From the NCBI RefSeq assembly GCF_000235425.2, contig NZ_KI912266.1:5329217-5393216 (forward strand): 64,000 nt of DNA. Direction: 5' to 3'. The notes under the pieces were generated by a model. The model worked only from the letters and a program-made list of their open reading frames with translations, was not told the DNA's origin and did no database searches. Made by a program: the position numbers and the translations under genes. Shown piece after piece: positions 1 to 64,000 of this stretch (position 1 is the stretch's first letter; each line of letters starts with the position of its first letter). The DNA is from Pseudofrankia saprophytica. Its GTDB lineage: Bacteria > Actinomycetota > Actinomycetes > Frankiales > Frankiaceae.

Positions 1-303
1 CAACTGGGTGAGATGACGCTCCGCCATCACCACGGTCGCACGTGTCGTGGCGACGCCGGTGGCATCGGGGCCGGCCTCGAGCAGCTCCAGACCGAGCCAC
101 CGCCGGTCAGCGGCGCGCCCCGCCTCAGCGACCGCCTCTGCGACCGCGGCCTCAGCGATCCCTGCCTCCGTGACCGCGGCCGGGTGGACGTCCTCGATGC
201 TCGCCTCAGCGTCCACGGCGCCCGTGAGGCCCGTGGCCTCCACCGTGCTCCCGGCGCCCCGGGCGCCCCTGGTGCCCTCGGTATCCGTCGTCACATCGGT
301 CAC
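1..303 (-). CDS. N-terminal part of an unidentified protein (cut by window edge)
   Basis: An open minus-strand frame starts at GTG 303 and continues without a stop to base 1 (101 codons). The first 65 or so residues are low-complexity, rich in Ala, Glu, Gly and Thr, and look like a poorly conserved extension. The following RWLGLELLEAGPDATGV stretch has the shape of the first strand-turn-strand of a PaaI-like hotdog thioesterase, but too little is present to be sure. A 15-bp inverted repeat lies 11 bases upstream of the start and may be an operator. Internal GTG codons could also serve as start. That it is a coding frame is inferred from the clean reading frame and the operator-like site; the product is not recognised. 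Confidence 0.4.
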   Translation of the reverse strand, partial: MTDVTTDTEGTRGARGAGSTVEATGLTGAVDAEASIEDVHPAAVTEAGIAEAAVAEAVAEAGRAADRRWLGLELLEAGPDATGVATTRATVVMAERHLTQL

Positions 304-313
304 GATGCCTGAC

Positions 314-328
314 GTTAGCATTTCTAAC
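314..328. promoter_or_regulatory. Inverted repeat upstream of the first gene, possible operator
   Basis: GTTAG-N5-CTAAC, perfect 5-bp arms in an AT-rich patch, sits just upstream of the leftward GTG start at 303. Position and symmetry suit a dimeric repressor site. No regulator gene is visible to pair with it. Confidence 0.3.
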
Positions 329-439
329 ATCCGGACGTTTTGGCGACTGCGACCGGCTCGCCAGCCCGGTCACGGTATTATCGCCATGCTTTCCGTATCG
401 ACGGCGCATCGATGTTCACCAGATACGGAGGAACATCCA

Positions 440-544
440 ATGAGCGAAGATAAATGGCCGGTGAGGGTCGCGAACCGCCCACCGGTACGTCACCTCTACG
501 GCTGTCGACTCGAGCCAGAAAGCGGAGGGACGGTCGAGCACTGA
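440..544 (+). CDS. Small ORF, 34 residues, unknown
   Basis: ATG 440 is preceded by GGAGGA (427-432) with a 7-base spacer, one of the best ribosome binding sites in the window. A TATTAT hexamer at 374-379 could be a -10 box. The product begins MSEDKWPVRV and ends GGTVEH, with one Cys, no signal peptide and no membrane segment. Its first codons (AGC GAA GAT AAA) are less GC-biased than the neighbours. It is not recognised as any family. The strong Shine-Dalgarno sequence is the main reason to list it; the coding potential of so short a frame cannot be judged from sequence alone. Confidence 0.35.
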   Translation: MSEDKWPVRVANRPPVRHLYGCRLEPESGGTVEH

Positions 545-739
545 CCCAGGCGCTGCCCGGGCATCGGCCGCCGGTGCTTTGTCGGTGTACCCGGCCGAAA
601 GAGTCACCGCCGATGCGCGCGCCGGTTCACCCGGACCGCGTGAGGCCGACATGAAGCCGGATGTCCGGCATCCAGCGCGGCGGGGCTGACCGGCGGTTAC
701 GGGCACCCGGGCGAAGCTCGGACGCTAGAGTCGGCCGTG

Positions 740-1444
740 ATGCGCCTAATACTGATCCGCCACGGCCAGACTCCCCACAACGTCGACGGCGCGCTCGACA
801 CCGCGCGCCCGGGCGCTGGGCTGACTCCCCTCGGGCACGCGCAGGCACAGGCACTCCCGGCCGCGCTCCGTGACGAACGAATCTCGGGGATCTACGCCTC
901 GGTCCTGACTCGCGCCCAGCTCACGGCGGCTCCCCTCGCCGCGGCCCACGGCCTCACCGTGCAGGTGCGCGAGGGAGTCGAGGAGATCGTCGCGGGCCAC
1001 CTCGAGCTACGCAGCGACAAGACTTCGATCACGACGTATCTAGAGACCATCCGCCACTGGATACACGGCGACCTGGACCACACGATGCCGGGCGGGGAGA
1101 GCGGCCGCGCCTTCGTCACCCGGTATGACACCGCCATAGCGGACATCGCCGCGGCGCATGCCGCCGACGACACCGTCGCGGTCATCAGCCACGGCGCCGC
1201 GATACGGACCTGGGCCGGCATCCGCGTGGGCGCGGTCGGGCCCGCGGACAACCGATGGGTGTCGAACACCGGGATGGTCATCCTCACCGGTGGTGGGACG
1301 GTCGGCTGGGACCTCGAGCAGTGGCTGGAGGAGCCGCCAGGCAGGCACGCCGGCCCAGGCATCGACGACCCGGGCCTCGCCGCCCGCGACGTCACCGGCG
1401 CCCCCGCCCGCGAGGCCATCGCCGAGGTTCGCGGCACCACGTAA
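740..1444 (+). CDS. Histidine phosphatase family protein (phosphoglycerate mutase-like)
   Basis: About 234 residues with the family signature at the N-terminus: the RHGQT box (His is the phosphate acceptor) around residues 7-11, and a second catalytic His in SHGAAIR near residue 155. The family removes phosphate from small metabolites or proteins in the cytoplasm; the substrate cannot be told from sequence. ATG 740 directly follows an in-frame GTG at 737, so either may start. A TAGAGT box ends a few bases before it (CTAGAGTCGGCC then GTG ATG), which suggests leaderless transcription. It stands alone between a small ORF and an aldo/keto reductase with its own promoter. Confidence 0.85.
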   Translation: MRLILIRHGQTPHNVDGALDTARPGAGLTPLGHAQAQALPAALRDERISGIYASVLTRAQLTAAPLAAAHGLTVQVREGVEEIVAGHLELRSDKTSITTYLETIRHWIHGDLDHTMPGGESGRAFVTRYDTAIADIAAAHAADDTVAVISHGAAIRTWAGIRVGAVGPADNRWVSNTGMVILTGGGTVGWDLEQWLEEPPGRHAGPGIDDPGLAARDVTGAPAREAIAEVRGTT

Positions 1445-1519
1445 CGGCCGGCCGCGCGGTCCGGCCGCGCCTGGCGCACCGCCGCCGGGTCGTGTTCCGA
1501 TCGGACGGGCGCCGCGGGC

Positions 1520-1550
1520 TTGACCTGGAGCGCACTCGAAGTTGGAGACT
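1520..1550 (+). promoter_or_regulatory. MerR-family type promoter of the aldo/keto reductase gene
   Basis: A TTGACC -35 box (1520-1525) is followed after 19 bases by GAGACT (1545-1550). The spacer holds an imperfect inverted repeat, ACCTGGAG/CTCGAAGT. A 19-bp spacer with dyad symmetry between the boxes is the hallmark of promoters twisted open by MerR/SoxR-type activators. No merR gene adjoins it, so the activator would be encoded elsewhere. Confidence 0.55.
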
Positions 1551-1622
1551 GGCCAGGTGCCCGCGGGACCGCCCGAGCGCGGTGTCCGCTGGTCTCCGTC
1601 ACCAGAGAGGATCCCGCTCAGG

Positions 1623-2618
1623 ATGCAGTTCACTCACCTCGGCCGTTCCGGTCTGTCCGTGTCTCGCCTCTGCCTGGGCACGATGAACTTCGGCCCGCTG
1701 ACCGACGAGGTCGACGCACACGCGATCATGGACGCGGCGCATGAGTACGGCATCAACTTCTTCGACACCGCCAACGTCTACGGGCTGCGCTCGGCCGGGG
1801 TCTCCGGCCTCGGGGACGGCGTGGGCGCCACCGAGTCGATCATCGGCCGCTGGTTCGCCGAGGGCGGAGGGCGCCGCGAGCGCACGGTGCTCGCCACCAA
1901 GGTCTACGGCAACATGGGCGAGGGGCCCAACGAGGGCAAGCTGTCGGCTCTCAACATCCGCCGCGCCCTGGACGCGAGCCTGACCCGCCTCCAGACCGAC
2001 TACATCGACCTGTACCAGTTCCACCACGTCGACCGGGCGACCCCGTGGGACGAGATCTGGCAGGCCATCGACGTCGCCATCACCGCCGGCAAGATCCTCT
2101 ACGTCGGCAGCAGCAACTTCGCCGGCTGGCACATCGCCCAGGCGCAGGCCGCCGCGGCCCAGCACGGGCTGGTCGGCCTGTCGAGCGAGCAGCCGTTCTA
2201 CAACCTGATCACCCGCGACATCGAGCTGGAGATCCTCCCGGCCGCCCAGCACTATGGTCTGGGCATCCTCCCGTGGTCGCCGCTGCAGAGCGGGCTGCTG
2301 GGCGGCGTGCTGCGCAAGGAGCGCGAAGGCCTGCGGCGACTCGAAGGCCGGGCGGCGCAGACCCTCAACGCCAAGCGCGCGCAGATCGAGGCCTACGAGG
2401 ACTTCGCCGCCGAGCTCGGCCACGAGCCCGGCGATGTCGCGCTCGCCTGGCTGCTGCACCAGCCCGCCGTCACCGCTCCGATCGTCGGTCCCCGCATCCG
2501 GCAGCAGCTCGACGACGCCGTCCGGGCACTCGACGTGCGCCTGGACGAGAAGGCGCTCGCCAGGCTGGACGAGATCTTCCCCGGCTACCGGACGGCACCC
2601 GAGCACTTCGCCTGGTAG
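1623..2618 (+). CDS. Aldo/keto reductase
   Basis: 331 residues. Likely an NADPH-dependent reductase of carbonyl compounds (AKR superfamily, voltage-gated K-channel beta-subunit/YajO-like branch). The catalytic tetrad is visible: Asp and Tyr in FFDTANVYG, Lys in LATKVYG, His in YQFHHVD. The C-terminal part has the usual phosphate-binding region (APIVGPR). ATG 1623 is chosen over an upstream in-frame ATG at 1542 because it begins the family consensus (MQFTHLGRSGL) and follows a GAGAGGA-type binding site. It is expressed from the MerR-type promoter upstream, which points to induction by oxidative or electrophile stress (inference). A strong hairpin follows at 2704-2743. Confidence 0.9.
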   Translation: MQFTHLGRSGLSVSRLCLGTMNFGPLTDEVDAHAIMDAAHEYGINFFDTANVYGLRSAGVSGLGDGVGATESIIGRWFAEGGGRRERTVLATKVYGNMGEGPNEGKLSALNIRRALDASLTRLQTDYIDLYQFHHVDRATPWDEIWQAIDVAITAGKILYVGSSNFAGWHIAQAQAAAAQHGLVGLSSEQPFYNLITRDIELEILPAAQHYGLGILPWSPLQSGLLGGVLRKEREGLRRLEGRAAQTLNAKRAQIEAYEDFAAELGHEPGDVALAWLLHQPAVTAPIVGPRIRQQLDDAVRALDVRLDEKALARLDEIFPGYRTAPEHFAW

Positions 2619-2703
2619 GCACACCCGGCGCCCCCGGCGCCGAGGTGCCGGGCACCGCCGGAAAGCATCGTCCCGACCGGCACCCCCACCCGGCACCGCC
2701 CAC

Positions 2704-2743
2704 TTTGCCGCTAATACCCTCTTACAGGGGTATTAGCGGCAAA
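2704..2743. terminator. Long perfect hairpin between two rightward genes
   Basis: Arms of 16 bp, TTTGCCGCTAATACCC and its exact complement, flank an 8-base loop. It may terminate transcription of the aldo/keto reductase gene, but no U-run follows, and the AT-rich inner stem is unlike usual actinobacterial terminators. It ends 22 bases before the next start codon, so an operator or attenuator role for the acyltransferase gene is an alternative. Confidence 0.55.
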
Positions 2744-2765
2744 GGCGGCGTTCTAGCTTAGACAA

Positions 2766-4298
2766 ATGCCGGTTCCTGTCGGAGCAAATCCTCCGTTTGT
2801 TGTCGACGCGCAACCGACCGGCCCCGGTCGCGACCAGAATTCGGAGCCGTCACCCGGCGCCACGGCGGTACCCGCGGTGCCGGTCGTGCCGGTCGTGCCG
2901 GTCGTGCCGGTGATCCTGTCCGGGCGGACCGACGCCGAGCTTCGGGTCCAGGCGGCCCGTCTGGGCGACCATCTGGCCCGGTATCCCGACGCGGACCCGC
3001 TCGACGTGGCACACGCCCTGGCGCGCCGCAGCCGGCTCCCCTGGCGATCGGTCGCGGTCGTCCCCAGCGGTCCGTCCGGCCGAGGGCGGCTGGCGGGCGC
3101 GCTCGCCAGGCTGTCCGACGGCCGTCCGGCGGGTGGGGCGGTCCGTGGGCAGGTCCGCCCGGGCGTCGCCCTCGGCCGGACCGCCTTCCTGTTCACCGGG
3201 CAGGGCGGCCAACGCCCGGGGCTGGGGCGTGAGCTGCGGGACGCCTACCCCGTGTTCGGCCGGGCGCTGGACGAGGTCTGCGCCCGGTTCGACGGGCGGC
3301 TGGAACGCCCGCTGGCCGACGTCATGTTCGCCGCCGCGGGATCGCCGGCGGCGGCGGCGCTCGACCAGTCGGCATACGCCCAGTGCGCGCTGTTCGCGTT
3401 CGAGACGGCGATGTTCCGCCTGCTGGAGTCCTGGGGCCTCGTACCCGACGTTCTGGTCGGGCACTCGATCGGCGAGCTCGTCGCGGCGTACCTCGCCGGG
3501 GTCTGGAGCCTCGACGACGCCTGCGCGCTCGTCGCCGCCCGCGGCCGGCTGACGCAGGAGTGCCGCCCGGGCGGGGCGATGGTCGCGATCCACGCGTCGG
3601 AGGCCGAGGTCCGCCACTCCATCGCGCGGCTCGCCGGCCAGGTGGACGTCGCCGCGGTCGACGGGCCCATGGCCACGGTGGTGGCCGGGGACGCGGAGAT
3701 GGTCGAGGCGGTGGCTGCGGGCTGGGCCGGCCGAGGCCGGAGCACGAGACGCCTGACCGTGAGCCACGCGTTCCATTCGCCCCACATGAACGGCATGCTC
3801 GACGCATTCCGGGCGGTGGCCGAGCGGGTGACCTACCAGGCGCCGGCCCTGCCGGTGGTGTCCAACCTCAGCGGCGAGCTGGCCACCGACGCCGAGCTGA
3901 CGTCACCCGATTACTGGGTGCGCCACGTACGCGGTCCCGTGCGGTTCGGCGACGGCGTGGCCCGGCTGTGCCGGGACGGGGTCACCTCCTTCGTCGAGCT
4001 CGGCCCCGACGCCGTCCTGGTCGCGCTCGCCACCGCCTGCCTGCCCAGGACGATGGCCGCTGGCGAGGGCGCGGTCCTGGTCGCGGCCTCCCGGGGCGGC
4101 AGACCCGAGGCAGAGGCGGCGCTGACCGCCGCCGCCCGCCTCGACGTCACAGGCTTCACCGTCGACTGGTCCGCCGCCTGCCCCAGCCGCGAGACTCGCC
4201 AGGCCGACACCGGTGAGCGTCAGGTCAGGGACGGTTCCGGTCGTATTCCGCCCGCGCGGCGTCGACCTCGGGCAGGTGTGCCTCGGCCCACTCCTTGA
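2766..4298 (+). CDS. Orphan polyketide-synthase acyltransferase (AT) domain protein, probably truncated
   Basis: 510 residues that read like a slice of a modular type I PKS. A KS-AT linker (about residues 50-105, PVILSGR...) is followed by a full AT domain (about 135-440). It has the FTGQGGQ entry loop, the GHSIGE nucleophile Ser, and an HAFHS motif, which in cis-AT PKSs goes with malonyl-CoA. No KS precedes and no KR or ACP follows. The last 25 codons are antisense to the hxlR gene, so the 3' end looks replaced. It could be a trans-acting malonyl transferase or a decaying PKS fragment; no other PKS gene is in the window. The N-terminus carries a VPV repeat. ATG 2766 lacks a clear ribosome binding site. 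Confidence 0.75.
2877..2912 (+). repeat. Tandem 9-bp repeat inside the acyltransferase gene
   Basis: Four near-identical units of GTGCCGGTC in frame, encoding a VPV run just before the KS-AT linker. It is a slippage-prone microsatellite in an otherwise unconserved N-terminus. Confidence 0.8.
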
Positions 4299-4632
4299 GA
4301 TGGCGAATCGTGTCCAGCAGGGACAGGCCCAGCGGCGTGAGCTCGTAGTCGACCCGGACGGGCACCGACGGAGTCACCGTCCGGGTCAGCAGCCCGTCTC
4401 GTTCGAGACCCCGCAACGTCTGGGTCAGCATCTTCTGGCTCACGCCGGCGATTCGCGCGGCGAGCTCGGAATAGCGCATCCGGCCGCCGAGACCCAGCGC
4501 CACGATCACGAGGCTCACCCACTTGTCGCCGATCGTGTCGAGCAGCCGCCGGCTGGGGCAGGAGGGGTGGAACGCGTCGAATCGCGCCGTTGGCCTGTCA
4601 GCAGTCGGTCTTTCAACAGTGGTCACGTCCAT
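4225..4632 (-). CDS. HxlR-family transcriptional regulator
   Basis: 135 residues with the single HxlR winged-helix domain: [14 protein letters not shown] at the start of helix 1, then [10 protein letters not shown] and [16 protein letters not shown] recognition region and a wing. Only one conserved Cys (CPS) is present, the residue that senses quinones or aldehydes in YodB/HypR-type relatives. ATG 4632 has an excellent binding site (GGAGGTGAG). It is divergent from a quinone-reductase-like MDR gene, the arrangement expected if it represses that gene. Its 3' end overlaps the convergent acyltransferase frame by 74 bp. Confidence 0.9.
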
Positions 4633-4644
4633 GGCTCACCTCCG

Positions 4645-4695
4645 GGTGCCTACACCACTTCAGAGTGCCTTCTTCCCATCAGAGAGTAAGGCACC
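4645..4695. promoter_or_regulatory. Candidate HxlR operator region
   Basis: Three copies of a GGTGCCTTAC-like half-site lie in the divergent intergenic region: GGTGCCTAC (4645-4653), AGTGCCTTC (4664-4672) and inverted GTAAGGCACC (4686-4695). The last two form GTGCCTT-N16-AAGGCAC. Location between divergent promoters suggests control of both genes. Confidence 0.4.
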
Positions 4696-4745
4696 GATGG
4701 TGGTGCCGTGCACCGATCGGCGCACGCACCGGAAGGAGATCCGCC

Positions 4746-5642
4746 ATGACGCTCGCTCTCGTCTCCACGCCAGACACCCCCGCGCCCACCCTCCAGGAGG
4801 TGACCCTGCCCCCGCTGGGCCCCGGTGACCTGCGAGTCCGGGTGACGGCGGCCTCGGTCGATCCCGTCGACACCCTCTTCGCGGGCGGACCGGGCCGGGC
4901 GATCTTCGGGCTGACCGGCACCGTCGGCCTCGGCTGGTCCCTCACCGGCGTCGTCACCGAGATCGGCGCCGACGTCACCGGCTTCTCGGTCGGCGACCCG
5001 GTCGCCGCCGCCCACGGCAACCTCGCCGCCCCGGTCCGCGCGCACGCCGAGGAGACCGTCGTGCCGGCGGCGGGCGCCGCGCCGCTGCCCGCCGGCCTCG
5101 ATCCGGTCGCCGCCGCCTCCCTCCCCCTCAACGCCCTGACCGCGGCGCAGCTGGTCGACCGGCTGGGCCCCGCTGGCGGGCGGACCCTGCTGGTCACCGG
5201 TGCCGCCGGTGCCGTGGGCGGATACGCCATCGCGCTGGCCGCGCACGCCGGCTGGACGGTCACCGGGCTGGCGCGCGCGTCCGACCGGGACTTCGTGCTG
5301 CGAGCCGGGGCCCGCGCGCTGGTCACCGAGCTGCCGGGGCCGACGTTCGACGCCGTCGTCGACGGCGCCGTCCTGCACGCGGCGGCCCTCGCGGCGATCC
5401 GCGACGGCGGGACGTTCGCCGGGGTGACCTCGGCGTCCCCCGCGTCCCCGGAACGGGGCATCGAGGTCGGCATCGTGAACGTCCGGCCCGACAGTTCCCG
5501 GCTGGCCGACCTGCTCGCCCTCGCCGCCGGCGGCGTCCTGGAGCTGAGGGTGGCCGGCCGGGTGCCGCTGGCCGAGGCCGCGTCGGCGTACGACAAGGTC
5601 GCCGGCGGCGGCCAGCGGGGCCGGTGGCTGCTCATACCGTGA
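4746..5642 (+). CDS. NADP-dependent quinone/alkenal reductase of the MDR superfamily
   Basis: 298 residues, zinc-free medium-chain dehydrogenase/reductase. GroES-like N-terminal half, then a Rossmann half with LVTGAAGAVGGYA (nucleotide-binding glycine motif) and no catalytic zinc cysteines. Shorter than typical quinone oxidoreductases (320-330). ATG 4746 follows AAGGAGAT at ideal spacing, so the upstream in-frame extension is rejected. It faces hxlR across a 113-bp region with candidate operators; a detoxification role for quinones or aldehydes under HxlR control is inferred. Confidence 0.85.
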   Translation: MTLALVSTPDTPAPTLQEVTLPPLGPGDLRVRVTAASVDPVDTLFAGGPGRAIFGLTGTVGLGWSLTGVVTEIGADVTGFSVGDPVAAAHGNLAAPVRAHAEETVVPAAGAAPLPAGLDPVAAASLPLNALTAAQLVDRLGPAGGRTLLVTGAAGAVGGYAIALAAHAGWTVTGLARASDRDFVLRAGARALVTELPGPTFDAVVDGAVLHAAALAAIRDGGTFAGVTSASPASPERGIEVGIVNVRPDSSRLADLLALAAGGVLELRVAGRVPLAEAASAYDKVAGGGQRGRWLLIP

Positions 5643-5787
5643 CCCGCGGACCGGCCGCGCGGGAGTGGCCTGGTGGCCGGCGATCCGGATGTTGATCTTC
5701 CCGGCGGGTAGTGGTCACTCGTCTGGTAGGTTCCGAGACGCGGACTGGCGCATGCTGGCGAGGTCGCGCTGACCACCTGAGCTGGCC

Positions 5788-5826
5788 CGGAAGCGAGCCA
5801 GCTCGGAAGCGAGCCGCTCGGAAGCG
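5788..5826 (+). repeat. Short tandem repeat upstream of the sensor gene
   Basis: Two and a half copies of a 15-16 bp unit CGGAAGCGAGCC(A)GCT in the 269-bp leader of the giant sensor gene. No further function is visible. Confidence 0.5.
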
Positions 5827-5911
5827 GTCGGTGTTGGGCATGGCGCCAGAACACTGTTTCCGCTGTGTCGTCAGGAGAGGCTTTCCGCCGTAAGGGCGAG
5901 AGGACGGCCCC

Positions 5912-8900
5912 GTGAGCAGTGGAGCCGACGGCGGGGCGCGAGCGGTCGCCCCGACGGCGGCTGGGGTGTTCGCCGCCGACGAGGAGGTCGGCCGGGACCT
6001 GGCGGCGGTCGACTGGTCGGCGACGCCGATCGGCGAGCCGTCCGGATGGCCGCAGAGCCTGCGGACCGCGGTGAGCATCCTGCTGTCGTCGCGGTTCCCG
6101 ATGTGGATGGCGTGGGGCCCGCGGCTGACCTTCTTCTGCAACGCGGCCTACCGCCGCGGCACCCTGGGACAGAAGTACCCGTGGGCGCTGGGCCGCCCGG
6201 CTGGCCAGGTGTGGGAGGAGATCTGGGAGGACATCAGCCCCCGTATCGACCGGGTGCTGGCCACGGGCCAGGCCACCTGGGACGAGGGGTTGATGCTCTT
6301 CCTGGAACGCTCGGGATATCCGGAGGAGACCCACCACACCTTCTCCTACAGCCCACTGCGCGACGATCAGGGCGCGGTCGTCGGGATGCTGTGTGTGGTC
6401 ATTGAAGACACCGAACGTGTCATCGGCGAGCGGCGCATGACCACGCTGCGGAACCTCGGCTCGGATCCGAGCGTGCTGCGCACCGAGCAGGAGATGCTGG
6501 AGTTCACGGCGGACCAGCTGGGCCGCAACCAGCGCGACCTGCCGTTCACCCTGACCTACCTGTGCGACGACGACGGCGGCGCGCGGCTCGCGGCGACGAC
6601 CGGGATCGCGAGCGGTCATCCGGCCGCCCCGCGGTACCTGCCGACGGCCGACGACGCCGGGGTGTGGCCTGCCGCGTCGGCGGCCCGGGGCGAGTCGGTA
6701 CTCGTCGACCTCGACAGCCCACCACTCGACGGACCGGCGCCGGACGGATCGGCGCGGGGCGCGCTGCCGGCCGGCGACTGGCCACGGCCGCCGGCCCAGG
6801 CGCTGGTCGTGCCGCTGCTCCAGCACGGCGGTGCGCCGCTGGGGTTCATGGTGGCCGCGCTGAACCGGTATCGCCCGCTGGACGAGCGTTACCGCGGTTT
6901 CGTCGACCTGGTCGCGAGGCACGTCGCCACCGGGGTCCTCAGTGCCCGCAGCTATCGGGCTCAGCAGCGGCGGGCCGAGGAGCTGGCCGAGCTGGACCGC
7001 GCCAAGACCGCCTTCTTCGCCAACATCAGCCATGAGTTCCGCACCCCGCTGACCCTGATCACCGGGCCGGTGCAGGAGCTGCGGACCCACCTCGCCGACG
7101 CCGAGCCCGCGGTGCGGGAGGAGGTGGAGGTCATCCACCGCAACGGGCTGCGTCTCGGCAGGCTGGTCAACGCCCTGCTGGACTTCTCCCGGATCGAGGC
7201 CGGGCGCATGCGGGCCACCTACCAGCCGGTCGACCTGGCGGCGCTGACCGGGGAGCTGGCCAGCGTGTTCCGGTCCGCGATCGAGAAGGCCGGGCTGCGG
7301 TTCGACGTGGAGTGTCCCCCGCTGCCCGCCACGGTCTACGTCGACCGTGGCATGTGGGAGAAGGTGATCTTCAATCTGCTGTCCAACGCGGTCAAGTTCA
7401 CCTTCGACGGTGCCGTCGCCGTCCGCGTGGGCGCCGAGGGCGACCAGGCGGTCGTCACGGTCGCCGACACCGGCGTCGGCATCGCCGAGGCGGAGGTGCC
7501 ACGGCTGTTCGAGCGGTTCCACCGCGTGGAGCACGCCCGGTCCCGCTCCAGCGAGGGCAGCGGCATCGGGCTGGCGCTGGTCAGGGAGCTCGTCGGCATG
7601 CACGGCGGGGCCATCACCGCCTCCTCGGCGCAGGACCAGGGCACGACCTTCACGATTCGCCTGCCCTTCGGCCACGCCCACCTGCCGGCCGACGCCGTGG
7701 ACGATGGCGGGGCGGCGGTGACGACCTCGGTGAGCGCCGAGCCGTTCGTGCGGGAGGCGCTGCGCTGGCTGCCCGGCACCGCGGCCGCGGACGGCCAGCG
7801 CGCCGAGCAGAACGGCGAGGCCTTCCTCGCGCGGGCCGACGCACCCGACCCATCCGTCACGGCCGACGCCAGCCGCCGGGACCGGCCCGCGCGGGTGCTG
7901 GTCGCCGACGACAACGCCGACATGCGCGAGTACCTGACCCGTCTGCTCTGGAGCGCCGGGCACCAGGTCAGGACGGTCACCGACGGTCAGGCCGCGTTGG
8001 ACGCCATCCGCGCCGAGCTGCCCGACCTGGTCGTCAGCGACGTCATGATGCCCCGGCTGGACGGGCTGGGCCTGGTGGCCGCGCTGCGCGCGGACGGGCG
8101 CACCGCGAGCGTCCCCATACTGCTGCTGTCCGCGCGCGCCGACCAGGAGGCCTCCATCGAGGGGCTGGAGGCGGGCGCGGACGACTACCTGGTCAAACCG
8201 TTCGCCGCGGCCGACCTGCTGGCGCGGGTACGGGCCAACGTGGAGCTGGCCCGGCTGCGCAGCCAGCACGCCCGGTGGCGCACCGCCCTGCTGGACTCGC
8301 TGCAGGAGGGGTTCTTCGTCAGCGACCCCGACGGCACGGTCATCGAGATCAACGCCACGTTCGCCGAGATCCTCGGCTACGGGCCAGAAGGGGCTCCCTA
8401 CCGGCCGCCGCTGCCCTGGTGGCCCGATCCCGACACCGACCCGCACGCCTACCAGCGGGTCCGCCGCGAGTTCTCCCGCCTGGTCGAGAGCGTCACCGGC
8501 GCGGCCGATCTCCCGCTGGTCCACCGCGACGGGCACCGGGTCTGGCTGCGGGCCACCTTCAACCGGGTCGAGGACCCGGAGACCGGCCGGTACGTGATCG
8601 TGGGCACCGTCCGCGACATCACCGCCGAGCACTTCGCCGTCCAACGCGACACCGCCCTGGCCGCGCTCGCCGACCAGCTCGCCCAGGCCGACACCGTGCC
8701 CGATGCCCTGGCCGCCGCGGTGACCGAGCTGCGCCGCACCTGGTCGGCCACCCGCGTGGTCATCGCCGCCTTTCCCGCCAGCTCCACCGGCCACCGCGAG
8801 GAACCGGACCTGCTGTACACCAGCGACCACAGCCGGTGGCCCGAGCTGACGCCACGGCTGCGGCAGGAGCTGTCCGGGCTGTGCGAGGCACCGCTGCTGA

Positions 8901-10165
8901 CCCCCCAGCTCCATCAGCCCGGCCGCGCCGGGGTCACCGTCGGCTATCCCGGCGGGGTGCTGGTGGTGTGGATCGACCTCGGCCGGCGCCCGGTCGGTGC
9001 CGAGGACCATGCGCTGCTGTCGGTACTGGCCGGTCGGCTGGGCCAGGGTCTGCACCGGGTGTACGAGATCGACCAGCAGCGCGAGGCCGCGGTGGCCCTG
9101 CAACACGCCATCCTGGGGCCCGCGAGCCTGCCCGGCGGGTTCGCGGTGCGCTACCAGCCGGCCATCCGCCCGCTGCAGGTCGGCGGTGACTGGTACGACA
9201 CCGTGCCCCTGGCCAGGGACCGCATCGGCATCGTCGTCGGCGACTGCGTGGGCCACGGGCTGGACGCCGCCGCGGTGATGGGCCAGCTGCGCAGCGCCTG
9301 CCGCGCGCTGCTGCTGGAGCACTCCAGCCCCGCGCGGGCCCTGACCGGCCTGGACCGGTTCGCCGCGCTGCTGCCCGGAGCGGAATGCACCACCGTCTTC
9401 TGCGCCATGCTCGACCCGGTCACCGGCGAGCTGGCGTACAGCAGCGCCGGGCATCCGCCACCGATTCTCGTACGGGCCGACGGCACCACCTCGACCCTGG
9501 ACGGCGGCCGCGGCATCCCTCTGGGGCTGCGCGTCGACCAGCACCGGGGGCAGGACAGCCTCGTGATCCCGGCACGCGCGACCCTGCTGCTCTACACCGA
9601 CGGGCTGGTCGAACGCCGCCGCCGCTCCCTGGACGAGGGCATCGCCCGCGCGGCGGCCACCGTCCACGACGGCCGCGCCATGCCGGTGGAGGAGTTGGCC
9701 AGTCATCTGATGGCCACCCTCGCTCCCGAGGACGGGTATGAGGATGACGTGGCGCTGCTGCTCTACCGCCCGCCGGGGCCGCTGGAGGTCGACTTCGTGG
9801 CCGCGGCCAGCGAGCTGGCCCCGGTCCGGCACACCGTCCGGAACTGGCTGCGGCGCTGCGACCTGGACACCCAGCAGATCAACGACGTGCTGATCGCCAT
9901 CGGCGAGGCCTGCAACAACGCCGTCGAACACGGCCACCGTGACCACCCCGCGGGGATGATCCGGCTGCGCGCCGCCGCGCTGGCCGACCGGCTGTGGGTG
10001 TCCGTTACCGACAGTGGGCGTTGGAAGCCCCGTGATCCCGAGGCCACCGCGCGGGAGCACCGCGGCCGCGGGATCGCGCTGATGCGTGGCCTGATGTACC
10101 GGGTCACCATCGACACCACCGAGGGGGGGACCATCGTCGAGATGTACGCGAGGATCGCCACGTGA
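5912..10165 (+). CDS. Giant hybrid sensor: PAS-GAF-histidine kinase-receiver-PAS-PP2C phosphatase-RsbW-like kinase
   Basis: 1417 residues. Visible domains in order: PAS (about 20-165), GAF-like (190-345), HisKA with phospho-acceptor H374 in NISHEFRTPL, HATPase with N-box NLLSNAVKF near 487, receiver (660-780) with acceptor D710 in VVSDVMMP and the KPF lysine, PAS (795-910), a GAF-like linker, SpoIIE/RsbU-type PP2C (about 1065-1285, GGDWYD metal site near 1091), and a C-terminal RsbW-type HATPase (1295-1417) with GEACNNAVEHG. It probably integrates cytosolic signals and sets the phosphorylation state of the adjacent STAS protein, hence a general-stress sigma factor. No membrane segment is seen. 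GTG 5912 follows GAGAGGA. The downstream gene starts inside its stop codon. Confidence 0.92.
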   Translation: MSSGADGGARAVAPTAAGVFAADEEVGRDLAAVDWSATPIGEPSGWPQSLRTAVSILLSSRFPMWMAWGPRLTFFCNAAYRRGTLGQKYPWALGRPAGQVWEEIWEDISPRIDRVLATGQATWDEGLMLFLERSGYPEETHHTFSYSPLRDDQGAVVGMLCVVIEDTERVIGERRMTTLRNLGSDPSVLRTEQEMLEFTADQLGRNQRDLPFTLTYLCDDDGGARLAATTGIASGHPAAPRYLPTADDAGVWPAASAARGESVLVDLDSPPLDGPAPDGSARGALPAGDWPRPPAQALVVPLLQHGGAPLGFMVAALNRYRPLDERYRGFVDLVARHVATGVLSARSYRAQQRRAEELAELDRAKTAFFANISHEFRTPLTLITGPVQELRTHLADAEPAVREEVEVIHRNGLRLGRLVNALLDFSRIEAGRMRATYQPVDLAALTGELASVFRSAIEKAGLRFDVECPPLPATVYVDRGMWEKVIFNLLSNAVKFTFDGAVAVRVGAEGDQAVVTVADTGVGIAEAEVPRLFERFHRVEHARSRSSEGSGIGLALVRELVGMHGGAITASSAQDQGTTFTIRLPFGHAHLPADAVDDGGAAVTTSVSAEPFVREALRWLPGTAAADGQRAEQNGEAFLARADAPDPSVTADASRRDRPARVLVADDNADMREYLTRLLWSAGHQVRTVTDGQAALDAIRAELPDLVVSDVMMPRLDGLGLVAALRADGRTASVPILLLSARADQEASIEGLEAGADDYLVKPFAAADLLARVRANVELARLRSQHARWRTALLDSLQEGFFVSDPDGTVIEINATFAEILGYGPEGAPYRPPLPWWPDPDTDPHAYQRVRREFSRLVESVTGAADLPLVHRDGHRVWLRATFNRVEDPETGRYVIVGTVRDITAEHFAVQRDTALAALADQLAQADTVPDALAAAVTELRRTWSATRVVIAAFPASSTGHREEPDLLYTSDHSRWPELTPRLRQELSGLCEAPLLTPQLHQPGRAGVTVGYPGGVLVVWIDLGRRPVGAEDHALLSVLAGRLGQGLHRVYEIDQQREAAVALQHAILGPASLPGGFAVRYQPAIRPLQVGGDWYDTVPLARDRIGIVVGDCVGHGLDAAAVMGQLRSACRALLLEHSSPARALTGLDRFAALLPGAECTTVFCAMLDPVTGELAYSSAGHPPPILVRADGTTSTLDGGRGIPLGLRVDQHRGQDSLVIPARATLLLYTDGLVERRRRSLDEGIARAAATVHDGRAMPVEELASHLMATLAPEDGYEDDVALLLYRPPGPLEVDFVAAASELAPVRHTVRNWLRRCDLDTQQINDVLIAIGEACNNAVEHGHRDHPAGMIRLRAAALADRLWVSVTDSGRWKPRDPEATAREHRGRGIALMRGLMYRVTIDTTEGGTIVEMYARIAT

Positions 10166-10470
10166 GCAGCCCGCTGACCCTGCGTACCGATCGCCACCCC
10201 GACGGCCGGCCGATCCTGGCCGCCCGCGGTGAGATCGACATGACCAACCTGCCCGAGTTCCGCGCCGCCCTCGCCGCAGCGGTGGTCGAGGCCACCCCGG
10301 TGGTGGTCGACCTCACCGCCGTCGACTACCTGGACAGCGGCGCGATCAACGCCCTGTTCGTGCACGCCGAGCACCTGCACCTGGTCTGCAACCCGGTCCT
10401 GCTACCAGCCCTGCGCATCAGCGGCCTGACCGAGCTGGCCACCGTCGAGACCTCCGACGGGAATCCCTGA
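10162..10470 (+). CDS. STAS-domain anti-anti-sigma factor
   Basis: 102 residues, one STAS domain of the SpoIIAA/RsbV class. VDYLDSGAIN holds the conserved phosphorylatable Ser (S59). GTG 10162 overlaps the stop of the giant sensor (GTGA), so the two are translationally coupled. By family logic the sensor's RsbW-like domain phosphorylates and its PP2C domain dephosphorylates this protein, releasing or sequestering an anti-sigma factor. No sigma factor is in the window. A strong terminator follows. Confidence 0.9.
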   Translation: MSSPLTLRTDRHPDGRPILAARGEIDMTNLPEFRAALAAAVVEATPVVVDLTAVDYLDSGAINALFVHAEHLHLVCNPVLLPALRISGLTELATVETSDGNP

Positions 10471-10523
10471 CCGGCTGACCCCGCCCAGACCGAACTCCCA
10501 GGGGTAGCCGGTAGCCGTCGAGG

Positions 10524-10554
10524 CGAGGGGCACCCGGGCGCGGGGTGCCCCTCG
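10524..10554. terminator. Bidirectional terminator between STAS gene and msrA
   Basis: Perfect 12-bp arms CGAGGGGCACCC / GGGTGCCCCTCG around a 7-base loop, placed between convergent genes, so it can serve both. A 14-bp direct duplication (TCAGGAGCGGTCAG) follows at 10556-10583 and supplies the msrA stop codon. Confidence 0.8.
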
Positions 10555-10579
10555 ATCAGGAGCGGTCAGTCAGGAGCGG

Positions 10580-11101
10580 TCAGTGTGCCGCCGACTCCGC
10601 GCGGTGGGGGAGCTTCCAGCCCGGCCGCACGTAGTGGCAGGTGTAGCCCTCCGGGTAGTTCTGCAGGTAGTCCTGGTGCTCTGGCTCCGCCTGCCAGAAC
10701 GGACCGGCCGCAGCGACCTCGGTGACGACCTTCCCCGGCCAGATGCCGGAGGCGTCGACGTCCGCGATGGTGTCCTCCGCGACCCGCTTCTGCTCCTCGT
10801 CGGTGTAGAAGATCGCCGACCGGTAGCTGAGGCCGACGTCGTTGCCCTGCCGGTTCCTCGTCGACGGGTCGTGGATCTGGAAGAAGAACTCCAGCAGGTC
10901 CCGGTAGGAGATCCTGGCCGGGTCGAAGGTGATCTCCAGTGCCTCGGCGTGGGTGCCGTGGTTGCGGTACGTCGCGTTGGGTACGTCGCCGCCGGTGTAA
11001 CCCACCTCGGTGTCCAGCACGCCGGGGAGCTTGCGGACGAGCTCCTCGACTCCCCAGAAACAGCCGCCGGCCAGGACGGCCTTCTCCGTCGCGGTGCTCA
11101 T
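10580..11101 (-). CDS. msrA: Peptide-methionine (S)-S-oxide reductase MsrA
   Basis: 173 residues. Reduces the S-epimer of methionine sulfoxide in proteins. The catalytic Cys is in AGGCFWG (C14); the family motifs GYTGG and the YRNHGTHAE glutamate region follow. ATG 11101 lies immediately after the msrB stop codon with no gap, so the two form one transcript and are probably coupled in translation. Confidence 0.97.
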
Positions 11102-11566
11102 CTACTCCGCCTTCCCCTCTTTGTCCTCAAAAAGCTGCCGATAGGCGCCGTAGCCCGCGCTCTCCAGCTCGTCCACCGGGACGAAGCGGAGGGCCGCCGA
11201 GTTCAGGCAGTACCGCAGGCCGCCGGCGTCCGCCGGGCCGTCGTCGAACAGGTGGCCGAGGTGGCTGTCACCGTGCGCCGACCGGACCTCGGTACGCCGC
11301 ATCCCGTAACTGGTGTCGACCTTCTCGATCACGTTGCCCGGCTCGATCGGCACCGTGAAGCTCGGCCAGCCGGTGCCGCTGTCGAACTTGTGCACCGACG
11401 CGAACAAAGGCTCGCCGGAAACGACGTCGACGTAGATCCCCGGCCGCTTGTTGTCGCAGTACTCACCGGTGAACGCTCGCTCGGTGCCGCTTTCCTGGGT
11501 CACCCGGTACTGCTCCGGCGTAAGCCGCGAAATGGCCGCAGGGTCCCTGCTGTAGGTCTCTGGCAT
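11102..11566 (-). CDS. msrB: Peptide-methionine (R)-S-oxide reductase MsrB, zinc-free form
   Basis: 154 residues. Reduces the R-epimer of methionine sulfoxide. Catalytic Cys in [10 protein letters not shown] (C120), substrate site SGTGWPSF and HLGHLF. The two CxxC zinc pairs of classical MsrB are absent ([11 protein letters not shown] and [10 protein letters not shown] in their place), which marks the zinc-less form. ATG 11566 has a GAGGGGACGAG binding site; a longer upstream frame is not supported. First gene of msrB-msrA. Confidence 0.95.
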
Positions 11567-11752
11567 CTCGTCCCCTCGACGGTGGCGCACCTGACCACCT
11601 GAACGCCGCTGAACACCCGTTTGTGCCCGGAGCGCGCCAGCACGGGCGCGGGCCGCGGGCCGCGGGCCGCGTCGGAGATCCGGGCCAGGGCGATCAGCGC
11701 GATCAAGGCGACCGGCGCGAGCGGCGGCGCGGCGGTCACCAGCTCCTTGCCG

Positions 11753-11778
11753 AAATGGTAACTGAAAGGTTACCATTT
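11753..11778. promoter_or_regulatory. ArsR-type operator, 10-bp inverted repeat
   Basis: AAATGGTAAC-N6-GTTACCATTT, perfect arms, ends 4 bases before the GTG start of the ArsR gene. Placement over the likely promoter and start indicates autorepression. Confidence 0.75.
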
Positions 11779-11782
11779 TCGG

Positions 11783-12154
11783 GTGGACGTCTTCGGCGCG
11801 CTCGCGGACCCGGTCCGGCGGTCGCTGCTTCGGCGACTCGCCGCCGGGCCGCGGCGGGTGGTCGACCTGGCCGCGCCGTACGACGTGTCCCGCCCGGCGG
11901 TCAGCAAGCACCTGCGGCTGCTGACCGAGGCAGGTCTCGTCGACGTCGTCGACCGAGGCCGCGAACGCCACTACACGCTGCGCCCGGCGGGGCTGGACGA
12001 GGTCCGCGCGTTCCTGGCCGGCCTCGCCGCGCCCGACCTGGGCGCACTGCTGTCGGGCAACGCCCTCGACGCCCTCGACACGGAGGTGCGCCGCGCCGGC
12101 CGCGACCGCCGCGCCGCGACAACCCGACGCCAGCCCGAACAGGAGACCGCATGA
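11783..12154 (+). CDS. ArsR/SmtB-family regulator
   Basis: 123 residues, winged helix: [38 protein letters not shown] recognition helix and [13 protein letters not shown] wing. No metal-binding CVC motif, as usual for ArsR proteins paired with SRPBCC genes. GTG 11783. It overlaps the next gene by ATGA, giving the widespread ArsR-SRPBCC two-gene operon, with the perfect inverted repeat upstream as operator. Confidence 0.92.
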
Positions 12155-12648
12155 CGCCGAAGCCGACCGGCCGCATCGAGCGACGGGGCGAACAACACGT
12201 ACTGGTCCTCACGCGCACGTTCCGCGCGCCCGTGTGGGACGTGTGGGCAGCGGTCACCGAGCCCGAGCGCCTGGCCCGCTGGATCGGCCCCTTCACCGGA
12301 GACCCCGCATCGGGCCGGGTGAAGTTGCGGATGACGGAGGAGGGCGACGGGCCGCCGTCCGACGTGGAGATCCGCGAGTGCACGCCGCCACACGTGCTCC
12401 GAGTGAGCACCCGCGCCGGCGACGACGGCTGGCTGCTCGACCTCGAGCTCACCGAGACCGACGGCGTCACCACCCTGACCTTCTCCCAGCCGGGGATCGC
12501 TCCCGACGCCGCCGAGAACATCGGGCCCGGGTGGGAGTACTACCTCGACCGGTTGATCGCGGCGGAGACCGGTGGCGACCCGGCCGCCGTCGACTTCGAC
12601 CGCGACTACTACCCGGCGATGCGGGATCACTACCGGACGAGCGACTGA
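12151..12648 (+). CDS. SRPBCC domain protein (AHSA1-like)
   Basis: 165 residues with the START/Bet v1-like fold typical of AHSA1 homologues: [27 protein letters not shown] near the start and GWEYYLDRL at the C-terminal helix. The fold binds hydrophobic ligands; the biochemical role of ArsR-linked members is mostly unknown. Translationally coupled to the ArsR gene by an ATGA overlap. Confidence 0.9.
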
Positions 12649-12821
12649 CCGCGACGAGGATCCCCGGCGCAGCACAGTGCCGTCGCGGCGGCGGCCGTCA
12701 TCGGGCGATCGTGGCCATGCCCACGTCGCGTCGCCACCTCGATGCCCGATGCCGATACCGCGTTCGGCCGACGGCCCGTCTTCGCGATGCTATGGTCTGA
12801 CACGTCAGGGGGGGCTTGGCT

Positions 12822-13289
12822 GTGGATCTTTCCCAGCCGAGAACTCTGACCCGAGGACTATCCATGATGGATGTCAAGGCGCTGACGGCTCAGGCCGAAC
12901 TAGCAGCCAAAGCGGTGCCGCTGACCAAATCATCCGAGGGATACGCCGCCGCCGTCGCACGGGCAACGGACCTCTATGAGAAGGCTCAGTCGGCGGCGTC
13001 GATGTTGGGACCGGCTGATCCGATCCGACTCGAATGCGCGCTCAGGTACGCGACATTCCTGTACCGGAAATCCTCCCGTCGCGACGCCTATGCCGTCGCG
13101 GAAGAGGCCGCCGCCGTGGCGGAACGCGCGGGCGCCGGCACTGTCTGGTCCGAGTCGGGCATGCTGGTGGCGACGCTTCGCGGCAGGTTGGCAAGCTGGC
13201 GAGCCGACCTCTGCCAGACGACGGACGACACGTGGCGTCTCGACCATGAGGCGTTCTCTCTCGCTGACGGAGTCAGTCCGCGAAGGTGA
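12822..13289 (+). CDS. Helical protein resembling the C-terminal half of 14-3-3 proteins
   Basis: 155 residues from GTG 12822 (AGGGGGG 7 bases upstream; TTG 12816 and ATG 12864 are alternatives; a TATGGT -10-like box at 12791). All-helical. Residues 52-81 read YEKAQ...DPIRLECALRYATFLY, matching the helix pair of 14-3-3 that carries PIRLGLALNFSVFYY. Residues 111-126 (ESGMLVATLRGRLASW) keep the Ser, Leu, Arg, Leu and Trp spacing of the last 14-3-3 helix (DSTLIMQLLRDNLTLW). Phosphopeptide-contacting Asn residues of 14-3-3 are replaced by Arg in both helices, and the N-terminal dimerisation helices are absent. The 14-3-3 family is regarded as eukaryotic, so this may instead be a TPR-like solenoid with convergent sequence. 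The match is from memory of the family, not a search. Confidence 0.6.
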   Translation: MDLSQPRTLTRGLSMMDVKALTAQAELAAKAVPLTKSSEGYAAAVARATDLYEKAQSAASMLGPADPIRLECALRYATFLYRKSSRRDAYAVAEEAAAVAERAGAGTVWSESGMLVATLRGRLASWRADLCQTTDDTWRLDHEAFSLADGVSPRR

Positions 13290-13316
13290 CGCTGGCAGCG
13301 AACGTCCGCCTGCCGG

Positions 13317-13820
13317 CTACTGGAGCCCGGCGCGGACGGAGGTGATGCGCTCGGTGTTGAAGCCGAGCCAGTGCATCCGGCCCGCGTAGCGCGCGTGCTC
13401 TATCTTCAGGCAGCGGTCCATGACCACCGTCAGACCGCCTTCCTCGGCGATCCGCGCGCCCTCCTCGTTGATCACACCGAACTGGCACCAGAGGGCGCTG
13501 GCGTGGATCGCCACGGCCTCCCGCGCGATCGCCGGCAGCGCGTCCGGCGCGCGGAAGACGTTCACGAGGTCCACCGGCACGGGCACGTCGGCCAGGCTTG
13601 GGTAACACCGCTCGCCGAGGATCTCCGTCTCCCGGGGATTCACCGGGATGACGCGGTAGCCGTGCCGCTTGAGGTAGTAGCCGACGAAGTAGCTGGCCCG
13701 CAGCTCGTTGCTCGACAGCCCCACGACCGCGACCGTCCGCGCGGTGTGCAGCACGCGCTGGATCGTTCGCGGGTCCTGGTAGCGCCCGAGATCGGTCACG
13801 TCGTCCCCGAGATCGGTCAC
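13317..13820 (-). CDS. CoA-binding domain protein (YccU-like)
   Basis: 167 residues, a stand-alone CoA_binding_2 Rossmann domain: TVAVVGLSSNELRASY nucleotide loop, PVNPRETEILG, ALWCQFGV and VVMDRCLKIEH. Family members bind CoA or CoA-thioesters; the role is undefined. Last gene of the leftward osmC-metX-metY operon, 7 bases after metY. Its start lies in a 21-bp in-frame duplication that gives two GTG starts (13820 and 13799), each beginning VTDLG. Confidence 0.9.
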   Translation of the reverse strand: MTDLGDDVTDLGRYQDPRTIQRVLHTARTVAVVGLSSNELRASYFVGYYLKRHGYRVIPVNPRETEILGERCYPSLADVPVPVDLVNVFRAPDALPAIAREAVAIHASALWCQFGVINEEGARIAEEGGLTVVMDRCLKIEHARYAGRMHWLGFNTERITSVRAGLQ

Positions 13821-13822
13821 GT
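13785..13822. repeat. Direct duplication at a start codon
   Basis: A 17-bp sequence (CCCGAGATCGGTCACGT) occurs twice with a 21-bp period at the 5' end of the CoA-binding gene, adding seven residues and a second GTG start. Confidence 0.75.
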
Positions 13823-13827
13823 TGTCG

Positions 13828-15153
13828 CTACCTCTTTCCCGCTGCCGCGGCGACGTGCGCGAAACCCTGTTCCAGGTCCCAGATCAGGTCCTCGACGGAC
13901 TCGAGGCCGACCGACAGCCGCACCGTCCCCGGCCCGACGCCGGATGCCCGGAGCTCGTCGTCGCTCAGCTGGCGGTGCGTGGTGCTGGCCGGGTGGATGA
14001 TCAGGCTTTTCGCGTCGCCGACGTTCGCGAGGTGGGACCAGAGCGTCACGCCGCGGATGAGGTCCTGGCCGCCGTCGCGGCCGCCGGCGCAGTCGAACGA
14101 GAACACCGCGCCCGCGCCGCGCGGCAGGTACCTGTCCACCAGCGGGCGGTATTTGCTCGTCGGCAGGCCGGAATAGGTCACGTTGGACGCCAGCTCGTGG
14201 GACTCGAGGAACGCCGCGACCGCCCGGGCGTTCTCGACGTGGCGTTCCATCCGCAGCGACAGCGTCTCGAGCCCCTGCAGGAACAGGAACGCGTTCAGCG
14301 GCGCGAGCGTCGCGCCGAGGTCGCGCAGGGTCTCGGCCCGCAGCTTCATCAGGTAGCCGTAGGTCCCGAACGTCTCGTGGAACCGCAGGCCGTGGTAGGC
14401 CGGCGACGGGTCCGCGATGACGGGAAACCGCCCGTTGGACCAGTCGAAGGTGCCGGCCTCGACGACGACGCCGCCGATGCTCGTGCCGTGGCCGCCGATG
14501 AACTTGGTCGCCGAGTGGATCACGATGTCGGCGCCCCAGTCGATCGGCCGGCACAGGTATGGCGTGGCGAACGTGTTGTCGACGAGGAGCGGCAGCTCGT
14601 GCTCGTGCGCGATGTCCGCCACGGTCCGGATGTCCAGCACGTTCCCGGCGGGGTTGCCGATCGTCTCGCCGAAGAAGGCCTTCGTGTTCGCGCGCACCGC
14701 GCCCCGCCACGCCGCCGGATCGTCCGGATCGACCCACGTCAGCTCGGCGCTCATCTTGCGCAGCAGGTGCTTGAGCTGGTTCACCGTCCCGCCGTAGAGC
14801 GCCGAGGACGAGACGACGTGGTCACCCGGCGCCAGCAGCGTGAACAGCGCGGCCGCCTGCGCGGCGATGCCGCTGGCGAACGCCACCCCGCCGACGCCGC
14901 CCTCGAGGTTCGCCACCCGTTCCTCGAACACCGCGACGGTCGGGTTCATGATGCGCGAGTACGTGTTGCCGTACTCCTGCAGGTTGAAGTACGCGGCCGC
15001 GGACTCCGGGTCCTCGAACACGTAGCTGGTCGTCTGGAAGATCGGCACCGCGCGCGCGCCGGTGTTCGGGTCGGGTCGTTGCCCGGCGTGCAGCTGCCGT
15101 GTCTCGAACCCGAACGCACGAGCTTCCTCGACGCGGGCGGACTGGTCGGTCAC
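13828..15153 (-). CDS. metY: O-acetylhomoserine aminocarboxypropyltransferase (sulfhydrylase)
   Basis: 441 residues, PLP enzyme of the Cys/Met metabolism family. Makes homocysteine from O-acetylhomoserine and sulfide (or methanethiol to methionine). The PLP lysine is in [21 protein letters not shown] and [11 protein letters not shown] are typical MetY motifs. GTG 15153 overlaps the metX stop (GTGA), giving tight coupling with the enzyme that makes its substrate. Confidence 0.96.
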
Positions 15154-16364
15154 GAAGGCCTCTCCAGGAAACGGCGAATGATCGGTGTCTGCCTAGCTTC
15201 CTCCAGCAGGAAGCAGTCGTGGCCGTACGGCGCGTCGATCACGTGGAACTCGACCGGTTTGCCGAGGGCCCGCAGCGCGTCCGCGATCTGCGCCGACGCG
15301 GCCGGTGGGTACAGCCAGTCGGAGCTGAACGCGATCAGCAGCGCCCGTACCGAGACGTTCGCGAGCGCGCGCGTGAGCGACCCGCCGCCGTGCTGCCGGC
15401 CGAGATCGAAGTACGTCAGCGCGCGCGACGTGTAGAGGTAGGTGTTCGCGTCGAAGCGCCGGACGAACGAGTCGGCCTGGTGGCGCAGGTAGCTCTCGAC
15501 CTCGAACTCCGGCTCGGTGATCGTGTAGCGGATGTCGTCGGAGAACTGCAGGCGCCGGCCGAACTTGTCGTCCAGCGCCGGTGCCGACAGGTACGTGACG
15601 TGGCCGACCATCCGCGCCAGGCCCATGCCCGCGCTGGGCGCACGGCCCGTGCCGTAGTAGTGGCCGCCCTGCCAGTCCGGGTCCCGCATGATCGCGTCAC
15701 GGGCTATCGCGTTCCAGGCCAGGCCCTGCGGGTACAGGGCGTGCGTGCTGGCGATGACCACGACGGCGTCGACCTGGTCGGGGAACAGGATCGCCCACTC
15801 GAGCGCCTGCATGCCACCGAGCGAGCCACCGGCCACCGCCGCGAGCCGCTCGATACCGAGCTCGTCCAGGAAGGCGCGCTCGGTGCGCACCATGTCGGCG
15901 ACGGTGATGACCGGGAAGTCCGACCCGTACGGCCGGCCGGTGGCCGGGTCGACGGACGACGGCCCCGTCGTGCCGCGGCACCCGCCGAGCAGGTTGGTGG
16001 CGACGACGAAGAACCGGTCGGTGTCGAACGCCTTGCCGGGGCCGATCATCCCGTCCCACCAGCCGAGTCCCGGGCCGGCGGTGCCGTCGCGGTCCCGCGC
16101 CCCGAACCCGTCGCGGGTGCTCTGCTCGGGCGGTGTGCGCGAGACGCCGGCCGCGTGGGCGTCACCGCTCAGCGCGTGACACACCAGGATGACGTTGTCG
16201 CGCCCGGGCGCGAGCGCGCCGTAGGTCTCGTACGCCACCCGGACCGGGTGCAGCTCCCGTCCGCAGTCGAGACGCACCGGCCTCGGCAGGTCGAGGTAGC
16301 GCGTCTCGACACTGCCGACCGAGCCGGGTGCCCTCGCCGAGGCTGACGCCACGGACGCATTCAA
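15150..16364 (-). CDS. metX: Homoserine O-acetyltransferase
   Basis: 404 residues, alpha/beta-hydrolase fold. Transfers acetyl from acetyl-CoA to homoserine. Nucleophile Ser in AGGSLGGMQ, acid in FSSDWLYPP, His in YGHDCFL; oxyanion region CHALSGDAH. Starts 3 bases after the osmC stop, within the osmC-metX-metY-CoA-binding operon. The first 18 or so residues are a poorly conserved Ala/Ser extension. Confidence 0.96.
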   Translation of the reverse strand: MNASVASASARAPGSVGSVETRYLDLPRPVRLDCGRELHPVRVAYETYGALAPGRDNVILVCHALSGDAHAAGVSRTPPEQSTRDGFGARDRDGTAGPGLGWWDGMIGPGKAFDTDRFFVVATNLLGGCRGTTGPSSVDPATGRPYGSDFPVITVADMVRTERAFLDELGIERLAAVAGGSLGGMQALEWAILFPDQVDAVVVIASTHALYPQGLAWNAIARDAIMRDPDWQGGHYYGTGRAPSAGMGLARMVGHVTYLSAPALDDKFGRRLQFSDDIRYTITEPEFEVESYLRHQADSFVRRFDANTYLYTSRALTYFDLGRQHGGGSLTRALANVSVRALLIAFSSDWLYPPAASAQIADALRALGKPVEFHVIDAPYGHDCFLLEEARQTPIIRRFLERPS

Positions 16365-16367
16365 CGC

Positions 16368-16916
16368 TCAGGCGACCTCGACCGTCACGTTGGTGGGGTT
16401 GGTGAGCGCGTCGAACACGGCGGAGCGCTTCTGGGACTGGGCCACCAGGGCGGCGATGTCCTTCTCCGAGGCGTCCGCGTCGATGGTGAAGGTCACCTTG
16501 ATGTCGTTGAAGCCGTTGCGAACGTCGCTGTCGACACCGAGGATCCCGCGGATGTCGTGCTTGCCCTCGAGCTGCGCCTCGACCGAGCGCAGCTGGATGC
16601 CGCGGTTCTGCGCGACGGACGCCACGCCCGCTGTCAGGCAGCTCGCCAGGCCGACGAGGAGGTATTCGATCGGCGTGATGCCGTTGTCCTCGGCGGCGAA
16701 GACCTCGGGGTGGTCGGCGTCGAACACCGTCTCGGCCTTGTGGCTCTGCTCCGCCCCGAGACCGTGGAAGCCCTGGATCGAGGTCGTGCTGTGGACGCCC
16801 TGCTTCCACGTGGAGGATGCCCGCCAGGTGAACTGCGCGGCCTCGGGCGCGCCCTTCAGCACCTCGCGCGCGTCGAGCAGCGCCTGGACGTTGACTCCGT
16901 TGTCAGCCGTGGTCAT
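16368..16916 (-). CDS. OsmC family protein lacking the second redox cysteine
   Basis: 182 residues. OsmC/Ohr proteins reduce organic hydroperoxides with a Cys pair. Here the peroxidatic Cys is present in GLASCLTAG, but the position of the resolving Cys (usually CPV/CPYS) reads KRSAVFDAL, so Ser replaces it. A one-Cys mechanism or a different function is possible; the YhfA/SACOL1771-like branch also varies here. First gene of the met operon and divergent from a flavin monooxygenase across 72 bp. Confidence 0.88.
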   Translation of the reverse strand: MTTADNGVNVQALLDAREVLKGAPEAAQFTWRASSTWKQGVHSTTSIQGFHGLGAEQSHKAETVFDADHPEVFAAEDNGITPIEYLLVGLASCLTAGVASVAQNRGIQLRSVEAQLEGKHDIRGILGVDSDVRNGFNDIKVTFTIDADASEKDIAALVAQSQKRSAVFDALTNPTNVTVEVA

Positions 16917-16946
16917 GTTGCGTGGCCCCCTCTAGTCCTATTCCCC

Positions 16947-16966
16947 AGATTCCCCGTGGGGATTCT
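16947..16966. promoter_or_regulatory. Inverted repeat between divergent osmC and flavoprotein genes
   Basis: AGATTCCCC-GT-GGGGATTCT, 9-bp arms with one mismatch, in the 72-bp divergent promoter region. Candidate operator for both units; no linked regulator. Confidence 0.45.
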
Positions 16967-16988
16967 CGACAATACACTGGTCAGACGG

Positions 16989-18275
16989 GTGGAACTAGCT
17001 GCGAGGAGGCCGGCCATCGAGCGCACCAGCACCGTCGTCATCGGCGCGGGGCACGCGGGCCTCGCCGCGAGCCACTTCCTGAGCGACCGGTCGGTCGACC
17101 ACGTCGTGCTCGAACGCGGCGAGGTGGCGAACTCCTGGCGACGCGAACGCTGGGACTCCCTGCGGCTGCTCACTCCCAACTGGCAGACCCACCTGCCGAA
17201 CCAGCGCTACGAAGGCCCCGATCCCGACGGCTACATGACGATGGGCGAGGTGATCGGGTTCATCGAGCGCTTCGCCGAAGTCTCGCGCGCTCCCGTCCGC
17301 ACCGGCACGAACGTGTCGTCGGTGCGACACGCAGATGACGGATACGACGTCATAACGAGCCACGGCGAGATTCGCTGCCAGACCGTGGTCATCGCGAGCG
17401 GCGCCTGCAACCGACCGACGGTGCCGCCGTTCGCCGAGGCGGTGCCGTCGGCCGTCGAGCAGCTGACGCCGTTCGACTACCGCGGCCCCGACGAGCTGCC
17501 CGACGGCGGCGTCCTCGTCGTCGGAGCGTCGGCGACCGGCGTGCAGCTCGCGGCCGAGCTGGCGCGGTCGGGCCGGCCGGTGACCCTGTCGGTGGGCGAG
17601 CACGTGCGGCTGCCGCGCCTGTACCGCGGGCGCGACGTGCTGTGGTGGATGGACGCGTCGGGCGTGTGGGACCAGCGGCACGATCAGGTCGACGACCTCA
17701 CCCGGGCGCGGCGGCTGCCCTCGCCGCAGCTCGTCGGGACGCCCGAGCGCCGGACGCTCGATCTCAACGCGCTCGCCGCGATGGGCGTCGAGCTGGTGGG
17801 CCGCTGGGCGGCGGTGCGCGACGGCGAAGCGCTGTTCTCCGGCGGCCTGCGCAACCTGTTCTCGCTCGCGGACCTCAAGCTGGAACGCCTGCTGGACACG
17901 TTCGACGAATGGGCCCGGATGGACGGCGCCCGAGTGGACGGGGCCCGGGCGCGCGGCGAGCTCGGCGGTCCCGAGCGGTTCGCGCCGACGAAGGTGCCCG
18001 AGACGACGCGGCTGCGACTCGACCTGGGCAGCGGGGAGATCCGGGCGATCGTGTGGGCGACGGGCTTCCGACCCGACTACCAGTGGCTCGACCTGCCGGC
18101 CCTGGACGCGAAGGGCCGCCTGCGCCACGAGGGCGGCGTGCTCGGCGTCCCGGGCCTGTACGCGCTGGGCCTGCCGCTGCTGCGGCGGCGGAAGTCCACC
18201 TTCATCCACGGCATCGAGGACGACGCGCGCGAGGTGATCGACCACCTCGCCGGGTACCTGGCCGAGCGCCGCTGA
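16989..18275 (+). CDS. FAD-dependent NAD(P)H monooxygenase-like oxidoreductase
   Basis: 428 residues. FAD-binding GAGHAGLAASHFL at the N-terminus, NSWRRERWDSL and LLTPNWQTHLP as in YdcF/CzcO-type flavin monooxygenases, a second dinucleotide fold VVGASATGVQLA near residue 180, and the ATGFRPDY motif near the C-terminus. Substrate unknown. GTG 16989 is the only start near the conserved N-terminus; no good ribosome binding site precedes it, so leaderless translation is possible. Divergent from osmC. Confidence 0.88.
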   Translation: MELAARRPAIERTSTVVIGAGHAGLAASHFLSDRSVDHVVLERGEVANSWRRERWDSLRLLTPNWQTHLPNQRYEGPDPDGYMTMGEVIGFIERFAEVSRAPVRTGTNVSSVRHADDGYDVITSHGEIRCQTVVIASGACNRPTVPPFAEAVPSAVEQLTPFDYRGPDELPDGGVLVVGASATGVQLAAELARSGRPVTLSVGEHVRLPRLYRGRDVLWWMDASGVWDQRHDQVDDLTRARRLPSPQLVGTPERRTLDLNALAAMGVELVGRWAAVRDGEALFSGGLRNLFSLADLKLERLLDTFDEWARMDGARVDGARARGELGGPERFAPTKVPETTRLRLDLGSGEIRAIVWATGFRPDYQWLDLPALDAKGRLRHEGGVLGVPGLYALGLPLLRRRKSTFIHGIEDDAREVIDHLAGYLAERR

Positions 18276-18345
18276 CCGCACGTCGTCGACGGCCGAGGCT
18301 CGCGCGTGGCCGCGCACCCGCCCGGATCCCTGCCACGACGCGCGC

Positions 18346-19569
18346 CTAGACCAGGCCGTGGTTCGGTGGCAGCACGCCGTTGATGATGTGGTTGCCGTTG
18401 TGCACGTACTTCCAGCGCGCCGGGTCATGCAGGGTGTGCGTACGGGCATTGCGCCAGTGACGGTCCAGGTCGTGCGCCGCGTCGGACGCCGAGGCGCCCA
18501 TCAGCCCGAAGATCTCGCTGGCGACCTCGACGGCGACGTCGCCGCCGAACGCCTTCGCCTCGGCCACCGCCAGTGACGCCGCGCCCGCGGCCTCGGCACT
18601 GGGCCGGGGCCCCTGTGCGGCCGCCGCGTCGAGCGTCTCGGCCGCCCGCCGCAGCAGCGCCTCCGCGGCGTGGACCTTGGCGCCGAGCTGGCCGAAGCGC
18701 AGGAGCACGTGCGGCTCGTCGGCGGCGCGTTCCTCGGCGGCCTCGAACCACGGCCGGGCCTGCTCGCGCACGAACCGCGCGCCGTCGGCGAGCGCGGCGC
18801 CCGCGATGCCGACGTCGATGGCCGCGTGCAGGATCTGGCCGAACGCGCCGGCCACCTGCGGCCGCTCGTACGTGTGCCAGTGCGCCACGACGTTCTCCGG
18901 GGCGACGGCCACGTCCGTCAGCCGCGTCGTGCCGCTCATCGTCGCCCGCTGCCCGAAGGCGCTCCAGTCCTGCAGCACCTCCACGCCGTCCGCGTCACGC
19001 GGGACGTACGCGACCACCAGCCGGTCCGCCTCGTCGAGCGCGAACACCGGGATCCACGTCGCCGTCAACGCGCCCGTGCAGTAGTACTTGGTGCCGTTCA
19101 GGCGCAGCGTCCCGTCGGCCGCCGGCAGCAGCCGGGTCCGCATGTCCATGACGTGCTTCGTGCCGCGCTCCGACAGGGCGTTGCCGAACCGCGCGCCCGT
19201 CAGCACGTCGCCCAGCAGCCGCCGCTGCTGCTCCTCGGTGCCGTCGTGGCGCAGGACCGAGACGAACACGTAGTGGTTCTGCGGCACCTGCGCCACCGAC
19301 GGGTCCGCGACCGCGAGCCGCCGGAACACCTCGGCGAGGGTCACGGCCGACACGTCGGCGCCGCCGAGGCGCGCCGGCACCGTCAGTCCGAGCAGCCCAC
19401 TGCGGCCCAGCGCCGCGAGCTCCTCCACCGGCACCCGCGCCTGCCGGTCGCGCTCGGCCGCGCCGTCGCGCAGCGTCGCGGCGAACGCGTCGGCGATCTG
19501 GAGCGCCTCGGCGTCGGAGCCAACGACGTGCGCACCGACGGCTTCGCCGCCGACGGCCCCGTGGCTCAC
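18346..19569 (-). CDS. Acyl-CoA dehydrogenase-fold flavin monooxygenase (DszC/SfnC-like)
   Basis: 407 residues. Acyl-CoA dehydrogenase fold with the N-terminal helical, middle beta (GTKYYCTGAL, WSAFGQRATMSGT) and C-terminal helical domains. The RHWRNARTHTLHDPARWK tail is typical of the DszC/SfnC branch, which uses FMNH2 and oxygen to oxidise sulfur or aromatic compounds rather than dehydrogenating CoA esters. GTG 19569 overlaps the upstream gene by GTGA. Third gene of a leftward SsuD/SfnG/DszC-like operon. Confidence 0.85.
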   Translation of the reverse strand: MSHGAVGGEAVGAHVVGSDAEALQIADAFAATLRDGAAERDRQARVPVEELAALGRSGLLGLTVPARLGGADVSAVTLAEVFRRLAVADPSVAQVPQNHYVFVSVLRHDGTEEQQRRLLGDVLTGARFGNALSERGTKHVMDMRTRLLPAADGTLRLNGTKYYCTGALTATWIPVFALDEADRLVVAYVPRDADGVEVLQDWSAFGQRATMSGTTRLTDVAVAPENVVAHWHTYERPQVAGAFGQILHAAIDVGIAGAALADGARFVREQARPWFEAAEERAADEPHVLLRFGQLGAKVHAAEALLRRAAETLDAAAAQGPRPSAEAAGAASLAVAEAKAFGGDVAVEVASEIFGLMGASASDAAHDLDRHWRNARTHTLHDPARWKYVHNGNHIINGVLPPNHGLV

Positions 19570-20675
19570 GGCGCCACCGCCCATCCCCCACCGGCGGATG
19601 GCACCAGGCGGCGGACCCGGGGGATGACCTCCTCGGCGAACCGCCGCATCTCCGGTTCGAACGGCTGGAACTGCAGCATGAAGGTCTCGATCCCCTCGGC
19701 GTGGAAGTCGCGGATCCGCTCGGCGACCTGGTCGTAGGTGCCGACGAGGCCGGCCGCGGTCCCGCCGTTGGTGCCGATCGCGGGGAACTGGGCGTGGGTC
19801 TGGAACATCACCGCCTTGGTGTCGATGTGCTTCAACATCTCCGCCACCTTCGGCTCGTCCCTGGCCGCGATCTCCCAGGCGAACGCGAGTGCCTCGCGCG
19901 CCTGCGCCTCGGTCTCGCGCGCGATCACGAACGCCGACAGCCCGAAGCGCAGCGGCGGCTGGCCGGCGCGCCCACGGCTCGCGACGTCGGCGACGATGGC
20001 GCGCACCCGCTCGATCGGCTGGCCGTTGATGAAGTACAGGTCCGCGAGGTCGGCGCCCAGCGCGCGCGCCGGCTCGGACTCGCCGCCGAGATAGATACGC
20101 GGGCGGTCCCGGAAGCGGTCCTCGGGGCGCAGCAGGTAGCCGTCGACGTCGAAGTGCCGGCCGTGGAACGTCGTGCGCCGGCCTTCGAGGAGCGAGCGCG
20201 CGACCGTCAGCCATTCGCGGCCGTAGGCGTAGCGCTCGTCGTGTTCGAGGAACGGCAGCCCGGCCTTCTCGATCTCGGGCTTGTACCAGGCGTTGACCAG
20301 GTTGATGGCGAACCGGCCCTGGCTGATCTCCTCGATCTGCAGGGCCTGCTTGGCCAGCACGACCGGGTGGTACAGGAACGGCTTGATCGCCGTGATGATC
20401 TCGATGCGCTCCGTCGCCTCGGCCAGCGCGGCCGACGCGGTCCATGCCTCCAGGCCGTCGAGCTCGTCGCTCCAAGGGTTGATCGTGTGCTGGGCGACCA
20501 GCGTCGTGTCGTAGCCGAGCGCCTCGGCCTCGACGATCTGCCGCCGGTTGCGCAGGTAGCTGGCGTCGGGCGGGTCGTCGGGGTGGTGCAGCGACGCCCA
20601 GGTCCCGTTGATCAGCGCCCAGACGCCGAAGCGCAGCGGGTGCGTCGCACCGCCCGCCGGCGGGTGCCCGCTCAT
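19566..20675 (-). CDS. LLM-class flavin monooxygenase, dimethylsulfone monooxygenase (SfnG)-like
   Basis: 369 residues, luciferase-like TIM barrel. KQALQIEEISQGRFAINLVN, PFLEHDERYAYG and IYLGGESEPARALG follow the SfnG pattern (FMNH2-dependent C-S cleavage of dimethylsulfone). It lies between an SsuD-like and a DszC-like gene and overlaps both by 4 bp, so one polycistron handles successive sulfur oxidations (inference). Substrate not certain. Confidence 0.85.
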   Translation of the reverse strand: MSGHPPAGGATHPLRFGVWALINGTWASLHHPDDPPDASYLRNRRQIVEAEALGYDTTLVAQHTINPWSDELDGLEAWTASAALAEATERIEIITAIKPFLYHPVVLAKQALQIEEISQGRFAINLVNAWYKPEIEKAGLPFLEHDERYAYGREWLTVARSLLEGRRTTFHGRHFDVDGYLLRPEDRFRDRPRIYLGGESEPARALGADLADLYFINGQPIERVRAIVADVASRGRAGQPPLRFGLSAFVIARETEAQAREALAFAWEIAARDEPKVAEMLKHIDTKAVMFQTHAQFPAIGTNGGTAAGLVGTYDQVAERIRDFHAEGIETFMLQFQPFEPEMRRFAEEVIPRVRRLVPSAGGGWAVAP

Positions 20676-21826
20676 CGCCGCCCCTCCCCCACGAGCGTGC
20701 CGTAGCCAAGCGCGGCGTCGCCGCCAGGCAGGCCCTCGGTCTCCTGGAGGGCGGGCAGCACCAGCTCGGCGAACCGGTACGCCTCCTCAAGCAGCGGGAC
20801 GCCGGAGAGGATGAAGGTGGAGATGCCGACGGCCTGGAAGTCGCGCAGCCGGCGCAGGACGGTCGCGGGCGAGCCGACGATCGCCGTCGCCGCGCCGGGG
20901 CGCACCAGGCCGAAGCCCGACCACAGCGCGTCGTCGAACTCGAGCGCTCGCGGGTCGTCCGGGATCTGGCCGCCGTGCAGCGCCAGCTGGTGCTGCTGGA
21001 CCTGCGAATCGGTGCCCGCGAACGCCCGCTGGATCGAGGCGACGACGGCCGGGTCCATGGTGCGCAGGATGCGGGCGGCCTCGGCCCAGGCCTCCTCGTC
21101 GGTGTCGCGGACGACGACGTACAGCCGGATCCCGTAGCGCAGGGTCCGCCCGAGCTCGGCGGCACGCGCCGCGACCCGGCCGATCCGCTCGGCGGTGTTG
21201 GCCGGGGTGTCGCCGTAGACGAGGTAGGTGTCGATGTGGCGCGCGGCGACCTCGACCGCGGCAGGCGACGCTCCGCCGAACCACAGCGGTGGCGTGGGCT
21301 TCTGCACCGACGGCAGCGCCAGCTTGCCGCCCCGCACCGTGACGAAGTCGCCTTCGACGTCGACGACCTCGCCGGCGACGGCGGCCCGCCACGCCGGGAT
21401 CCACTCGTCGGTGTAGCGGTAGCGGTCGTCGTGGGCGAGCGTCGAGCCCATCGAGGCGAGCGTGGCGGCGTCACCGTTGACGATGTTCAGCAGGACGCGC
21501 CCGCGGGTGAACTGGTCGAGCGTGACGGTCATCTTGGCGGCCAGCATCGGTGACAACAGCGGCGGGTGGACGGCCAGCAGGAAGCGCATCCGCTCGGTGT
21601 GCGAGGCGAGGGCGGCGGCCAGGATGTGGACGTCGTGCGGGCCGGTGGCCAGCAGCGCGCCATCGAAACCCAGACCGTCGATGGCACCCGCGAGCTGCTT
21701 GAGGTAGGCGAAGTCCACGTCGCGCACGCCACTGGGTGACCATGGCGCGCGGCCGTCCGGGGCGGTGAGGTACCAGAGGACCTCGGGGTCGGGCGAGGAT
21801 GACGAGCGGGTCCCGGGCGAAGCCAC
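20672..21826 (-). CDS. ssuD: Alkanesulfonate monooxygenase-like LLM protein (SsuD family)
   Basis: 384 residues. SsuD signature near the C-terminus (FILSGVPLLEEAYRFAEL), an Arg-rich active-site region and GRVLLNIVNGD. Uses FMNH2 to release sulfite from sulfonates. GTG 21826 lies 6 bases after a TAGAAT -10 box, so the transcript is probably leaderless. First gene of the leftward operon and divergent from a DszC-like gene. Confidence 0.87.
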   Translation of the reverse strand: MASPGTRSSSSPDPEVLWYLTAPDGRAPWSPSGVRDVDFAYLKQLAGAIDGLGFDGALLATGPHDVHILAAALASHTERMRFLLAVHPPLLSPMLAAKMTVTLDQFTRGRVLLNIVNGDAATLASMGSTLAHDDRYRYTDEWIPAWRAAVAGEVVDVEGDFVTVRGGKLALPSVQKPTPPLWFGGASPAAVEVAARHIDTYLVYGDTPANTAERIGRVAARAAELGRTLRYGIRLYVVVRDTDEEAWAEAARILRTMDPAVVASIQRAFAGTDSQVQQHQLALHGGQIPDDPRALEFDDALWSGFGLVRPGAATAIVGSPATVLRRLRDFQAVGISTFILSGVPLLEEAYRFAELVLPALQETEGLPGGDAALGYGTLVGEGRR

Positions 21827-21832
21827 GGGAGA

Positions 21833-21862
21833 ATTCTACAAAACCGCTGGTTAAGGTACCTT
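21833..21862 (-). promoter_or_regulatory. Leaderless promoter and palindrome for the leftward sulfonate operon
   Basis: On the minus strand TAGAAT (21838-21833) is followed by 6 bases and GTG. A perfect 10-bp palindrome AAGGTACCTT (21853-21862) lies near the -35 position, flanked by AAAAC and GTTTT almost symmetrically. Likely operator for the divergent pair. Confidence 0.5.
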
Positions 21863-21932
21863 TTCGACAGTTTTCACCCCACGTGTCGCCGCACTCGGCC
21901 GCAGCGCCGAACCCACCACCGGGAGTCGACGC

Positions 21933-23189
21933 ATGACCACCTCCGTGCAATCCGCTCTCGCCGCGCGCGGGCTGCTGGACCGGGCGTTCCCACCACCGCG
22001 TCTGAACGACGAGGAGCGCGGCGTTCTCGGCCGCCTTCAGGCCGTGCTCGACGAGCAGGTCGAGCCGGCCGCCGCCGAGCACGACGCGCGGGGGCGCTAC
22101 CCGGCCTCGTCGATCACCGCGCTCAAGCCGACGGGCATCACCTTCGCCTCCCTGCCCCGCGAGCTCGGCGGCATCGCCGCGTCACACCGGCTGACGCTGG
22201 AGGCGCAGGTGCGCATGGCCGTCGCGGACAGCTCCGTCGCGCAGATCTTCCGCGTCCATGAGGATTGCGTCCGCGAGCTGCACATCACCGCGGGCCCGGA
22301 GCTGCGGACCCGGCTGGGCGAGCTGCTCGTCACCCAGCGCCAGGTCATCGGCCTGGCCGCGGCGGAGAACGGCCGGCGCGTCGACAGCCCGATGACGACG
22401 CTCGCGCACCGCCGCGACGACGGCTCCTACCTGCTCGACGGCACCAAGATCTACACCACCGGCGCCGCAGGCTCGGACCTGATCGCCGTGGCCGCCTTCG
22501 ACCCGGTCGCCGGGGCAGCCAACCCGCTGGACGGCGTCAGGACGTTCCTCGTGCCGCCGGACGCGCCGGGCGTACGCATCGCCTACGACTGGGACGCGCT
22601 CGGCCAGCGGGCCACCGAGTCGGGAACCATCACCTTCACCGAGGTCGAGGTCTCCCCGCTGCTCGGCGGCCTGCTGGCCACCGGGCTCATGCCGCACTCC
22701 GGGCCGCGTTTCCAGGCGGGCTTCGCCGCCGAGCTGGTCGGCCTCGGCATCGCCGCGCTGCGCGCCGCCGCGCCGTTCGTCCGCGACCGCAGCCGACCAT
22801 GGCCGTCGGCCGACGTCGAGCAGGCCTCCGAGGACCCCACCGTCCGGGCCCTGGCCGGCGAGCTGACCGCCGATCTCGTCGCCGCCTACACCGCCGTCAT
22901 CGCCACCGGCGACCTGCTCGACGCCTTCGAGGCGGGCCAGGTCGACCGCACGCAGCTGGCCGTGCCCATCTACGCCGCCAAGGCCACGGCCAGCCGCGCC
23001 GCCGTCCGCGCGACCTCGGAGATCTTCGCACTGATGGGCACCCGGTCCGCGAGGCGCGAGCTCGGCTTCGACCGCTTCTGGCGCAACGCGCGCACGCTCT
23101 CGCTGCACGACCCGGTCGCCTGGAAGCACATCGAGATCGGCCGCCACGTACTCGAAGGCTGGGAGCCCGAGCCGGGCCTGTACCAGTGA
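21933..23189 (+). CDS. Acyl-CoA dehydrogenase-fold monooxygenase (DszC-like)
   Basis: 418 residues, same branch as the product of 18346-19569: DGTKIYTTGAAGSD, WDALGQRATESGT and FDRFWRNARTLSLHDPVAWK. Predicted FMNH2-dependent oxygenase on a sulfur or related substrate. ATG 21933. It is divergent from the SsuD/SfnG/DszC-like operon and shares its regulatory region, so the cluster holds two DszC paralogues. Confidence 0.85.
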   Translation: MTTSVQSALAARGLLDRAFPPPRLNDEERGVLGRLQAVLDEQVEPAAAEHDARGRYPASSITALKPTGITFASLPRELGGIAASHRLTLEAQVRMAVADSSVAQIFRVHEDCVRELHITAGPELRTRLGELLVTQRQVIGLAAAENGRRVDSPMTTLAHRRDDGSYLLDGTKIYTTGAAGSDLIAVAAFDPVAGAANPLDGVRTFLVPPDAPGVRIAYDWDALGQRATESGTITFTEVEVSPLLGGLLATGLMPHSGPRFQAGFAAELVGLGIAALRAAAPFVRDRSRPWPSADVEQASEDPTVRALAGELTADLVAAYTAVIATGDLLDAFEAGQVDRTQLAVPIYAAKATASRAAVRATSEIFALMGTRSARRELGFDRFWRNARTLSLHDPVAWKHIEIGRHVLEGWEPEPGLYQ

Positions 23190-23267
23190 CGCAGGCGCCC
23201 GCTCCCCCGCTCCCTGAAGATCGCCGTGACCGTGTCGCCGTCGTCGCGAATGCGGCAGAATCACGAC

Positions 23268-23284
23268 GCCGGCAACACGCCGGC
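23268..23284. terminator. Short GC hairpin after the DszC-like gene
   Basis: GCCGGC-AACAC-GCCGGC, perfect 6-bp arms, 79 bases after the stop codon; no U-run. Weak terminator candidate. Confidence 0.3.
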
Positions 23285-23318
23285 GGCGATCAGGGCTTCG
23301 CTTGTGAGGGTGAAGAAC

Positions 23319-23860
23319 ATGGGCGCGACGGTGACCGCGGTCAGCAGCAAAGGCCAGTACTCGTTCACCAAGCCGAACCGGGACAGCATCACGTTGCTGG
23401 CCGGGCTCGGGGTAGAAGGGGACGTGCACGCGGGTGTGACGGTCAGGCATCGCTCACGCGTCGCGCGGGATCCCACCCAGCCCAATCTGCGGCAGGTCCA
23501 CCTCATCCACGAGGAACTCTTCGCCGAGGTAGGTGGCAAGGATTCACGGTAGCGCCCGGTGAACTCGGCGAGAACATCACGACACGTGGCATCGCTCTGC
23601 TCGACCTGCCCGTCGGCACATTGCTGCACATCGGCGCCGAGGCGGTCGTGGAGGTCACTGGTCTGCGCAATCCCTGCCGCCAGATCGACAACTTCCAGGA
23701 GGGGCTGCTGAAGCAGGTCGTGGGCCGCGATGAGGCGGGGAATATCGTGCGCAAGGCCGGAATCATGAGCATCGTGAGACAGGGCGGTACGGTGCGTCCC
23801 AGCGACACCATCATCGTGGAGCTTCCCGGCAAGCCGTACCGGCCACTGGAGCCGGTTTAG
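23319..23860 (+). pseudogene. MOSC-domain protein gene, frameshifted
   Basis: Two adjacent frames together give one MOSC domain of the YiiM type. Frame 1 (from ATG 23319) runs VTAVSSKGQYSFTKP...RQVHLIHEELFAEVGGK and stops at 23552. Frame 2 continues GFTVAPGELGENI...TGLRNPCRQID (conserved Cys) to the stop at 23860. The break is at AAGGATTC near 23538-23545, where one missing G would restore the frame. MOSC proteins handle sulfur or molybdenum-cofactor chemistry, fitting the adjacent cluster. It may be a real mutation or a sequencing error in the G-run. Confidence 0.85.
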
Positions 23861-23965
23861 CGTTGCCTTAGGCAAGGCTCTGTCTGCCCGCTCGACGAGT
23901 CAGACCCAGCAGCGGCCTGGCTGCTCCCCTCGCGCGTCGTGGAGGCACCTGGGGATCCTGCACGT

Positions 23966-24022
23966 CCTGTCAGACGTCGGGGCCACGAAACGGTACTGGT
24001 CGTGGCCCCGACGTCTGACAGG
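23966..24022. repeat. Dispersed hairpin element, copy A
   Basis: Perfect 23-bp inverted arms beginning CCTGTCAGACGTCGGG around an 11-base loop AACGGTACTGG. Related flanks (GGCACCTGGGGATCC before, GGATTCCCCG and a GCGGCCGCGCGC patch after) recur at copy B, so the unit is about 120 bp. It sits between the MOSC pseudogene and an LLM gene, convergent to both. Confidence 0.9.
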
Positions 24023-24095
24023 ATTCCCCGCAACGTCGGACACGATGAGGGGGCGGCCGCGCGCAGGGTGAACGTGCCGGGCGCGGCGCATCAGG

Positions 24096-25013
24096 TCACA
24101 CCGCGGCGAGCTCCCCACGCAGCGCGGCGAGCAGTTCCAGCGTCCTGGTCCACTCCCGCTCGTCGCCGACCGGGCCGACGACCAGCTCGGTGACGCCGGC
24201 CGCCGCGAACTCACCGAGGGCCCGCGCCACCGCGTCCTCGTCACCGGCGATGACCGTCTCCTCGACACCCGAGCGTCCCTGGCGCTCCAGCACGGCCCGG
24301 TAGCCCGGGAACTGGGAGGCGAACCCGACCTGCTCGGCGACCCACCGCCGGGTGGCGTCGGGATCCGCGGTCACGCTCGCCACCACCGTCGCCACGATCC
24401 GGGGAGCCGGCCTCCCGGCACTCGTGGCCGCTTCGGTGAGGGTCGGGGCGATGTAGTCCCCGATCAGCTCGGAACCGGTCCACACGGTCACGGTGCCGTC
24501 GGCGAGCTCGCCTGCGATCCGCAGCATCACCGGCCCGAGCGCGGACAGCAGCACCGACGGCGGTGGCGTGTTCGGCGCGTCGACCGCGCCGGTCGCGGTG
24601 AGTGTCTCCCCGTGGTAATCAACCTGCTCGCCGCGCAGCAGCGGCAGCAGCGCCGACAGGTACTCGCGGACATGCCGAGCCGGTTTGTCGTACGAGTAGC
24701 CGAACATGCCCTCGATGATCGGTGGATGGCTCGGGCCGACCCCGAGCGTGAACGGCTGCCCGCTGACCGCCTGCACGGTCAGCGCCTGTCCCGCAAGCGC
24801 GATCGGGTGCCGGGGGTAGGTCTGCACGATGGCCGTGCCCAGCGCGAGGCCCGGTGCCGCCTGAGCGCTGAGGGCGGCGACCGTGAGCGCGTCCCAGGAG
24901 AAGATCTGGCTGAAGTAGGCGCTGTCGAGGCCGGCGGCCGCGGCGGCCCGGACCTGGTCGATGAGCGCCTGTGGGCTCGGGCCGACCCCGTTGACGTACA
25001 GACCGATCTTCAC
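24096..25013 (-). CDS. LLM-class F420-type oxidoreductase
   Basis: 305 residues. Luciferase-like barrel: MKIGLYVNGVG start, AYFSQIFSWDAL, LGTAIVQTYPRHP, GQPFTLGVGPSHP. These resemble the F420-dependent LLM subfamily common in actinobacteria; FMN cannot be excluded. GTG 25013 has GGAGGGATC directly upstream, which decides against the longer frame. Divergent from a TetR regulator gene. Confidence 0.85.
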   Translation of the reverse strand: MKIGLYVNGVGPSPQALIDQVRAAAAAGLDSAYFSQIFSWDALTVAALSAQAAPGLALGTAIVQTYPRHPIALAGQALTVQAVSGQPFTLGVGPSHPPIIEGMFGYSYDKPARHVREYLSALLPLLRGEQVDYHGETLTATGAVDAPNTPPPSVLLSALGPVMLRIAGELADGTVTVWTGSELIGDYIAPTLTEAATSAGRPAPRIVATVVASVTADPDATRRWVAEQVGFASQFPGYRAVLERQGRSGVEETVIAGDEDAVARALGEFAAAGVTELVVGPVGDEREWTRTLELLAALRGELAAV

Positions 25014-25119
25014 GATCCCTCCAAGGTGAATCGGACGTTCCGGTTCCGCTACCAGGCGGACCGTAACATGAACCTCCAGTTCCGTTTCGTTGAGGGGTTC
25101 GATCGAAGGGGTCGCCGTC

Positions 25120-25674
25120 GTGCGCACCGACGCCCGCCGTAACCGCGAGCTCATCGTCACCACCGCGAGCAGGCTGCTCACCCAGCACGGGGCGGCGGTG
25201 TCGATGGAGGAGATCGCGCGCACGGCCGGCCTCGGCGTCGGAACGCTCTATCGGCACTTCCCGGACCGGCGGACCCTCCTGGAGGACATCGCCGCGGACG
25301 CCGTCGGGCAGCTGCTCGCGGCGGGCCACGCCGAACAGGCCCGGAGCCTGACCGGGTGGGAGGTCCTGCTCCAACTGGTGCGGCGCTGCACGGACCTGCC
25401 GCTGGCCCTGATCAAGGAGCTGGCCGGCGGCCAGCCACCGCGTTCCCAGGTCCAGGACCTGGTCACGGAGCTCAACGCCCTGCTGGCGCAGATCGCCGCG
25501 CGGGCGCAGCGCGAAGGGTCGCTGCGCGCCGACATCCCGCCCGCCGAGGTCGTCGGCCTGCTCAACGTCATGCTCTGCCGCCCGGGCGCCCGCGCCGACG
25601 ACCACCTCACGACCGTGATGCTCGACGGCCTGCGGGCCGATGGCGGCCCACGCGCCGACAGACCGGCCGACTAA
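25120..25674 (+). CDS. TetR/AcrR-family regulator
   Basis: 184 residues. N-terminal HTH with MEEIARTAGLGVGTLYRHFPDRRTLLEDI; the C-terminal ligand domain resembles SdiA-like regulators with PPAEVVGLLNVMLCRPG. GTG 25120 follows GAAGGGG; an upstream TTG at 25090 is less likely. Divergent from the LLM gene, so it probably represses that gene and itself. The 106-bp gap holds several TTCCG half-sites but no clean palindrome. Confidence 0.88.
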   Translation: MRTDARRNRELIVTTASRLLTQHGAAVSMEEIARTAGLGVGTLYRHFPDRRTLLEDIAADAVGQLLAAGHAEQARSLTGWEVLLQLVRRCTDLPLALIKELAGGQPPRSQVQDLVTELNALLAQIAARAQREGSLRADIPPAEVVGLLNVMLCRPGARADDHLTTVMLDGLRADGGPRADRPAD

Positions 25675-25834
25675 CCAGGTAACGGAGACGCATCAGAAGG
25701 CCGCTCTCGCTCGGCGACCTCGCGACCTTGATCCAAGTTTGACGGGGCCACCGTGTCGCGAGGAACAGAGACGCCAGGCACCGGGCACCGGTCCATAGAG
25801 CCGTGCTTTGCCGGACAGGCTGGACCAGGGCTGG

Positions 25835-28800
25835 CTAGCGATGGCAGCGAAGCAGCACGGCGCCGAGAGTCGTGGTGCAGCAGAGACAGTCGTCGCGCCA
25901 TCGAATCCCGGAGACATTCATGCCGACCCTCAAGGCGGTCACCTCGGTGCCGGTGGCCACGTCCCGCAGCCGCACGGTGCCGTCCTCAGGGCCAGTAGAA
26001 GCCAGCAGCCCGCCGTCCGGCGAGAACGTCATTGCGGCATATCGGCCAGCGGCCCATGCGGCATGTTCGACCCCGCTGGCGGTATCCCACAGCTGAATTA
26101 TTCCCTCATCGCTGACGGTCGCCAGCAGTCGGCTGTCCGGTGAGAACACCACATTTTCCACGCCTCCGAGGCGGCAGGTAAGCATGGCGATCTCGACCCC
26201 GGTGGCGGTCTCCGACAATCGCGCCGTCCCGTCGTCGTCGCCAAACGTAGCCACCAGCAGGCTGTCCGGCGAGAAGGCCACCTCCTGCACCCAGCCGGCG
26301 TGGCCGACCAGCACGGCAAGCTCGGTGCAGCTGGCTGTTTCCCACATGCGCACCGTCCCGTCCTCGTCCCCGGACGCGGCCACCAGCCGACCGTCCGGTG
26401 AGAACACCACGGCCTGCCCCGTGTTGTCGGGGCTGCCCAGAACGGCCCGCTCGGCGCCGCTGGTCGTGTCCCACAGCCTCGCCGGCCCCCCGTATTGGCG
26501 AGTAGCCAGCAGCGTGCCGTCCGGTGAGAGTGCCAATACCTGCACCGGGCCGCTGGCAAAAGCCAGCACCACGCGTTCCGCGCCGTCGGCGGTTTCCCAG
26601 ATCCGCACCGTGTTGTCGTCGGCAGCGGTGACCAGCAACGCGCCGTCGGATGAGAACACCGTCGAGATCACCAGTGCGGTGTGGCCGTTCAGAGCGGCGC
26701 GTTCGGTGCCGTCGGCGGTTTCCCGGAGGGTCACCGTCCCGTCCTCCGCGCCGATCGCCAGCAGATCACCGCTCGGCGACGACGCCATCACGGCCGCCCA
26801 GCCGCCACTGTGGCTGGCGAAGGCGGCGCGCTCGATGCCGCTACGTGCCTCCCAGAGCCGTACCGTCGCGTCGGGGCTGACGATGACCAGCAGCTCGCCA
26901 TCCGGGCGGAAGACGACATCCCGTACCTCTCCAAGGCCGGCCGGTACTGTGGCGCGTCCGATGTCGCCGGAGACGTCCCACAGGCGTGCCGTCCGGTCGT
27001 CGCTGACGGTGGCGAGCAGCTGGCCGTCTGGCGAGAACGCCACATCCGCCACGGCCCCGAGGTGACCGGTCAGCACCGCGAGCTCGGCACCGCGGTCCGT
27101 CTCCCACAACCGCGCCGTCCCGTCGTCCCCACCGGTGGCCAGCAGCCGGCCATCCCGCGAGAACACCACTGCCCGCACCGACCGACTGTGACCGGCGAGT
27201 CCGGCGAGCTCGGCGTCGCCGGCGGTGTCCCACAACCGGACTGACCCTTCCAACAGGCCACCGGCGGTGGCCAGCACCCTGCCGTCCGGGGAGAACTCCG
27301 CCGCCTGAACTCGGGAGTCGTCAGGGACGGCGCGCACGGCGCCGCTGGTGATATCCCACAGCCACACGGTCCCGTGGCTGTCAGCGGCGGCCAGCAGACG
27401 GCCATCCTCCGGCGAGAACATCACCCCCCGCGCCTGGCCGCCACGAAAGGTCAGCGCGGCGCGCTCGACGCCGCTGTCCGTCTCCCACACCCGCACCGAG
27501 CCGTCCTCGCCCCCGGCGACGAGCAGGCGGCCGTCCGGCGAGAACTCCACCGAGACCACCCAGCCGACGTGGCCGACCAGTACGGCGCGCTCGACGCCGC
27601 TGGCCGCCTCCCACACCCGCACGCGGCCGTCCTCGGCGGTGGCGAACAGACCGCCGTCCGGCGAGAACGCGACCGCGGCGACCGAGCTCAGGTGACGGAC
27701 CAGAACGGCGGATTCGAAAGGGCGGTCGATCTTCCACAGTCGCAGCGTCGCGTCATCGCCGAGGGTGGCTAGCAGCCGGCCGTCTGGTGAGAACCGCACG
27801 TCGCGCACCCAGACGGGGTGGCCAGTGAGAACCGCGGACTCGGTGCCGCTGTCCGTGTTCCACAACCGTGCCGTCCCGTCTCGGCTGCCAGTGGCCAGCA
27901 GACGACCGTCTGACGCGAAGGCCACGGCGGTCACCGCGTCGGTGTGGCCGGCCAGGACGCGCCGCTGAGCCTGGCTGGTGGCCTCGGTCGACCAGACGAC
28001 GCCCAGATATGGATGAGCGAAGGACTCGGCGTAGGACTCGGCGATGGCTGCGAGAGCGGGGATCGTGGCGAGTCGAGCCGCCAAGGTCGGGCCGAGGCCA
28101 CCCGGCAGGGGCGCGCCGGTCAGCAGGTGGGCGCTGCCCGCCAGCACTCGCCCGAACAGAGGCGCCCGTTCACCGCCCGTGCTCGCCAGGTCGGCCTCGA
28201 CCGCCAGACTGGACCCGGTGCGCTGGATCGAGGCTTCGATCCAGCGCGGGTCGCAGGCGAGCGCGCCGGCCTCGTCGACCAGGCCTGCGGCGCGCAGATG
28301 GTGCATGAGTCGGCGTGTCAGGTAGTCGCCGACCGGGCCGTCGGGCAGCAGCCACCACCGGCCCCGCCCGTCCGCGCCGGTCACGAGGACGCGGAAGGCG
28401 GCGACCAGCGCGGCGTGCGCCGCTTTCTGCCCGGCCGTGCCGAGCTCGCTGCGCAGGTGAGCCCGCAGCACGTCGTGCAGGCCGAACCTCGGGCCGTCGT
28501 CGCTCCACCGGCGGCGCAGCAGGCTCAGGTCGACCAGCCGGTCGCACAGCCTGCGGGCCTCGCGGCCATCAGGATCACCGGCACGGCCCCACAGCAACGC
28601 GACGACCTCGATCGGCACGTAGGTGTCCTCGGGGAAGATGCCGAGATCCAGGTAGTGACGTTGGCTGGCTTCGGGTAACTGGGACAGGCTCGCGTTGATG
28701 GTGGCTCGCACGCTGAACTGGCGGTCACGCTCATCCGCCACGTCCAAGGTTGCCGGCCCGTCGTTGACCAACTGCCGAAGAAGCCAGGCAGCGGCCTGCT

Positions 28801-29758
28801 CGAGGCCGGCGCGCTCCCGCACGGCGAGGGCGAGCTGGCTACCGGCCAGGCCGAGCAGCAGCGGCCAGCCTCCTGTCCAGGCGAGCAGGTCCGCCACCAG
28901 CGGCTCGGGGAGCCCGTCCACCGGGCCGCACAGCAGTTCCCGAGCCTCGTCGTCGGCCATCTGATCGACCAGCAGCGACCGGGCACCGACCGGCAGAACG
29001 CGACGGATGCGGGTGATGACGAGCAGTCCGCAGGCCCGGCCGACGGCCAGGAAGGGGGCGAGCTGGGAGGCCCGCCAGACGTCGTCGACCACAAGCAGCA
29101 CCGGAGGCCGGGCCTCGAGCAGGGCGGCGACCCGGGCCGCGGCCCTGGCTGGGTCGGAGGACCCAGCCGGGGCACCCACCAGGCTGATGGCCAGGTCATC
29201 GAGCAGGGCGGCCAGCGCGGCACCGTGGCGTTCCTCCCCGACCTCGACCCACAGCAGGCCGCCAGGAAACGCCTGACGTACCTCATCGCGGGCACAGACC
29301 GCGGCGGCGAGCGTGGTCTTGCCGAAGCCGCCCTCGCCCTCGATGCCGGTCGTCCTCCCAGCCACCGGGCCGGCCGGGCCCAGCAGCGCCGCGAGCAGCT
29401 CGACCTCCAGCTCCGGGCGAGCGACGACCAGAGCCGGCGGTGGGGGCAGCTGCCAGGGCGGGTCGGGAGCAGGCCCGACGCCCGGCGGCCCGGGCGCGAC
29501 GTCGGAGGCCGTCCCGTTCCCGGTGAACGCGGGATTGTGTGGATAGAGCGCACGAGCCGCGGCGAACAGCCGCGCCTGCCCCTCCTTCATGACACCGGCG
29601 CGCAGCGCCTGGCACACCGCGTCCCAGAACTGCAACGGCGTCGCGGCGTCGAACGGGATGTGGACGTCAGGAAAGCCCGCGAGCCGCAACACGGGCAGAG
29701 CCGCCGCCCGGTCCGGGAATGCGGTGGCAAGCTCGACGGCTGTCAGGCCGTCGTTCAC
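25835..29758 (-). CDS. STAND NTPase: effector-associated-like domain, NB-ARC, WD40 repeats
   Basis: 1307 residues. Residues 1-78 (FPDRAAALPVLRLAGFP...VPFDAATPLQFWDAV) look like the EAD1-type adaptor domains found in bacterial conflict proteins. NB-ARC: P-loop GEGGFGKTT (141-149), Walker B LLVVDDVW, arginine sensor ITRIRR and GGWPLLLGLAG. A helical/winged region follows, then about 16 WD40 blades from residue 600 to the end, one with degenerate His/Trp positions after another. Such proteins sense a ligand through the WD propeller, oligomerise and recruit an effector; a defence or cell-death role is inference. GTG 29758 begins the conserved domain; an ATG at 29836 would add a low-quality extension. 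No effector with a matching EAD is nearby. Confidence 0.87.
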   Translation of the reverse strand: MNDGLTAVELATAFPDRAAALPVLRLAGFPDVHIPFDAATPLQFWDAVCQALRAGVMKEGQARLFAAARALYPHNPAFTGNGTASDVAPGPPGVGPAPDPPWQLPPPPALVVARPELEVELLAALLGPAGPVAGRTTGIEGEGGFGKTTLAAAVCARDEVRQAFPGGLLWVEVGEERHGAALAALLDDLAISLVGAPAGSSDPARAAARVAALLEARPPVLLVVDDVWRASQLAPFLAVGRACGLLVITRIRRVLPVGARSLLVDQMADDEARELLCGPVDGLPEPLVADLLAWTGGWPLLLGLAGSQLALAVRERAGLEQAAAWLLRQLVNDGPATLDVADERDRQFSVRATINASLSQLPEASQRHYLDLGIFPEDTYVPIEVVALLWGRAGDPDGREARRLCDRLVDLSLLRRRWSDDGPRFGLHDVLRAHLRSELGTAGQKAAHAALVAAFRVLVTGADGRGRWWLLPDGPVGDYLTRRLMHHLRAAGLVDEAGALACDPRWIEASIQRTGSSLAVEADLASTGGERAPLFGRVLAGSAHLLTGAPLPGGLGPTLAARLATIPALAAIAESYAESFAHPYLGVVWSTEATSQAQRRVLAGHTDAVTAVAFASDGRLLATGSRDGTARLWNTDSGTESAVLTGHPVWVRDVRFSPDGRLLATLGDDATLRLWKIDRPFESAVLVRHLSSVAAVAFSPDGGLFATAEDGRVRVWEAASGVERAVLVGHVGWVVSVEFSPDGRLLVAGGEDGSVRVWETDSGVERAALTFRGGQARGVMFSPEDGRLLAAADSHGTVWLWDITSGAVRAVPDDSRVQAAEFSPDGRVLATAGGLLEGSVRLWDTAGDAELAGLAGHSRSVRAVVFSRDGRLLATGGDDGTARLWETDRGAELAVLTGHLGAVADVAFSPDGQLLATVSDDRTARLWDVSGDIGRATVPAGLGEVRDVVFRPDGELLVIVSPDATVRLWEARSGIERAAFASHSGGWAAVMASSPSGDLLAIGAEDGTVTLRETADGTERAALNGHTALVISTVFSSDGALLVTAADDNTVRIWETADGAERVVLAFASGPVQVLALSPDGTLLATRQYGGPARLWDTTSGAERAVLGSPDNTGQAVVFSPDGRLVAASGDEDGTVRMWETASCTELAVLVGHAGWVQEVAFSPDSLLVATFGDDDGTARLSETATGVEIAMLTCRLGGVENVVFSPDSRLLATVSDEGIIQLWDTASGVEHAAWAAGRYAAMTFSPDGGLLASTGPEDGTVRLRDVATGTEVTALRVGMNVSGIRWRDDCLCCTTTLGAVLLRCHR

Positions 29759-29920
29759 CTGGCACCCCCCGCGTCCGAAACCACCTAGACGGCATCGACC
29801 AAGACGGCGGCACGACCCCGTCCCGGTGATGCACATCGTCCCACCAGACCGCCGATTCTGGCTCGCATTCGGTGCTCACCAAACTCCAGCAGGTCAAGGC
29901 CAGTAGGTGGTCATCTTGTG

Positions 29921-30856
29921 TCAGTCGACCGCGAGGACGGTTCGGCGGCGGCGGACGCTCCCGTCGAGATAGCCGGCGGCCAGGTCGTCGACCGCCCGCC
30001 AGCTGACGCGCGAGTGCTCGGCCGGGCGCAACCGGCCGGCGGCGACCAGTCCGGTCAGCTCGCGTAGCTCGCCGCCGACCGGCCAGTGGCCCCAGTAGCC
30101 CTGCAGCCGCCGGCGCGCCGGGCTCGCCAGGGCGTCCGGCGCGAGGACCGTCGGCTCGCCGGAGATCGCGCCGACCGCGACCGCCACCCCGCCCTCGCCC
30201 AGCAGCAACACCGCGGACGCGAGCACGGCGCCGCCGACGATGTCGATCACGATGTCAACCGAGCCAGCGACGTCCGCCAGGTCGGTGACGACGGCTGACG
30301 CGCCGACCTCGCGCAGCGCTGCGGCGTCTGCCGGGTCGCGCACGAGGGCGGTGACCCGCGCGCCCGCGAGCGCGGCGAGCTGGACGGCGTACCAGCCGAC
30401 CCCGCCGGATGCCCCCGTGACCAGTACGTGCTGGTCCGGTCGTGGGGTGACCTCGCGCAGCGACTGCTGAGCCGAGATGCCGGGCAGGGCCAGCGCCGTG
30501 GCGGTCGCCGCGTCGACGGAGCCAGGCAGCGACGCGACGTCGGCCGCCTCGCTGACGACCAGCTCGGACCAGGCTCCCGGCGCGGGAAGCAGGGTGACGA
30601 CGCGGGTCCCGGGGGCCAGCGCGGACACGGAGCCCGGGGCGTCCGGGTCGGGCGCCGCCTCGACCACGGTTCCAGCCGCGTCGAAGCCCCACACCCCGCC
30701 GGCGCCGAGCATCCGCGGCGCGTAGACGAGGTCACGGTCGACGAGCGAGACCGCCTCGACCTGAATCAGCACCTGACCGGGGCCGGGGGCCGGCTCCGGT
30801 CGCTGCTCGATGCGCAGCCCGGACGACGCGGCCGGGTCGACGACGAGCGATCTCAT
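29921..30856 (-). CDS. Zinc-free NADP-dependent alcohol dehydrogenase/quinone reductase (MDR)
   Basis: 311 residues, MDR fold with VLVTGASGGVGWYAVQLA and no zinc ligands. ATG 30856 follows GGAGGAGAAG, so the longer frame to 30925 is rejected. Divergent from the TetR gene at 30978, with three AGTTC half-sites between them. Probable detoxifying enoyl/quinone reductase under TetR control. Confidence 0.87.
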   Translation of the reverse strand: MRSLVVDPAASSGLRIEQRPEPAPGPGQVLIQVEAVSLVDRDLVYAPRMLGAGGVWGFDAAGTVVEAAPDPDAPGSVSALAPGTRVVTLLPAPGAWSELVVSEAADVASLPGSVDAATATALALPGISAQQSLREVTPRPDQHVLVTGASGGVGWYAVQLAALAGARVTALVRDPADAAALREVGASAVVTDLADVAGSVDIVIDIVGGAVLASAVLLLGEGGVAVAVGAISGEPTVLAPDALASPARRRLQGYWGHWPVGGELRELTGLVAAGRLRPAEHSRVSWRAVDDLAAGYLDGSVRRRRTVLAVD

Positions 30857-30926
30857 CGCTTCTCCTCCAGTACACACCGGACCCTTCCGGGCCGGACACA
30901 GTTCGCCACCGCTCAAATGTCCCAAC

Positions 30927-30955
30927 CAGTTCGGTGTATTGAACTGACTAGTTCA
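30927..30955. promoter_or_regulatory. Candidate TetR operator with three half-sites
   Basis: CAGTTC (30927-30932), GAACTG (30941-30946) and AGTTCA (30950-30955); the last two form TGAACT-GACT-AGTTCA with perfect 6-bp arms. Placed between divergent MDR and TetR genes. Confidence 0.6.
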
Positions 30956-30977
30956 CTTGTGTGGTCCGCACCGTAGC

Positions 30978-31631
30978 ATGGGCGGCGTGGGCAGTGGCGA
31001 AGGCGGCGGCGGGGACCCCTACTCGCGCGGGCGCATCGACAAGCGCCAGGCGATCGTGCGAGCCGCTTTCGACGTCTTCGCGCGCGACGGCTACGCGCAG
31101 GCGAGCGTCGACGCCATCGCCGCCGCGGCCGGCGTGGCGAAGCCGACCATCTACAACCACTTCGGCGCGAAGGAGAACCTGTTCCGCGTAGTGATGGCGG
31201 AGGTCGGCCGCCAGGCGATCGCGGCGACGCTGGGCGCCCTCGAGGCCTTCCCGGCCGAGCCGGAGGACCTGCGCGTCGAGCTGACGCTGCTCGGCCGCAG
31301 GCTCACCACCTGCTTCGCCGACCCCGTGTCAACCAGCCTGCGGCGGCTCCTGCACGCCGAGATCGTGCGCTTCCCGGACCTGCTCGACGACGTTCGCGCC
31401 GGTGCCGCGACGCCTGTCATCGACGCGCTCGCGGGCCGGCTGGCCCGCCTGGCGACCGCCGGCCACCTGCGGCTGACCGACCCGGTCCGGGCGGCCAACC
31501 AGTTCATCGCGCTGATCGGCGACGAGCTGCCAGCGCTGACCGCGCTGGGCACCCGGCCTGCCCCACCGGAACAGCTCGACGCGGTCGTCACCGCCGGCGT
31601 CGACACCTTCCTACGCGCCTTCAGCGCCTAG
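30978..31631 (+). CDS. TetR/AcrR-family regulator
   Basis: 217 residues. HTH: AIVRAAFDVFARDGYAQASVDAIAAAAGVAKPTIYNHFGAKENLF region in order, with a TetR_C-like ligand domain (AefR/RutR-type, LRRLLHAEIVRFPDL). ATG 30978 chosen; GTG 30987 is possible. Its operator candidates lie just upstream. Likely controls the divergent MDR gene. Confidence 0.9.
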   Translation: MGGVGSGEGGGGDPYSRGRIDKRQAIVRAAFDVFARDGYAQASVDAIAAAAGVAKPTIYNHFGAKENLFRVVMAEVGRQAIAATLGALEAFPAEPEDLRVELTLLGRRLTTCFADPVSTSLRRLLHAEIVRFPDLLDDVRAGAATPVIDALAGRLARLATAGHLRLTDPVRAANQFIALIGDELPALTALGTRPAPPEQLDAVVTAGVDTFLRAFSA

Positions 31632-31674
31632 TCCGCCGCGTCAGTCGTGGTAGGCACCTGGGAGATCCGGACGT

Positions 31675-31731
31675 CCTGTCAGACGTCAGGGCCACGAAAC
31701 GGCGCTGGTGGTGCCCCTGACGTCTGCCAGG
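31675..31731. repeat. Dispersed hairpin element, copy B
   Basis: Left arm CCTGTCAGACGTCAGGGC and loop ACGAAACGGCGCTGG as in copies A and C; the right arm ends CTGACGTCTGCCAGGATT and has a few mismatches. Flanks (GGCACCTGGGAGATCC and GGATTCCCCGT) also match copy A. Located at the 3' ends of convergent tetR and SDR genes. Confidence 0.85.
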
Positions 31732-31797
31732 ATTCCCCGTGGCGCCGCACAGGATGAGTGCCCGACCGCGCGCGGGCACCTGCTCCCCGGTGCCCGA

Positions 31798-32529
31798 TCA
31801 GAAGAGGCCGCCGCCGGCGTGCACGGTCTGGCCCGTCAGCCAGCGGGCGGCGTCCGAGGCGAGGAAGGCGACGATCTCGGCGATGTCGTCCGGCTCACCC
31901 AGGCGCCGCAACGGGTTCTGCGCGGCGATCTGTTCGAGCACGGCTGGCGGTTGGGTCGAGGTGAGCGCTTCGGTCCGGGTCGCACCAGGCAGCACGCTGT
32001 TCACGGTGATCCCGCGTGGTCCAAGCTCCCGGGCGAGTACGCGGACGAGCTCGTCGCCCGCCGCCTTGCTCGCGGCATAGACGCCAGCGCCGGGGCGATG
32101 GGTCACGGCCGCTCCGCTGGACACGACGACGATCCGGCCGCCGTCGCGTACCCGGTTGGCCGCCTCGCGCAGGACCATGAACGTCGCTCGGGTGTTCGTG
32201 GCGAACATCTGGTCGTAGTCGGTGTCAGACGTGTCCGCGATCGGCGCGAACCGGGCGAGCCCGACGTTGCTGACCACGATGTCGATGCCGCCGTAGTGCC
32301 GCTGCGCCGCGTCGAACAGCCCGCGCAGCTGGTCGGGGACGGCGACGTCGGCCGCCAGGGCGACGGCGCGCCGACCGGCGGCCTCCACCGCGGCGACGAC
32401 CTCCAGGGCCGCCGGGCGGTCCGACCGGTAGTTGACGACGATGTCCGCGCCGCCGGCGCCGAGCCGCCGCGCGATCGCGCGGCCGATGCCGCGCGAGCCT
32501 CCCGTCACGATCGCGACCCTGTCGGACAC
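31798..32529 (-). CDS. SDR-family oxidoreductase
   Basis: 243 residues, classical short-chain dehydrogenase: TGGSRGIG cofactor loop, NVGLA, catalytic Ser in VVSSGAAV and YAASK. Ends with GGGLF. GTG 32529 preceded by GGAGGCC. Divergent from a MarR gene with a dyad operator between them. Substrate unknown. Confidence 0.9.
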   Translation of the reverse strand: MSDRVAIVTGGSRGIGRAIARRLGAGGADIVVNYRSDRPAALEVVAAVEAAGRRAVALAADVAVPDQLRGLFDAAQRHYGGIDIVVSNVGLARFAPIADTSDTDYDQMFATNTRATFMVLREAANRVRDGGRIVVVSSGAAVTHRPGAGVYAASKAAGDELVRVLARELGPRGITVNSVLPGATRTEALTSTQPPAVLEQIAAQNPLRRLGEPDDIAEIVAFLASDAARWLTGQTVHAGGGLF

Positions 32530-32557
32530 GCGGCCTCCATAGTCCAGTACACCGATA

Positions 32558-32602
32558 GTCGATATCATCGACAAATATGGTCGAGGATGTCAACTGTCGA
32601 CC
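32558..32602. promoter_or_regulatory. Candidate MarR operators
   Basis: GTCGAT-ATC-ATCGAC (32558-32572) is a perfect dyad; a second pair GGTCGA-N12-TCGACC spans 32579-32602 and reaches the marR start. All share the GTCGA core. Confidence 0.55.
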
Positions 32603-32617
32603 AGGTAGACTTCGTGG

Positions 32618-33109
32618 GTGCAACCCAGCAAGGCCGATCGCGACCTGGCCGCCGCGCTGTCCGCGCTGCATCGCCAGGTGGACGTCCTGTACGGGGTGAT
32701 CGCCCGCCGGTTCGGGCTCACCACCCAGCAGATCGAGCTGCTCTGCCACCTGGACAACCGCGCGCACCTGGACAGCCGCGCCCCGTCGTTCGGCGAGCTC
32801 GCGGGCATGCTCGGCTGCGACAAGACCAACGTGACGGGAATGGTCGACCGGCTCGAGCGGCGTGGGCTTGTCCGCAGGACCCCCGACCCGGCCGACCGCC
32901 GGGTCAGCCGGGTGACGCTCTCCGAACAGGGCGCGGCTCTGGCGCCCCAGATCCGCACCGCGGTGGCCGAAGCGATCACCGACAGCTGCGGCTCGCTGGA
33001 CGCGGCGGACCGCGGCCGTCTCACCGACCTCGCGCGGACGGCCGCGCACGCCCTCCGCACCGGACACCCGACACCGGCGACGACATCCGCCCCGGCTCCG
33101 CCCGCCTGA
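32618..33109 (+). CDS. MarR-family regulator
   Basis: 163 residues. Winged helix: FGELAGMLGCDKTNVTGMVDRLERRGLV and DPADRRVSRVTLSEQG wing. GTG 32618. Divergent from the SDR gene and followed by a cupin gene, both possible targets. Confidence 0.9.
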   Translation: MQPSKADRDLAAALSALHRQVDVLYGVIARRFGLTTQQIELLCHLDNRAHLDSRAPSFGELAGMLGCDKTNVTGMVDRLERRGLVRRTPDPADRRVSRVTLSEQGAALAPQIRTAVAEAITDSCGSLDAADRGRLTDLARTAAHALRTGHPTPATTSAPAPPA

Positions 33110-33166
33110 TCACTGGATCCGTCCCGTCGGACCTGGAAACCGAACCACCGCCTCAGGAGGGGCACC

Positions 33167-33745
33167 ATGCCTGACCGAACAGCGGCCTCAGCCGACGAGC
33201 CCAGCGCGACCGACGAGGCCGGCAAGGCCGGCAAGGCGCTGCCCGAGCCGGAGGATGCGACCGGGCCGGAGGAGCCGGCCGGGCCTGAGTTCGACGCCTT
33301 CCACCGTCGGCTGTACCAGATCCGCCCGACCGGCCTGTCCGCCCACACCGCCCAGACAGCGGGGATGCGCCGGGTCGAGGCGCTGTCCGGCACGACGGTC
33401 GGCACGGAGCGACTGTGGATGGGCCAGACCCACGTCGCTCCCGCCACCCGGTCTGCGAACCATCACCACGGCCTGTCCGAGACCGGGATCTACGTCGTCA
33501 CCGGCCACCCGGCGTTCGTCTTCCTGCGCGACGACGAGGAGATCCGGCTGGAGACCTCCCCCGGCGACTACATCTACGTACCGCCGTGGGTGCCCCACCG
33601 GGAGGAGAACCCCGACCCGGAGGCCGAGGCGGTCGTCGTCATCGCCCGCACCACCCAGGAAGCGATCGTCGTCAACCTCCCCGACCTGCGCTGGCGAGGC
33701 CCGGCCAAGACCTCCGACCAAGGCCGCTCCTGGCACACCTACTAG
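33167..33745 (+). CDS. Cupin-domain protein
   Basis: 192 residues. An acidic, Ala/Glu-rich first 45 residues precede a single cupin barrel: NHHHGLSETGIYVVTG (metal ligands His, His, Glu) and PPWVPHREENPD (second motif His). Function undefined; some relatives are dioxygenases or isomerases. ATG 33167 has AGGAGGGG. Follows marR by 57 bp, probably the same unit. Confidence 0.87.
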   Translation: MPDRTAASADEPSATDEAGKAGKALPEPEDATGPEEPAGPEFDAFHRRLYQIRPTGLSAHTAQTAGMRRVEALSGTTVGTERLWMGQTHVAPATRSANHHHGLSETGIYVVTGHPAFVFLRDDEEIRLETSPGDYIYVPPWVPHREENPDPEAEAVVVIARTTQEAIVVNLPDLRWRGPAKTSDQGRSWHTY

Positions 33746-33887
33746 ACAAAGGTCTTCCCCTGGGATGTGTTCTGGCGGCAACACGGCTGTAGCGGAGGCA
33801 TTCGGGGCGAGGGTTGACGGTTGGACGGGGTGACCAGCAGTCCGGCCAGCGTGGCCGGCCTGGCCGCGCATCCCGTTCGGAGACCTC

Positions 33888-35117
33888 GTGACCATCCCCG
33901 CCTTCGACAGCCAGATCCCCGCGACCGCGGCCCGTAAGGTCGAGTTCGTCAGCGCGACCAGCTACAGCGGCGGCTCCGAGCTCCACCCACCGGGGTCCGG
34001 CGTCGATCTGGCCGCCTACCGCCAGTACGTCCGGGCGCTCGACGAGGCCGGCTTCGACTACACGCTGAACGGCTACAGCGCGAACTCCGCCGACTCGTTC
34101 GTCGTCGCCTCCGCCACCGGTCTGCTGACCGAGCGGATCAAGCCGATCGTCGCCCTGCGGCCCAACACCACCTTCCCGCTCGTCGCCGCGCAGAAGCTCG
34201 CCACTCTGGACCAGCTCACCGAAGGCCGCGCCGTCGTCCACCTCATCTCTGGTGGCAGCGACGCCGAGCAGGCGCGGCAGGGCGACTACGTCCCGAAGGA
34301 CCGTCGTTACGCGCGCACGTCGGAATACATCGATGTGCTGCGTCGTGCCTGGACCGCGAAGGAGCCCTTCAGCCACGAAGGTGAGTTCTACAAGTTCGAC
34401 GACTTCGGCCCCGGCTTCGCCACCTACTCCGGCGAGCCGATCCCGATCTCGATCGGCGGCCAGTCGAACGAGGCCTTCGAGGTCGGTGGCGTGAAGGCCG
34501 ACTGGTTCACCTTCTGGGGCGAGCCACTGGCGGAGGTCCGCAAGGAGATCGACCGCGTGCACGCGATCGCCGACCGGGCCGGCCGCCCCCGCCAGCGGAT
34601 CTGGGTCACCTTCCGCCCGATCATCGAGGCGACCGACGAGCTGGCCTGGGAGAGGGCCTACCAGATCCTCGGCGTGCTCGCGGAGCGCGCGCGGGCGGGC
34701 CAGGACCTGGCCCGCCGCTGGATCGGCGGCAACGGCGCACCGCAGAACAAGGGCTCGCAGCGGGCGCTGGGCTTCGCGGGCGCCGCCGAGCGCTACGACC
34801 GCGCGCTCTGGACCCCGACGGCGAGCGCCACCGGCGGGGCCGGGGCGTCGACCGCGCTGGTCGGAAGCTACGAGACGGTGGCGGCCGCGATCCTCGACTA
34901 CGTCGACGCTGGCGCCGACATCGTCTCCATCCGTGGCTACGACGGCATCGTCGACGTCGAGAAGTACGGCACGTACATCCTCCCGCTCGTGCGGCAGGAG
35001 CTAGCCCACCGCGAGGCCACCGGCCAGCGCGGCACCCTCCAGGCCGAGCACCTCGGCTACTACGGCAATGACTTCACCAGCGTCGCCGACACCGCGGCGG
35101 CCAGGGCCAGGGGATGA
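33888..35117 (+). CDS. LLM-class flavin monooxygenase (SsuD-like group)
   Basis: 409 residues. FVSATSYSGGSE start, TLDQLTEGRAVVHLISGG, RYARTSEYIDVLR and ISIGGQSNEAFEVGG fit the FMNH2-dependent alkanesulfonate monooxygenase-like group. GTG 33888. An SDR gene follows after 3 bases, suggesting a two-gene catabolic unit. No flavin reductase is nearby. Confidence 0.87.
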   Translation: MTIPAFDSQIPATAARKVEFVSATSYSGGSELHPPGSGVDLAAYRQYVRALDEAGFDYTLNGYSANSADSFVVASATGLLTERIKPIVALRPNTTFPLVAAQKLATLDQLTEGRAVVHLISGGSDAEQARQGDYVPKDRRYARTSEYIDVLRRAWTAKEPFSHEGEFYKFDDFGPGFATYSGEPIPISIGGQSNEAFEVGGVKADWFTFWGEPLAEVRKEIDRVHAIADRAGRPRQRIWVTFRPIIEATDELAWERAYQILGVLAERARAGQDLARRWIGGNGAPQNKGSQRALGFAGAAERYDRALWTPTASATGGAGASTALVGSYETVAAAILDYVDAGADIVSIRGYDGIVDVEKYGTYILPLVRQELAHREATGQRGTLQAEHLGYYGNDFTSVADTAAARARG

Positions 35118-35120
35118 ATC

Positions 35121-35900
35121 GTGGATCTTGAACTTGCGGGGCGACGCGCGATCGTGACGGGCGGCAGCCGGGGCATCGGGCTGGCGGTGGCCGGCGCGCT
35201 GCTCGCCGAGGGCGCCCGGGTGGTGATCGCGGCGCGCGACGGTGAGCGGCTCAAGGCGGCGGCGGCCCGGCTGGCCGCCGGCGCCGATGGCGGGGTGGTC
35301 GTCCCGGTCGTGGCGGACACCGGCAGCGACGAGGCCGTGCGGGAGCTGGTCGCTCGCACCGTCGACGAGCTCGGTGGGGTCGACATCCTGGTCAACAACG
35401 CCGCCCGCGTCGGCGGCGCGGGCGGCCCCGGGGGCGTGCGCGCCCTCGCCACCGCGGATGCCGCCGCCGACCTCAACGTGAAGGTGCTCGGCTACCTGCG
35501 GACCGCGCAGGAGGTCATTCCCCACTTCACGGCGCAGCGATGGGGCCGCATCATCAACATCGGCGGGGTGGCCGCCCGCCAGGTCGGCCTCGTCTCCGGT
35601 TCGATCCGCAACGCCGGCATCGTCGCGCTGACGAAGACCCTCGCCGACGAGCTCGGCGCCCACGGCGTCACCGTCAACGCCGTCCACCCCGGCTTCACCC
35701 GGACCGACCGGCACGACGGCACCATCACGGTGACCGAGGAGCAGCTCGCCGCCGCGGCCAGGAGCATCGTCATCGGCCGGGTCGTGACGGCGGACGAGGT
35801 CGCGGCCGTCGTCACCTTCCTCGCCTCACCCGTCGCCGCCGCCATCACCGGCGAGTCCCTCGCCGCCGGCGGCGGCACTCCCGGCCCCATCCACTACTGA
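35121..35900 (+). CDS. SDR-family protein lacking the usual Tyr-Lys catalytic pair
   Basis: 259 residues. Normal cofactor loop (VTGGSRGIGLAVAG) and NNAARVGG, but the active-site region reads GGVAARQVGLVSGSIRNAGIVALTK. Aligned on the ALTK segment, the Tyr and Lys of YxxxK are Gly and Asn. This SIRNA-type variant is met in some actinobacterial SDRs; the mechanism is unclear. GTG 35121 lies 3 bases after the LLM stop, so co-transcribed. Confidence 0.85.
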   Translation: MDLELAGRRAIVTGGSRGIGLAVAGALLAEGARVVIAARDGERLKAAAARLAAGADGGVVVPVVADTGSDEAVRELVARTVDELGGVDILVNNAARVGGAGGPGGVRALATADAAADLNVKVLGYLRTAQEVIPHFTAQRWGRIINIGGVAARQVGLVSGSIRNAGIVALTKTLADELGAHGVTVNAVHPGFTRTDRHDGTITVTEEQLAAAARSIVIGRVVTADEVAAVVTFLASPVAAAITGESLAAGGGTPGPIHY

Positions 35901-36039
35901 CCAGGCGAGATCGGCGACCTTTTCGTCAACGGCCGCGCTCCGGCCCTCCTCTTCCCGGCGCCCTCGGGTATCGGTACGGCGGAGCAGTCGAGCCAGCCTC
36001 AGCGGGCACCAGGCCGGCCGCATCGGGAATTGTGGGCGG

Positions 36040-36501
36040 ATGAACGCCCTCAGGGTCCGGGCAGCTCGGCCGGACGACTACGACACCATCGCGGCGGTGG
36101 CGGACGACTGGTGGGGCCGGCCCATCGACGCCGCACTCCCGCGGCTCTTCCTCGACCATTTCCACCAGTCCAGCCGGGTCGTCGAGGACGACCACGGCCT
36201 GGCGGCCTTCCTCGTCGCCTTCCTGTCACCATCTCAGCCACGCATCGCCTACATCCACTTCGTCGGCGTGCGGCCCGACCAGCGCCGCGGCGGTTGGGCA
36301 CGCCGCCTCTACGAGGAGTTCTTCCAACGCGCGCGGGCGGCGGGCTGCCGAGAGGTCCACGCGATCACCGGACCGGGCAACACCGGCTCGATCGCGTTCC
36401 ACCGCCGCCTCGGATTCGCCGTCGGCGGTCCCGTGCCGGATTACAACGGCCCGGGGCGCCCCATGGTGACCTTCCGCCGGCCGCTGACGGACGAGTCCTA
36501 G
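36040..36501 (+). CDS. GNAT-family N-acetyltransferase
   Basis: 153 residues, single GNAT domain: RVRAARPDDYDTI, HFVGVRPDQRRGGWARRLYE (acetyl-CoA loop, with GGW where QxxGxG/A is usual) and GNTGSIAFHRRLGF. Substrate unknown. ATG 36040. Confidence 0.88.
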   Translation: MNALRVRAARPDDYDTIAAVADDWWGRPIDAALPRLFLDHFHQSSRVVEDDHGLAAFLVAFLSPSQPRIAYIHFVGVRPDQRRGGWARRLYEEFFQRARAAGCREVHAITGPGNTGSIAFHRRLGFAVGGPVPDYNGPGRPMVTFRRPLTDES

Positions 36502-36743
36502 CCACGACACCCAGGGCAGCGCCCTGCGCGCACTAGCCGACATCGGCTTGGGCGCGGGCGAGACAAGGCCAAGCGCGTCGCCTTGGTCAGCGGCGTGAGG
36601 CTGACGGACCCGGAGCCGACCAGACGCCGCGTGGAACGCCGCCGCCCCGACCGGTCGGGCACCGCGACGCCGGACAGTGCGGGATGGGCGAACGCCACAG
36701 ATCTGGACGGAACATCGGCGGCGATGCCCGGATTGGACGCGAT

Positions 36744-37919
36744 GTGACTGTGTCTTCGAGTGTTGCGACGACTGCGAGTGTCACGGCGGCCGCGTCCCCG
36801 CTGAGCAGTGAGCGCCTGTTGGACGGGGTGGACGCGGCGGCGCTGTTCACGCCGTTCGCGCTGTCCGGCGTCGAACTCGCCAACCGGTTCGTGATGGCGC
36901 CGATGACCCGCCAGTTCTCCCCGGACGGAGTGCCGGGCGAGGACGTGGCCGGCTACTACGCACGGCGGGCGGAGCACGTCGGCCTCGTCGTGACCGAAGG
37001 CACCTATGTCGATCATCCGTCGGCCGGGGCCAGCGACCGGGTGCCGCGGTTCTACGGCGACGAGGCGCTGGCGGGCTGGCGCCAGGTCGCCGACGCCGTG
37101 CACGCGGTAGGCGGACGGATCGTCCCGCAGCTGTGGCATCTCGGCGCCGGCCGCACGGCGGGTGCCCCGCCGCACCCGGAGGCGGCGGTGTTCTCCCCTT
37201 CCGGCCTGCGGCCCGACGGAACGGTGGTCGGCGACGAGCCGAGCACCGCGGAGATCGACGAAGTGGTCGCCTCCTTCGCCCGCGCCGCGGCCGACGCCCG
37301 CAGGGCCGGATTCGACGGCGTCGAGCTGCACGGGGCGCACGGCTACCTGCTGGATCAGTTCTTCTGGCCGCGGACCAACCGCCGCGCCGACGGCTACGGC
37401 GGAAGTCTGGCCAACCGGGCTCGGATCGGGGCCGACGTCGTCGCCGCGGTCCGTGGAGAGGTGGGACCTGACTTCCCGGTGATCTACCGGTTCTCCCAGT
37501 GGAAGGGCGCCGACTACGACGCCCGGATCGCCGAGACCCCCGACGAGCTCGCGGCGCTGCTCACCCCGCTCGCGGACGCCGGGGCCACCGCGCTGCACGT
37601 CTCCACCCGCCGTTACTGGCTGCCGGCGTTCGACGGCTCCCCGCGCACCCTTGCCGGCTGGGCCAAGAACCTCACCGGCCTGCCCACCATCGCGATCGGC
37701 TCGATCGGCGTGCCGACGGCCTTCCGCGGCGACCACGAGGGCGCGGTACCGACCATGAGCCTCGCTCCGCTGCTGGAGTTGTTCGACCGTGGCGAGTTCG
37801 ACCTGGTCGCCCTCGGCCGCGTCCTGCTCTCCGACCCGGCCTGGACCACCAAGCTGCGTGACGGTCGCCTGTCCGAGATCCGGGCCTACGACCAGGCCGA
37901 CGGGTCCCGCCTGACCTGA
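36744..37919 (+). CDS. NADH:flavin oxidoreductase (old yellow enzyme family)
   Basis: About 391 residues. OYE barrel: ELANRFVMAPMTRQFS, VTEGTYVDHP, LWHLG, FDGVELHGAHGYLLDQFFWP with His-Gly-Ala-His active-site motif and RTNRRADGYGGS. FMN-dependent ene-reductase of enones or related compounds. The start is uncertain: GTG 36744 gives a short Ser/Ala-rich leader; ATG 36684 would add 20 unconserved residues. Stand-alone; the 240 bases upstream show no other gene. Confidence 0.9.
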   Translation: MTVSSSVATTASVTAAASPLSSERLLDGVDAAALFTPFALSGVELANRFVMAPMTRQFSPDGVPGEDVAGYYARRAEHVGLVVTEGTYVDHPSAGASDRVPRFYGDEALAGWRQVADAVHAVGGRIVPQLWHLGAGRTAGAPPHPEAAVFSPSGLRPDGTVVGDEPSTAEIDEVVASFARAAADARRAGFDGVELHGAHGYLLDQFFWPRTNRRADGYGGSLANRARIGADVVAAVRGEVGPDFPVIYRFSQWKGADYDARIAETPDELAALLTPLADAGATALHVSTRRYWLPAFDGSPRTLAGWAKNLTGLPTIAIGSIGVPTAFRGDHEGAVPTMSLAPLLELFDRGEFDLVALGRVLLSDPAWTTKLRDGRLSEIRAYDQADGSRLT

Positions 37920-37998
37920 CGACCCGTGGCCGGGCCGCCGCCGGCCCGCCACCACCCGTGGTGTCGATCAAGCCGCGTTCCCAAGGAGCTGCCCGGCC

Positions 37999-38607
37999 AT
38001 GCCTTCGTCCTTTGGCGTCACCGCCACGCCCGATGGACAAAACCCGCAGCTCCAGTCGGTGCGGTTCCGACGCGCCGGTGCGGACGACGCCGAGCAGATC
38101 GCGGCTCTCCATGCCGACAGCTGGCGCCGCCACTACCGCGGTGCCTATGCCGACTCGTTCCTCGACGGTGACGTGGCGGCCGACCGCCGTGCGGTGTGGT
38201 CGACGCGGCTGGGCGTACCGGCCAACAACGAGACGATCCTCGCCGAGCACGACGCCCGTGTGGTGGGCTTCATCCACGTCGAGTTCGACGACGACCCGCG
38301 GTGGGGCAGCCTCGTCGACAACCTGCACGTGACCCACGACCTGCGTCGGACGGGTATCGGCACGCGGCTTCTCCATCGCGCCGCCCGCGCCGTCGCCGGG
38401 CACGGGGCCAACAATGCGATGTATCTCTGGGTATTGCAGCAGAACACCGCCGCGCTGCGGTTCTACCAAGCGCTAGGAGCCACCGACGAGGGGACGGCGC
38501 CTGTATCACCGCCCGGCGGGGACCCGGCCCGGCTCCAGGGCGCGCCGCGCAAGCTGCGCATGGCCTGGGCCGACGTCGCGAGGCTGTTCTCCGACGGCCA
38601 CCGGTGA
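37999..38607 (+). CDS. GNAT-family N-acetyltransferase
   Basis: 202 residues. VRFRRAGADDAEQIAALHADSWRRHYRGAYAD start, VDNLHVTHDLRRTGIGTRLLHRA acetyl-CoA loop and NTAALRFYQALGA. Typical full-length GNAT with an extended C-terminus. ATG 37999, 79 bases after the OYE gene. Substrate unknown. Confidence 0.9.
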   Translation: MPSSFGVTATPDGQNPQLQSVRFRRAGADDAEQIAALHADSWRRHYRGAYADSFLDGDVAADRRAVWSTRLGVPANNETILAEHDARVVGFIHVEFDDDPRWGSLVDNLHVTHDLRRTGIGTRLLHRAARAVAGHGANNAMYLWVLQQNTAALRFYQALGATDEGTAPVSPPGGDPARLQGAPRKLRMAWADVARLFSDGHR

Positions 38608-38727
38608 CGCGGGCGTAGAGCAAGCTGATCGCCACGGCCGGCAGAGCCTGGCCATGGGCCGGAATGCTGTTGCCGCGCGACGCCGGGTCACGCCGGGGTC
38701 GGCGGTGCTGCCGTTCTCGCCGTCACC

Positions 38728-39552
38728 CTAGCCGTCGGTCCGACGGTCGAACTGGGCCAGGAGGTCCAGGGTGATGTCGCGCAGGCGGCGCGCGTCGTCG
38801 AGCGCCCACAGCGCCGGCTTCAGCGGCACCCGCTGGCCTTCGAGCACGGCGGTCAGGCGTTCCCGTCCGGGCGGTTCGAGGAACGGGAGGATCTGGGCCA
38901 CGGCTGTCGACACCGGCTTGCCGATCACTCGCAGCTGGTCGACCTGCGCGGCGGTGACCGGGTCGTACTCACCGGCGAAGCTCGTGACGACCACCCCCGG
39001 GTGGTTGAGGACATACCTGATGCCCGTGTCGGCATAGGTCTCGACGAAGTCGAGGCCGAGCAGGTCGTCGAGCCGGGCGGCGTGCCCCATCGCCCCAACG
39101 CCGTGGTAGGCGCGTTCCAGTTGCAGGTCGTCCCACCGGACCGGCTCGGTCTGGCCGGCCCCACCGAAGTTGAGCACGACCGGGTGCTCGGCGCGGCTCA
39201 GCGGGCCGACCAGCCCGTGGCTGAGCAGGAACCTGCTGAGATAGAACAGCGCGAAGGTGCTCTCGAACCCGTCGGCGGTGACCACGCGAGCTGGCAGGTG
39301 GTAACGCGCGCCGAGCACGAGCACGTCGATCACCGGGTGCCGCCGCGAGATCCACTCGACCAGGCGGCGGTTCTCGGCCACCTCGCTCAGGTCGGCGGCG
39401 ATGAAATGTGCCCGGTCGCCGGAGTTCTCGAAGGCCCGGCCCTTCTTCTCGCTGCGCCCCACGACGAGCACCTCGAACCCGCGGCGGAGGTACTCCGCTG
39501 CGAGCCCCCTGCCGATGCCGTCGGTACCGCCTGTGATCACAGCCGTCGCCAT
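38728..39552 (-). CDS. SDR-family NAD(P)-binding protein
   Basis: 274 residues. ITGGTDGIGRGLA cofactor loop and VLVLGARY; the catalytic Ser region is LNFGGAGQ and no YxxxK is seen (AYHGVGAMGHAARL in its place), so it belongs to the divergent WW-domain-oxidoreductase-like group. ATG 39552 has GGAGGGG upstream. An AT-rich promoter region with AGATA-N4-TATCT precedes it. Confidence 0.82.
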   Translation of the reverse strand: MATAVITGGTDGIGRGLAAEYLRRGFEVLVVGRSEKKGRAFENSGDRAHFIAADLSEVAENRRLVEWISRRHPVIDVLVLGARYHLPARVVTADGFESTFALFYLSRFLLSHGLVGPLSRAEHPVVLNFGGAGQTEPVRWDDLQLERAYHGVGAMGHAARLDDLLGLDFVETYADTGIRYVLNHPGVVVTSFAGEYDPVTAAQVDQLRVIGKPVSTAVAQILPFLEPPGRERLTAVLEGQRVPLKPALWALDDARRLRDITLDLLAQFDRRTDG

Positions 39553-39593
39553 ACGCCAGCTCCCCTCCGCCGAGGGCGTGCCCAGGTCACGCC

Positions 39594-39607
39594 AGATACT
39601 TTTATCT
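39594..39607. promoter_or_regulatory. AT-rich dyad upstream of the SDR gene
   Basis: AGATA-CTTT-TATCT in a rare AT-rich stretch 42 bases before the leftward ATG. Promoter -10 region or operator. Confidence 0.35.
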
Positions 39608-39612
39608 ATCAA

Positions 39613-40649
39613 AACATCTCCGCGCCGAACGGATCACCCCGGCCGATTGGAGAACCCGCGACCGATGATCGGGACGGTGCCGACGGTCTCACCCGGCGCC
39701 GGCCCGACTCACGATCTAATGGGATCGTCGGAGTCAGAGCGAGGAACCCTAATTACTCAGGTCTCGCATCGGATCCGGTCATGGGTTGTGGGGCGGATCC
39801 CGGCTTCCCGCCCGCCACAGCCCATGGATGGATGGGCGGGCAGCGCGCAGCGGCGGCCGGTCGCTTCTAACCCGCGTCGCGGCGGGCGCCAGCAGGATCC
39901 CGGGCGTCGGGTCAGACGTCATGGGCGCGAAACGGCGCTGGTTGTGACTCTGACGTCGGACAGGACGAGCACGCGGCCGCACGAGCGCCCGGACGGCGCC
40001 CCGACCGAGCCCGGGCCGGGCTCCAAGCGGGGTTGACTCCGCGATCGCCAAGGCAATTCCACGGTGATTGCGTTCCTGCGTACCAGAGCGAGGAAACGAA
40101 ATTACTCAGGTCCGGGCCAGAAGATCCGCATGACGCCGGTCACCTACGCGTAGGGCACGCCGAAGCGGCATCCGACCCGCGCCGACTCGTGCTCCCACCA
40201 GCCGGGACGGCCTGCCTGCCACCAGCCTCTGGCGGACCGTGGCGGATGAATGACCCCATAGGCCCAATCATCTGACACACATCGACAGCAGTACGGCGAA
40301 GTGTGTTGGTTCAGGCTGTCTATGGACACGCCAAAATGCCACGATCCCGCTTCGGAACCAGGGCGCGGTCGAGGGCACTCCAGATTGCCCGCGGCGCGAC
40401 CCAGGCAGTCACACCAGCCGGCCACAACGAGCCGTCAGCGACCACCTCAGCCGTGTTCTCCCAGTCACACCCCGTACACCACGTCCGTCAGACTCCGCCC
40501 TCTGGGATCGTCAAGGCGTTCGTAGAGCAATTGGGTTCTTGCGTGCCAGAGCGCCGAAAACCCCACCGGATCACCGGCGGCATCCTAGCGTGGTCAGTCA
40601 CCAATGGCTTTCAGCGCGCTAACGGGTCAGGGCGGGTCGGCCCCGATTG
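39613..40649. other. Gene-free 1-kb stretch with degenerate direct repeats
   Basis: No frame here has family motifs, a good start site and convincing length together. It holds hairpin-element copy C and a family of imperfect repeats: CAGAGCGAGGAA-CC/AC-TAATTACTCAGGTC-like units at 39735-39763 and 40084-40112 (about 26 of 29 identical), and an ATTGCGTTCCTGCGTACCAG-like unit at 40067-40090 and 40530-40553 (21 of 24 identical). Could be the remains of a mobile element or a regulatory RNA region. Confidence 0.6.
39911..39963. repeat. Dispersed hairpin element, copy C (degenerate)
   Basis: GTCAGACGTCATGGGCGCGA, loop AACGGCGCTGG identical to copy B, then GTTGTGACTCTGACGTCGGACAGGA. Arms pair with several mismatches. 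Third member of the family seen at 23.97 and 31.68 kb. Confidence 0.75.
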
Positions 40650-41174
40650 CTAGCGGGAAGCCGTTCCGCCGGTCGCGCCAGTCCCGAACAGCTCGCGCAT
40701 GCCGGCGAGCATGTGGTCGTGGACGAGCAACAGTACGTCGGCCGTCAGGTCAAGTCTGTCGTCCGGGACGCCGGCGAACACTTCCCGTAGGAGCGCGTGC
40801 CGCGCGGTGCGCACCTTCCGGACAGTCTCACGACCTTTGGACGTTATGGCGATCAGGCTCACGCGCCGGTCTCCCTTGACGGGAGTCGCCTCGACGAGGC
40901 GGTTCTCGCGGAGCTGACGCAGCTGGAGCGAAGCCGTGGAGATGTCGATCCGCAGGCACTCGGCGATGTCGGAGATCCGCAGCGGCTCGGCCAGGTCGAA
41001 GAACTCCAGCAACCGCAGTTCGCTCGGCGGCAGCTCGCAGCCCGAGCGCTCGGCGATCTCCGCCCGGATATGCCTGCTCTCGCTCCAACGCACCAGCGCC
41101 GCGACGCCGGCCTCCAGCCTCTCCAGCGGCGCCTGACCTGATGTACGAGGAGAGGGCGGCAGGGCGGCGCTCAC
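40650..41174 (-). CDS. MarR-family regulator
   Basis: 174 residues. LPPSELRLLEFFDLAEPLRISDIAE, IDISTASLQLRQLRENRLVE recognition helix and KGDRRVSLIAITSKG wing. GTG 41174. It faces the LLM gene at 41502 across 327 bp that include an apparent dehydrogenase gene remnant, so it may originally have controlled that lost gene. Confidence 0.87.
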   Translation of the reverse strand: MSAALPPSPRTSGQAPLERLEAGVAALVRWSESRHIRAEIAERSGCELPPSELRLLEFFDLAEPLRISDIAECLRIDISTASLQLRQLRENRLVEATPVKGDRRVSLIAITSKGRETVRKVRTARHALLREVFAGVPDDRLDLTADVLLLVHDHMLAGMRELFGTGATGGTASR

Positions 41175-41183
41175 CGCGCCAGG

Positions 41184-41342
41184 CTACCCGTTCACCTCCC
41201 GCCGAGCCGGCACGCCGATCACGGCGGTAGCGCCCAGCTCCTGTGCCAGCCCCAGATCGGCTCGCCGGCGGGATGGTGTCCCGGCCACTACCACCCTCAG
41301 CGCGGTCTTCCTGGCCGCGTCCCGGCCCATGACAGTCGGAGA
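41184..41342 (-). pseudogene. Possible remnant of a zinc-type alcohol dehydrogenase gene
   Basis: A minus-strand frame of 52 codons ends at 41184. Its core ALRVVVAGTPS...ADLGLAQELGATAVI has the spacing of the second strand, helix and third strand of an MDR Rossmann fold. Upstream of it no coherent dehydrogenase sequence is seen and nothing follows. Could be chance similarity in a GC-rich frame. Confidence 0.3.
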
Positions 41343-41501
41343 GGCGCGACGACTTGCGCCACAGGCGTGACGAACTGGGCATCGGGCCGCAGCGCCCCGG
41401 CGTGTACTCCCCGCTCCGAATCTCAGGGCAGACCCGTTCGCCGAAACGTCCCGCGCGGCTGACAGAACGGCGAAGCAGCCCCTCGAACGAAAGGCGGAAA
41501 A

Positions 41502-42416
41502 ATGTCTGTAGGAGAAGTCGTCTTCGGTTTTGGCGCGCACTGCGGCATCGGCGACGGGCCGGAGCTGCTGCGCCTGGCCGAGCAGGCCGACCGCGACGGG
41601 CTTGACATTTTCTCGCTGTCAGACCATCCCTACATCGGCGGGCGACTGGACGCGTATGCCTCCCTCGGATTCGTCCTCGGACGGACCCGGCAGCTCGCGG
41701 CCTTCGCCAACGTCACCAACCTGCCGACCCGGCCCGCTCCCGTGCTGGCGCGGACGGTGACGTCGTTGTCCGCGCTCTCCGGCGGCCGCATCGTTCTTGG
41801 CGTAGGTGTGGGTGGTCTGTGGGACCGGATCTCCGACATGGGCGTGCCTCGTCTGTCACCGGGTGACGCCGTCGACGCCTTCGAGGAGGCGGTCGTCCTG
41901 ATCAGGAGGTTGTCCGGTGGCGGTCCGCCGGTCACCCATCGGGGCCGCCACTACCGAGTGGACCAGATCGAGCCGGCGCCGGTGGCCGCCGTCCCCGTGT
42001 GGACCGGATCGGTCGGCCCGAAGTCGCTGACCGCCACCGGCCGCGTGGCCGACGGCTGGATCCCGGGCCACGCGGCGGACTGGCTCAGCCAGCGATACCG
42101 GGAGTCACGGCCGATCATCGACGAAGCGGCGACGGCCGCCGGGCGCGATCCGCATGCGATCCGCACGGTCTACAACCTGCCCGGACGCATCACCGACCGC
42201 CCAGCGGCCGCCACGCGTGACCGCGACGGCCGGTGGACCGGCGGTTCCGCCGACCAGTGGGCCGAGGAGCTGACCGCGGCCGTGCTGACGCACGGCGCAT
42301 CCGGCTTTCTCCTCTTCTCGCCCGGCGGGGGCACGCCGGACGCCGTTTCCGTCGCCCGCTGGGCCCAGGAGATCGCCCCAGCGGTGCGCGAGGCGATCGC
42401 CAAGGAGAACGGCTAA
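41502..42416 (+). CDS. LLM-class oxidoreductase
   Basis: 304 residues. FGFGAHCGIGDGPELLRLAEQADRDGLD, FSLSDHPYIGGRLDAY, LSGGRIVLGVGVGG, HRGRHYRVDQIEP and PVWTGSVGPKSL: luciferase-like barrel of the F420/FMN type without the SsuD motif. Cofactor and substrate cannot be fixed. ATG 41502. Confidence 0.86.
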   Translation: MSVGEVVFGFGAHCGIGDGPELLRLAEQADRDGLDIFSLSDHPYIGGRLDAYASLGFVLGRTRQLAAFANVTNLPTRPAPVLARTVTSLSALSGGRIVLGVGVGGLWDRISDMGVPRLSPGDAVDAFEEAVVLIRRLSGGGPPVTHRGRHYRVDQIEPAPVAAVPVWTGSVGPKSLTATGRVADGWIPGHAADWLSQRYRESRPIIDEAATAAGRDPHAIRTVYNLPGRITDRPAAATRDRDGRWTGGSADQWAEELTAAVLTHGASGFLLFSPGGGTPDAVSVARWAQEIAPAVREAIAKENG

Positions 42417-42540
42417 CGGCCCCTGGCGCGAGCCGGCGACGCGGGGACGAGACGCCTCGGCCCGCGACCGCCGAACGGATAGGACAACCGGCGTTCCAGG
42501 GCCTGCCCTGTCCACTGTTCGCATTTCCACGTACGACGGC

Positions 42541-43611
42541 CTAGCCAGGTACGGCGGGCTGGCGGTCGTGGCCCGGCGCGACGTGCCGGCGCAGGGCGGG
42601 CGCGATGACCTCGCCCAGTCGGTGCAGCGACTCGCGCACCGCGTCCTCGGGCAGGCCGCCCCAGTCGATCAGCGCGTGGACCCGGTCGAAGCGCACCGCG
42701 TCGTACAGCTCGGCGAGCTTCTCGGAGACCTGCTCGGAGGTGCCGATCATCAGGTGCTGGCCAGGACGTAGGCCCAGGGCGAACTGCTCGCGTTCGACGA
42801 CGAAGCCGCCGCCGCCGGGGTGCTTCGGGCGCAGAAAGTCGTGGTAGTAGGGGTAGAGCGACATCGCCTCCCCAGCGCTCGACGTGCCGAAGTAGTGCAG
42901 GGCGACGCCGAGGCGCAGGTCGTCGGCGTGCCCCGACTGGGCGCCGGCCTCCCGGTACACGTCGGCGAGTTCGCGCAGCCGCGCCGGGGTGCCGCCGATG
43001 TAGCCAAGGATCATCGGCAGCCCGAGCCGGCCCGCCCTGGCGGCGCTGGCCGAGGTTCCGCCGACGCCCAGCCAGACCGGCAGCGGCTCCTGGACGGCCC
43101 TGGGCATGACGACCGCGTCGCGTAGCGGCGGCCGGAACCGGCCTCGCCAGGTGACCACCGGCTCAGCGCGGATCTTCATCAGAAGATCCAATTTCTCCTG
43201 GAACACCGCGTCGTACTGCCCGATGTCGACCCCGAACAGCGCGAACGGCTCGGGGTAGGCGCTGCGACCGACGATGATCTCGGCGCGCCCGCCACTGAGA
43301 AGGTCCAGGGTGGCGAAGTCCTGGTAGACCCGGACGGGGTCGAGGGCGCCGAGCGTCGTGACGGAGCTGGTCAGCCGCAGCCGGGAGGTGCGGGCCGCAA
43401 TGGCGGACAGCACTGCGGCCGGCGACGAGACGACGAAGTCCGCGTTGTGATGCTCACCCAGCCCGAAGTGATCCAGCCCGAGCTCGTCGGCCAGCACCCC
43501 GAGCGACACGATCTGCTCGACGCGCTGACGGGGGGTGCGGCGCGTGCCGTCCACGGTCACGGGCTGCAGGTCCGACAGCGAGGTGACGCCGATGTCGAGG
43601 TCCCGGCTCAC
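42541..43611 (-). CDS. LLM-class flavin oxidoreductase (luciferase alpha-like)
   Basis: 356 residues. GLGEHHNADFVVSSPAAVLSA, VRVYQDFATLDLLSGGRAEI and GRSAYPEPFALFG fit the bacterial-luciferase-like branch; WRGRFRPPLRD is shared with the products of 47500-48591 and 52610-53764, so the three are paralogues. GTG 43611. Divergent from an HxlR gene that probably controls it. Confidence 0.86.
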   Translation of the reverse strand: MSRDLDIGVTSLSDLQPVTVDGTRRTPRQRVEQIVSLGVLADELGLDHFGLGEHHNADFVVSSPAAVLSAIAARTSRLRLTSSVTTLGALDPVRVYQDFATLDLLSGGRAEIIVGRSAYPEPFALFGVDIGQYDAVFQEKLDLLMKIRAEPVVTWRGRFRPPLRDAVVMPRAVQEPLPVWLGVGGTSASAARAGRLGLPMILGYIGGTPARLRELADVYREAGAQSGHADDLRLGVALHYFGTSSAGEAMSLYPYYHDFLRPKHPGGGGFVVEREQFALGLRPGQHLMIGTSEQVSEKLAELYDAVRFDRVHALIDWGGLPEDAVRESLHRLGEVIAPALRRHVAPGHDRQPAVPG

Positions 43612-43785
43612 GCGTCGCCAACCTCACGCGGCGCTTCCCACCGGGCCATCGTTCCTGCTCCGGCCCCGGGAGCCCGACCTTCATCCGCGCCGATCTCGCC
43701 GACGGTGCACATCCAGCATCCTCTCGCTCATGAACTATTGATAAGATAGCTCGATACGAAAAACATAGTCAAGGCAAGATCGAGA

Positions 43786-43809
43786 GACACCCCGCGACGG
43801 TAGGGTGTC
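43786..43809. promoter_or_regulatory. Hairpin/operator just upstream of hxlR
   Basis: GACACCC-N10-GGGTGTC, perfect 7-bp arms, ending 6 bases before the HxlR start codon. Preceded by an AT-rich divergent promoter region (43735-43770). Could be an operator or leader hairpin covering the ribosome binding site. Confidence 0.45.
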
Positions 43810-43815
43810 AGCGAC

Positions 43816-44190
43816 ATGGCTGCGAACAGCGATCGGGACGGGACGCAGGCCGCCGCCGGCGGCGGCCTGGACTTCCACACGGCCATCGAGCTGATCGGCC
43901 GGCGCTGGACCGGAGTGATCCTCGCCGAGCTGCTCGCCGGCCCGATGCGGTTCGGCGAGCTGCGCGAGCACATCCCGAGAATCACCGACGCGATGCTCTC
44001 CCAGCGCCTCAAGGAGCTCGAGCAGGCCGAGGTCGTCGAGCGGGTGGTGACCGTGGCCAGGCCGGTGGAGGTCCGTTACGCCCTCACCGCCATCGGCCGC
44101 CGCCTCGAGCCCGTGCTGGACGCGGTCCGAGCGTGGAGCGTGGACTGGGCAGCACATCAGGCAGCCAAGTCAACGCGTGACGCACGTTGA
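43816..44190 (+). CDS. HxlR-family regulator
   Basis: 124 residues: FHTAIELIGRRWTGVILAELL, MRFGELREHIPRITDAMLSQRLKELEQAEVV and a wing. The conserved N-terminal Cys of redox-sensing HxlR proteins is absent (GLDFHTAI), so it likely senses by another route. ATG 43816. Divergent from an LLM gene. Confidence 0.88.
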   Translation: MAANSDRDGTQAAAGGGLDFHTAIELIGRRWTGVILAELLAGPMRFGELREHIPRITDAMLSQRLKELEQAEVVERVVTVARPVEVRYALTAIGRRLEPVLDAVRAWSVDWAAHQAAKSTRDAR

Positions 44191-44218
44191 CCTTGACGTG
44201 GGCGTCAGGGCTTAGCGT
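44187..44218 (+). promoter_or_regulatory. MerR-type promoter driving the MDR-merR operon
   Basis: TTGACC (44187-44192), 19-base spacer, TTAGCG (44212-44217; TAGCGT if shifted by one). The spacer contains CCTTGACG-TGGG-CGTCAGGG, 8-bp arms with one mismatch. The -10 lies 8 bases before GTG 44226, implying a leaderless message. The cognate MerR is encoded downstream in the same operon. Confidence 0.72.
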
Positions 44219-44225
44219 CGCCGCC

Positions 44226-45242
44226 GTGTCGACGACTCGAACCTCCCGTCAGGTCCTGCTTGCCCACCGTCCGCAGGGGACGCCCGTCCCCGCGGACTTC
44301 CGCCTGGTCGAGGTGGACGTCCCGCCGTTGACTGAGGGGCAGGTGCTGGTGCGCAACACGTACCTGGCGCTGAGCGCGGCCATGCGGACGTTGATGTCGG
44401 ACGAGGACGTTCCCCTGCCGATGTACCGGGTCGGGGAGGTGCTGCACGGGCCGGCGCTCGGCGAGGTGGTCGCGTCCACCGACCCGGGGTTCGCGCCCGG
44501 GGACCTGGTGCGGCACCGGTCGGGGTGGCGGGAGCACGCGTGGGGCCCCGCCTCCGGATTCCTGCGGCTGGACCCGGACCTGTACCCGGACCCGGTAGCT
44601 CACCTGTCTTCGGGGCTGACCGCCTACGCCGGCCTCATCGCCGCGGGACGGCTGGCGGCTGGCGAGACGGTACTGGTCACCAGCGCCGCCGGGTCGGTCG
44701 GCAGCGTGGCCGGCCAGCTCGCCCGGCTGCTGGGCGCGGGCCGGGTGATCGGTACCGTCGGCTCGGCCGCCAAGGCCGACTATGCCACCGGCGTCCTGGG
44801 CTATGACCAGGCCCTCGACTACCGCCGCGGTCCCATCGGCGATGCTCTGGGCGCCGCGGCCCCAGACGGCGTCGACGTGGTCTTCGACAACGTCGGCGGT
44901 GCGCAGCTGCGCGCGGCGGTCCACGCGGCCCGGCCCCGGGCTCGGATCGTGATCTGCGGCGCGCTGGCCCACCAGGCCGCGCACGAGCCCGCGTCCCTGA
45001 CAGTGGACACGATGGCCGTCGCGGGCAAGCGCCTCACCGTCACCGGATTCACCGCCGCCGACCATCCCGGCCTCGCGGCCGAGTGGCCGGCCCGCTTCGC
45101 GGCCTGGCTGCGTGACGGCTCCATGCACCTGGCCCACACGCGGCTGGATGGGCTGGACTCCGCCGTGCCCGGGCTGCTCGATCTGCTCGCCGGTCGGCAC
45201 ACCGGCCTGGTCGTGGTGGACTTGAGGAATGCGTATCACTGA
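44226..45242 (+). CDS. NADP-dependent oxidoreductase (prostaglandin/leukotriene reductase-like MDR)
   Basis: 338 residues. MDR2/YncB-like: VRNTYLALSAAMRTLM, GEVVASTDPGFAPGD, LVTSAAGSVGSVAGQLA, VDVVFDNVGG. Reduces alkenals or enones with NADPH. GTG 44226 is leaderless behind the MerR-type promoter; an ATG at 44187 would start inside the -35 box. Overlaps merR by 14 bp. Confidence 0.9.
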   Translation: MSTTRTSRQVLLAHRPQGTPVPADFRLVEVDVPPLTEGQVLVRNTYLALSAAMRTLMSDEDVPLPMYRVGEVLHGPALGEVVASTDPGFAPGDLVRHRSGWREHAWGPASGFLRLDPDLYPDPVAHLSSGLTAYAGLIAAGRLAAGETVLVTSAAGSVGSVAGQLARLLGAGRVIGTVGSAAKADYATGVLGYDQALDYRRGPIGDALGAAAPDGVDVVFDNVGGAQLRAAVHAARPRARIVICGALAHQAAHEPASLTVDTMAVAGKRLTVTGFTAADHPGLAAEWPARFAAWLRDGSMHLAHTRLDGLDSAVPGLLDLLAGRHTGLVVVDLRNAYH

Positions 45243-45618
45243 TGCGGCCCGTGCGGTCGGGGCGACGCCGCGGGCGCTGCGCTGGTACGAACAGCACGGC
45301 CTCATCCGCGCAGCGCGCACCCCGGCCGGTTACCGCGACTACAGCGACTCGGACCTGGCACGCATCCGGAACATCCGCACCCTGCTGAGCCTCGGGTTCA
45401 CCCTGGAGGACATCGCCACCTTCGATGCGTTCCTCGACGGACGACTCCCCGAACGGTTCGCGGCCAGTCCTGGCGGCCCCTGCGAGGCCGCCCTGGCCCG
45501 GAGCCGGGAACGGCTCGCCACCCTGGATCGGCGAATAGCCGAGCTCACCGGGCTGCGCGACCGCCTCGCCGCGTCGATCTCGACAGGCGACGACGCCCCG
45601 GCCTCGTCCCGCGGCTGA
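45229..45618 (+). CDS. MerR-family regulator
   Basis: 129 residues. MRITDAARAVGATPRALRWYEQHGLI HTH, GYRDYSDSDLARI wing, then a coiled-coil dimer helix and a short effector region with one Cys (GGPCEAAL). Autogenous activator of the MDR-merR operon by position and by the 19-bp-spacer promoter. Confidence 0.92.
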   Translation: MRITDAARAVGATPRALRWYEQHGLIRAARTPAGYRDYSDSDLARIRNIRTLLSLGFTLEDIATFDAFLDGRLPERFAASPGGPCEAALARSRERLATLDRRIAELTGLRDRLAASISTGDDAPASSRG

Positions 45619-45719
45619 ACGTGCGGTGCCGCGGGCGCGAGAGACGTGGTGCCTCGGCCGCGGGAGAGCGGTGCCTCGAGCGGTCCGCCGCCGCGACACC
45701 GTCGAGCCGGCGGACTCGC

Positions 45720-46610
45720 TCAGCCCGCCTGGCCGGCGAGAAAGCGGCTGATCGCGGCGGCGAGCGCGGCCGGCTGCTGTTCCTGGACGTTGTGGCCCGT
45801 CTCGAACTCGACGACCTCGGCCCGCGGCACGCGGGCGCGGAACTCGTCGACGACCTCCGGCGAGAGGAACCCGTACCGCCCGCGGACCAGCAGCACCGGG
45901 ATCGTCGTCGCGTCCAGCCCGGGCCACAGGTCACCGAAGTCGACGCTGAACCGGGCGCCGGGCGGCGGGCTGGCGAAGTGGTGCTTGAACACGACCGTGC
46001 CGTCGTCGCGAACCCGGGTGTTGAGCACCACGCCCCGGGTGAGCGCCGGCCGTGACGAGCCGATGCCGGCGGCGAGGGCCTTCTCGACGATCTCTTCGCG
46101 GGAGCCGAACTCCTGCGGACCGGCGAGGAAGTCGATCACCTGGGCGGCGTCCTCGGGGCGCTGGTTGGGGCTGGCGTCCACGAGGACCAGGCCGCCGACC
46201 AGATCCGGACGCGTCTGCGCCAGGGCGATCGCGGTATGGGCTCCCAGCGACTGGCCCACGACGGTCTGCCGGACGCCCGGCTCGACGGCGTCGAGGACGG
46301 CGGCCACGGCTGTGGCGTTCCGCTGCGGGGAGTAGTCGAAGTCGTCGCGCCACGCCGAGTCGCCGTGGCCCGGCAGGTCGAGGGCGAGAGCCGGCCGGCC
46401 GAGCGCGAGCAGCGTCCCGTCCCAGGTGTGGGCGTTCAGGCCGCCGCCGTGCAGCAGGGTGATCTCCGGCGAGGCACCCCACAGCAGCGCGCTGAGGGCG
46501 CCCTCCGAGGTCGTCACGTCGAGGCGGCGCACCGTCGGAAGCTCGGGCGGGGCGCCCACCTCGGCCGCCTCCTCCGCGAGAAAGTCGAACTCGGCGGGGT
46601 CGTGACCCAT
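45720..46610 (-). CDS. Alpha/beta hydrolase
   Basis: 296 residues. Oxyanion HGGGLNAHTWD, nucleophile GQSLGAHTA, acid region RGRYGFLSPEV and catalytic His in ETGHNVQEQQP. Esterase, lactonase or haloperoxidase-like; substrate unknown. ATG 46610. The 308 bases to the next gene hold only its likely promoter and no further coding frame. Confidence 0.9.
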   Translation of the reverse strand: MGHDPAEFDFLAEEAAEVGAPPELPTVRRLDVTTSEGALSALLWGASPEITLLHGGGLNAHTWDGTLLALGRPALALDLPGHGDSAWRDDFDYSPQRNATAVAAVLDAVEPGVRQTVVGQSLGAHTAIALAQTRPDLVGGLVLVDASPNQRPEDAAQVIDFLAGPQEFGSREEIVEKALAAGIGSSRPALTRGVVLNTRVRDDGTVVFKHHFASPPPGARFSVDFGDLWPGLDATTIPVLLVRGRYGFLSPEVVDEFRARVPRAEVVEFETGHNVQEQQPAALAAAISRFLAGQAG

Positions 46611-46918
46611 CGTCGTCCTCCTGTCGCCGCCCGGTGCACCGACCGATGTCTCGGCTGTCGGCGACCGGCTGCTGAAAACCCTCGTCACGATAACGAACGC
46701 GAGATTCTCGGCACCCTTCTTCCGGCCCGTCCGGCCCCAACTGATAAGCGATCGATACAAACCGTTCACGGAGACAGGTTCGCTGGCAGGCGCGCCGCCG
46801 TCGATGCGCGACGAGGACGGACCCGGCAGTGGTCGAGACCGACCTCGCGACGCCGGCGAGGTCCCACCGCCGGTCACGGGTCGCCCCGGGACGCGCCCGG
46901 CCGCGGGACCTGTCCGGC

Positions 46919-47440
46919 CTACTCCTGGACGATGACCCGCTCCCCCTCGCCCACGGGTTCCTGAAAATTGGCGAAGTAACGTTCCAGGAGTTCGTCGGAG
47001 ACGGTAACGCTGTTCGCGTCGCTGTGCTGGTTGCGGACGGCCAGCCGACGCCGCAGCGTTTCCAGGTCGACCTTCAGCCGGATAAGCTCCCACCGGCATC
47101 CGTGGCTCTCGATAGCGGCCTTGTACCGATCCCGGGTCGCCCGGTTCCAGAAGCTGTAGTCGATGACCACGGGCAGCCTCGCCGTCATCAGACGGATAAG
47201 ATCTTCCCATAGTTTCCGCTCGGCGGTGGACTTGAGATGCTCGTATTCCGCCGGGTCGAGGTCAGCCGCATCGTGGCCGATCCATTCCCACACCAGCTCG
47301 TCGATCGAAAGCCGGGTGTAGCCGCGGCGCTCGAGGGCCCGCGCATATGTGCTCTTGCCAGAGCCGGACAGGCCGCACATCATCACGACGAGGCCGCGTT
47401 CCCTCCCGGTGAGGTCCGGCAGAAGATCCGCATCGTCCAC
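46919..47440 (-). CDS. P-loop kinase of the AAA/zeta-toxin-like type
   Basis: 173 residues. Walker A GLSGSGKST, SIDELVWEW, VVIDYSFWNRATRDRYK (Walker B-like), and an Arg-rich lid LRRRLAVRN. Resembles small-molecule or polynucleotide kinases grouped with zeta toxins; no antitoxin gene is adjacent, so a toxin role is not supported. Start uncertain: GTG 47440 is proposed, with Met codons immediately before the P-loop as an alternative. Confidence 0.78.
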   Translation of the reverse strand: MDDADLLPDLTGRERGLVVMMCGLSGSGKSTYARALERRGYTRLSIDELVWEWIGHDAADLDPAEYEHLKSTAERKLWEDLIRLMTARLPVVIDYSFWNRATRDRYKAAIESHGCRWELIRLKVDLETLRRRLAVRNQHSDANSVTVSDELLERYFANFQEPVGEGERVIVQE

Positions 47441-47499
47441 GAACGCGAGGCTAGCGCGACGTCCACCCGCAGGTGATCGCCGCCGGCGTGTCGTGGCGA

Positions 47500-48591
47500 T
47501 CACCTGGCGCGAGCAGGTCCGCTCGCGGTTTCGAGCGCTCTGGGCGGCGGCGTGCGCCAGTCGTCGATCGGTTTGTTCGGGAGCTCCCGGCGGATGACCG
47601 GCGCGATCTCGGTGGCGAAGATCTCCAGGGTGGCCCGGTAGTCCTCCGGGGTGAGTGCCTCCGCGTCGACGTGGATGTGCACGAGGTCGTGCTGGAACGT
47701 CTCGTACTGGGCCAGCAGGATGTCGATCACCTGTTGCGGGCTGCCGACGAGTGCCGAGGTCTTGGTGATGAAGTCCTCGACCGTGGCGATCCCGAGCCGG
47801 TCGATGGCCGCGTGTTCGTAGCGGCGGTTGTAGGCCAGGCGCCGCTCGAAGACGGGTGTGAACTTCCGGACCGCCTCCTGGCTCGTCGAAGCGGCAAGGA
47901 ATCCGCCGGTGCCGACGCCCACCAGAGCACCGTCCGGGTCGTGGCCGTAGAAGGCGAACCGCTCCCGGTAGTACCGCACGCTCTCGAGATACCGGCCGAC
48001 GGCGGCGGTCCCGATCGAGGTGAACAACGGGTCGCCGTGCCGGGCGGCGAAGTCGGCGCTTTCCAGGTTCGTGTTGGCGCCGTGCCAGATCCGCAGGCCG
48101 CGCCGACCCGGCCGGGGTAGCGCGGTCACGTCGACCAGCGGTGGTCGGAAGCGACCCGTCCAGTTCACCTTGGTCTCGTTCCACAGTGCGCGAAAGGCCT
48201 CGTAGTTCTCGCGCAGCCGGTCCCACTGGTCGTCCGGGGTCACCCCGAAGATGCGATGGGTCTCCGCGTAACCCCCCTTGCCGATGACGAGGTCGAGGCG
48301 CCCGTCGGCGAGGTGGTCCAGCGTCGAGTAGTCCTCGACGGCCCGCAGCGGGTCGTGCAGCCCGAGCGTCGAGACCGTCGTGACCAGCTGGATCGTGCCG
48401 GTGCGCGCGGCGGCGTTGGCGAGGATCACCACCGGCGACGAGGAGACCGCCAGGCCGTCGTGCCGCTCACCGATCCCGTAGGCGTCGAACCCGAGCCGCT
48501 CGGCGAGAACGGCCTGGTCGACCAGGTCCGTGATCTGCTGCCGCACTGACTTCCGCTCGTGCGAGACGTACGGCAGGAGGAGGAACTTCAT
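47500..48591 (-). CDS. LLM-class flavin oxidoreductase
   Basis: 363 residues. GIGERHDGLAVSSSPVVI, EDYSTLDHLADGRLDLVIGKGGY, WTGRFRPPL and WHGANTNLES. Paralogue of the products of 42541-43611 and 52610-53764. ATG 48591, divergent from an HxlR gene with tandem palindromic operators between them. Confidence 0.87.
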   Translation of the reverse strand: MKFLLLPYVSHERKSVRQQITDLVDQAVLAERLGFDAYGIGERHDGLAVSSSPVVILANAAARTGTIQLVTTVSTLGLHDPLRAVEDYSTLDHLADGRLDLVIGKGGYAETHRIFGVTPDDQWDRLRENYEAFRALWNETKVNWTGRFRPPLVDVTALPRPGRRGLRIWHGANTNLESADFAARHGDPLFTSIGTAAVGRYLESVRYYRERFAFYGHDPDGALVGVGTGGFLAASTSQEAVRKFTPVFERRLAYNRRYEHAAIDRLGIATVEDFITKTSALVGSPQQVIDILLAQYETFQHDLVHIHVDAEALTPEDYRATLEIFATEIAPVIRRELPNKPIDDWRTPPPRALETASGPARAR

Positions 48592-48751
48592 CTGTGGTCT
48601 CCCGGGGGCGGGCTGGTGTCACCGGCGACGCCGAGGGGGTGTCGCTGCTGGCGTAGCTGGTTCGTCGGCCCGGCAGGACGAACCCGCCCGACGTGCCGGG
48701 CTCGGCGAGGACGGGAGTCAGCCTGCCGGGCGGCCGGAGTACGCGGAAGAC

Positions 48752-48789
48752 TGCACTTCGACGTGCGTTATGCACTTTAAAGTGCGTAT
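48752..48789. promoter_or_regulatory. Tandem HxlR operators
   Basis: Two adjacent 19-bp units, TGCACTTCGACGTGCGTTA (48752-48770) and TGCACTTTAAAGTGCGTAT (48771-48789). The second contains the perfect 14-bp palindrome GCACTTTAAAGTGC. Located between divergent LLM and hxlR genes, 20 bases before the hxlR start. Confidence 0.7.
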
Positions 48790-48809
48790 CAGCAAAGGGA
48801 GGCTGGCCC

Positions 48810-49343
48810 GTGAGCGAAGTGGACGTCGCATCGGACGAGACAGCGGTCGTCGGTGGAGGAGTCTGCGCGACGGAACGGGACGCCCAGTCGGTCCGTGAGC
48901 TGTTCCGCCGCGTCGGTGACAAGTGGTCGCTCAATGTCGTCGCGGAGCTCTCCCCCGGTCCGGTGCGGTTCATGGTCCTGCTACAGCGGATCGACGGGAT
49001 CTCGCATCGTTTGCTGGCCAAGACACTAAAAAGTCTCGAACGCGACGGGCTTGTTACAAGGGTGGCCTATCCCGAGGTGCCGCCACGGGTGGAATACGCC
49101 CTCTCACCGCTCGGTGAGTCGCTTCTCGAGCCGGTCGTCGCACTCGCGGACTGGGCGGAACGCCACCGAGCAGAGGTCGATGTGCACCGCGCCAGCTACG
49201 ACGCACGCCAGCCGCCACCCGCGCTCTCGGACGGATCGCCGACACCGACACCGACGATGACGGCGACGGCGATCGGCCCGGGGTCCCCTGCCGGCACCGG
49301 CCCGGATCTGCCGGCGGGTCCGCGGGCCCGCGGAAGGTGGTGA
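48810..49343 (+). CDS. HxlR-family regulator
   Basis: 177 residues. SVRELFRRVGDKWSLNVVAEL, VRFMVLLQRIDGISHRLLAKTLKSLERDGLV, with an unusual 40-residue Pro/Thr/Gly-rich tail. One Cys (GGVC) near the N-terminus could sense redox. GTG 48810 follows AGGGAGG; the longer frame is rejected. Confidence 0.9.
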   Translation: MSEVDVASDETAVVGGGVCATERDAQSVRELFRRVGDKWSLNVVAELSPGPVRFMVLLQRIDGISHRLLAKTLKSLERDGLVTRVAYPEVPPRVEYALSPLGESLLEPVVALADWAERHRAEVDVHRASYDARQPPPALSDGSPTPTPTMTATAIGPGSPAGTGPDLPAGPRARGRW

Positions 49344-49381
49344 TCGGTCACGGGCGGACCTCGGTCGTTCTGGGCGTCCGG

Positions 49382-50356
49382 TCAGGTCAGGAGCACGATC
49401 CTGCCGAACACTTCGCCGGCGTCCATCTTCTGGTGGGCCAGCACGGCCTGCTCCAGGGGCAGCAGTTCGTGCACCACCGCGTCCAGCTCGCCGCGGCCCG
49501 CGGCGGTGAACAGCTCGGCGGTCACGGCGTGCCGGGCGGCCTCGGTCATGGTGTTCGTGCTGAAGGTGGCGAACGACATCGACTTCTGGAACGCCGCGAA
49601 CAGGTGCGCGGCGAAGTCCGCCGGTGGGTCGCCCGCGACCGCGCCGACGGCGACCATGCGGCCGTTCGGGTTGAGCCTGGCGAAGAAAGACGGCAGGTCC
49701 GGGCCGGCCACGACGTCGATGATGACGTCGTAGCCGGCGGGAGCGTCCTGGGGTTCCTCGCCTCGTCCCTCGCCGGCGCGGTCCAGCACGTGGGTCGCGC
49801 CGAGCTTGCGCAGCCGGTCGCCCCGCTCGGGCGACGACGTCGTGACCGCGACCGTGCCCGCGCCCTGGCGGGCCGCGAGCTGGACGGCCATGATCCCGAT
49901 GCCGCCGGACGCGCCGCGGACCAGCACCGACTCGCCCGGCCTGAAGTGGGCGTGGCGAAGGCCGAAGTGGGCCACTCGCCCGGAGCTGCCGAGCGTCACC
50001 GCGTCGGCGGCGGAGAGGTCGGCCGGGAGGGGGACGAGCGTCTCGGCCGGCGCGATCGCCCGCTCGGCATAGCCGCCGCCCAGGCCGGTGAACCCCCACA
50101 CCCGCTGACCGACCCAGGCCGTGTCGACGCCGTCCCCGACCGCCGCCACGGTGCCCGCTACCTCGCCACCGAGGATGTGGCCCTCCTGGAACCCGTAGGC
50201 GGCGACGGCGCCGCTTCGGATCATGACGTCGACGCCGCCGACACCGATCGCCTCGGTGGCGATCAGTACCTGCCCGGCGGCGGGAACCGGGTCGGGGAGC
50301 TCGACGACGGCGAGGCCCTCGGGTCCTCCGAACCTCTTGATCGCAACTGCCTTCAC
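49382..50356 (-). CDS. Zinc-free quinone oxidoreductase-type alcohol dehydrogenase
   Basis: 324 residues, QOR-like MDR: MKAVAIKRFGGPEGL, GGEVAGTVAAVG, LVRGASGGIGIMAVQLA. No zinc ligands. Reduces quinones or enones with NADPH. Divergent from a TetR gene with an AACGGA-N8-TCCGTT dyad between them. Confidence 0.9.
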   Translation of the reverse strand: MKAVAIKRFGGPEGLAVVELPDPVPAAGQVLIATEAIGVGGVDVMIRSGAVAAYGFQEGHILGGEVAGTVAAVGDGVDTAWVGQRVWGFTGLGGGYAERAIAPAETLVPLPADLSAADAVTLGSSGRVAHFGLRHAHFRPGESVLVRGASGGIGIMAVQLAARQGAGTVAVTTSSPERGDRLRKLGATHVLDRAGEGRGEEPQDAPAGYDVIIDVVAGPDLPSFFARLNPNGRMVAVGAVAGDPPADFAAHLFAAFQKSMSFATFSTNTMTEAARHAVTAELFTAAGRGELDAVVHELLPLEQAVLAHQKMDAGEVFGRIVLLT

Positions 50357-50388
50357 GGTCGCCTCCGGTTCTGGGATGTGTCTGGGCT

Positions 50389-50422
50389 GGTCGGCCGACC
50401 GTAACGGAGCACCCCGTCCGTT
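50389..50422. promoter_or_regulatory. Candidate TetR operators
   Basis: Perfect palindrome GGTCGGCCGACC (50389-50400) followed by AACGGA-N8-TCCGTT (50403-50422), in the 115-bp divergent region. Confidence 0.5.
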
Positions 50423-50471
50423 TCGCTAAAGTGAGAGCGGTGACGGCCGAAGTGATATCGACACCGCGGTG

Positions 50472-51080
50472 ATGACGACGCTGCGCTCGGACGCCCGTGA
50501 CAACCGCGCGCGCATCCTCGCCGTCGCGCGCGCGGCGTTCGCCGCGGAGGGCCTCGACGTGCCGATCCGGGAGATCGCCCGGCGGGCGCAGGTCGGCGTC
50601 GCCACCGTCTACCGGCACTTCCAGACCAAGGAAGCCCTGCTGTCCGAGGCCTTCGGCGAGCAGATGGCCCTGTGCTCGGAGGTCGTGGGCGAGGGGCTGG
50701 CGGCGGCCGACCCGTGGACCGGGTTCTGCCTGGTGATCGAGAAGCTCATGGAAATGCACGCCCTCGACCGGGGCTTCGCGCGCGCGTTCACTTCTCAGCT
50801 TCCCCCGGCGGTCGGCCTCGCCGAGGACCGCGATCACACGCTGCGTCTGCTGCTCGAGCTCGTGCGGCGCGCGAAGGAAGCGGGTTCGCTGCGCGGGGAT
50901 TTCGTCCTGGAGGACATCGTCCTGGCGCTGATGGCGAACGAGGGTATCCGCGCGGAGTCACCCGGAGTGAGGGTCGTGGCATCACGCCGCTTCGCCGCGC
51001 TCATGATTCAGTCTTTCCAGGCGAGCCCCGTGCCGACGCCGCTCCCGCCGGCGGTCCGCCTGCCTCTCACCAGAGGCTGA
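50472..51080 (+). CDS. TetR/AcrR-family regulator
   Basis: 202 residues. RILAVARAAFAAEGLDVPIREIARRAQVGVATVYRHFQTKEALL in the DNA-binding domain (read in order), then a TetR_C ligand domain (LEDIVLALMANEG). ATG 50472 directly follows an in-frame GTG at 50469. Probably represses the divergent quinone oxidoreductase gene. Confidence 0.9.
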   Translation: MTTLRSDARDNRARILAVARAAFAAEGLDVPIREIARRAQVGVATVYRHFQTKEALLSEAFGEQMALCSEVVGEGLAAADPWTGFCLVIEKLMEMHALDRGFARAFTSQLPPAVGLAEDRDHTLRLLLELVRRAKEAGSLRGDFVLEDIVLALMANEGIRAESPGVRVVASRRFAALMIQSFQASPVPTPLPPAVRLPLTRG

Positions 51081-51116
51081 GACTTTCCCGGGAATCTCTT
51101 GGAAACGGCTTCCTTC

Positions 51117-52034
51117 TCACCTGGCCGTCGGATCGCTGGGCGTGACGGCCCGGGCGGCGGCGATCAGGTCCAGGAGATGGGGGCTGTGGTTGTCGGCCCG
51201 GTGGACCAGGGCGGTTTCTATCTTGATGGGAGGGCTGGCCAGGCGGCGGAAGGCAATCCCCGGTAGGGCCTGCCTGGCGAGAAGGTAGGCCTGGTCGGGG
51301 TAGAAGACCGTCCAGCTGGCGCCGCCGGCGGCGATCATCGCCAGCATGTCCTGGTCGTTGCTGGCGGGCGCGTGGCTGGGTTCGAATCCCGCCTCGCGGC
51401 AAGCGCCGAGCACGGCGTCGACGAGCAGCGGGTTGGCGTCGCGCGGTGGGAGGCGCACCGGCAGCGAGGCGAGCTCCGCCAGGCGGACGGTGCGGCGCCG
51501 GGCCGTGGTCACGCCGGTGGGCAGCGCGGCAACGAGCAGATCGGCCCGGACGTGCGCATAGCGAAGGTGGCGGGCCATCTCGCTGTCAGGGCGGCGGCGG
51601 ACGAAAGCGACGTCGAGGTCTCCGCCGGACAGGTGCGCGATCCGCTCGCGTTCGGTGAGCCTGACCAGGTCGACGGTGATGTTCGGCTGGCGCCGCGAGA
51701 AGTCGCGTAGCACGTGGGTCAGATAGTCACCGAGGCCGGCGCTGGTGCCCAGGCGCAGCGTGCGGACGGTGGGGGCGCCGAGTTCGCGGGCCGCGGCCTG
51801 GGCCCGGTCGGCGGCGGCGATCGCCTCCCGGGCGTGGCCGAGGAAGACGCGACCGGCATCGGTGAGCGCCACGCGCCTGGTGGAGCGGTCGAGCAGCGTC
51901 ACGCTCAGCTCGCGTTCCAGGCGGCGGATCTGCTGGCTGACGGCCGGCTGCACGATGTGCAGCTGCTCGGCGGCCCGTCCGAAGTGCCGGCTGTCCGCCA
52001 CGGCGACGAAATAGCGCAGCTGCCGAAGCTCCAT
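51117..52034 (-). CDS. LysR-family regulator
   Basis: 305 residues. N-terminal HTH MELRQLRYFVAVADSRHFGRA, VQPAVSQQIRRLERELSV, then the LysR substrate-binding domain (LRLGTSAGLGDYL, LDVAFVRRRP). Divergent from an NTF2-like gene with a 19-bp palindrome between them. The inducer is unknown. Confidence 0.93.
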   Translation of the reverse strand: MELRQLRYFVAVADSRHFGRAAEQLHIVQPAVSQQIRRLERELSVTLLDRSTRRVALTDAGRVFLGHAREAIAAADRAQAAARELGAPTVRTLRLGTSAGLGDYLTHVLRDFSRRQPNITVDLVRLTERERIAHLSGGDLDVAFVRRRPDSEMARHLRYAHVRADLLVAALPTGVTTARRRTVRLAELASLPVRLPPRDANPLLVDAVLGACREAGFEPSHAPASNDQDMLAMIAAGGASWTVFYPDQAYLLARQALPGIAFRRLASPPIKIETALVHRADNHSPHLLDLIAAARAVTPSDPTAR

Positions 52035-52049
52035 GTCCGCGCCCTCGAT

Positions 52050-52068
52050 TCATCACGAGTCGTGATGA
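52050..52068. promoter_or_regulatory. LysR operator, 19-bp palindrome
   Basis: TCATCACGA-G-TCGTGATGA, perfect 9-bp arms, 16 bases from the LysR start. It contains the T-N11-A core expected of LysR-type sites. Confidence 0.75.
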
Positions 52069-52195
52069 GACTAGAGGGTGGTTGCTGGTTGAAGGCGAAC
52101 GGCCAGGCTGGTCGACTGGCCCGGTGGCGCGAGTCCGGATCAACGACGCCGAGACAGGCGCCCGCGCGGAACCCTCCCCGGAAAGGGCCCTTCCT

Positions 52196-52603
52196 GTGAC
52201 CACCGAGACCACACGCGCCACCGTCGCCGACTATGTCGCCGCGCTGCGGCGAGGAGATGTCGACGCATTGCGAGCCAGCTTCGCGCCGAAGGCGACGTGG
52301 ACCATCCGGGGCGACCTGCCGGTCGCCGGTACCTGGACCGGCGCCGGCGAGATCCTGGATGGGTTCCTCGCCCAGGTCGTCGCCACGCTGGACCCCGCGG
52401 TGCCCGTGACACAGACCCTGCACCGCATCATCGCCGATGGCGAGCATGCCGTCGCCGAATGGACGAGCCACGCCCAGGCCCGCGACGGGACGCCCTACGA
52501 CAACGACTACGCGGTGGTGTTCCAGGTACGCGACGGGCTGATCACCTCGGTCACGGAGTACTGCGACACCTCGTATATGAAACGCGTGTTGTTCGAACAG
52601 TGA
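52196..52603 (+). CDS. SnoaL/NTF2-like protein
   Basis: 135 residues. ATVADYVAALRRGDVDALRASFAPKATW start and YAVVFQVRDGLITSVTEYCDTSY end are typical of SnoaL-like NTF2-fold proteins (ketosteroid-isomerase-related, binding or isomerising small molecules). GTG 52196 with GGAAAGGG upstream; a longer frame to 52082 would cover the LysR control region. Probable LysR target. Confidence 0.85.
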   Translation: MTTETTRATVADYVAALRRGDVDALRASFAPKATWTIRGDLPVAGTWTGAGEILDGFLAQVVATLDPAVPVTQTLHRIIADGEHAVAEWTSHAQARDGTPYDNDYAVVFQVRDGLITSVTEYCDTSYMKRVLFEQ

Positions 52604-52609
52604 GCGCCG

Positions 52610-53764
52610 TCATCGGGCCACCGCCGTCCGCTGCCCGGCCTCGTCGATGACGGCCGCGGCGTCGGCGGCCTGATTGCCGGCGAAGGCGGGCCGGCCGCCG
52701 TAGGGATCCTGGTCGGTCCACAGCGTGGTCGGCGCCGCCCGCCGGACGACGGGAATCACCTCGGTGGCAAGGCGTTCGAGCATCTCCAGCTGCTGCTCGT
52801 GCGGAATCATGGTGGGCAGGCTGAACGCCTGCAGGTCATGGCCGAACCCGGCATGGAAGTACATGATCTTGTCGATGATCTGCTGCGGGCTGCCGACCAG
52901 CACCGGGCCCTCGGCGATGGCGTGGTCGATGCCATGGAAGATCATCTCGTTGCCCGGGGTGTGGTTGCCGGGTCGGTTGAAGAACTCGACCATCTTCTCG
53001 TAGGTCGGGCCGAAGTGCTCCCGCGCCTGGGCGGTGGTGTCGGCCAGGAAGAGGAAGCCGGCGCCGGCCGCGACATAGCCGTAGCGCGGGTCGTGCCCGT
53101 GCCGCGCGTACTCCTCGCGGTAGTGCTCGATGAGCACCGTGTAGTTGTCGCGGGGCTGGATGGCGTTGGCGCTGAACAGCGGGTCGCCATACCGGCCGGC
53201 GAGCGCGGCGGAGGTCCGGGTGGTGGCCGAGCCGTGCCAGACGCGGGGCGCGCCGGCGTAGGGCCGCGGCAGGGTGGTGGCCTCGTGCAGCGGCGGTCGG
53301 AACCGGCCGGACCACGTGACGTTCTCCTCGCGCCACAGCCGGCGCAGCAGCTCGTACTTCTCGGCGAGCGCATCCCACTGCGTCCCCTGTTCGATGCCGA
53401 ACAGGGGCAGCTGCCGCAGCTCGTTGCCCTTCCCGATGACCAGCTCCAACCGGCCGCGGGAGAGCTGGTCGATGGTGGCGTAGTCCTCGGCCACGCGCAC
53501 CGGATCGAGGATGGACAGCACGCTCACCCCGGTCTGGAGGCGCACGCGCGTCGTGGTCGCCGCGATGGCGCCGAGCAGGACCGTGACACCGGAGGACAGC
53601 ACCGGCCCGGCGTGCCGCTCGCCGATCGCGACCGCGTCCAGGCCCAGCTCCTCGGCGCGCCGGGCGGAGGCCAGCGCCTGCGCGTACCGCTCGGCCGTGC
53701 TGACGAGCCGTCCGGTCACCGGGTTCTGGATGTTCGGCAGGATGTCGAGCACCTGGAATCTCAT
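52610..53764 (-). CDS. LLM-class flavin oxidoreductase, last gene of the sulfonate operon
   Basis: 384 residues. AIGERHAGPVLSSGVTVL, AEDYATIDQLSRGRLELVIGKG, WSGRFRPPLHEATTLPRP and WHGSATTRTSAA; ends with an Ala-rich tail. Follows the NtaA/DszA-like gene by 7 bases, preceded by GTGAGG. Fifth and last leftward gene of the island; convergent with the SnoaL-like gene 6 bases away. Confidence 0.88.
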   Translation of the reverse strand: MRFQVLDILPNIQNPVTGRLVSTAERYAQALASARRAEELGLDAVAIGERHAGPVLSSGVTVLLGAIAATTTRVRLQTGVSVLSILDPVRVAEDYATIDQLSRGRLELVIGKGNELRQLPLFGIEQGTQWDALAEKYELLRRLWREENVTWSGRFRPPLHEATTLPRPYAGAPRVWHGSATTRTSAALAGRYGDPLFSANAIQPRDNYTVLIEHYREEYARHGHDPRYGYVAAGAGFLFLADTTAQAREHFGPTYEKMVEFFNRPGNHTPGNEMIFHGIDHAIAEGPVLVGSPQQIIDKIMYFHAGFGHDLQAFSLPTMIPHEQQLEMLERLATEVIPVVRRAAPTTLWTDQDPYGGRPAFAGNQAADAAAVIDEAGQRTAVAR

Positions 53765-53771
53765 ATGTGCC

Positions 53772-55163
53772 TCACGAGACGTCGTGGGAGGGGGTCACAG
53801 GAGACAGTGCCGAGGCGGCGGGCCAGCGACTGGGTGGTCGCGACAGGCCGAGGTTCTCACGCAGCGTGCGGCCGGTGTACTCGGCACGGAACAGGCCACG
53901 GCGGCGCAGCTCCGGGATCACCAGGGTGGCGAAGTCGTCGAGCGTGTCCGGAAGGTAGGAGAAGACGACGTTGAAGCCGTCCGCGCCGCGGCCCTCGAAC
54001 CATTCCTGGATGTGGTCGGCGATCGTCGCCGGGGTGCCGGCGATGGTCCTGGCGTCGCGGGCGAGCTGTTGGGCGAGCTGGCGGATGGTCAGGCCACCGG
54101 CCCTGGCCCGTTCGACGATCTGGCGCTGGGCGCTCTGGCTCTGGTTGGACGGCGGCAGGTCCGGCAGCGGCCCGTCCAGGGGGTAGGCGGCGAGGTCGAC
54201 GCCACCGAGCCAGTAGGCGAGGTCGGCCAGCGCGATGCGCGGGTCCAGCAGCGAGGTCAGCCGTTCGAGCTTGTCCTCGGCCTCGCCGACCGTGCGCCCC
54301 ACGACCGTCGAGAGGCCGGGCAGCACGACCACCTCATCCGGGTTCCGGCCAGCCGCCTGGGCGCGCGCCTTCAGGTCGGCGTAGAACGCCTGCGCGCCGG
54401 CCAGGTCCGGATGGTGGGTGAACACGACGTCGGCCACCGAGGCGGCGAGCGCGCGGCCGGTCTCCGACGAGCCGGCCTGCACGATCACCGGTCGCCCCTG
54501 CGGGGGACGCGGGATGTTGAGTGGCCCGGCCACCGCGAAGTGCTTCCCACGATGGTCGAGACGGTGCAGCCTGGCCTCGTCGAAGTACATGCCGGTCTTC
54601 TGGTCGTGCAGAAACGCGTCGTCGTCGAAGCTGTCCCACAGGCCGGTCACGACGTCGAAGAACTCGGCCGCACGCTCATAGCGCAGCTCGTGCTCGGGAT
54701 GCTCGTCGAGCCCGAAGTTCTGTGCCTCTGCGTTGTTCAGCGACGTGACGACGTTCCAGCCGGCCCGTCCGCCGCTGATGTGGTCGATGGAGGCGAAGGT
54801 GCGGGCCAGGTGGTAGGGCTCGTTGTAGGTCGTGGAGGCGGTCGCGATCAGCCCGATGTGGCTGGTCGCCGTCGCGAGGGCCGAGATGAGCGTCGTCGGC
54901 TCGAAGGAGTCGTTGACGACCGAGACTCGGCTCAGCACCTCCTGGCTGGTGAACGGCACTCCGACGAGGTCGGCGAAGAAGATGGCGTCGAACTTCGCCC
55001 GCTCGGCGGTTCGCGCCAGCTCGATCACGTGCCGGATGTTCACGCCCGCGTCGGCCACCGTGTTCGGGTGTCGCCAGGCGGCGAGGAACTCCCCCGGCGG
55101 CTTGAGGAACGCGTTCAGGTGCAGCTGACGGGGACGCGGCTGTTCCGGCGACGTGGCGGTCAT
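53772..55163 (-). CDS. NtaA/SnaA/DszA-family FMN-dependent monooxygenase
   Basis: 463 residues. HLNAFLKPPGEFLAAWRHP start, AKFDAIFFADLVG, TYNEPYHLARTFASIDHISGGRAGWN, QAGSSETGRALA and RRRGLFRAEYTGRTLRENLGL end are all diagnostic of the DszA/NtaA family. It uses FMNH2 to open C-S or C-N bonds (dibenzothiophene sulfone, nitrilotriacetate). ATG 55163 overlaps the preceding gene by ATGA. Confidence 0.92.
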   Translation of the reverse strand: MTATSPEQPRPRQLHLNAFLKPPGEFLAAWRHPNTVADAGVNIRHVIELARTAERAKFDAIFFADLVGVPFTSQEVLSRVSVVNDSFEPTTLISALATATSHIGLIATASTTYNEPYHLARTFASIDHISGGRAGWNVVTSLNNAEAQNFGLDEHPEHELRYERAAEFFDVVTGLWDSFDDDAFLHDQKTGMYFDEARLHRLDHRGKHFAVAGPLNIPRPPQGRPVIVQAGSSETGRALAASVADVVFTHHPDLAGAQAFYADLKARAQAAGRNPDEVVVLPGLSTVVGRTVGEAEDKLERLTSLLDPRIALADLAYWLGGVDLAAYPLDGPLPDLPPSNQSQSAQRQIVERARAGGLTIRQLAQQLARDARTIAGTPATIADHIQEWFEGRGADGFNVVFSYLPDTLDDFATLVIPELRRRGLFRAEYTGRTLRENLGLSRPPSRWPAASALSPVTPSHDVS

Positions 55164-56596
55164 CGCGCCACCGCCGCCGCTGCCCCGGCGCCGGCGTCGT
55201 CTTCGGCCCGCTCGACCGGCCGGCCCGCGGGGCGCGGGAGGCCCAGGTGCCCGCGCAGGGTCGCCTCCTCGTACTCGGTACGGAACAGGCCGCGGCGGCG
55301 CAGCTCCGGCACGACCTGGTCGACGAAGTCCTCGGCCGAGCCGGGCAGGTAGGGGAAACTCACGTTGAAGCCGTCGGCGGCCCGGCCGCGGAACCAGCGC
55401 TCGATGTGGTCGGCGACCGTCTCGGGAGTACCGATGACCGACGAGACCGCGGCGAACCGCAGTGCCAGCTGGCGGATCGTCAGGTTCTCCCGGCGGGCGA
55501 GGCCCAGCAGCAGCTCCTGCCGGCTCAGGCTGCGGTTGGTGACGCCGATGTCCGGCACCGGCCCGTCCAGTGGGTAGGAGGACAGGTCCAGGTCGCCGAT
55601 GTTGTCCTGCACCACCCGGCGCGCGACGTCGTCGTGCACCAGCTCCTGCAGCTCGTCGAGCCGGGCGCGCGCCTCGGCCTCGGTGCTCGCGACGTAGGGA
55701 GCGAGCACCGGCCACACCAGCACGTCGTCGGGATCGCGGCCGTACGCCGCCGCCCGCCGCTTGACGTCGGCGTAGAAGTCCCGCGCGCCCGCCAGCGACG
55801 TCTGGGCCGTGAAGATGACCTCGCCGTGGCGGGCGGCGAAGTTCTTGCCGGTCTCCGACGAACCCGCCTGGAAGATCACCGGGTGGCCCTGGGGCGGCCG
55901 GGAGATGTTCAGCGGCCCGCGGACCGTGAAGTGCTCCCCCGCGTGGTGCGGCGGGCGCAGCCCGGCGGGGTCGTAGTAGATGCCGCTGGCGCGGTCGCGG
56001 AGCACCGAGCCGTCGGCGAAGCTGTCCCAGAGCCCGCGGACGACCTCGACGAACTCCTCGGCCCGCCGGTAGCGCAGGGTGTGGTCGAGGTGGGTGTCGC
56101 GGCCGAAGTTGCCCGCCTCCAGCGGGACGACCGACGTCACCACGTTCCAGCCCGCGCGCCCGCCCGACAGATGGTCGAGCGAGGCGAACTTGCGGGCGAC
56201 GTGGAAGGGCTCGTTGTAGGTGGTGGTCGCGGTCGCGACCAGGCCGATCCGTTCCGTCACCGTCGACAGCGCGGCGAGCAGGGTGAGCGGCTCGAAGTGG
56301 TCGGCGCGGGCGGTGCGCCGCAGCGAGTCCAGGTCGTGGCCCCAGACCGCCACCACGTCCGCGAGGAACAGCGCGTCGAAGGTGCCGCGTTCCAGCGTCC
56401 TGGCGAGCCGGATGTGCAGGGGCAGGTCCAGCTGCCCGTCCGGTGGCGACAGCGGATGACGCCAGGCGGCGATGTGCCCACCGGAACCATGCACCAGCGC
56501 CCCGAGCGTCAGCCGTCGGCGCCTGGCGCCATCCGTACGGCCGCGGCCGCCCGTCGGGGACTGCGCCTGGCCGGTCGCCTGCGCCTGGCCGGTCAC
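55160..56596 (-). CDS. NtaA/SnaA/DszA-family FMN-dependent monooxygenase (second copy)
   Basis: 478 residues. Same family as the neighbour: LTLGALVHGSGGHIAAWRHP, TYNEPFHVARKFASLDHLSGGRAGWN, QAGSSETGKNFAARHGE, RRRGLFRTEYEEATLRGHLGL. Has a Gly/Arg-rich N-terminal extension and an Ala/Asp tail. Overlaps both neighbours by ATGA. Two diverged DszA-type enzymes in tandem suggest sequential or alternative substrates. Confidence 0.92.
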   Translation of the reverse strand: MTGQAQATGQAQSPTGGRGRTDGARRRRLTLGALVHGSGGHIAAWRHPLSPPDGQLDLPLHIRLARTLERGTFDALFLADVVAVWGHDLDSLRRTARADHFEPLTLLAALSTVTERIGLVATATTTYNEPFHVARKFASLDHLSGGRAGWNVVTSVVPLEAGNFGRDTHLDHTLRYRRAEEFVEVVRGLWDSFADGSVLRDRASGIYYDPAGLRPPHHAGEHFTVRGPLNISRPPQGHPVIFQAGSSETGKNFAARHGEVIFTAQTSLAGARDFYADVKRRAAAYGRDPDDVLVWPVLAPYVASTEAEARARLDELQELVHDDVARRVVQDNIGDLDLSSYPLDGPVPDIGVTNRSLSRQELLLGLARRENLTIRQLALRFAAVSSVIGTPETVADHIERWFRGRAADGFNVSFPYLPGSAEDFVDQVVPELRRRGLFRTEYEEATLRGHLGLPRPAGRPVERAEDDAGAGAAAAVAR

Positions 56597-57792
56597 AGCG
56601 CGGCCCCGACCACGCCGACAGGGTTCGCCACGACGCCGGGGTCCTTCACCGCGCCGGGGTCCTTCACAGCACCGGCCACCGGCCGGCTCGCCGGGTACCA
56701 GCCCAGCTCGGGAGCGATCTGGGTCGCGATGACCTCCAGGCGGCGCAGGGTCGCGTCGAAGTCGGCGCCGCCGCCGGCCTCACCCTGGACGGCGGCGATG
56801 AAGGTCGAGACGGCGCCGGGACCGACCGGGTTGCGCGCGAGGCTCTCGATGACGGTCTCGACCGGGCCGTGGTGGACGTTCATCGCGTCGAGCGTCGTCA
56901 GGTCGTCCGCGTCCGCGCTCAGCCCGAAGCGGGTGAGGTATCCCCGGTAGCGAGCGATGTCGGCCGCGAGGTCGCGGGCCGCCGCCCGCCGGTCCGGGCC
57001 GGGGAACACACCGTGCGCCGACGCGATCCGTGCCGGTGGCGCGGCGGCCGGCGGCGCGCTGCGCGGCGGCGCCGTTCGCGGCCGCCAGTCGGACCGTTCG
57101 GCGAGATGCTCGGCCTGCTCGACAGCAAGCTGCTCGGCCTCGTGCGCGGCGAGGTAGGCGTCGGCCAGCGGGCGCTGCGCCGTCGCGGCCGGGCCGACCC
57201 CGAGGATCAGGCCGTCACCCGCGCGCGCCGCGCGCCGGGCGCCGTCCGCGCTCGACGTCGAGTCCCACAACCGCCCAGTGAGCGTCGGGGCCGGTGGCTG
57301 CACCCGCAGGGCATCGGTCCCCGCGAGCGGGTCGCCGCCGAGCAGGCCGCGCAGCCGCGCCAGTGCCTCGGCGAACAGCTCGCGGCGTGCCTCGGCGTCC
57401 CGCCCGAAGGCGCCGAACACCGGCGAGCTCGGCCCGCCGGTGCCGAGCCCGAGTTGCAGCCGCCCGCCGCTGAGGGCGTCGAGCACCGCCGCGTCCTCGG
57501 CGAGACGGATCGGGTCCTCCAACGGCAGCACGACCACGGCCGTGCCGAGCTCGATCCGCCGCGTCGCCTGCGCCGCCGCCGCCAGCAGCACGAGCGGCGA
57601 CGGCAGCCGACCGAACTCGGTCTGGAAGTGGTGCTGCGCGACCCAGCCGCTGTCGTAGCCGAGCTCGTCGGCGGCGACGAACAGCTCGACGAGCCGGGGC
57701 AGCAGCTCGCGCGGCTCCTCCCGGCCGAACACGTGGGTCAGGAACCCCAGCCGGAACGGCCGCTCGGCGCCGTCCCCCACGGTCGCGACCAT
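56593..57792 (-). CDS. FMN-dependent luciferase-like monooxygenase (KPN_01858-like)
   Basis: 399 residues. RLGFLTHVFG...LPRLVELFVAADELGYDSGWVAQHHF, AQATRRIELGTAVVVLPLEDPIRLAEDAAVLD and LGLGTGGPSSPVFGAFGR match my recollection of the KPN_01858 family, often found beside ABC transporters. The tail holds a GAVKDP duplication. Second gene of the leftward operon, 59 bases after the SsuD-like gene. Confidence 0.83.
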   Translation of the reverse strand: MVATVGDGAERPFRLGFLTHVFGREEPRELLPRLVELFVAADELGYDSGWVAQHHFQTEFGRLPSPLVLLAAAAQATRRIELGTAVVVLPLEDPIRLAEDAAVLDALSGGRLQLGLGTGGPSSPVFGAFGRDAEARRELFAEALARLRGLLGGDPLAGTDALRVQPPAPTLTGRLWDSTSSADGARRAARAGDGLILGVGPAATAQRPLADAYLAAHEAEQLAVEQAEHLAERSDWRPRTAPPRSAPPAAAPPARIASAHGVFPGPDRRAAARDLAADIARYRGYLTRFGLSADADDLTTLDAMNVHHGPVETVIESLARNPVGPGAVSTFIAAVQGEAGGGADFDATLRRLEVIATQIAPELGWYPASRPVAGAVKDPGAVKDPGVVANPVGVVGAAL

Positions 57793-57851
57793 GATCGATA
57801 TCTCCTTGGAAGTCGGCGGATGGACGAGCGGTCCGAAACGATCGCCAGCCG

Positions 57852-59075
57852 TCAGGCCGGTCTCCCGGCGGGCGCACCGGCGCCGGCGGGAACGGATGGG
57901 ACAGCAACAGGCGGCGACGCGGCCAGCGACGGAGTGGCCGGCGACGGCGGATCGGGTGACGCCAGCAGGCCCCGGGCGCGCAGCAGCGCCGCCGCGCCCT
58001 CAGCCAGCTGGTAGGCCTCCTCCAGGTGCGGCTGGCCGGAGAGGATGAAATGGTCGAGGCCGAGCGCGTGGTACTCCTCGATCCGCTCGGCCACCTGCTC
58101 GTGGCTCCCGACGATCGCCGTGCCCGCGCCGCCGCGCACCAGGCCGTAGCCGGCCCAGACGTTCGGGTACACCTCCAGGCGGGTGCGGTCGCCGCCGTGC
58201 AGGGCCGCCATCCGCCGCTGCCCGACCGACTCGCTCGCGGCGAAGACGGCCTGGTGGGCGGCGATCCGGGCGTCGTCGAGGCCGGCGAGCAGTCGGTCCG
58301 CCTCGGCCCATGCCTCGGCGGCGGTGTCCCGGCTGATGACGTGGAACCGGATGCCGAAGCGCGGGTCACGCTCCCGGCCAGCCGCCGCGGCCAGCGCCCG
58401 CACCCGGTCGAGCCGCTCGGCGATCTGCGCCGGCGTCTCGCCCCAGGCCAGGTAGACGTCGGCGTGCCGGGCGGCGACCCGCTCGGCGGCGGGGCTCGCG
58501 CCGCCGAAGAAGACCGGCGGTGGCCCCCAGGGACTGGCGTCGACGCTCGCGTCCCGGACGTCGTAGTGCGCGCCGGTGAAGTCGAGCGGCGGGCTTGCGC
58601 CGGCGACGCCGCGCAGCACCGTCAGGAACTCGTCGGTACGGGCGTAGCGCTGGTCATGGTCGAGGTGGTCGCCGAACCGGCGCTGCTCGGCCGAGTCGCC
58701 GCCGGTGACGATGTTGAGCAGCAGCCGGCCGTCGGAGACCCGCTGGAAGGTGGCGGCCTGGTGCGCGGCGAGCGTCGGCGAGATCAGCCCCGGCCGGAAG
58801 GCGACCAGGAACCGCAGCCGGGTGGTGACCTGGCTCAGCGCGGCGGTGACGATCCAGGCGTCCTCGCACCACAGCCCGGTCGGGGTGAGCACCGCCTCGT
58901 AGCCAAGCTGCTCGGCGGCCCGGGCGATCTGCCCGAGGTAGCCGACGGTCGGTGCCCGGAACCGCGAGAACCGCGGCGCGCCGTCGGCGCCGTGCCGCGG
59001 CTCGCCATCCCCCGAGCCGACGATGCCCCTGTCGTCGCCGTTGGTCGGCAGGTACCAGTGCAGGTGCAGCGGCAC
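57852..59075 (-). CDS. ssuD: Alkanesulfonate monooxygenase, SsuD family
   Basis: 407 residues. LHLHWYLPTNGDDRG start, FVAFRPGLISPTLAAHQAA, LLLNIVTGGD, and the SsuD C-terminal motif DHFILSGQPHLEEAYQLAE, followed by a Pro/Ala-rich tail. FMNH2-dependent release of sulfite from sulfonates. GTG 59075 has AAGGAG 10 bases upstream. First gene of a five-gene leftward operon divergent from an ABC importer. Confidence 0.92.
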   Translation of the reverse strand: MPLHLHWYLPTNGDDRGIVGSGDGEPRHGADGAPRFSRFRAPTVGYLGQIARAAEQLGYEAVLTPTGLWCEDAWIVTAALSQVTTRLRFLVAFRPGLISPTLAAHQAATFQRVSDGRLLLNIVTGGDSAEQRRFGDHLDHDQRYARTDEFLTVLRGVAGASPPLDFTGAHYDVRDASVDASPWGPPPVFFGGASPAAERVAARHADVYLAWGETPAQIAERLDRVRALAAAAGRERDPRFGIRFHVISRDTAAEAWAEADRLLAGLDDARIAAHQAVFAASESVGQRRMAALHGGDRTRLEVYPNVWAGYGLVRGGAGTAIVGSHEQVAERIEEYHALGLDHFILSGQPHLEEAYQLAEGAAALLRARGLLASPDPPSPATPSLAASPPVAVPSVPAGAGAPAGRPA

Positions 59076-59839
59076 GACGTGTGGTTCTCCTTCGTGACGG
59101 CGGTCGCCCGCGGGGCTGACCTCTGCGCGGGCGCCGGGTGTGGCGGCTGTGGCGGGCGAGCGATGAAGGCAGCCCGGCAATAGCCGTAGGTACGGCACGG
59201 GGCTCGTGGGCGCTGCTGCTGCGGGGGTCGGGGCACGCGCCGGCGGCCGTTTCCCGGCGCGCAGGGAAAGCGGAGTGCCGGCGGGCCCTACCGCGCAAAC
59301 GCGACAGCCGAGCCCAGCACCGGAACGCGCCGAGCGTCGCATCGCGACGCAGGCCCCGTCAACCGCCAGGACGGTTCACTGCGCGATTGCTGCCGAATTG
59401 TTTCTCGCCTTTGACCGCGCCGCCGCGGCGCCGCCAACCGGCACGGAACGGGGCCTGCGACACGGGTCACAGCCTGCCCCGATCGCAACAGCAATGTTGC
59501 ATATCCACCATCCTGGTCGAGATTGTGGGATACGCTGCCGGTCATGCAGCCGCCATCCGTCTCCCGGCGCGGCCCCCGGCCGCTCTGTCGGGGATCGGCG
59601 CAGGTAGCGGTACCACTCACCAGCCGACGCGCGGTCGACCTGATGCGGGTTGCCAGCCGACTCTGTAGCTGAGCCCGCGACCAACCGGCCGTGTGCCCGC
59701 CGCACCCTGGCTGCCGGGCCGCCCGTAATGGCGCCGCACAGGCGTTCAGGGATGCCCTCTTCTCCGGCACGACGAGCCCCATGCGTGCTTTCCAGACGCT
59801 GACGCCAAATCTCCGCCGCCCGGCACGACGAGGTTCCAC
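59076..59839. other. Long divergent control region of the sulfonate island
   Basis: About 760 bp between the ssuD-like gene and the transporter operon with no convincing gene. AT-rich patches near 59390-59410 and 59490-59540 are the likely promoter zone; an inverted repeat lies at 59485-59500. I looked for a SAM riboswitch, a T-box and the RRHVDL-type leader peptide known from actinobacterial sulfur operons and did not find them. Confidence 0.5.
59485..59500. promoter_or_regulatory. Inverted repeat, candidate operator of the divergent sulfonate island
   Basis: GCAACA-GCAA-TGTTGC, perfect 6-bp arms, followed by the AT-rich ATATCC. Roughly midway between the divergent operons. No regulator gene adjoins. 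Confidence 0.45.
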
Positions 59840-59947
59840 ATGTCCCTCTTCGGCGAGTCCCGGCGACGCACCCATATCTCTGCCGCCTTCTTTCGCTCGC
59901 CTTCTCTTCGCCCTTTCGACGATGCCCAAGGAGCACACAGGCCATGA
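59840..59947 (+). CDS. Possible 35-residue leader ORF coupled to the transporter gene
   Basis: ATG 59840 opens MSLFGESRRRTHISAAFFRS and the frame ends at a TGA overlapping the lipoprotein start (ATGA). Position and basic, hydrophobic content resemble short upstream ORFs that couple translation. There is no strong ribosome binding site and the sequence is not a known leader family. Confidence 0.3.
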   Translation: MSLFGESRRRTHISAAFFRSPSLRPFDDAQGAHRP

Positions 59948-61509
59948 AGGTCAGACCCCCCAGGCCGAGGCTGGGTTTCCACCGCCCGCGCCGTTCGCTG
60001 GCGCTGACCGCCGTCGCGGCGGTCGCCGGGCTGGTCCTCGCGGCCTGCGGCGGCGGAACGACCAGCGACGACGGTGGGACGAGCGGGAGCGGCGGCAAGG
60101 GGGCCGACCCGAACGCGACGGTCACCATCGGCCAGGTCCTCGAGCCCGGCACGCTCGACATCACCACGGGCTCCGGCGTCGCCATCGCGCAGGTGCTGCT
60201 CGACAACGTCTACCAGGGGCTGCTGGGGCGTGACGAAAAGGGCAACGTGTCTCCGGAGCTGGCGGAGGACTACAAGGTCTCCGGCGACGGGCTCACCTAC
60301 ACCTTCACCCTCCGCGACGGGGTGACCTTCCACGACGGCACCCCGCTCAAGGCGTCGGACGTGGTCTCGTCGCTGAGCAACGTCATCGCGCCCGGGTCGA
60401 AGAACCCGAACGCCGGCGACCTCGTCTCGCTCGCCTCGGCCTCGGCGCCTGACGACGCGACGGTCGTGCTGAAGCTGAAGAACCGCGACTCGAACTTCCC
60501 CTTCTGGCTCAGCGGCGCCGCCGGCGCGGTGCTCAAGGAAGGGGCGGCGAACCTCGCCAGCACGGCCGTCGGCACGGGGCCGTTCAGGTTCGACTCCTGG
60601 AAGCACGGCGACAGCATCACGCTGGTCCGCAACGACGCCTACTGGGGCGCGAAGGCGAGCGTCGCCAAGGTCGTCTTCCGTTACATCACCGACGTGAACG
60701 CGCAGAACAACGCGGTGAAGACCGGCCAGGTCGACGTCGGCTCGATCCTCGACTCCGACCTGTTGAACAGCTACGAGGGCAACCAGGACTTCGTGATCGC
60801 CAAGGGCGCGTCGACCGACAAGTTCACCCTGGGGTTCAACACCGCCAAGGCCCCGCTGTCCGACGAGCGGGTCCGACACGCGATCCGCCAGGGCATCGAC
60901 AAGGACGGCCTCATCAAGACCTTCGGCCGGGGCATCCGGATCGGCGGCGACGTCCCGCCGCTCGACCCCTGGTACGAGGACCTCACCGGCATCGACAAGT
61001 ACGACCCGGCGAACGCGAAGAAACTGCTCGCCGACGCCGGCCACGCGGGCGGCCTCAGCCTGACGCTGACCATCCCGAACATCTACCCGACCACCATCTC
61101 CGAGTACATCGCCTCACAGCTCAAGGAGATCGGGGTCAACCTGACGATCCGCTCGGTCGAGTTCCCGACCTGGCTGACCGACGTCTTCACCAACCACGAC
61201 TACGACCTGAGCGTCGTCGACCACGCCGAGCCGCGCGACCTCGGCAACTACGCCAAGACGAGCTACTACTGGGGTTACAACAACCCGCAGGCCCAGCAGC
61301 TGTACCAGGCCGGGGTGACCGCGACCACCGACGCCGACCGGGACACCAACTTCAAGGCGCTGGCCAAGCTGATCTCCCAGCAGGCCGTCAGCGACTGGCT
61401 GCTCCTCGGCGAGTCCCTCCAGGTCGCCAGGACCGGCGTCACCGGTTATCCGACGAACAACATCTCGTCGCGCTACGACGCGTCGAAGATCGTCGTCACT
61501 CGCTCGTGA
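59944..61509 (+). CDS. ABC transporter substrate-binding lipoprotein (peptide/opine family)
   Basis: 521 residues. Twin-basic N-terminus, hydrophobic segment and lipobox LVLAACG give an exported, membrane-anchored lipoprotein. SBP_bac_5 fold: DNVYQGLLGRDEKGNVSPELAEDYKVS, TFTLRDGVTFHDGTPLKASDV, RHAIRQGIDKDGLI. Binds a peptide-like or organosulfur ligand outside the cell. ATG 59944 has AAGGAG upstream. Head of the rightward importer operon. Confidence 0.93.
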   Translation: MKVRPPRPRLGFHRPRRSLALTAVAAVAGLVLAACGGGTTSDDGGTSGSGGKGADPNATVTIGQVLEPGTLDITTGSGVAIAQVLLDNVYQGLLGRDEKGNVSPELAEDYKVSGDGLTYTFTLRDGVTFHDGTPLKASDVVSSLSNVIAPGSKNPNAGDLVSLASASAPDDATVVLKLKNRDSNFPFWLSGAAGAVLKEGAANLASTAVGTGPFRFDSWKHGDSITLVRNDAYWGAKASVAKVVFRYITDVNAQNNAVKTGQVDVGSILDSDLLNSYEGNQDFVIAKGASTDKFTLGFNTAKAPLSDERVRHAIRQGIDKDGLIKTFGRGIRIGGDVPPLDPWYEDLTGIDKYDPANAKKLLADAGHAGGLSLTLTIPNIYPTTISEYIASQLKEIGVNLTIRSVEFPTWLTDVFTNHDYDLSVVDHAEPRDLGNYAKTSYYWGYNNPQAQQLYQAGVTATTDADRDTNFKALAKLISQQAVSDWLLLGESLQVARTGVTGYPTNNISSRYDASKIVVTRS

Positions 61510-61600
61510 CGAACCCGTTCGACCACCGGCGGGCGCCGGCCGAGCCATCGTGCCCGGCCGGTGCCCGCCGGGCGTGGGTCGCCCACCGCGAGGCAGCGCC

Positions 61601-62551
61601 ATGGCACTGATCATCCTGCGCCGGCTCGGCCTGTTCGTGCTCTCGCTGCTGGTGGCGAGCGTGCTGGTGTTCCTGCTGCTGCGGCTGCTGCCCGGCAACG
61701 TCGCCCAGGTGATCGCCGGGACCAGGGCGACGCCGGAGCAGGTCGCCCGCATCAGCCACGACCTCGGCACCGACCGGCCGCTGGTCCAGCAGTACCTGAG
61801 CTGGATCGGCGGCGTGCTGACCGGGGACTTCGGCACGTCCGCCCTCAACGGCGTCTCCGTGTCGGACGAGATCGGCGAGAAGCTGGCCGTGACCGCCCCG
61901 CTGGTCGCCGGGGCGACCCTGCTCGCCGCCCTGGTGGGGGTGCCGCTCGGGATCGTCGCCGCGGCCCGCCACCGCGGCCCGGCCGGGCACGCGCTCTCGG
62001 TCGTGAGCCAGCTCGGGATCGCCGTGCCGAGCTTCTGGGTCGGCCTGATGGCGACGACCGTGTTCGCCGTCCACTGGCGCCTGCTGCCCGCCGGCGGGTT
62101 CCCGCGCGACGGCTGGGCGCAGCCGGACACGGCCGTGCGCTCGCTGGTGCTGCCGGTGCTCACCCTGGCGCTGCTGGAGGGCGCGGTGCTGCTGCGGTTC
62201 ACGCGCTCGGCGACGCTGGAGGTGCTGCACGCCGACTACATCCGCACCGCGAGGGCGAAGGGCCTGACCAGGGGCAGGGCGCTGGTGCGCCACGGGGTCC
62301 GCAACGCCGCGCTGCCGGTGCTCAGCGTGCTCGGCCTGGAGTTCGCCAGCCTGCTGCTGGGCGCGGTCGTGATCGAGAACGTCTTCGCGCTACCGGGCAT
62401 CGGCCAGATGCTCATCGTCGACGTCGGCAACCGCGACCTGCTGAAGGTGCAGGGCACGGTCCTGCTGGTCGCCGTCGCCGTGCTCGTCGTCAGCTTCCTC
62501 GTCGACCTGGGCCACCGCCTGCTCGACCCGCGGCTACGGGAGGCCCGGTGA
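61601..62551 (+). CDS. ABC transporter permease (DppB-like)
   Basis: 316 residues, about six membrane segments beginning LRRLGLFVLSLLVASVLVFLLLRLLPG in order, and the EAA-type loop DYIRTARAKGLTRGRALVRHGVRNA. Forms the channel with the next permease. ATG 61601 chosen over an upstream frame. 91 bases after the lipoprotein gene. Confidence 0.94.
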   Translation: MALIILRRLGLFVLSLLVASVLVFLLLRLLPGNVAQVIAGTRATPEQVARISHDLGTDRPLVQQYLSWIGGVLTGDFGTSALNGVSVSDEIGEKLAVTAPLVAGATLLAALVGVPLGIVAAARHRGPAGHALSVVSQLGIAVPSFWVGLMATTVFAVHWRLLPAGGFPRDGWAQPDTAVRSLVLPVLTLALLEGAVLLRFTRSATLEVLHADYIRTARAKGLTRGRALVRHGVRNAALPVLSVLGLEFASLLLGAVVIENVFALPGIGQMLIVDVGNRDLLKVQGTVLLVAVAVLVVSFLVDLGHRLLDPRLREAR

Positions 62552-63597
62552 GTGGGCCCGGCAGGGCCGCCGGTGGGGCGCGGTTCGCCCTGGGGGCGGT
62601 GGCGACGGCGCGGGCGGTGCTGCGCACCCGGTCCGGGCGGCTGGGTGCCGCCCTGTCCAGCCTGATCGTGATCGCGGCGGTGGTGTCACTGCTGTGGACC
62701 CCGTACGACCCGACCCAGGTCAAACCGGCCGACTCGTGGGCGCCTATGTCCGGCCGTCACTGGCTGGGCGCGGACCGGCTCGGCCGCGACCTGTTCAGCC
62801 AGCTGCTCGTCGGCTCCCAGATCACGCTGGTCGTCGCCGTAGGAGCCACCGCGCTGGCGGCGATCGTCGGCCTCACGCTGGCGCTGCTCGCGACCGTGAC
62901 CCCACGGGTCGTCGGCGAGGGGTTCGTGTACCTCATCGACATCCTGCTTGCCTTCCCGATGCTGCTGCTCGCGCTGGTCCTGGCGGCCGTCTTCCCGGGC
63001 CACGCCTGGACGACGGTGGTCGCGCTCGGCATCGGGATCGGCATCCAGGTCGGCCGGGTCACCCGCGGCGAGATCAACCGGGTGCTGGCCACCGACTTCG
63101 TGCTGGCCGCCCGGGCCGCCGGCGCCGGGACCTGGCGGATCATTTCCCGCCACCTGCTGCCGAACGCCATGCCGACGCTCTACGTCCAGCTCTCCCTGTC
63201 GGCGGGGATCGCGGTGCTCGCCGAGGCCGCGCTGTCCTACCTCGGCCTGGGCACCCCGCCGCCGACGCCGTCCTGGGGCCGCAGCCTGCACGAGCTGCAG
63301 GCCTACCTGACGTTGCGTCCGCTGGTGCTGCTCTGGCCCGGTCTCGCCGTCGTGCTGACCGTCCTCGGCTTCAACCTGCTCGGCGACGGCCTGCGTGAGG
63401 CCGCCGACCCGCGCCTGCGGTTCCCGACCCGCGCCGTGCCTGACGCGGCCGTGCCTGACCTGGCCTCGTCCGCCGCGCCGCCCAGTCCTGCCGCGCCCGG
63501 TTCCACCACGCCCAGTTCCGCCGCAGCCGGTCTTGCCGCGCCCGGTCCTGCCGCGCTTGGGTCGCGAGCGCTCGGTCCGCTGGACGGTGCGCGGTGA
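62548..63597 (+). CDS. ABC transporter permease (DppC-like) with low-complexity tail
   Basis: 349 residues. RSGRLGAALSSLIVIAAVVSLL first segment, HWLGADRLGRDLFSQLL, EAA loop DFVLAARAAGAGTWRIISRHLLPN. The last 55 or so residues are an Ala/Pro/Ser tail encoded by imperfect 15-bp repeats (63470-63560), unusual for this family and probably cytoplasmic. GTG 62548 overlaps the preceding stop (GTGA). Confidence 0.93.
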   Translation: MSGPGRAAGGARFALGAVATARAVLRTRSGRLGAALSSLIVIAAVVSLLWTPYDPTQVKPADSWAPMSGRHWLGADRLGRDLFSQLLVGSQITLVVAVGATALAAIVGLTLALLATVTPRVVGEGFVYLIDILLAFPMLLLALVLAAVFPGHAWTTVVALGIGIGIQVGRVTRGEINRVLATDFVLAARAAGAGTWRIISRHLLPNAMPTLYVQLSLSAGIAVLAEAALSYLGLGTPPPTPSWGRSLHELQAYLTLRPLVLLWPGLAVVLTVLGFNLLGDGLREAADPRLRFPTRAVPDAAVPDLASSAAPPSPAAPGSTTPSSAAAGLAAPGPAALGSRALGPLDGAR

Positions 63598-64000
63598 GCG
63601 CGCCGAACGAGCCGCTCTTGCGGGTCAGCGACCTGCGGGTTCGCATCGGCGGCGTGCCCGTCGTCGACGGAGTCGACTTCCAGGTGGACGCCGGCGAACG
63701 GGTCGGGCTGATCGGCGAGTCCGGATCAGGCAAGTCGCTGACGGCGCTCGCGGTCCTCGGCCTGCTGCCCGAGGCGGCGACGGTCAGCGGCAGCGTCCGC
63801 CTCGCCGGCGCGGAGCTGATCGGCCGCTCCGACCGGGAGCTGTCCCGAATCCGGGGCAACGAGATCGCGATGGTCTTCCAGGAGCCGCTGACCGCGCTCA
63901 ACCCGCTGATGCGGATCGGCCGGCAGATCGGCGAGCCGCTGCGCATCCACCGTGGGCTGTCCCGCCGCGCCGCCGACGCGGCGGCCGTGGAGCTCGCCGA
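63594..64000 (+). CDS. ABC transporter ATP-binding protein (DppD/DppF-like), cut by window end
   Basis: First 135 codons: Walker A GESGSGKS, Q-loop VFQEPLTALNP and the typical MRIGRQIGEPLRIH stretch. GTG 63594 overlaps the permease stop (GTGA). It powers the importer; the Walker B and signature motifs lie beyond base 64000. A second ATPase or a two-NBD fusion is likely to follow. Confidence 0.93.
   Translation, partial: MSAPNEPLLRVSDLRVRIGGVPVVDGVDFQVDAGERVGLIGESGSGKSLTALAVLGLLPEAATVSGSVRLAGAELIGRSDRELSRIRGNEIAMVFQEPLTALNPLMRIGRQIGEPLRIHRGLSRRAADAAAVELA

What the first reader, a model, noticed from the sequence alone, without database searches (positions are those of the whole stretch)
52610..64000. 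Divergent island: five LLM monooxygenases facing an ABC importer
A leftward, mostly overlapping five-gene operon (SsuD-like, KPN_01858-like, two NtaA/DszA-type, one LLM) faces a rightward peptide-type importer across about 870 bp. It reads like a complete uptake and C-S/C-N cleavage pathway, but the substrate is not a classical sulfonate because the importer is of the SBP_bac_5 type, not SsuABC. Two DszA-like enzymes in tandem point to a multi-step degradation that may be undescribed.
Basis: partly seen in the sequence, partly recalled or inferred. Interest (0 to 1): 0.6.

Follow-up and report, generated by a model that had tools for sequence, protein, structure and literature searches.

The report
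Importer and flavin-enzyme organosulfur scavenging module
In a Frankia-like soil actinomycete, a peptide-type importer faces five flavin-dependent oxygenases; related bacteria carry the importer and several of the oxygenases in a single operon, most likely to take up an unidentified organic sulfur compound and strip out its sulfur, a known type of pathway with an uncharacterised substrate.

Summary
Five LLM genes (52610-59075, leftward) face an Opp/Dpp-type importer across 868 bp. The importer continues past the window edge to 65443, so both ATPases lie wholly or partly outside. The two arms belong together: in Frankia and Galbitalea (and, without the NtaA pair, Protofrankia and Amycolatopsis) the whole importer and orthologs of LLM2, LLM3 and LLM4 form one co-directional operon. 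An importer permease lies near LLM2 relatives in 7/8 close and 18/28 distant loci, against 0/20 control loci. The tandem NtaA/DszA-type pair is two old, separate lineages. MetY (O-acetylhomoserine sulfhydrylase) adjoins the operon in three families, LLM1 keeps the sulfonate-binding residues of MsuD, and a TauD-type dioxygenase and an alpha/beta-hydrolase sit inside the ortholog cluster. The best reading is organosulfur scavenging ending in sulfite or sulfide. The substrate is unknown, and no flavin reductase is encoded nearby. An SBP_bac_5 importer does not exclude a sulfonate: that fold binds glutathione, opines and EDTA among others, and EDTA uptake (EppABCD plus EmoA) already pairs this importer type with an NtaA-type enzyme. 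NCBIfam already holds a putative SBP/LLM pair (TIGR04028/TIGR04027), whose cut-offs are not met here.

The parts
57852..59075 (-). LLM1, SsuD-like FMNH2-dependent monooxygenase; first gene of the leftward operon
   Evidence: keeps MsuD W195/R225/R296/A299 equivalents, Y330 replaced by Gln
56593..57792 (-). LLM2, KPN_01858-like LLM, the most conserved partner of the importer
55160..56596 (-). LLM3, NtaA/DmoA-family monooxygenase
53772..55163 (-). LLM4, NtaA/DmoA-family monooxygenase, 53% identical to LLM3
52610..53764 (-). LLM5, CE1758/2I7G-type LLM; last gene of the operon, accessory (seen in the module only in this genome and F. nepalensis)
59944..61509 (+). SBP_bac_5 lipoprotein (substrate-binding protein)
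   Evidence: orthologs 60-80% identical in ten Frankiaceae genomes
61601..62551 (+). importer permease B (DppB/OppB type)
62548..63597 (+). importer permease C (DppC/OppC type), GTG start overlapping permease B
63594..64000 (+). importer ATPase D (DppD type), cut by the window edge; gene runs to 64481, followed by ATPase F 64478-65443 outside the window
59523..59553 (.). 31-bp block in the divergent intergenic region, conserved in two relatives; possible shared promoter or operator
45720..46610 (-). alpha/beta-hydrolase, accessory: its ortholog directly follows LLM5 in F. nepalensis (85%) and precedes MetY-importer-LLM2-3-4 in Galbitalea (55%)
13828..15153 (-). MetY (O-acetylhomoserine sulfhydrylase), distant here but a homolog adjoins the importer operon in Frankia, Galbitalea and Amycolatopsis

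Best explanation
A sulfur-scavenging module. The lipoprotein 59944-61509 captures an organosulfur compound and the DppBCDF-type ABC transporter imports it (inferred from family). In the cytoplasm the FMNH2-dependent monooxygenases oxidise it stepwise and cleave C-S bonds (inferred). The conserved LLM2 plus the NtaA-type pair LLM3/LLM4 would work on the imported scaffold, and the SsuD-like LLM1 would release sulfite from a sulfonate intermediate. LLM5, a TauD-type dioxygenase (66977-67765) and an alpha/beta-hydrolase (45720-46610) would broaden the range. FMNH2 would come from an unlinked reductase. Sulfite would be reduced to sulfide and fixed by MetY. That the importer and LLM2/3/4 belong together is shown by comparative genomics; the sulfur chemistry and the exact substrate are inferred.
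For: One operon SBP-B-C-D-F-LLM2-LLM3-LLM4 in five Frankia genomes and in Galbitalea (Microbacteriaceae), and SBP-B-C-D-F-LLM2 in Protofrankia, Frankia CiP1 and Amycolatopsis. An importer permease lies within 10 kb of LLM2 relatives in 7/8 close and 18/28 distant loci against 0/20 control loci. MetY is directly adjacent or one gene away in Frankia, Galbitalea and Amycolatopsis. LLM1 keeps the sulfonate-binding residues of MsuD. In F. nepalensis CN7 a TauD-type dioxygenase, 90% identical to the one beside the window importer, lies between LLM4 and LLM5. SfnB scores above the NCBIfam cut-off, and MetX, MetY, SfnG-like and SsuD-like genes lie 30-45 kb away in the same window. In Acinetobacter one reductase powers many such monooxygenases, so an unlinked reductase is plausible (PMC13352529).
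Against: No expression data, no sulfur-regulatory site and no riboswitch. The SBP fits no sulfur-specific family; its best structural matches include opine, signal-molecule, peptide, cysteine and glutathione binders. LLM3's nearest solved relative is a carbon hydroxylase of antibiotic biosynthesis. LLM1 has lost MsuD Tyr330 (Gln here, His in Frankia). No flavin reductase is clustered.
Confidence: 0.7

Rival explanations
1. An aminopolycarboxylate or other C-N substrate pathway like EDTA uptake by EppABCD with EmoA: the SBP binds a chelator and the NtaA-type pair removes carboxymethyl groups as glyoxylate, supplying nitrogen and carbon.
For: Same architecture: an NikA/DppA/OppA-fold binding protein with an NtaA-type FMNH2 monooxygenase whose genes are co-located (PMC7312458). 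LLM3 and LLM4 are NtaA/DmoA-family members.
Against: LLM3/LLM4 score clearly higher with YtnJ and the DszA/BdsA structures than with EDTA monooxygenase (371-397 and 322-332 bits against 236-259). EppA is not among the best-scoring solved relatives of the SBP. SsuD with a sulfonate motif, MetY and TauD do not fit. No iminodiacetate-oxidase-type gene was seen.
Confidence: 0.12
2. Import and oxidative breakdown of a plant or microbial small molecule (opine, peptide or aromatic) as carbon source, with sulfur release incidental.
For: The best structural matches of the SBP include opine-binding AgaA and the signal-binding AapF. LLM3 resembles the carbon hydroxylase NtfO2. An alpha/beta-hydrolase is linked.
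Against: Recurrent MetY linkage and SsuD; no catabolic dehydrogenase or CoA genes are conserved in the core operon.
Confidence: 0.13
3. Chance neighbourhood in an LLM-rich island: importer and LLMs are independently regulated with unrelated roles.
For: The genome has 108 LLM matches and 15 lie in this 58-kb stretch.
Against: Conserved single operons in relatives from three families, and 0/20 control loci.
Confidence: 0.03

Closest known systems
NCBIfam pair TIGR04028 (KPN_01854 SBP) and TIGR04027 (KPN_01858 LLM), both 'hypothetical equivalog'
   Same: An SBP_bac_5 importer paired with a KPN_01858-like LLM (that the two models form a pair is from memory); LLM2's best family is TIGR04027.
   Different: LLM2 scores 224.6 against a 412.9 cut-off; the SBP scores only 66 bits with TIGR04028 (468.5 cut-off). 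The neighbouring second importer is closer (348.8 bits).
EppABCD plus EmoA, EDTA uptake and oxidation in Chelativorans BNC1
   Same: NikA/DppA-fold SBP and ABC importer with a co-located NtaA-type monooxygenase (PMC7312458).
   Different: It has a dedicated flavin reductase, EmoB; LLM3/LLM4 are not closest to EmoA; here SsuD, KPN and CE1758 types are added.
ssu/seu sulfonate and sulfonate-ester genes of Corynebacterium glutamicum
   Same: Several FMNH2 monooxygenases of SsuD and (from memory) DszA type used together; MetY and ssuD1 are in one McbR regulon (PMC2580772).
   Different: From memory it uses an SsuABC importer and a clustered reductase SsuI; direct sequence comparison was not done.
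DMS, sulfone and methanesulfonate pathway (Dms1-3, SfnG, MsuC, MsuD/SsuD) in Acinetobacter and Pseudomonas
   Same: A cascade of two-component monooxygenases ending in sulfite, with one shared reductase (PMC13352529).
   Different: No Opp-type importer is part of it; SfnB/DszC-type enzymes are absent from this operon, though they occur 30 kb away in the window.
YtnJ (CmoJ) cysteine-salvage monooxygenase of Bacillus subtilis
   Same: Among the highest-scoring solved relatives of LLM4 (397 bits).
   Different: Its importer type and acetyltransferase/deacetylase neighbours (from memory) are not found here.

Membership tests
NtaA/DmoA-family FMN-dependent monooxygenase (TIGR03860): LLM3, LLM4 | score over curated cut-off 279.7 | tested here: met
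   558.5 and 572.0 bits, full profile covered
FMNH2-dependent alkanesulfonate monooxygenase SsuD (TIGR03565): LLM1 | score over curated cut-off 518.2 | tested here: not met
   426.9 bits; PRK00719 435.6 against 510
SsuD/MsuD sulfonatase: LLM1 | sulfonate-binding residues W195, R225, R296, A299 of MsuD | tested here: met
   all four equivalents present, but Y330 is Gln
KPN_01858 LLM (TIGR04027): LLM2 | score over curated cut-off 412.9 | tested here: not met
   224.6 bits; Frankia, Galbitalea, Pseudomonas and Mycobacterium relatives also fall short at 218-257
KPN_01854 SBP (TIGR04028): importer SBP | score over curated cut-off 468.5 | tested here: not met
   66 bits
CE1758 LLM (TIGR04036): LLM5 | score over curated cut-off 479.1 | tested here: not met
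   257.2 bits
SBP_bac_5 / cluster C binding protein | PF00496 over cut-off and cluster-C fold | tested here: met
   278.4 bits; model matches cluster-C structures, TM 0.65-0.78, mean pLDDT only 72
EppABCD-EmoA EDTA system | EmoA-type enzyme plus EmoB reductase plus EppA | tested here: not met
   no reductase in the window; EmoA ranks below YtnJ, NtfO2 and the DszA/BdsA structures; EppA not among the best solved relatives
SsuEADCB alkanesulfonate system | SsuABC importer and SsuE reductase adjacent | tested here: not met
   the importer is Opp type, no reductase nearby
C. glutamicum seuABC sulfonate-ester genes | orthology of the monooxygenases to SeuA/B/C | not tested
   sequences were not at hand; the original paper is not held
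Sulfur-starvation regulon | induction by sulfate limitation | not testable with these tools
   no expression data available

The most novel reading that the evidence does not exclude
An undescribed scavenging pathway for a zwitterionic or peptide-like organosulfur compound, for example an S-conjugate or thioether: captured by a dedicated Opp-type importer and dismantled by a conserved cascade of KPN-type and two NtaA-type monooxygenases, with MetY as the sulfide sink, shared by Frankiaceae, Microbacteriaceae and Amycolatopsis.
Probability: 0.35. Interest if true: 0.6.

Novelty: new variant of a known kind. Interest (0 to 1): 0.4.

Why it matters
Most soil sulfur is organic, and Frankia-like bacteria live with plants. 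A conserved importer plus oxygenase operon with unknown substrate is a concrete, testable gap: knocking it out in a laboratory Frankia or Galbitalea strain, or assaying the purified binding protein, could assign a role to relatives of two putative NCBIfam families and to a tandem NtaA-type pair. The pathway type itself is known.

Tried and rejected
Riboswitches or other Rfam RNAs in the window and in twelve related loci: only tRNAs in three of the loci. Sigma-70 and terminator consensus in the intergenic region: none. A flavin reductase in the cluster: none; tblastn of four of the genome's reductases against the related loci hit only three. The 31-bp intergenic block in Frankia, Galbitalea and Amycolatopsis upstream regions: best matches 16-19/31, so it is conserved only in the close relatives. 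A heterodimer of the NtfO1/NtfO2 type for LLM3/LLM4: both are full length, and LLM3 keeps a stretch that NtfO2 lacks in the alignment, so not favoured. Substrate from the SBP model: too low confidence at the pocket (residues 334-348 and 428-432 under pLDDT 50). SBP homologs of 37-40% identity in other families: in the two loci read widely enough (L075, L076) they are not in LLM operons, so the coupling is limited to the closer clade.

Full report
Where it lies. The window is bases 5329217-5393216 of the 8.19-Mb contig of a 9.98-Mb genome in two contigs.

The observation. Five leftward LLM genes occupy 52610-59075 and a rightward Opp/Dpp-type importer begins at 59944; the gap is 868 bp. Family scans confirm SsuD-like, KPN_01858-like, two NtaA/DmoA-family and one CE1758-like enzyme, but only the NtaA-type pair passes its curated cut-off. 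Two of four junctions overlap by 4 bp, and permease B, permease C, ATPase D and ATPase F are chained by 4-bp overlaps, the last gene ending at 65443 outside the window. LLM genes are abundant in this genome (108 matches), but the 58 kb from about 19.7 kb to 77.7 kb in window coordinates holds 15, the densest place on the main contig, with 0.7 expected.

Do the two arms belong together? Yes. A search of 58 relatives with the SBP found ten orthologs of 60-80% identity in the same family; only one of the seven other genomes of the genus has it. Their neighbourhoods show SBP-B-C-D-F-LLM2-LLM3-LLM4 as one co-directional run in five Frankia genomes, LLM4-LLM3-LLM1 divergent from the importer in a sixth, SBP-to-LLM2 runs in two more, and the SsuD divergent from the importer in the one same-genus genome, where the contig ends. 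A scan of named genomes with an LLM2 alignment extended this to Galbitalea (hydrolase-MetY-SBP-B-C-D-F-LLM2-LLM3-LLM4, all one strand) and Amycolatopsis (2OG oxygenase-MetY-hydrolase-SBP-B-C-D-F-LLM2) (the 2OG oxygenase and the Amycolatopsis hydrolase were named by eye). Permeases occur within 10 kb in 7 of 8 close and 18 of 28 distant LLM2 loci, none of 20 control loci; NtaA-type genes in 5/8, 23/28 and all 16 Pseudomonas-group loci, none of 20 controls. The controls are the weakest hits of the same scan, LLMs of other kinds, so they are a convenience set and not a random sample. In F. nepalensis the order is LLM2-LLM3-LLM4-TauD-LLM5-hydrolase; the TauD is 90% and the hydrolase 85% identical to genes at 66977-67765 and 45732-46613 of this genome. 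These are therefore probable accessory members scattered around the island here.

The NtaA pair. LLM3 and LLM4 are 53% identical. In a tree of 68 sequences each forms its own clade with a Galbitalea member (support 100/99 and 100/100), and the Pseudomonas enzymes join the LLM3 side with weaker support (87/84). The pair is old and its members probably do different steps. Among solved proteins LLM4 is near NtfO2 (403 bits) and YtnJ (397), and LLM3 is nearest NtfO2 (532), a hydroxylase in a polyketide pathway; the DszA/BdsA structures score 322-332 and EDTA monooxygenase 236-259. 'DszA-like' is therefore a loose label.

Why sulfur. MetY is next to the operon, or one gene away, in three families. 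LLM1 keeps the MsuD residues that hold the sulfonate, W195, R225, R296 and A299, but has Gln for Tyr330 (His in Frankia). A TauD-type enzyme is linked. The same window holds MetX, MetY, an SfnB above its curated cut-off, SfnG-like and SsuD-like genes at 13.8-23.2 kb; taurine dioxygenase, sfnB and SfnG were among the genes raised in a Gordonia growing on dibenzothiophene (PMC11852219). None of this is proof: there is no expression evidence.

What the importer says. The SBP is a cluster-C protein; its structural neighbours bind opines, a signal molecule, peptides, cysteine and glutathione, and EppA of the same fold binds EDTA (PMC7312458).

Flavin supply. No flavin reductase of the two main families lies in the window; the nearest is about 61 kb past its end. 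In Acinetobacter one reductase serves at least eight such monooxygenases (PMC13352529), so this is not a fatal gap, but 'complete pathway' is too strong.

Verdict. A real, conserved importer-oxygenase module, most likely for organosulfur scavenging, with unknown substrate. It is a variant of known systems rather than a new kind.

Noticed in passing
window 13828-23189: A second sulfur sub-cluster: MetY, MetX, OsmC, flavin monooxygenase, SfnB (above cut-off), SfnG-like, SsuD-like and an SfnB-like gene.
   Followed up: partly
L031:13288-19897 and L033:233-3006: A second Opp-type importer with fused ATPase and a TIGR04028-like SBP (348.8 bits, below cut-off), next to an NtaA-type, an NtaA-like and an MsnO8-type LLM; the MsnO8-type gene recurs near the module in Frankia and F. 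nepalensis.
   Followed up: partly
L083-L096, L098, L102, L103 (Pseudomonas and Stutzerimonas): A related cluster NtaA-(SurE-like)-KPN-KPN-LLM-SsuD; read in full in L083, where a probable sigma-54 activator and TonB receptors flank it and an SBP_bac_5 gene lies at the far end (identified by eye, not by family scan).
   Followed up: partly
window 59523-59553: 31-bp block conserved in the divergent intergenic region of two relatives; it contains a GCTGC...GCAGC inverted repeat.
   Followed up: partly
window 25835-29758: A large WD40-repeat protein (1307 aa) inside the LLM-rich stretch.
   Followed up: no
L031:9077-10522: A TIR-domain protein with tetratricopeptide repeats just right of the module.
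   Followed up: no
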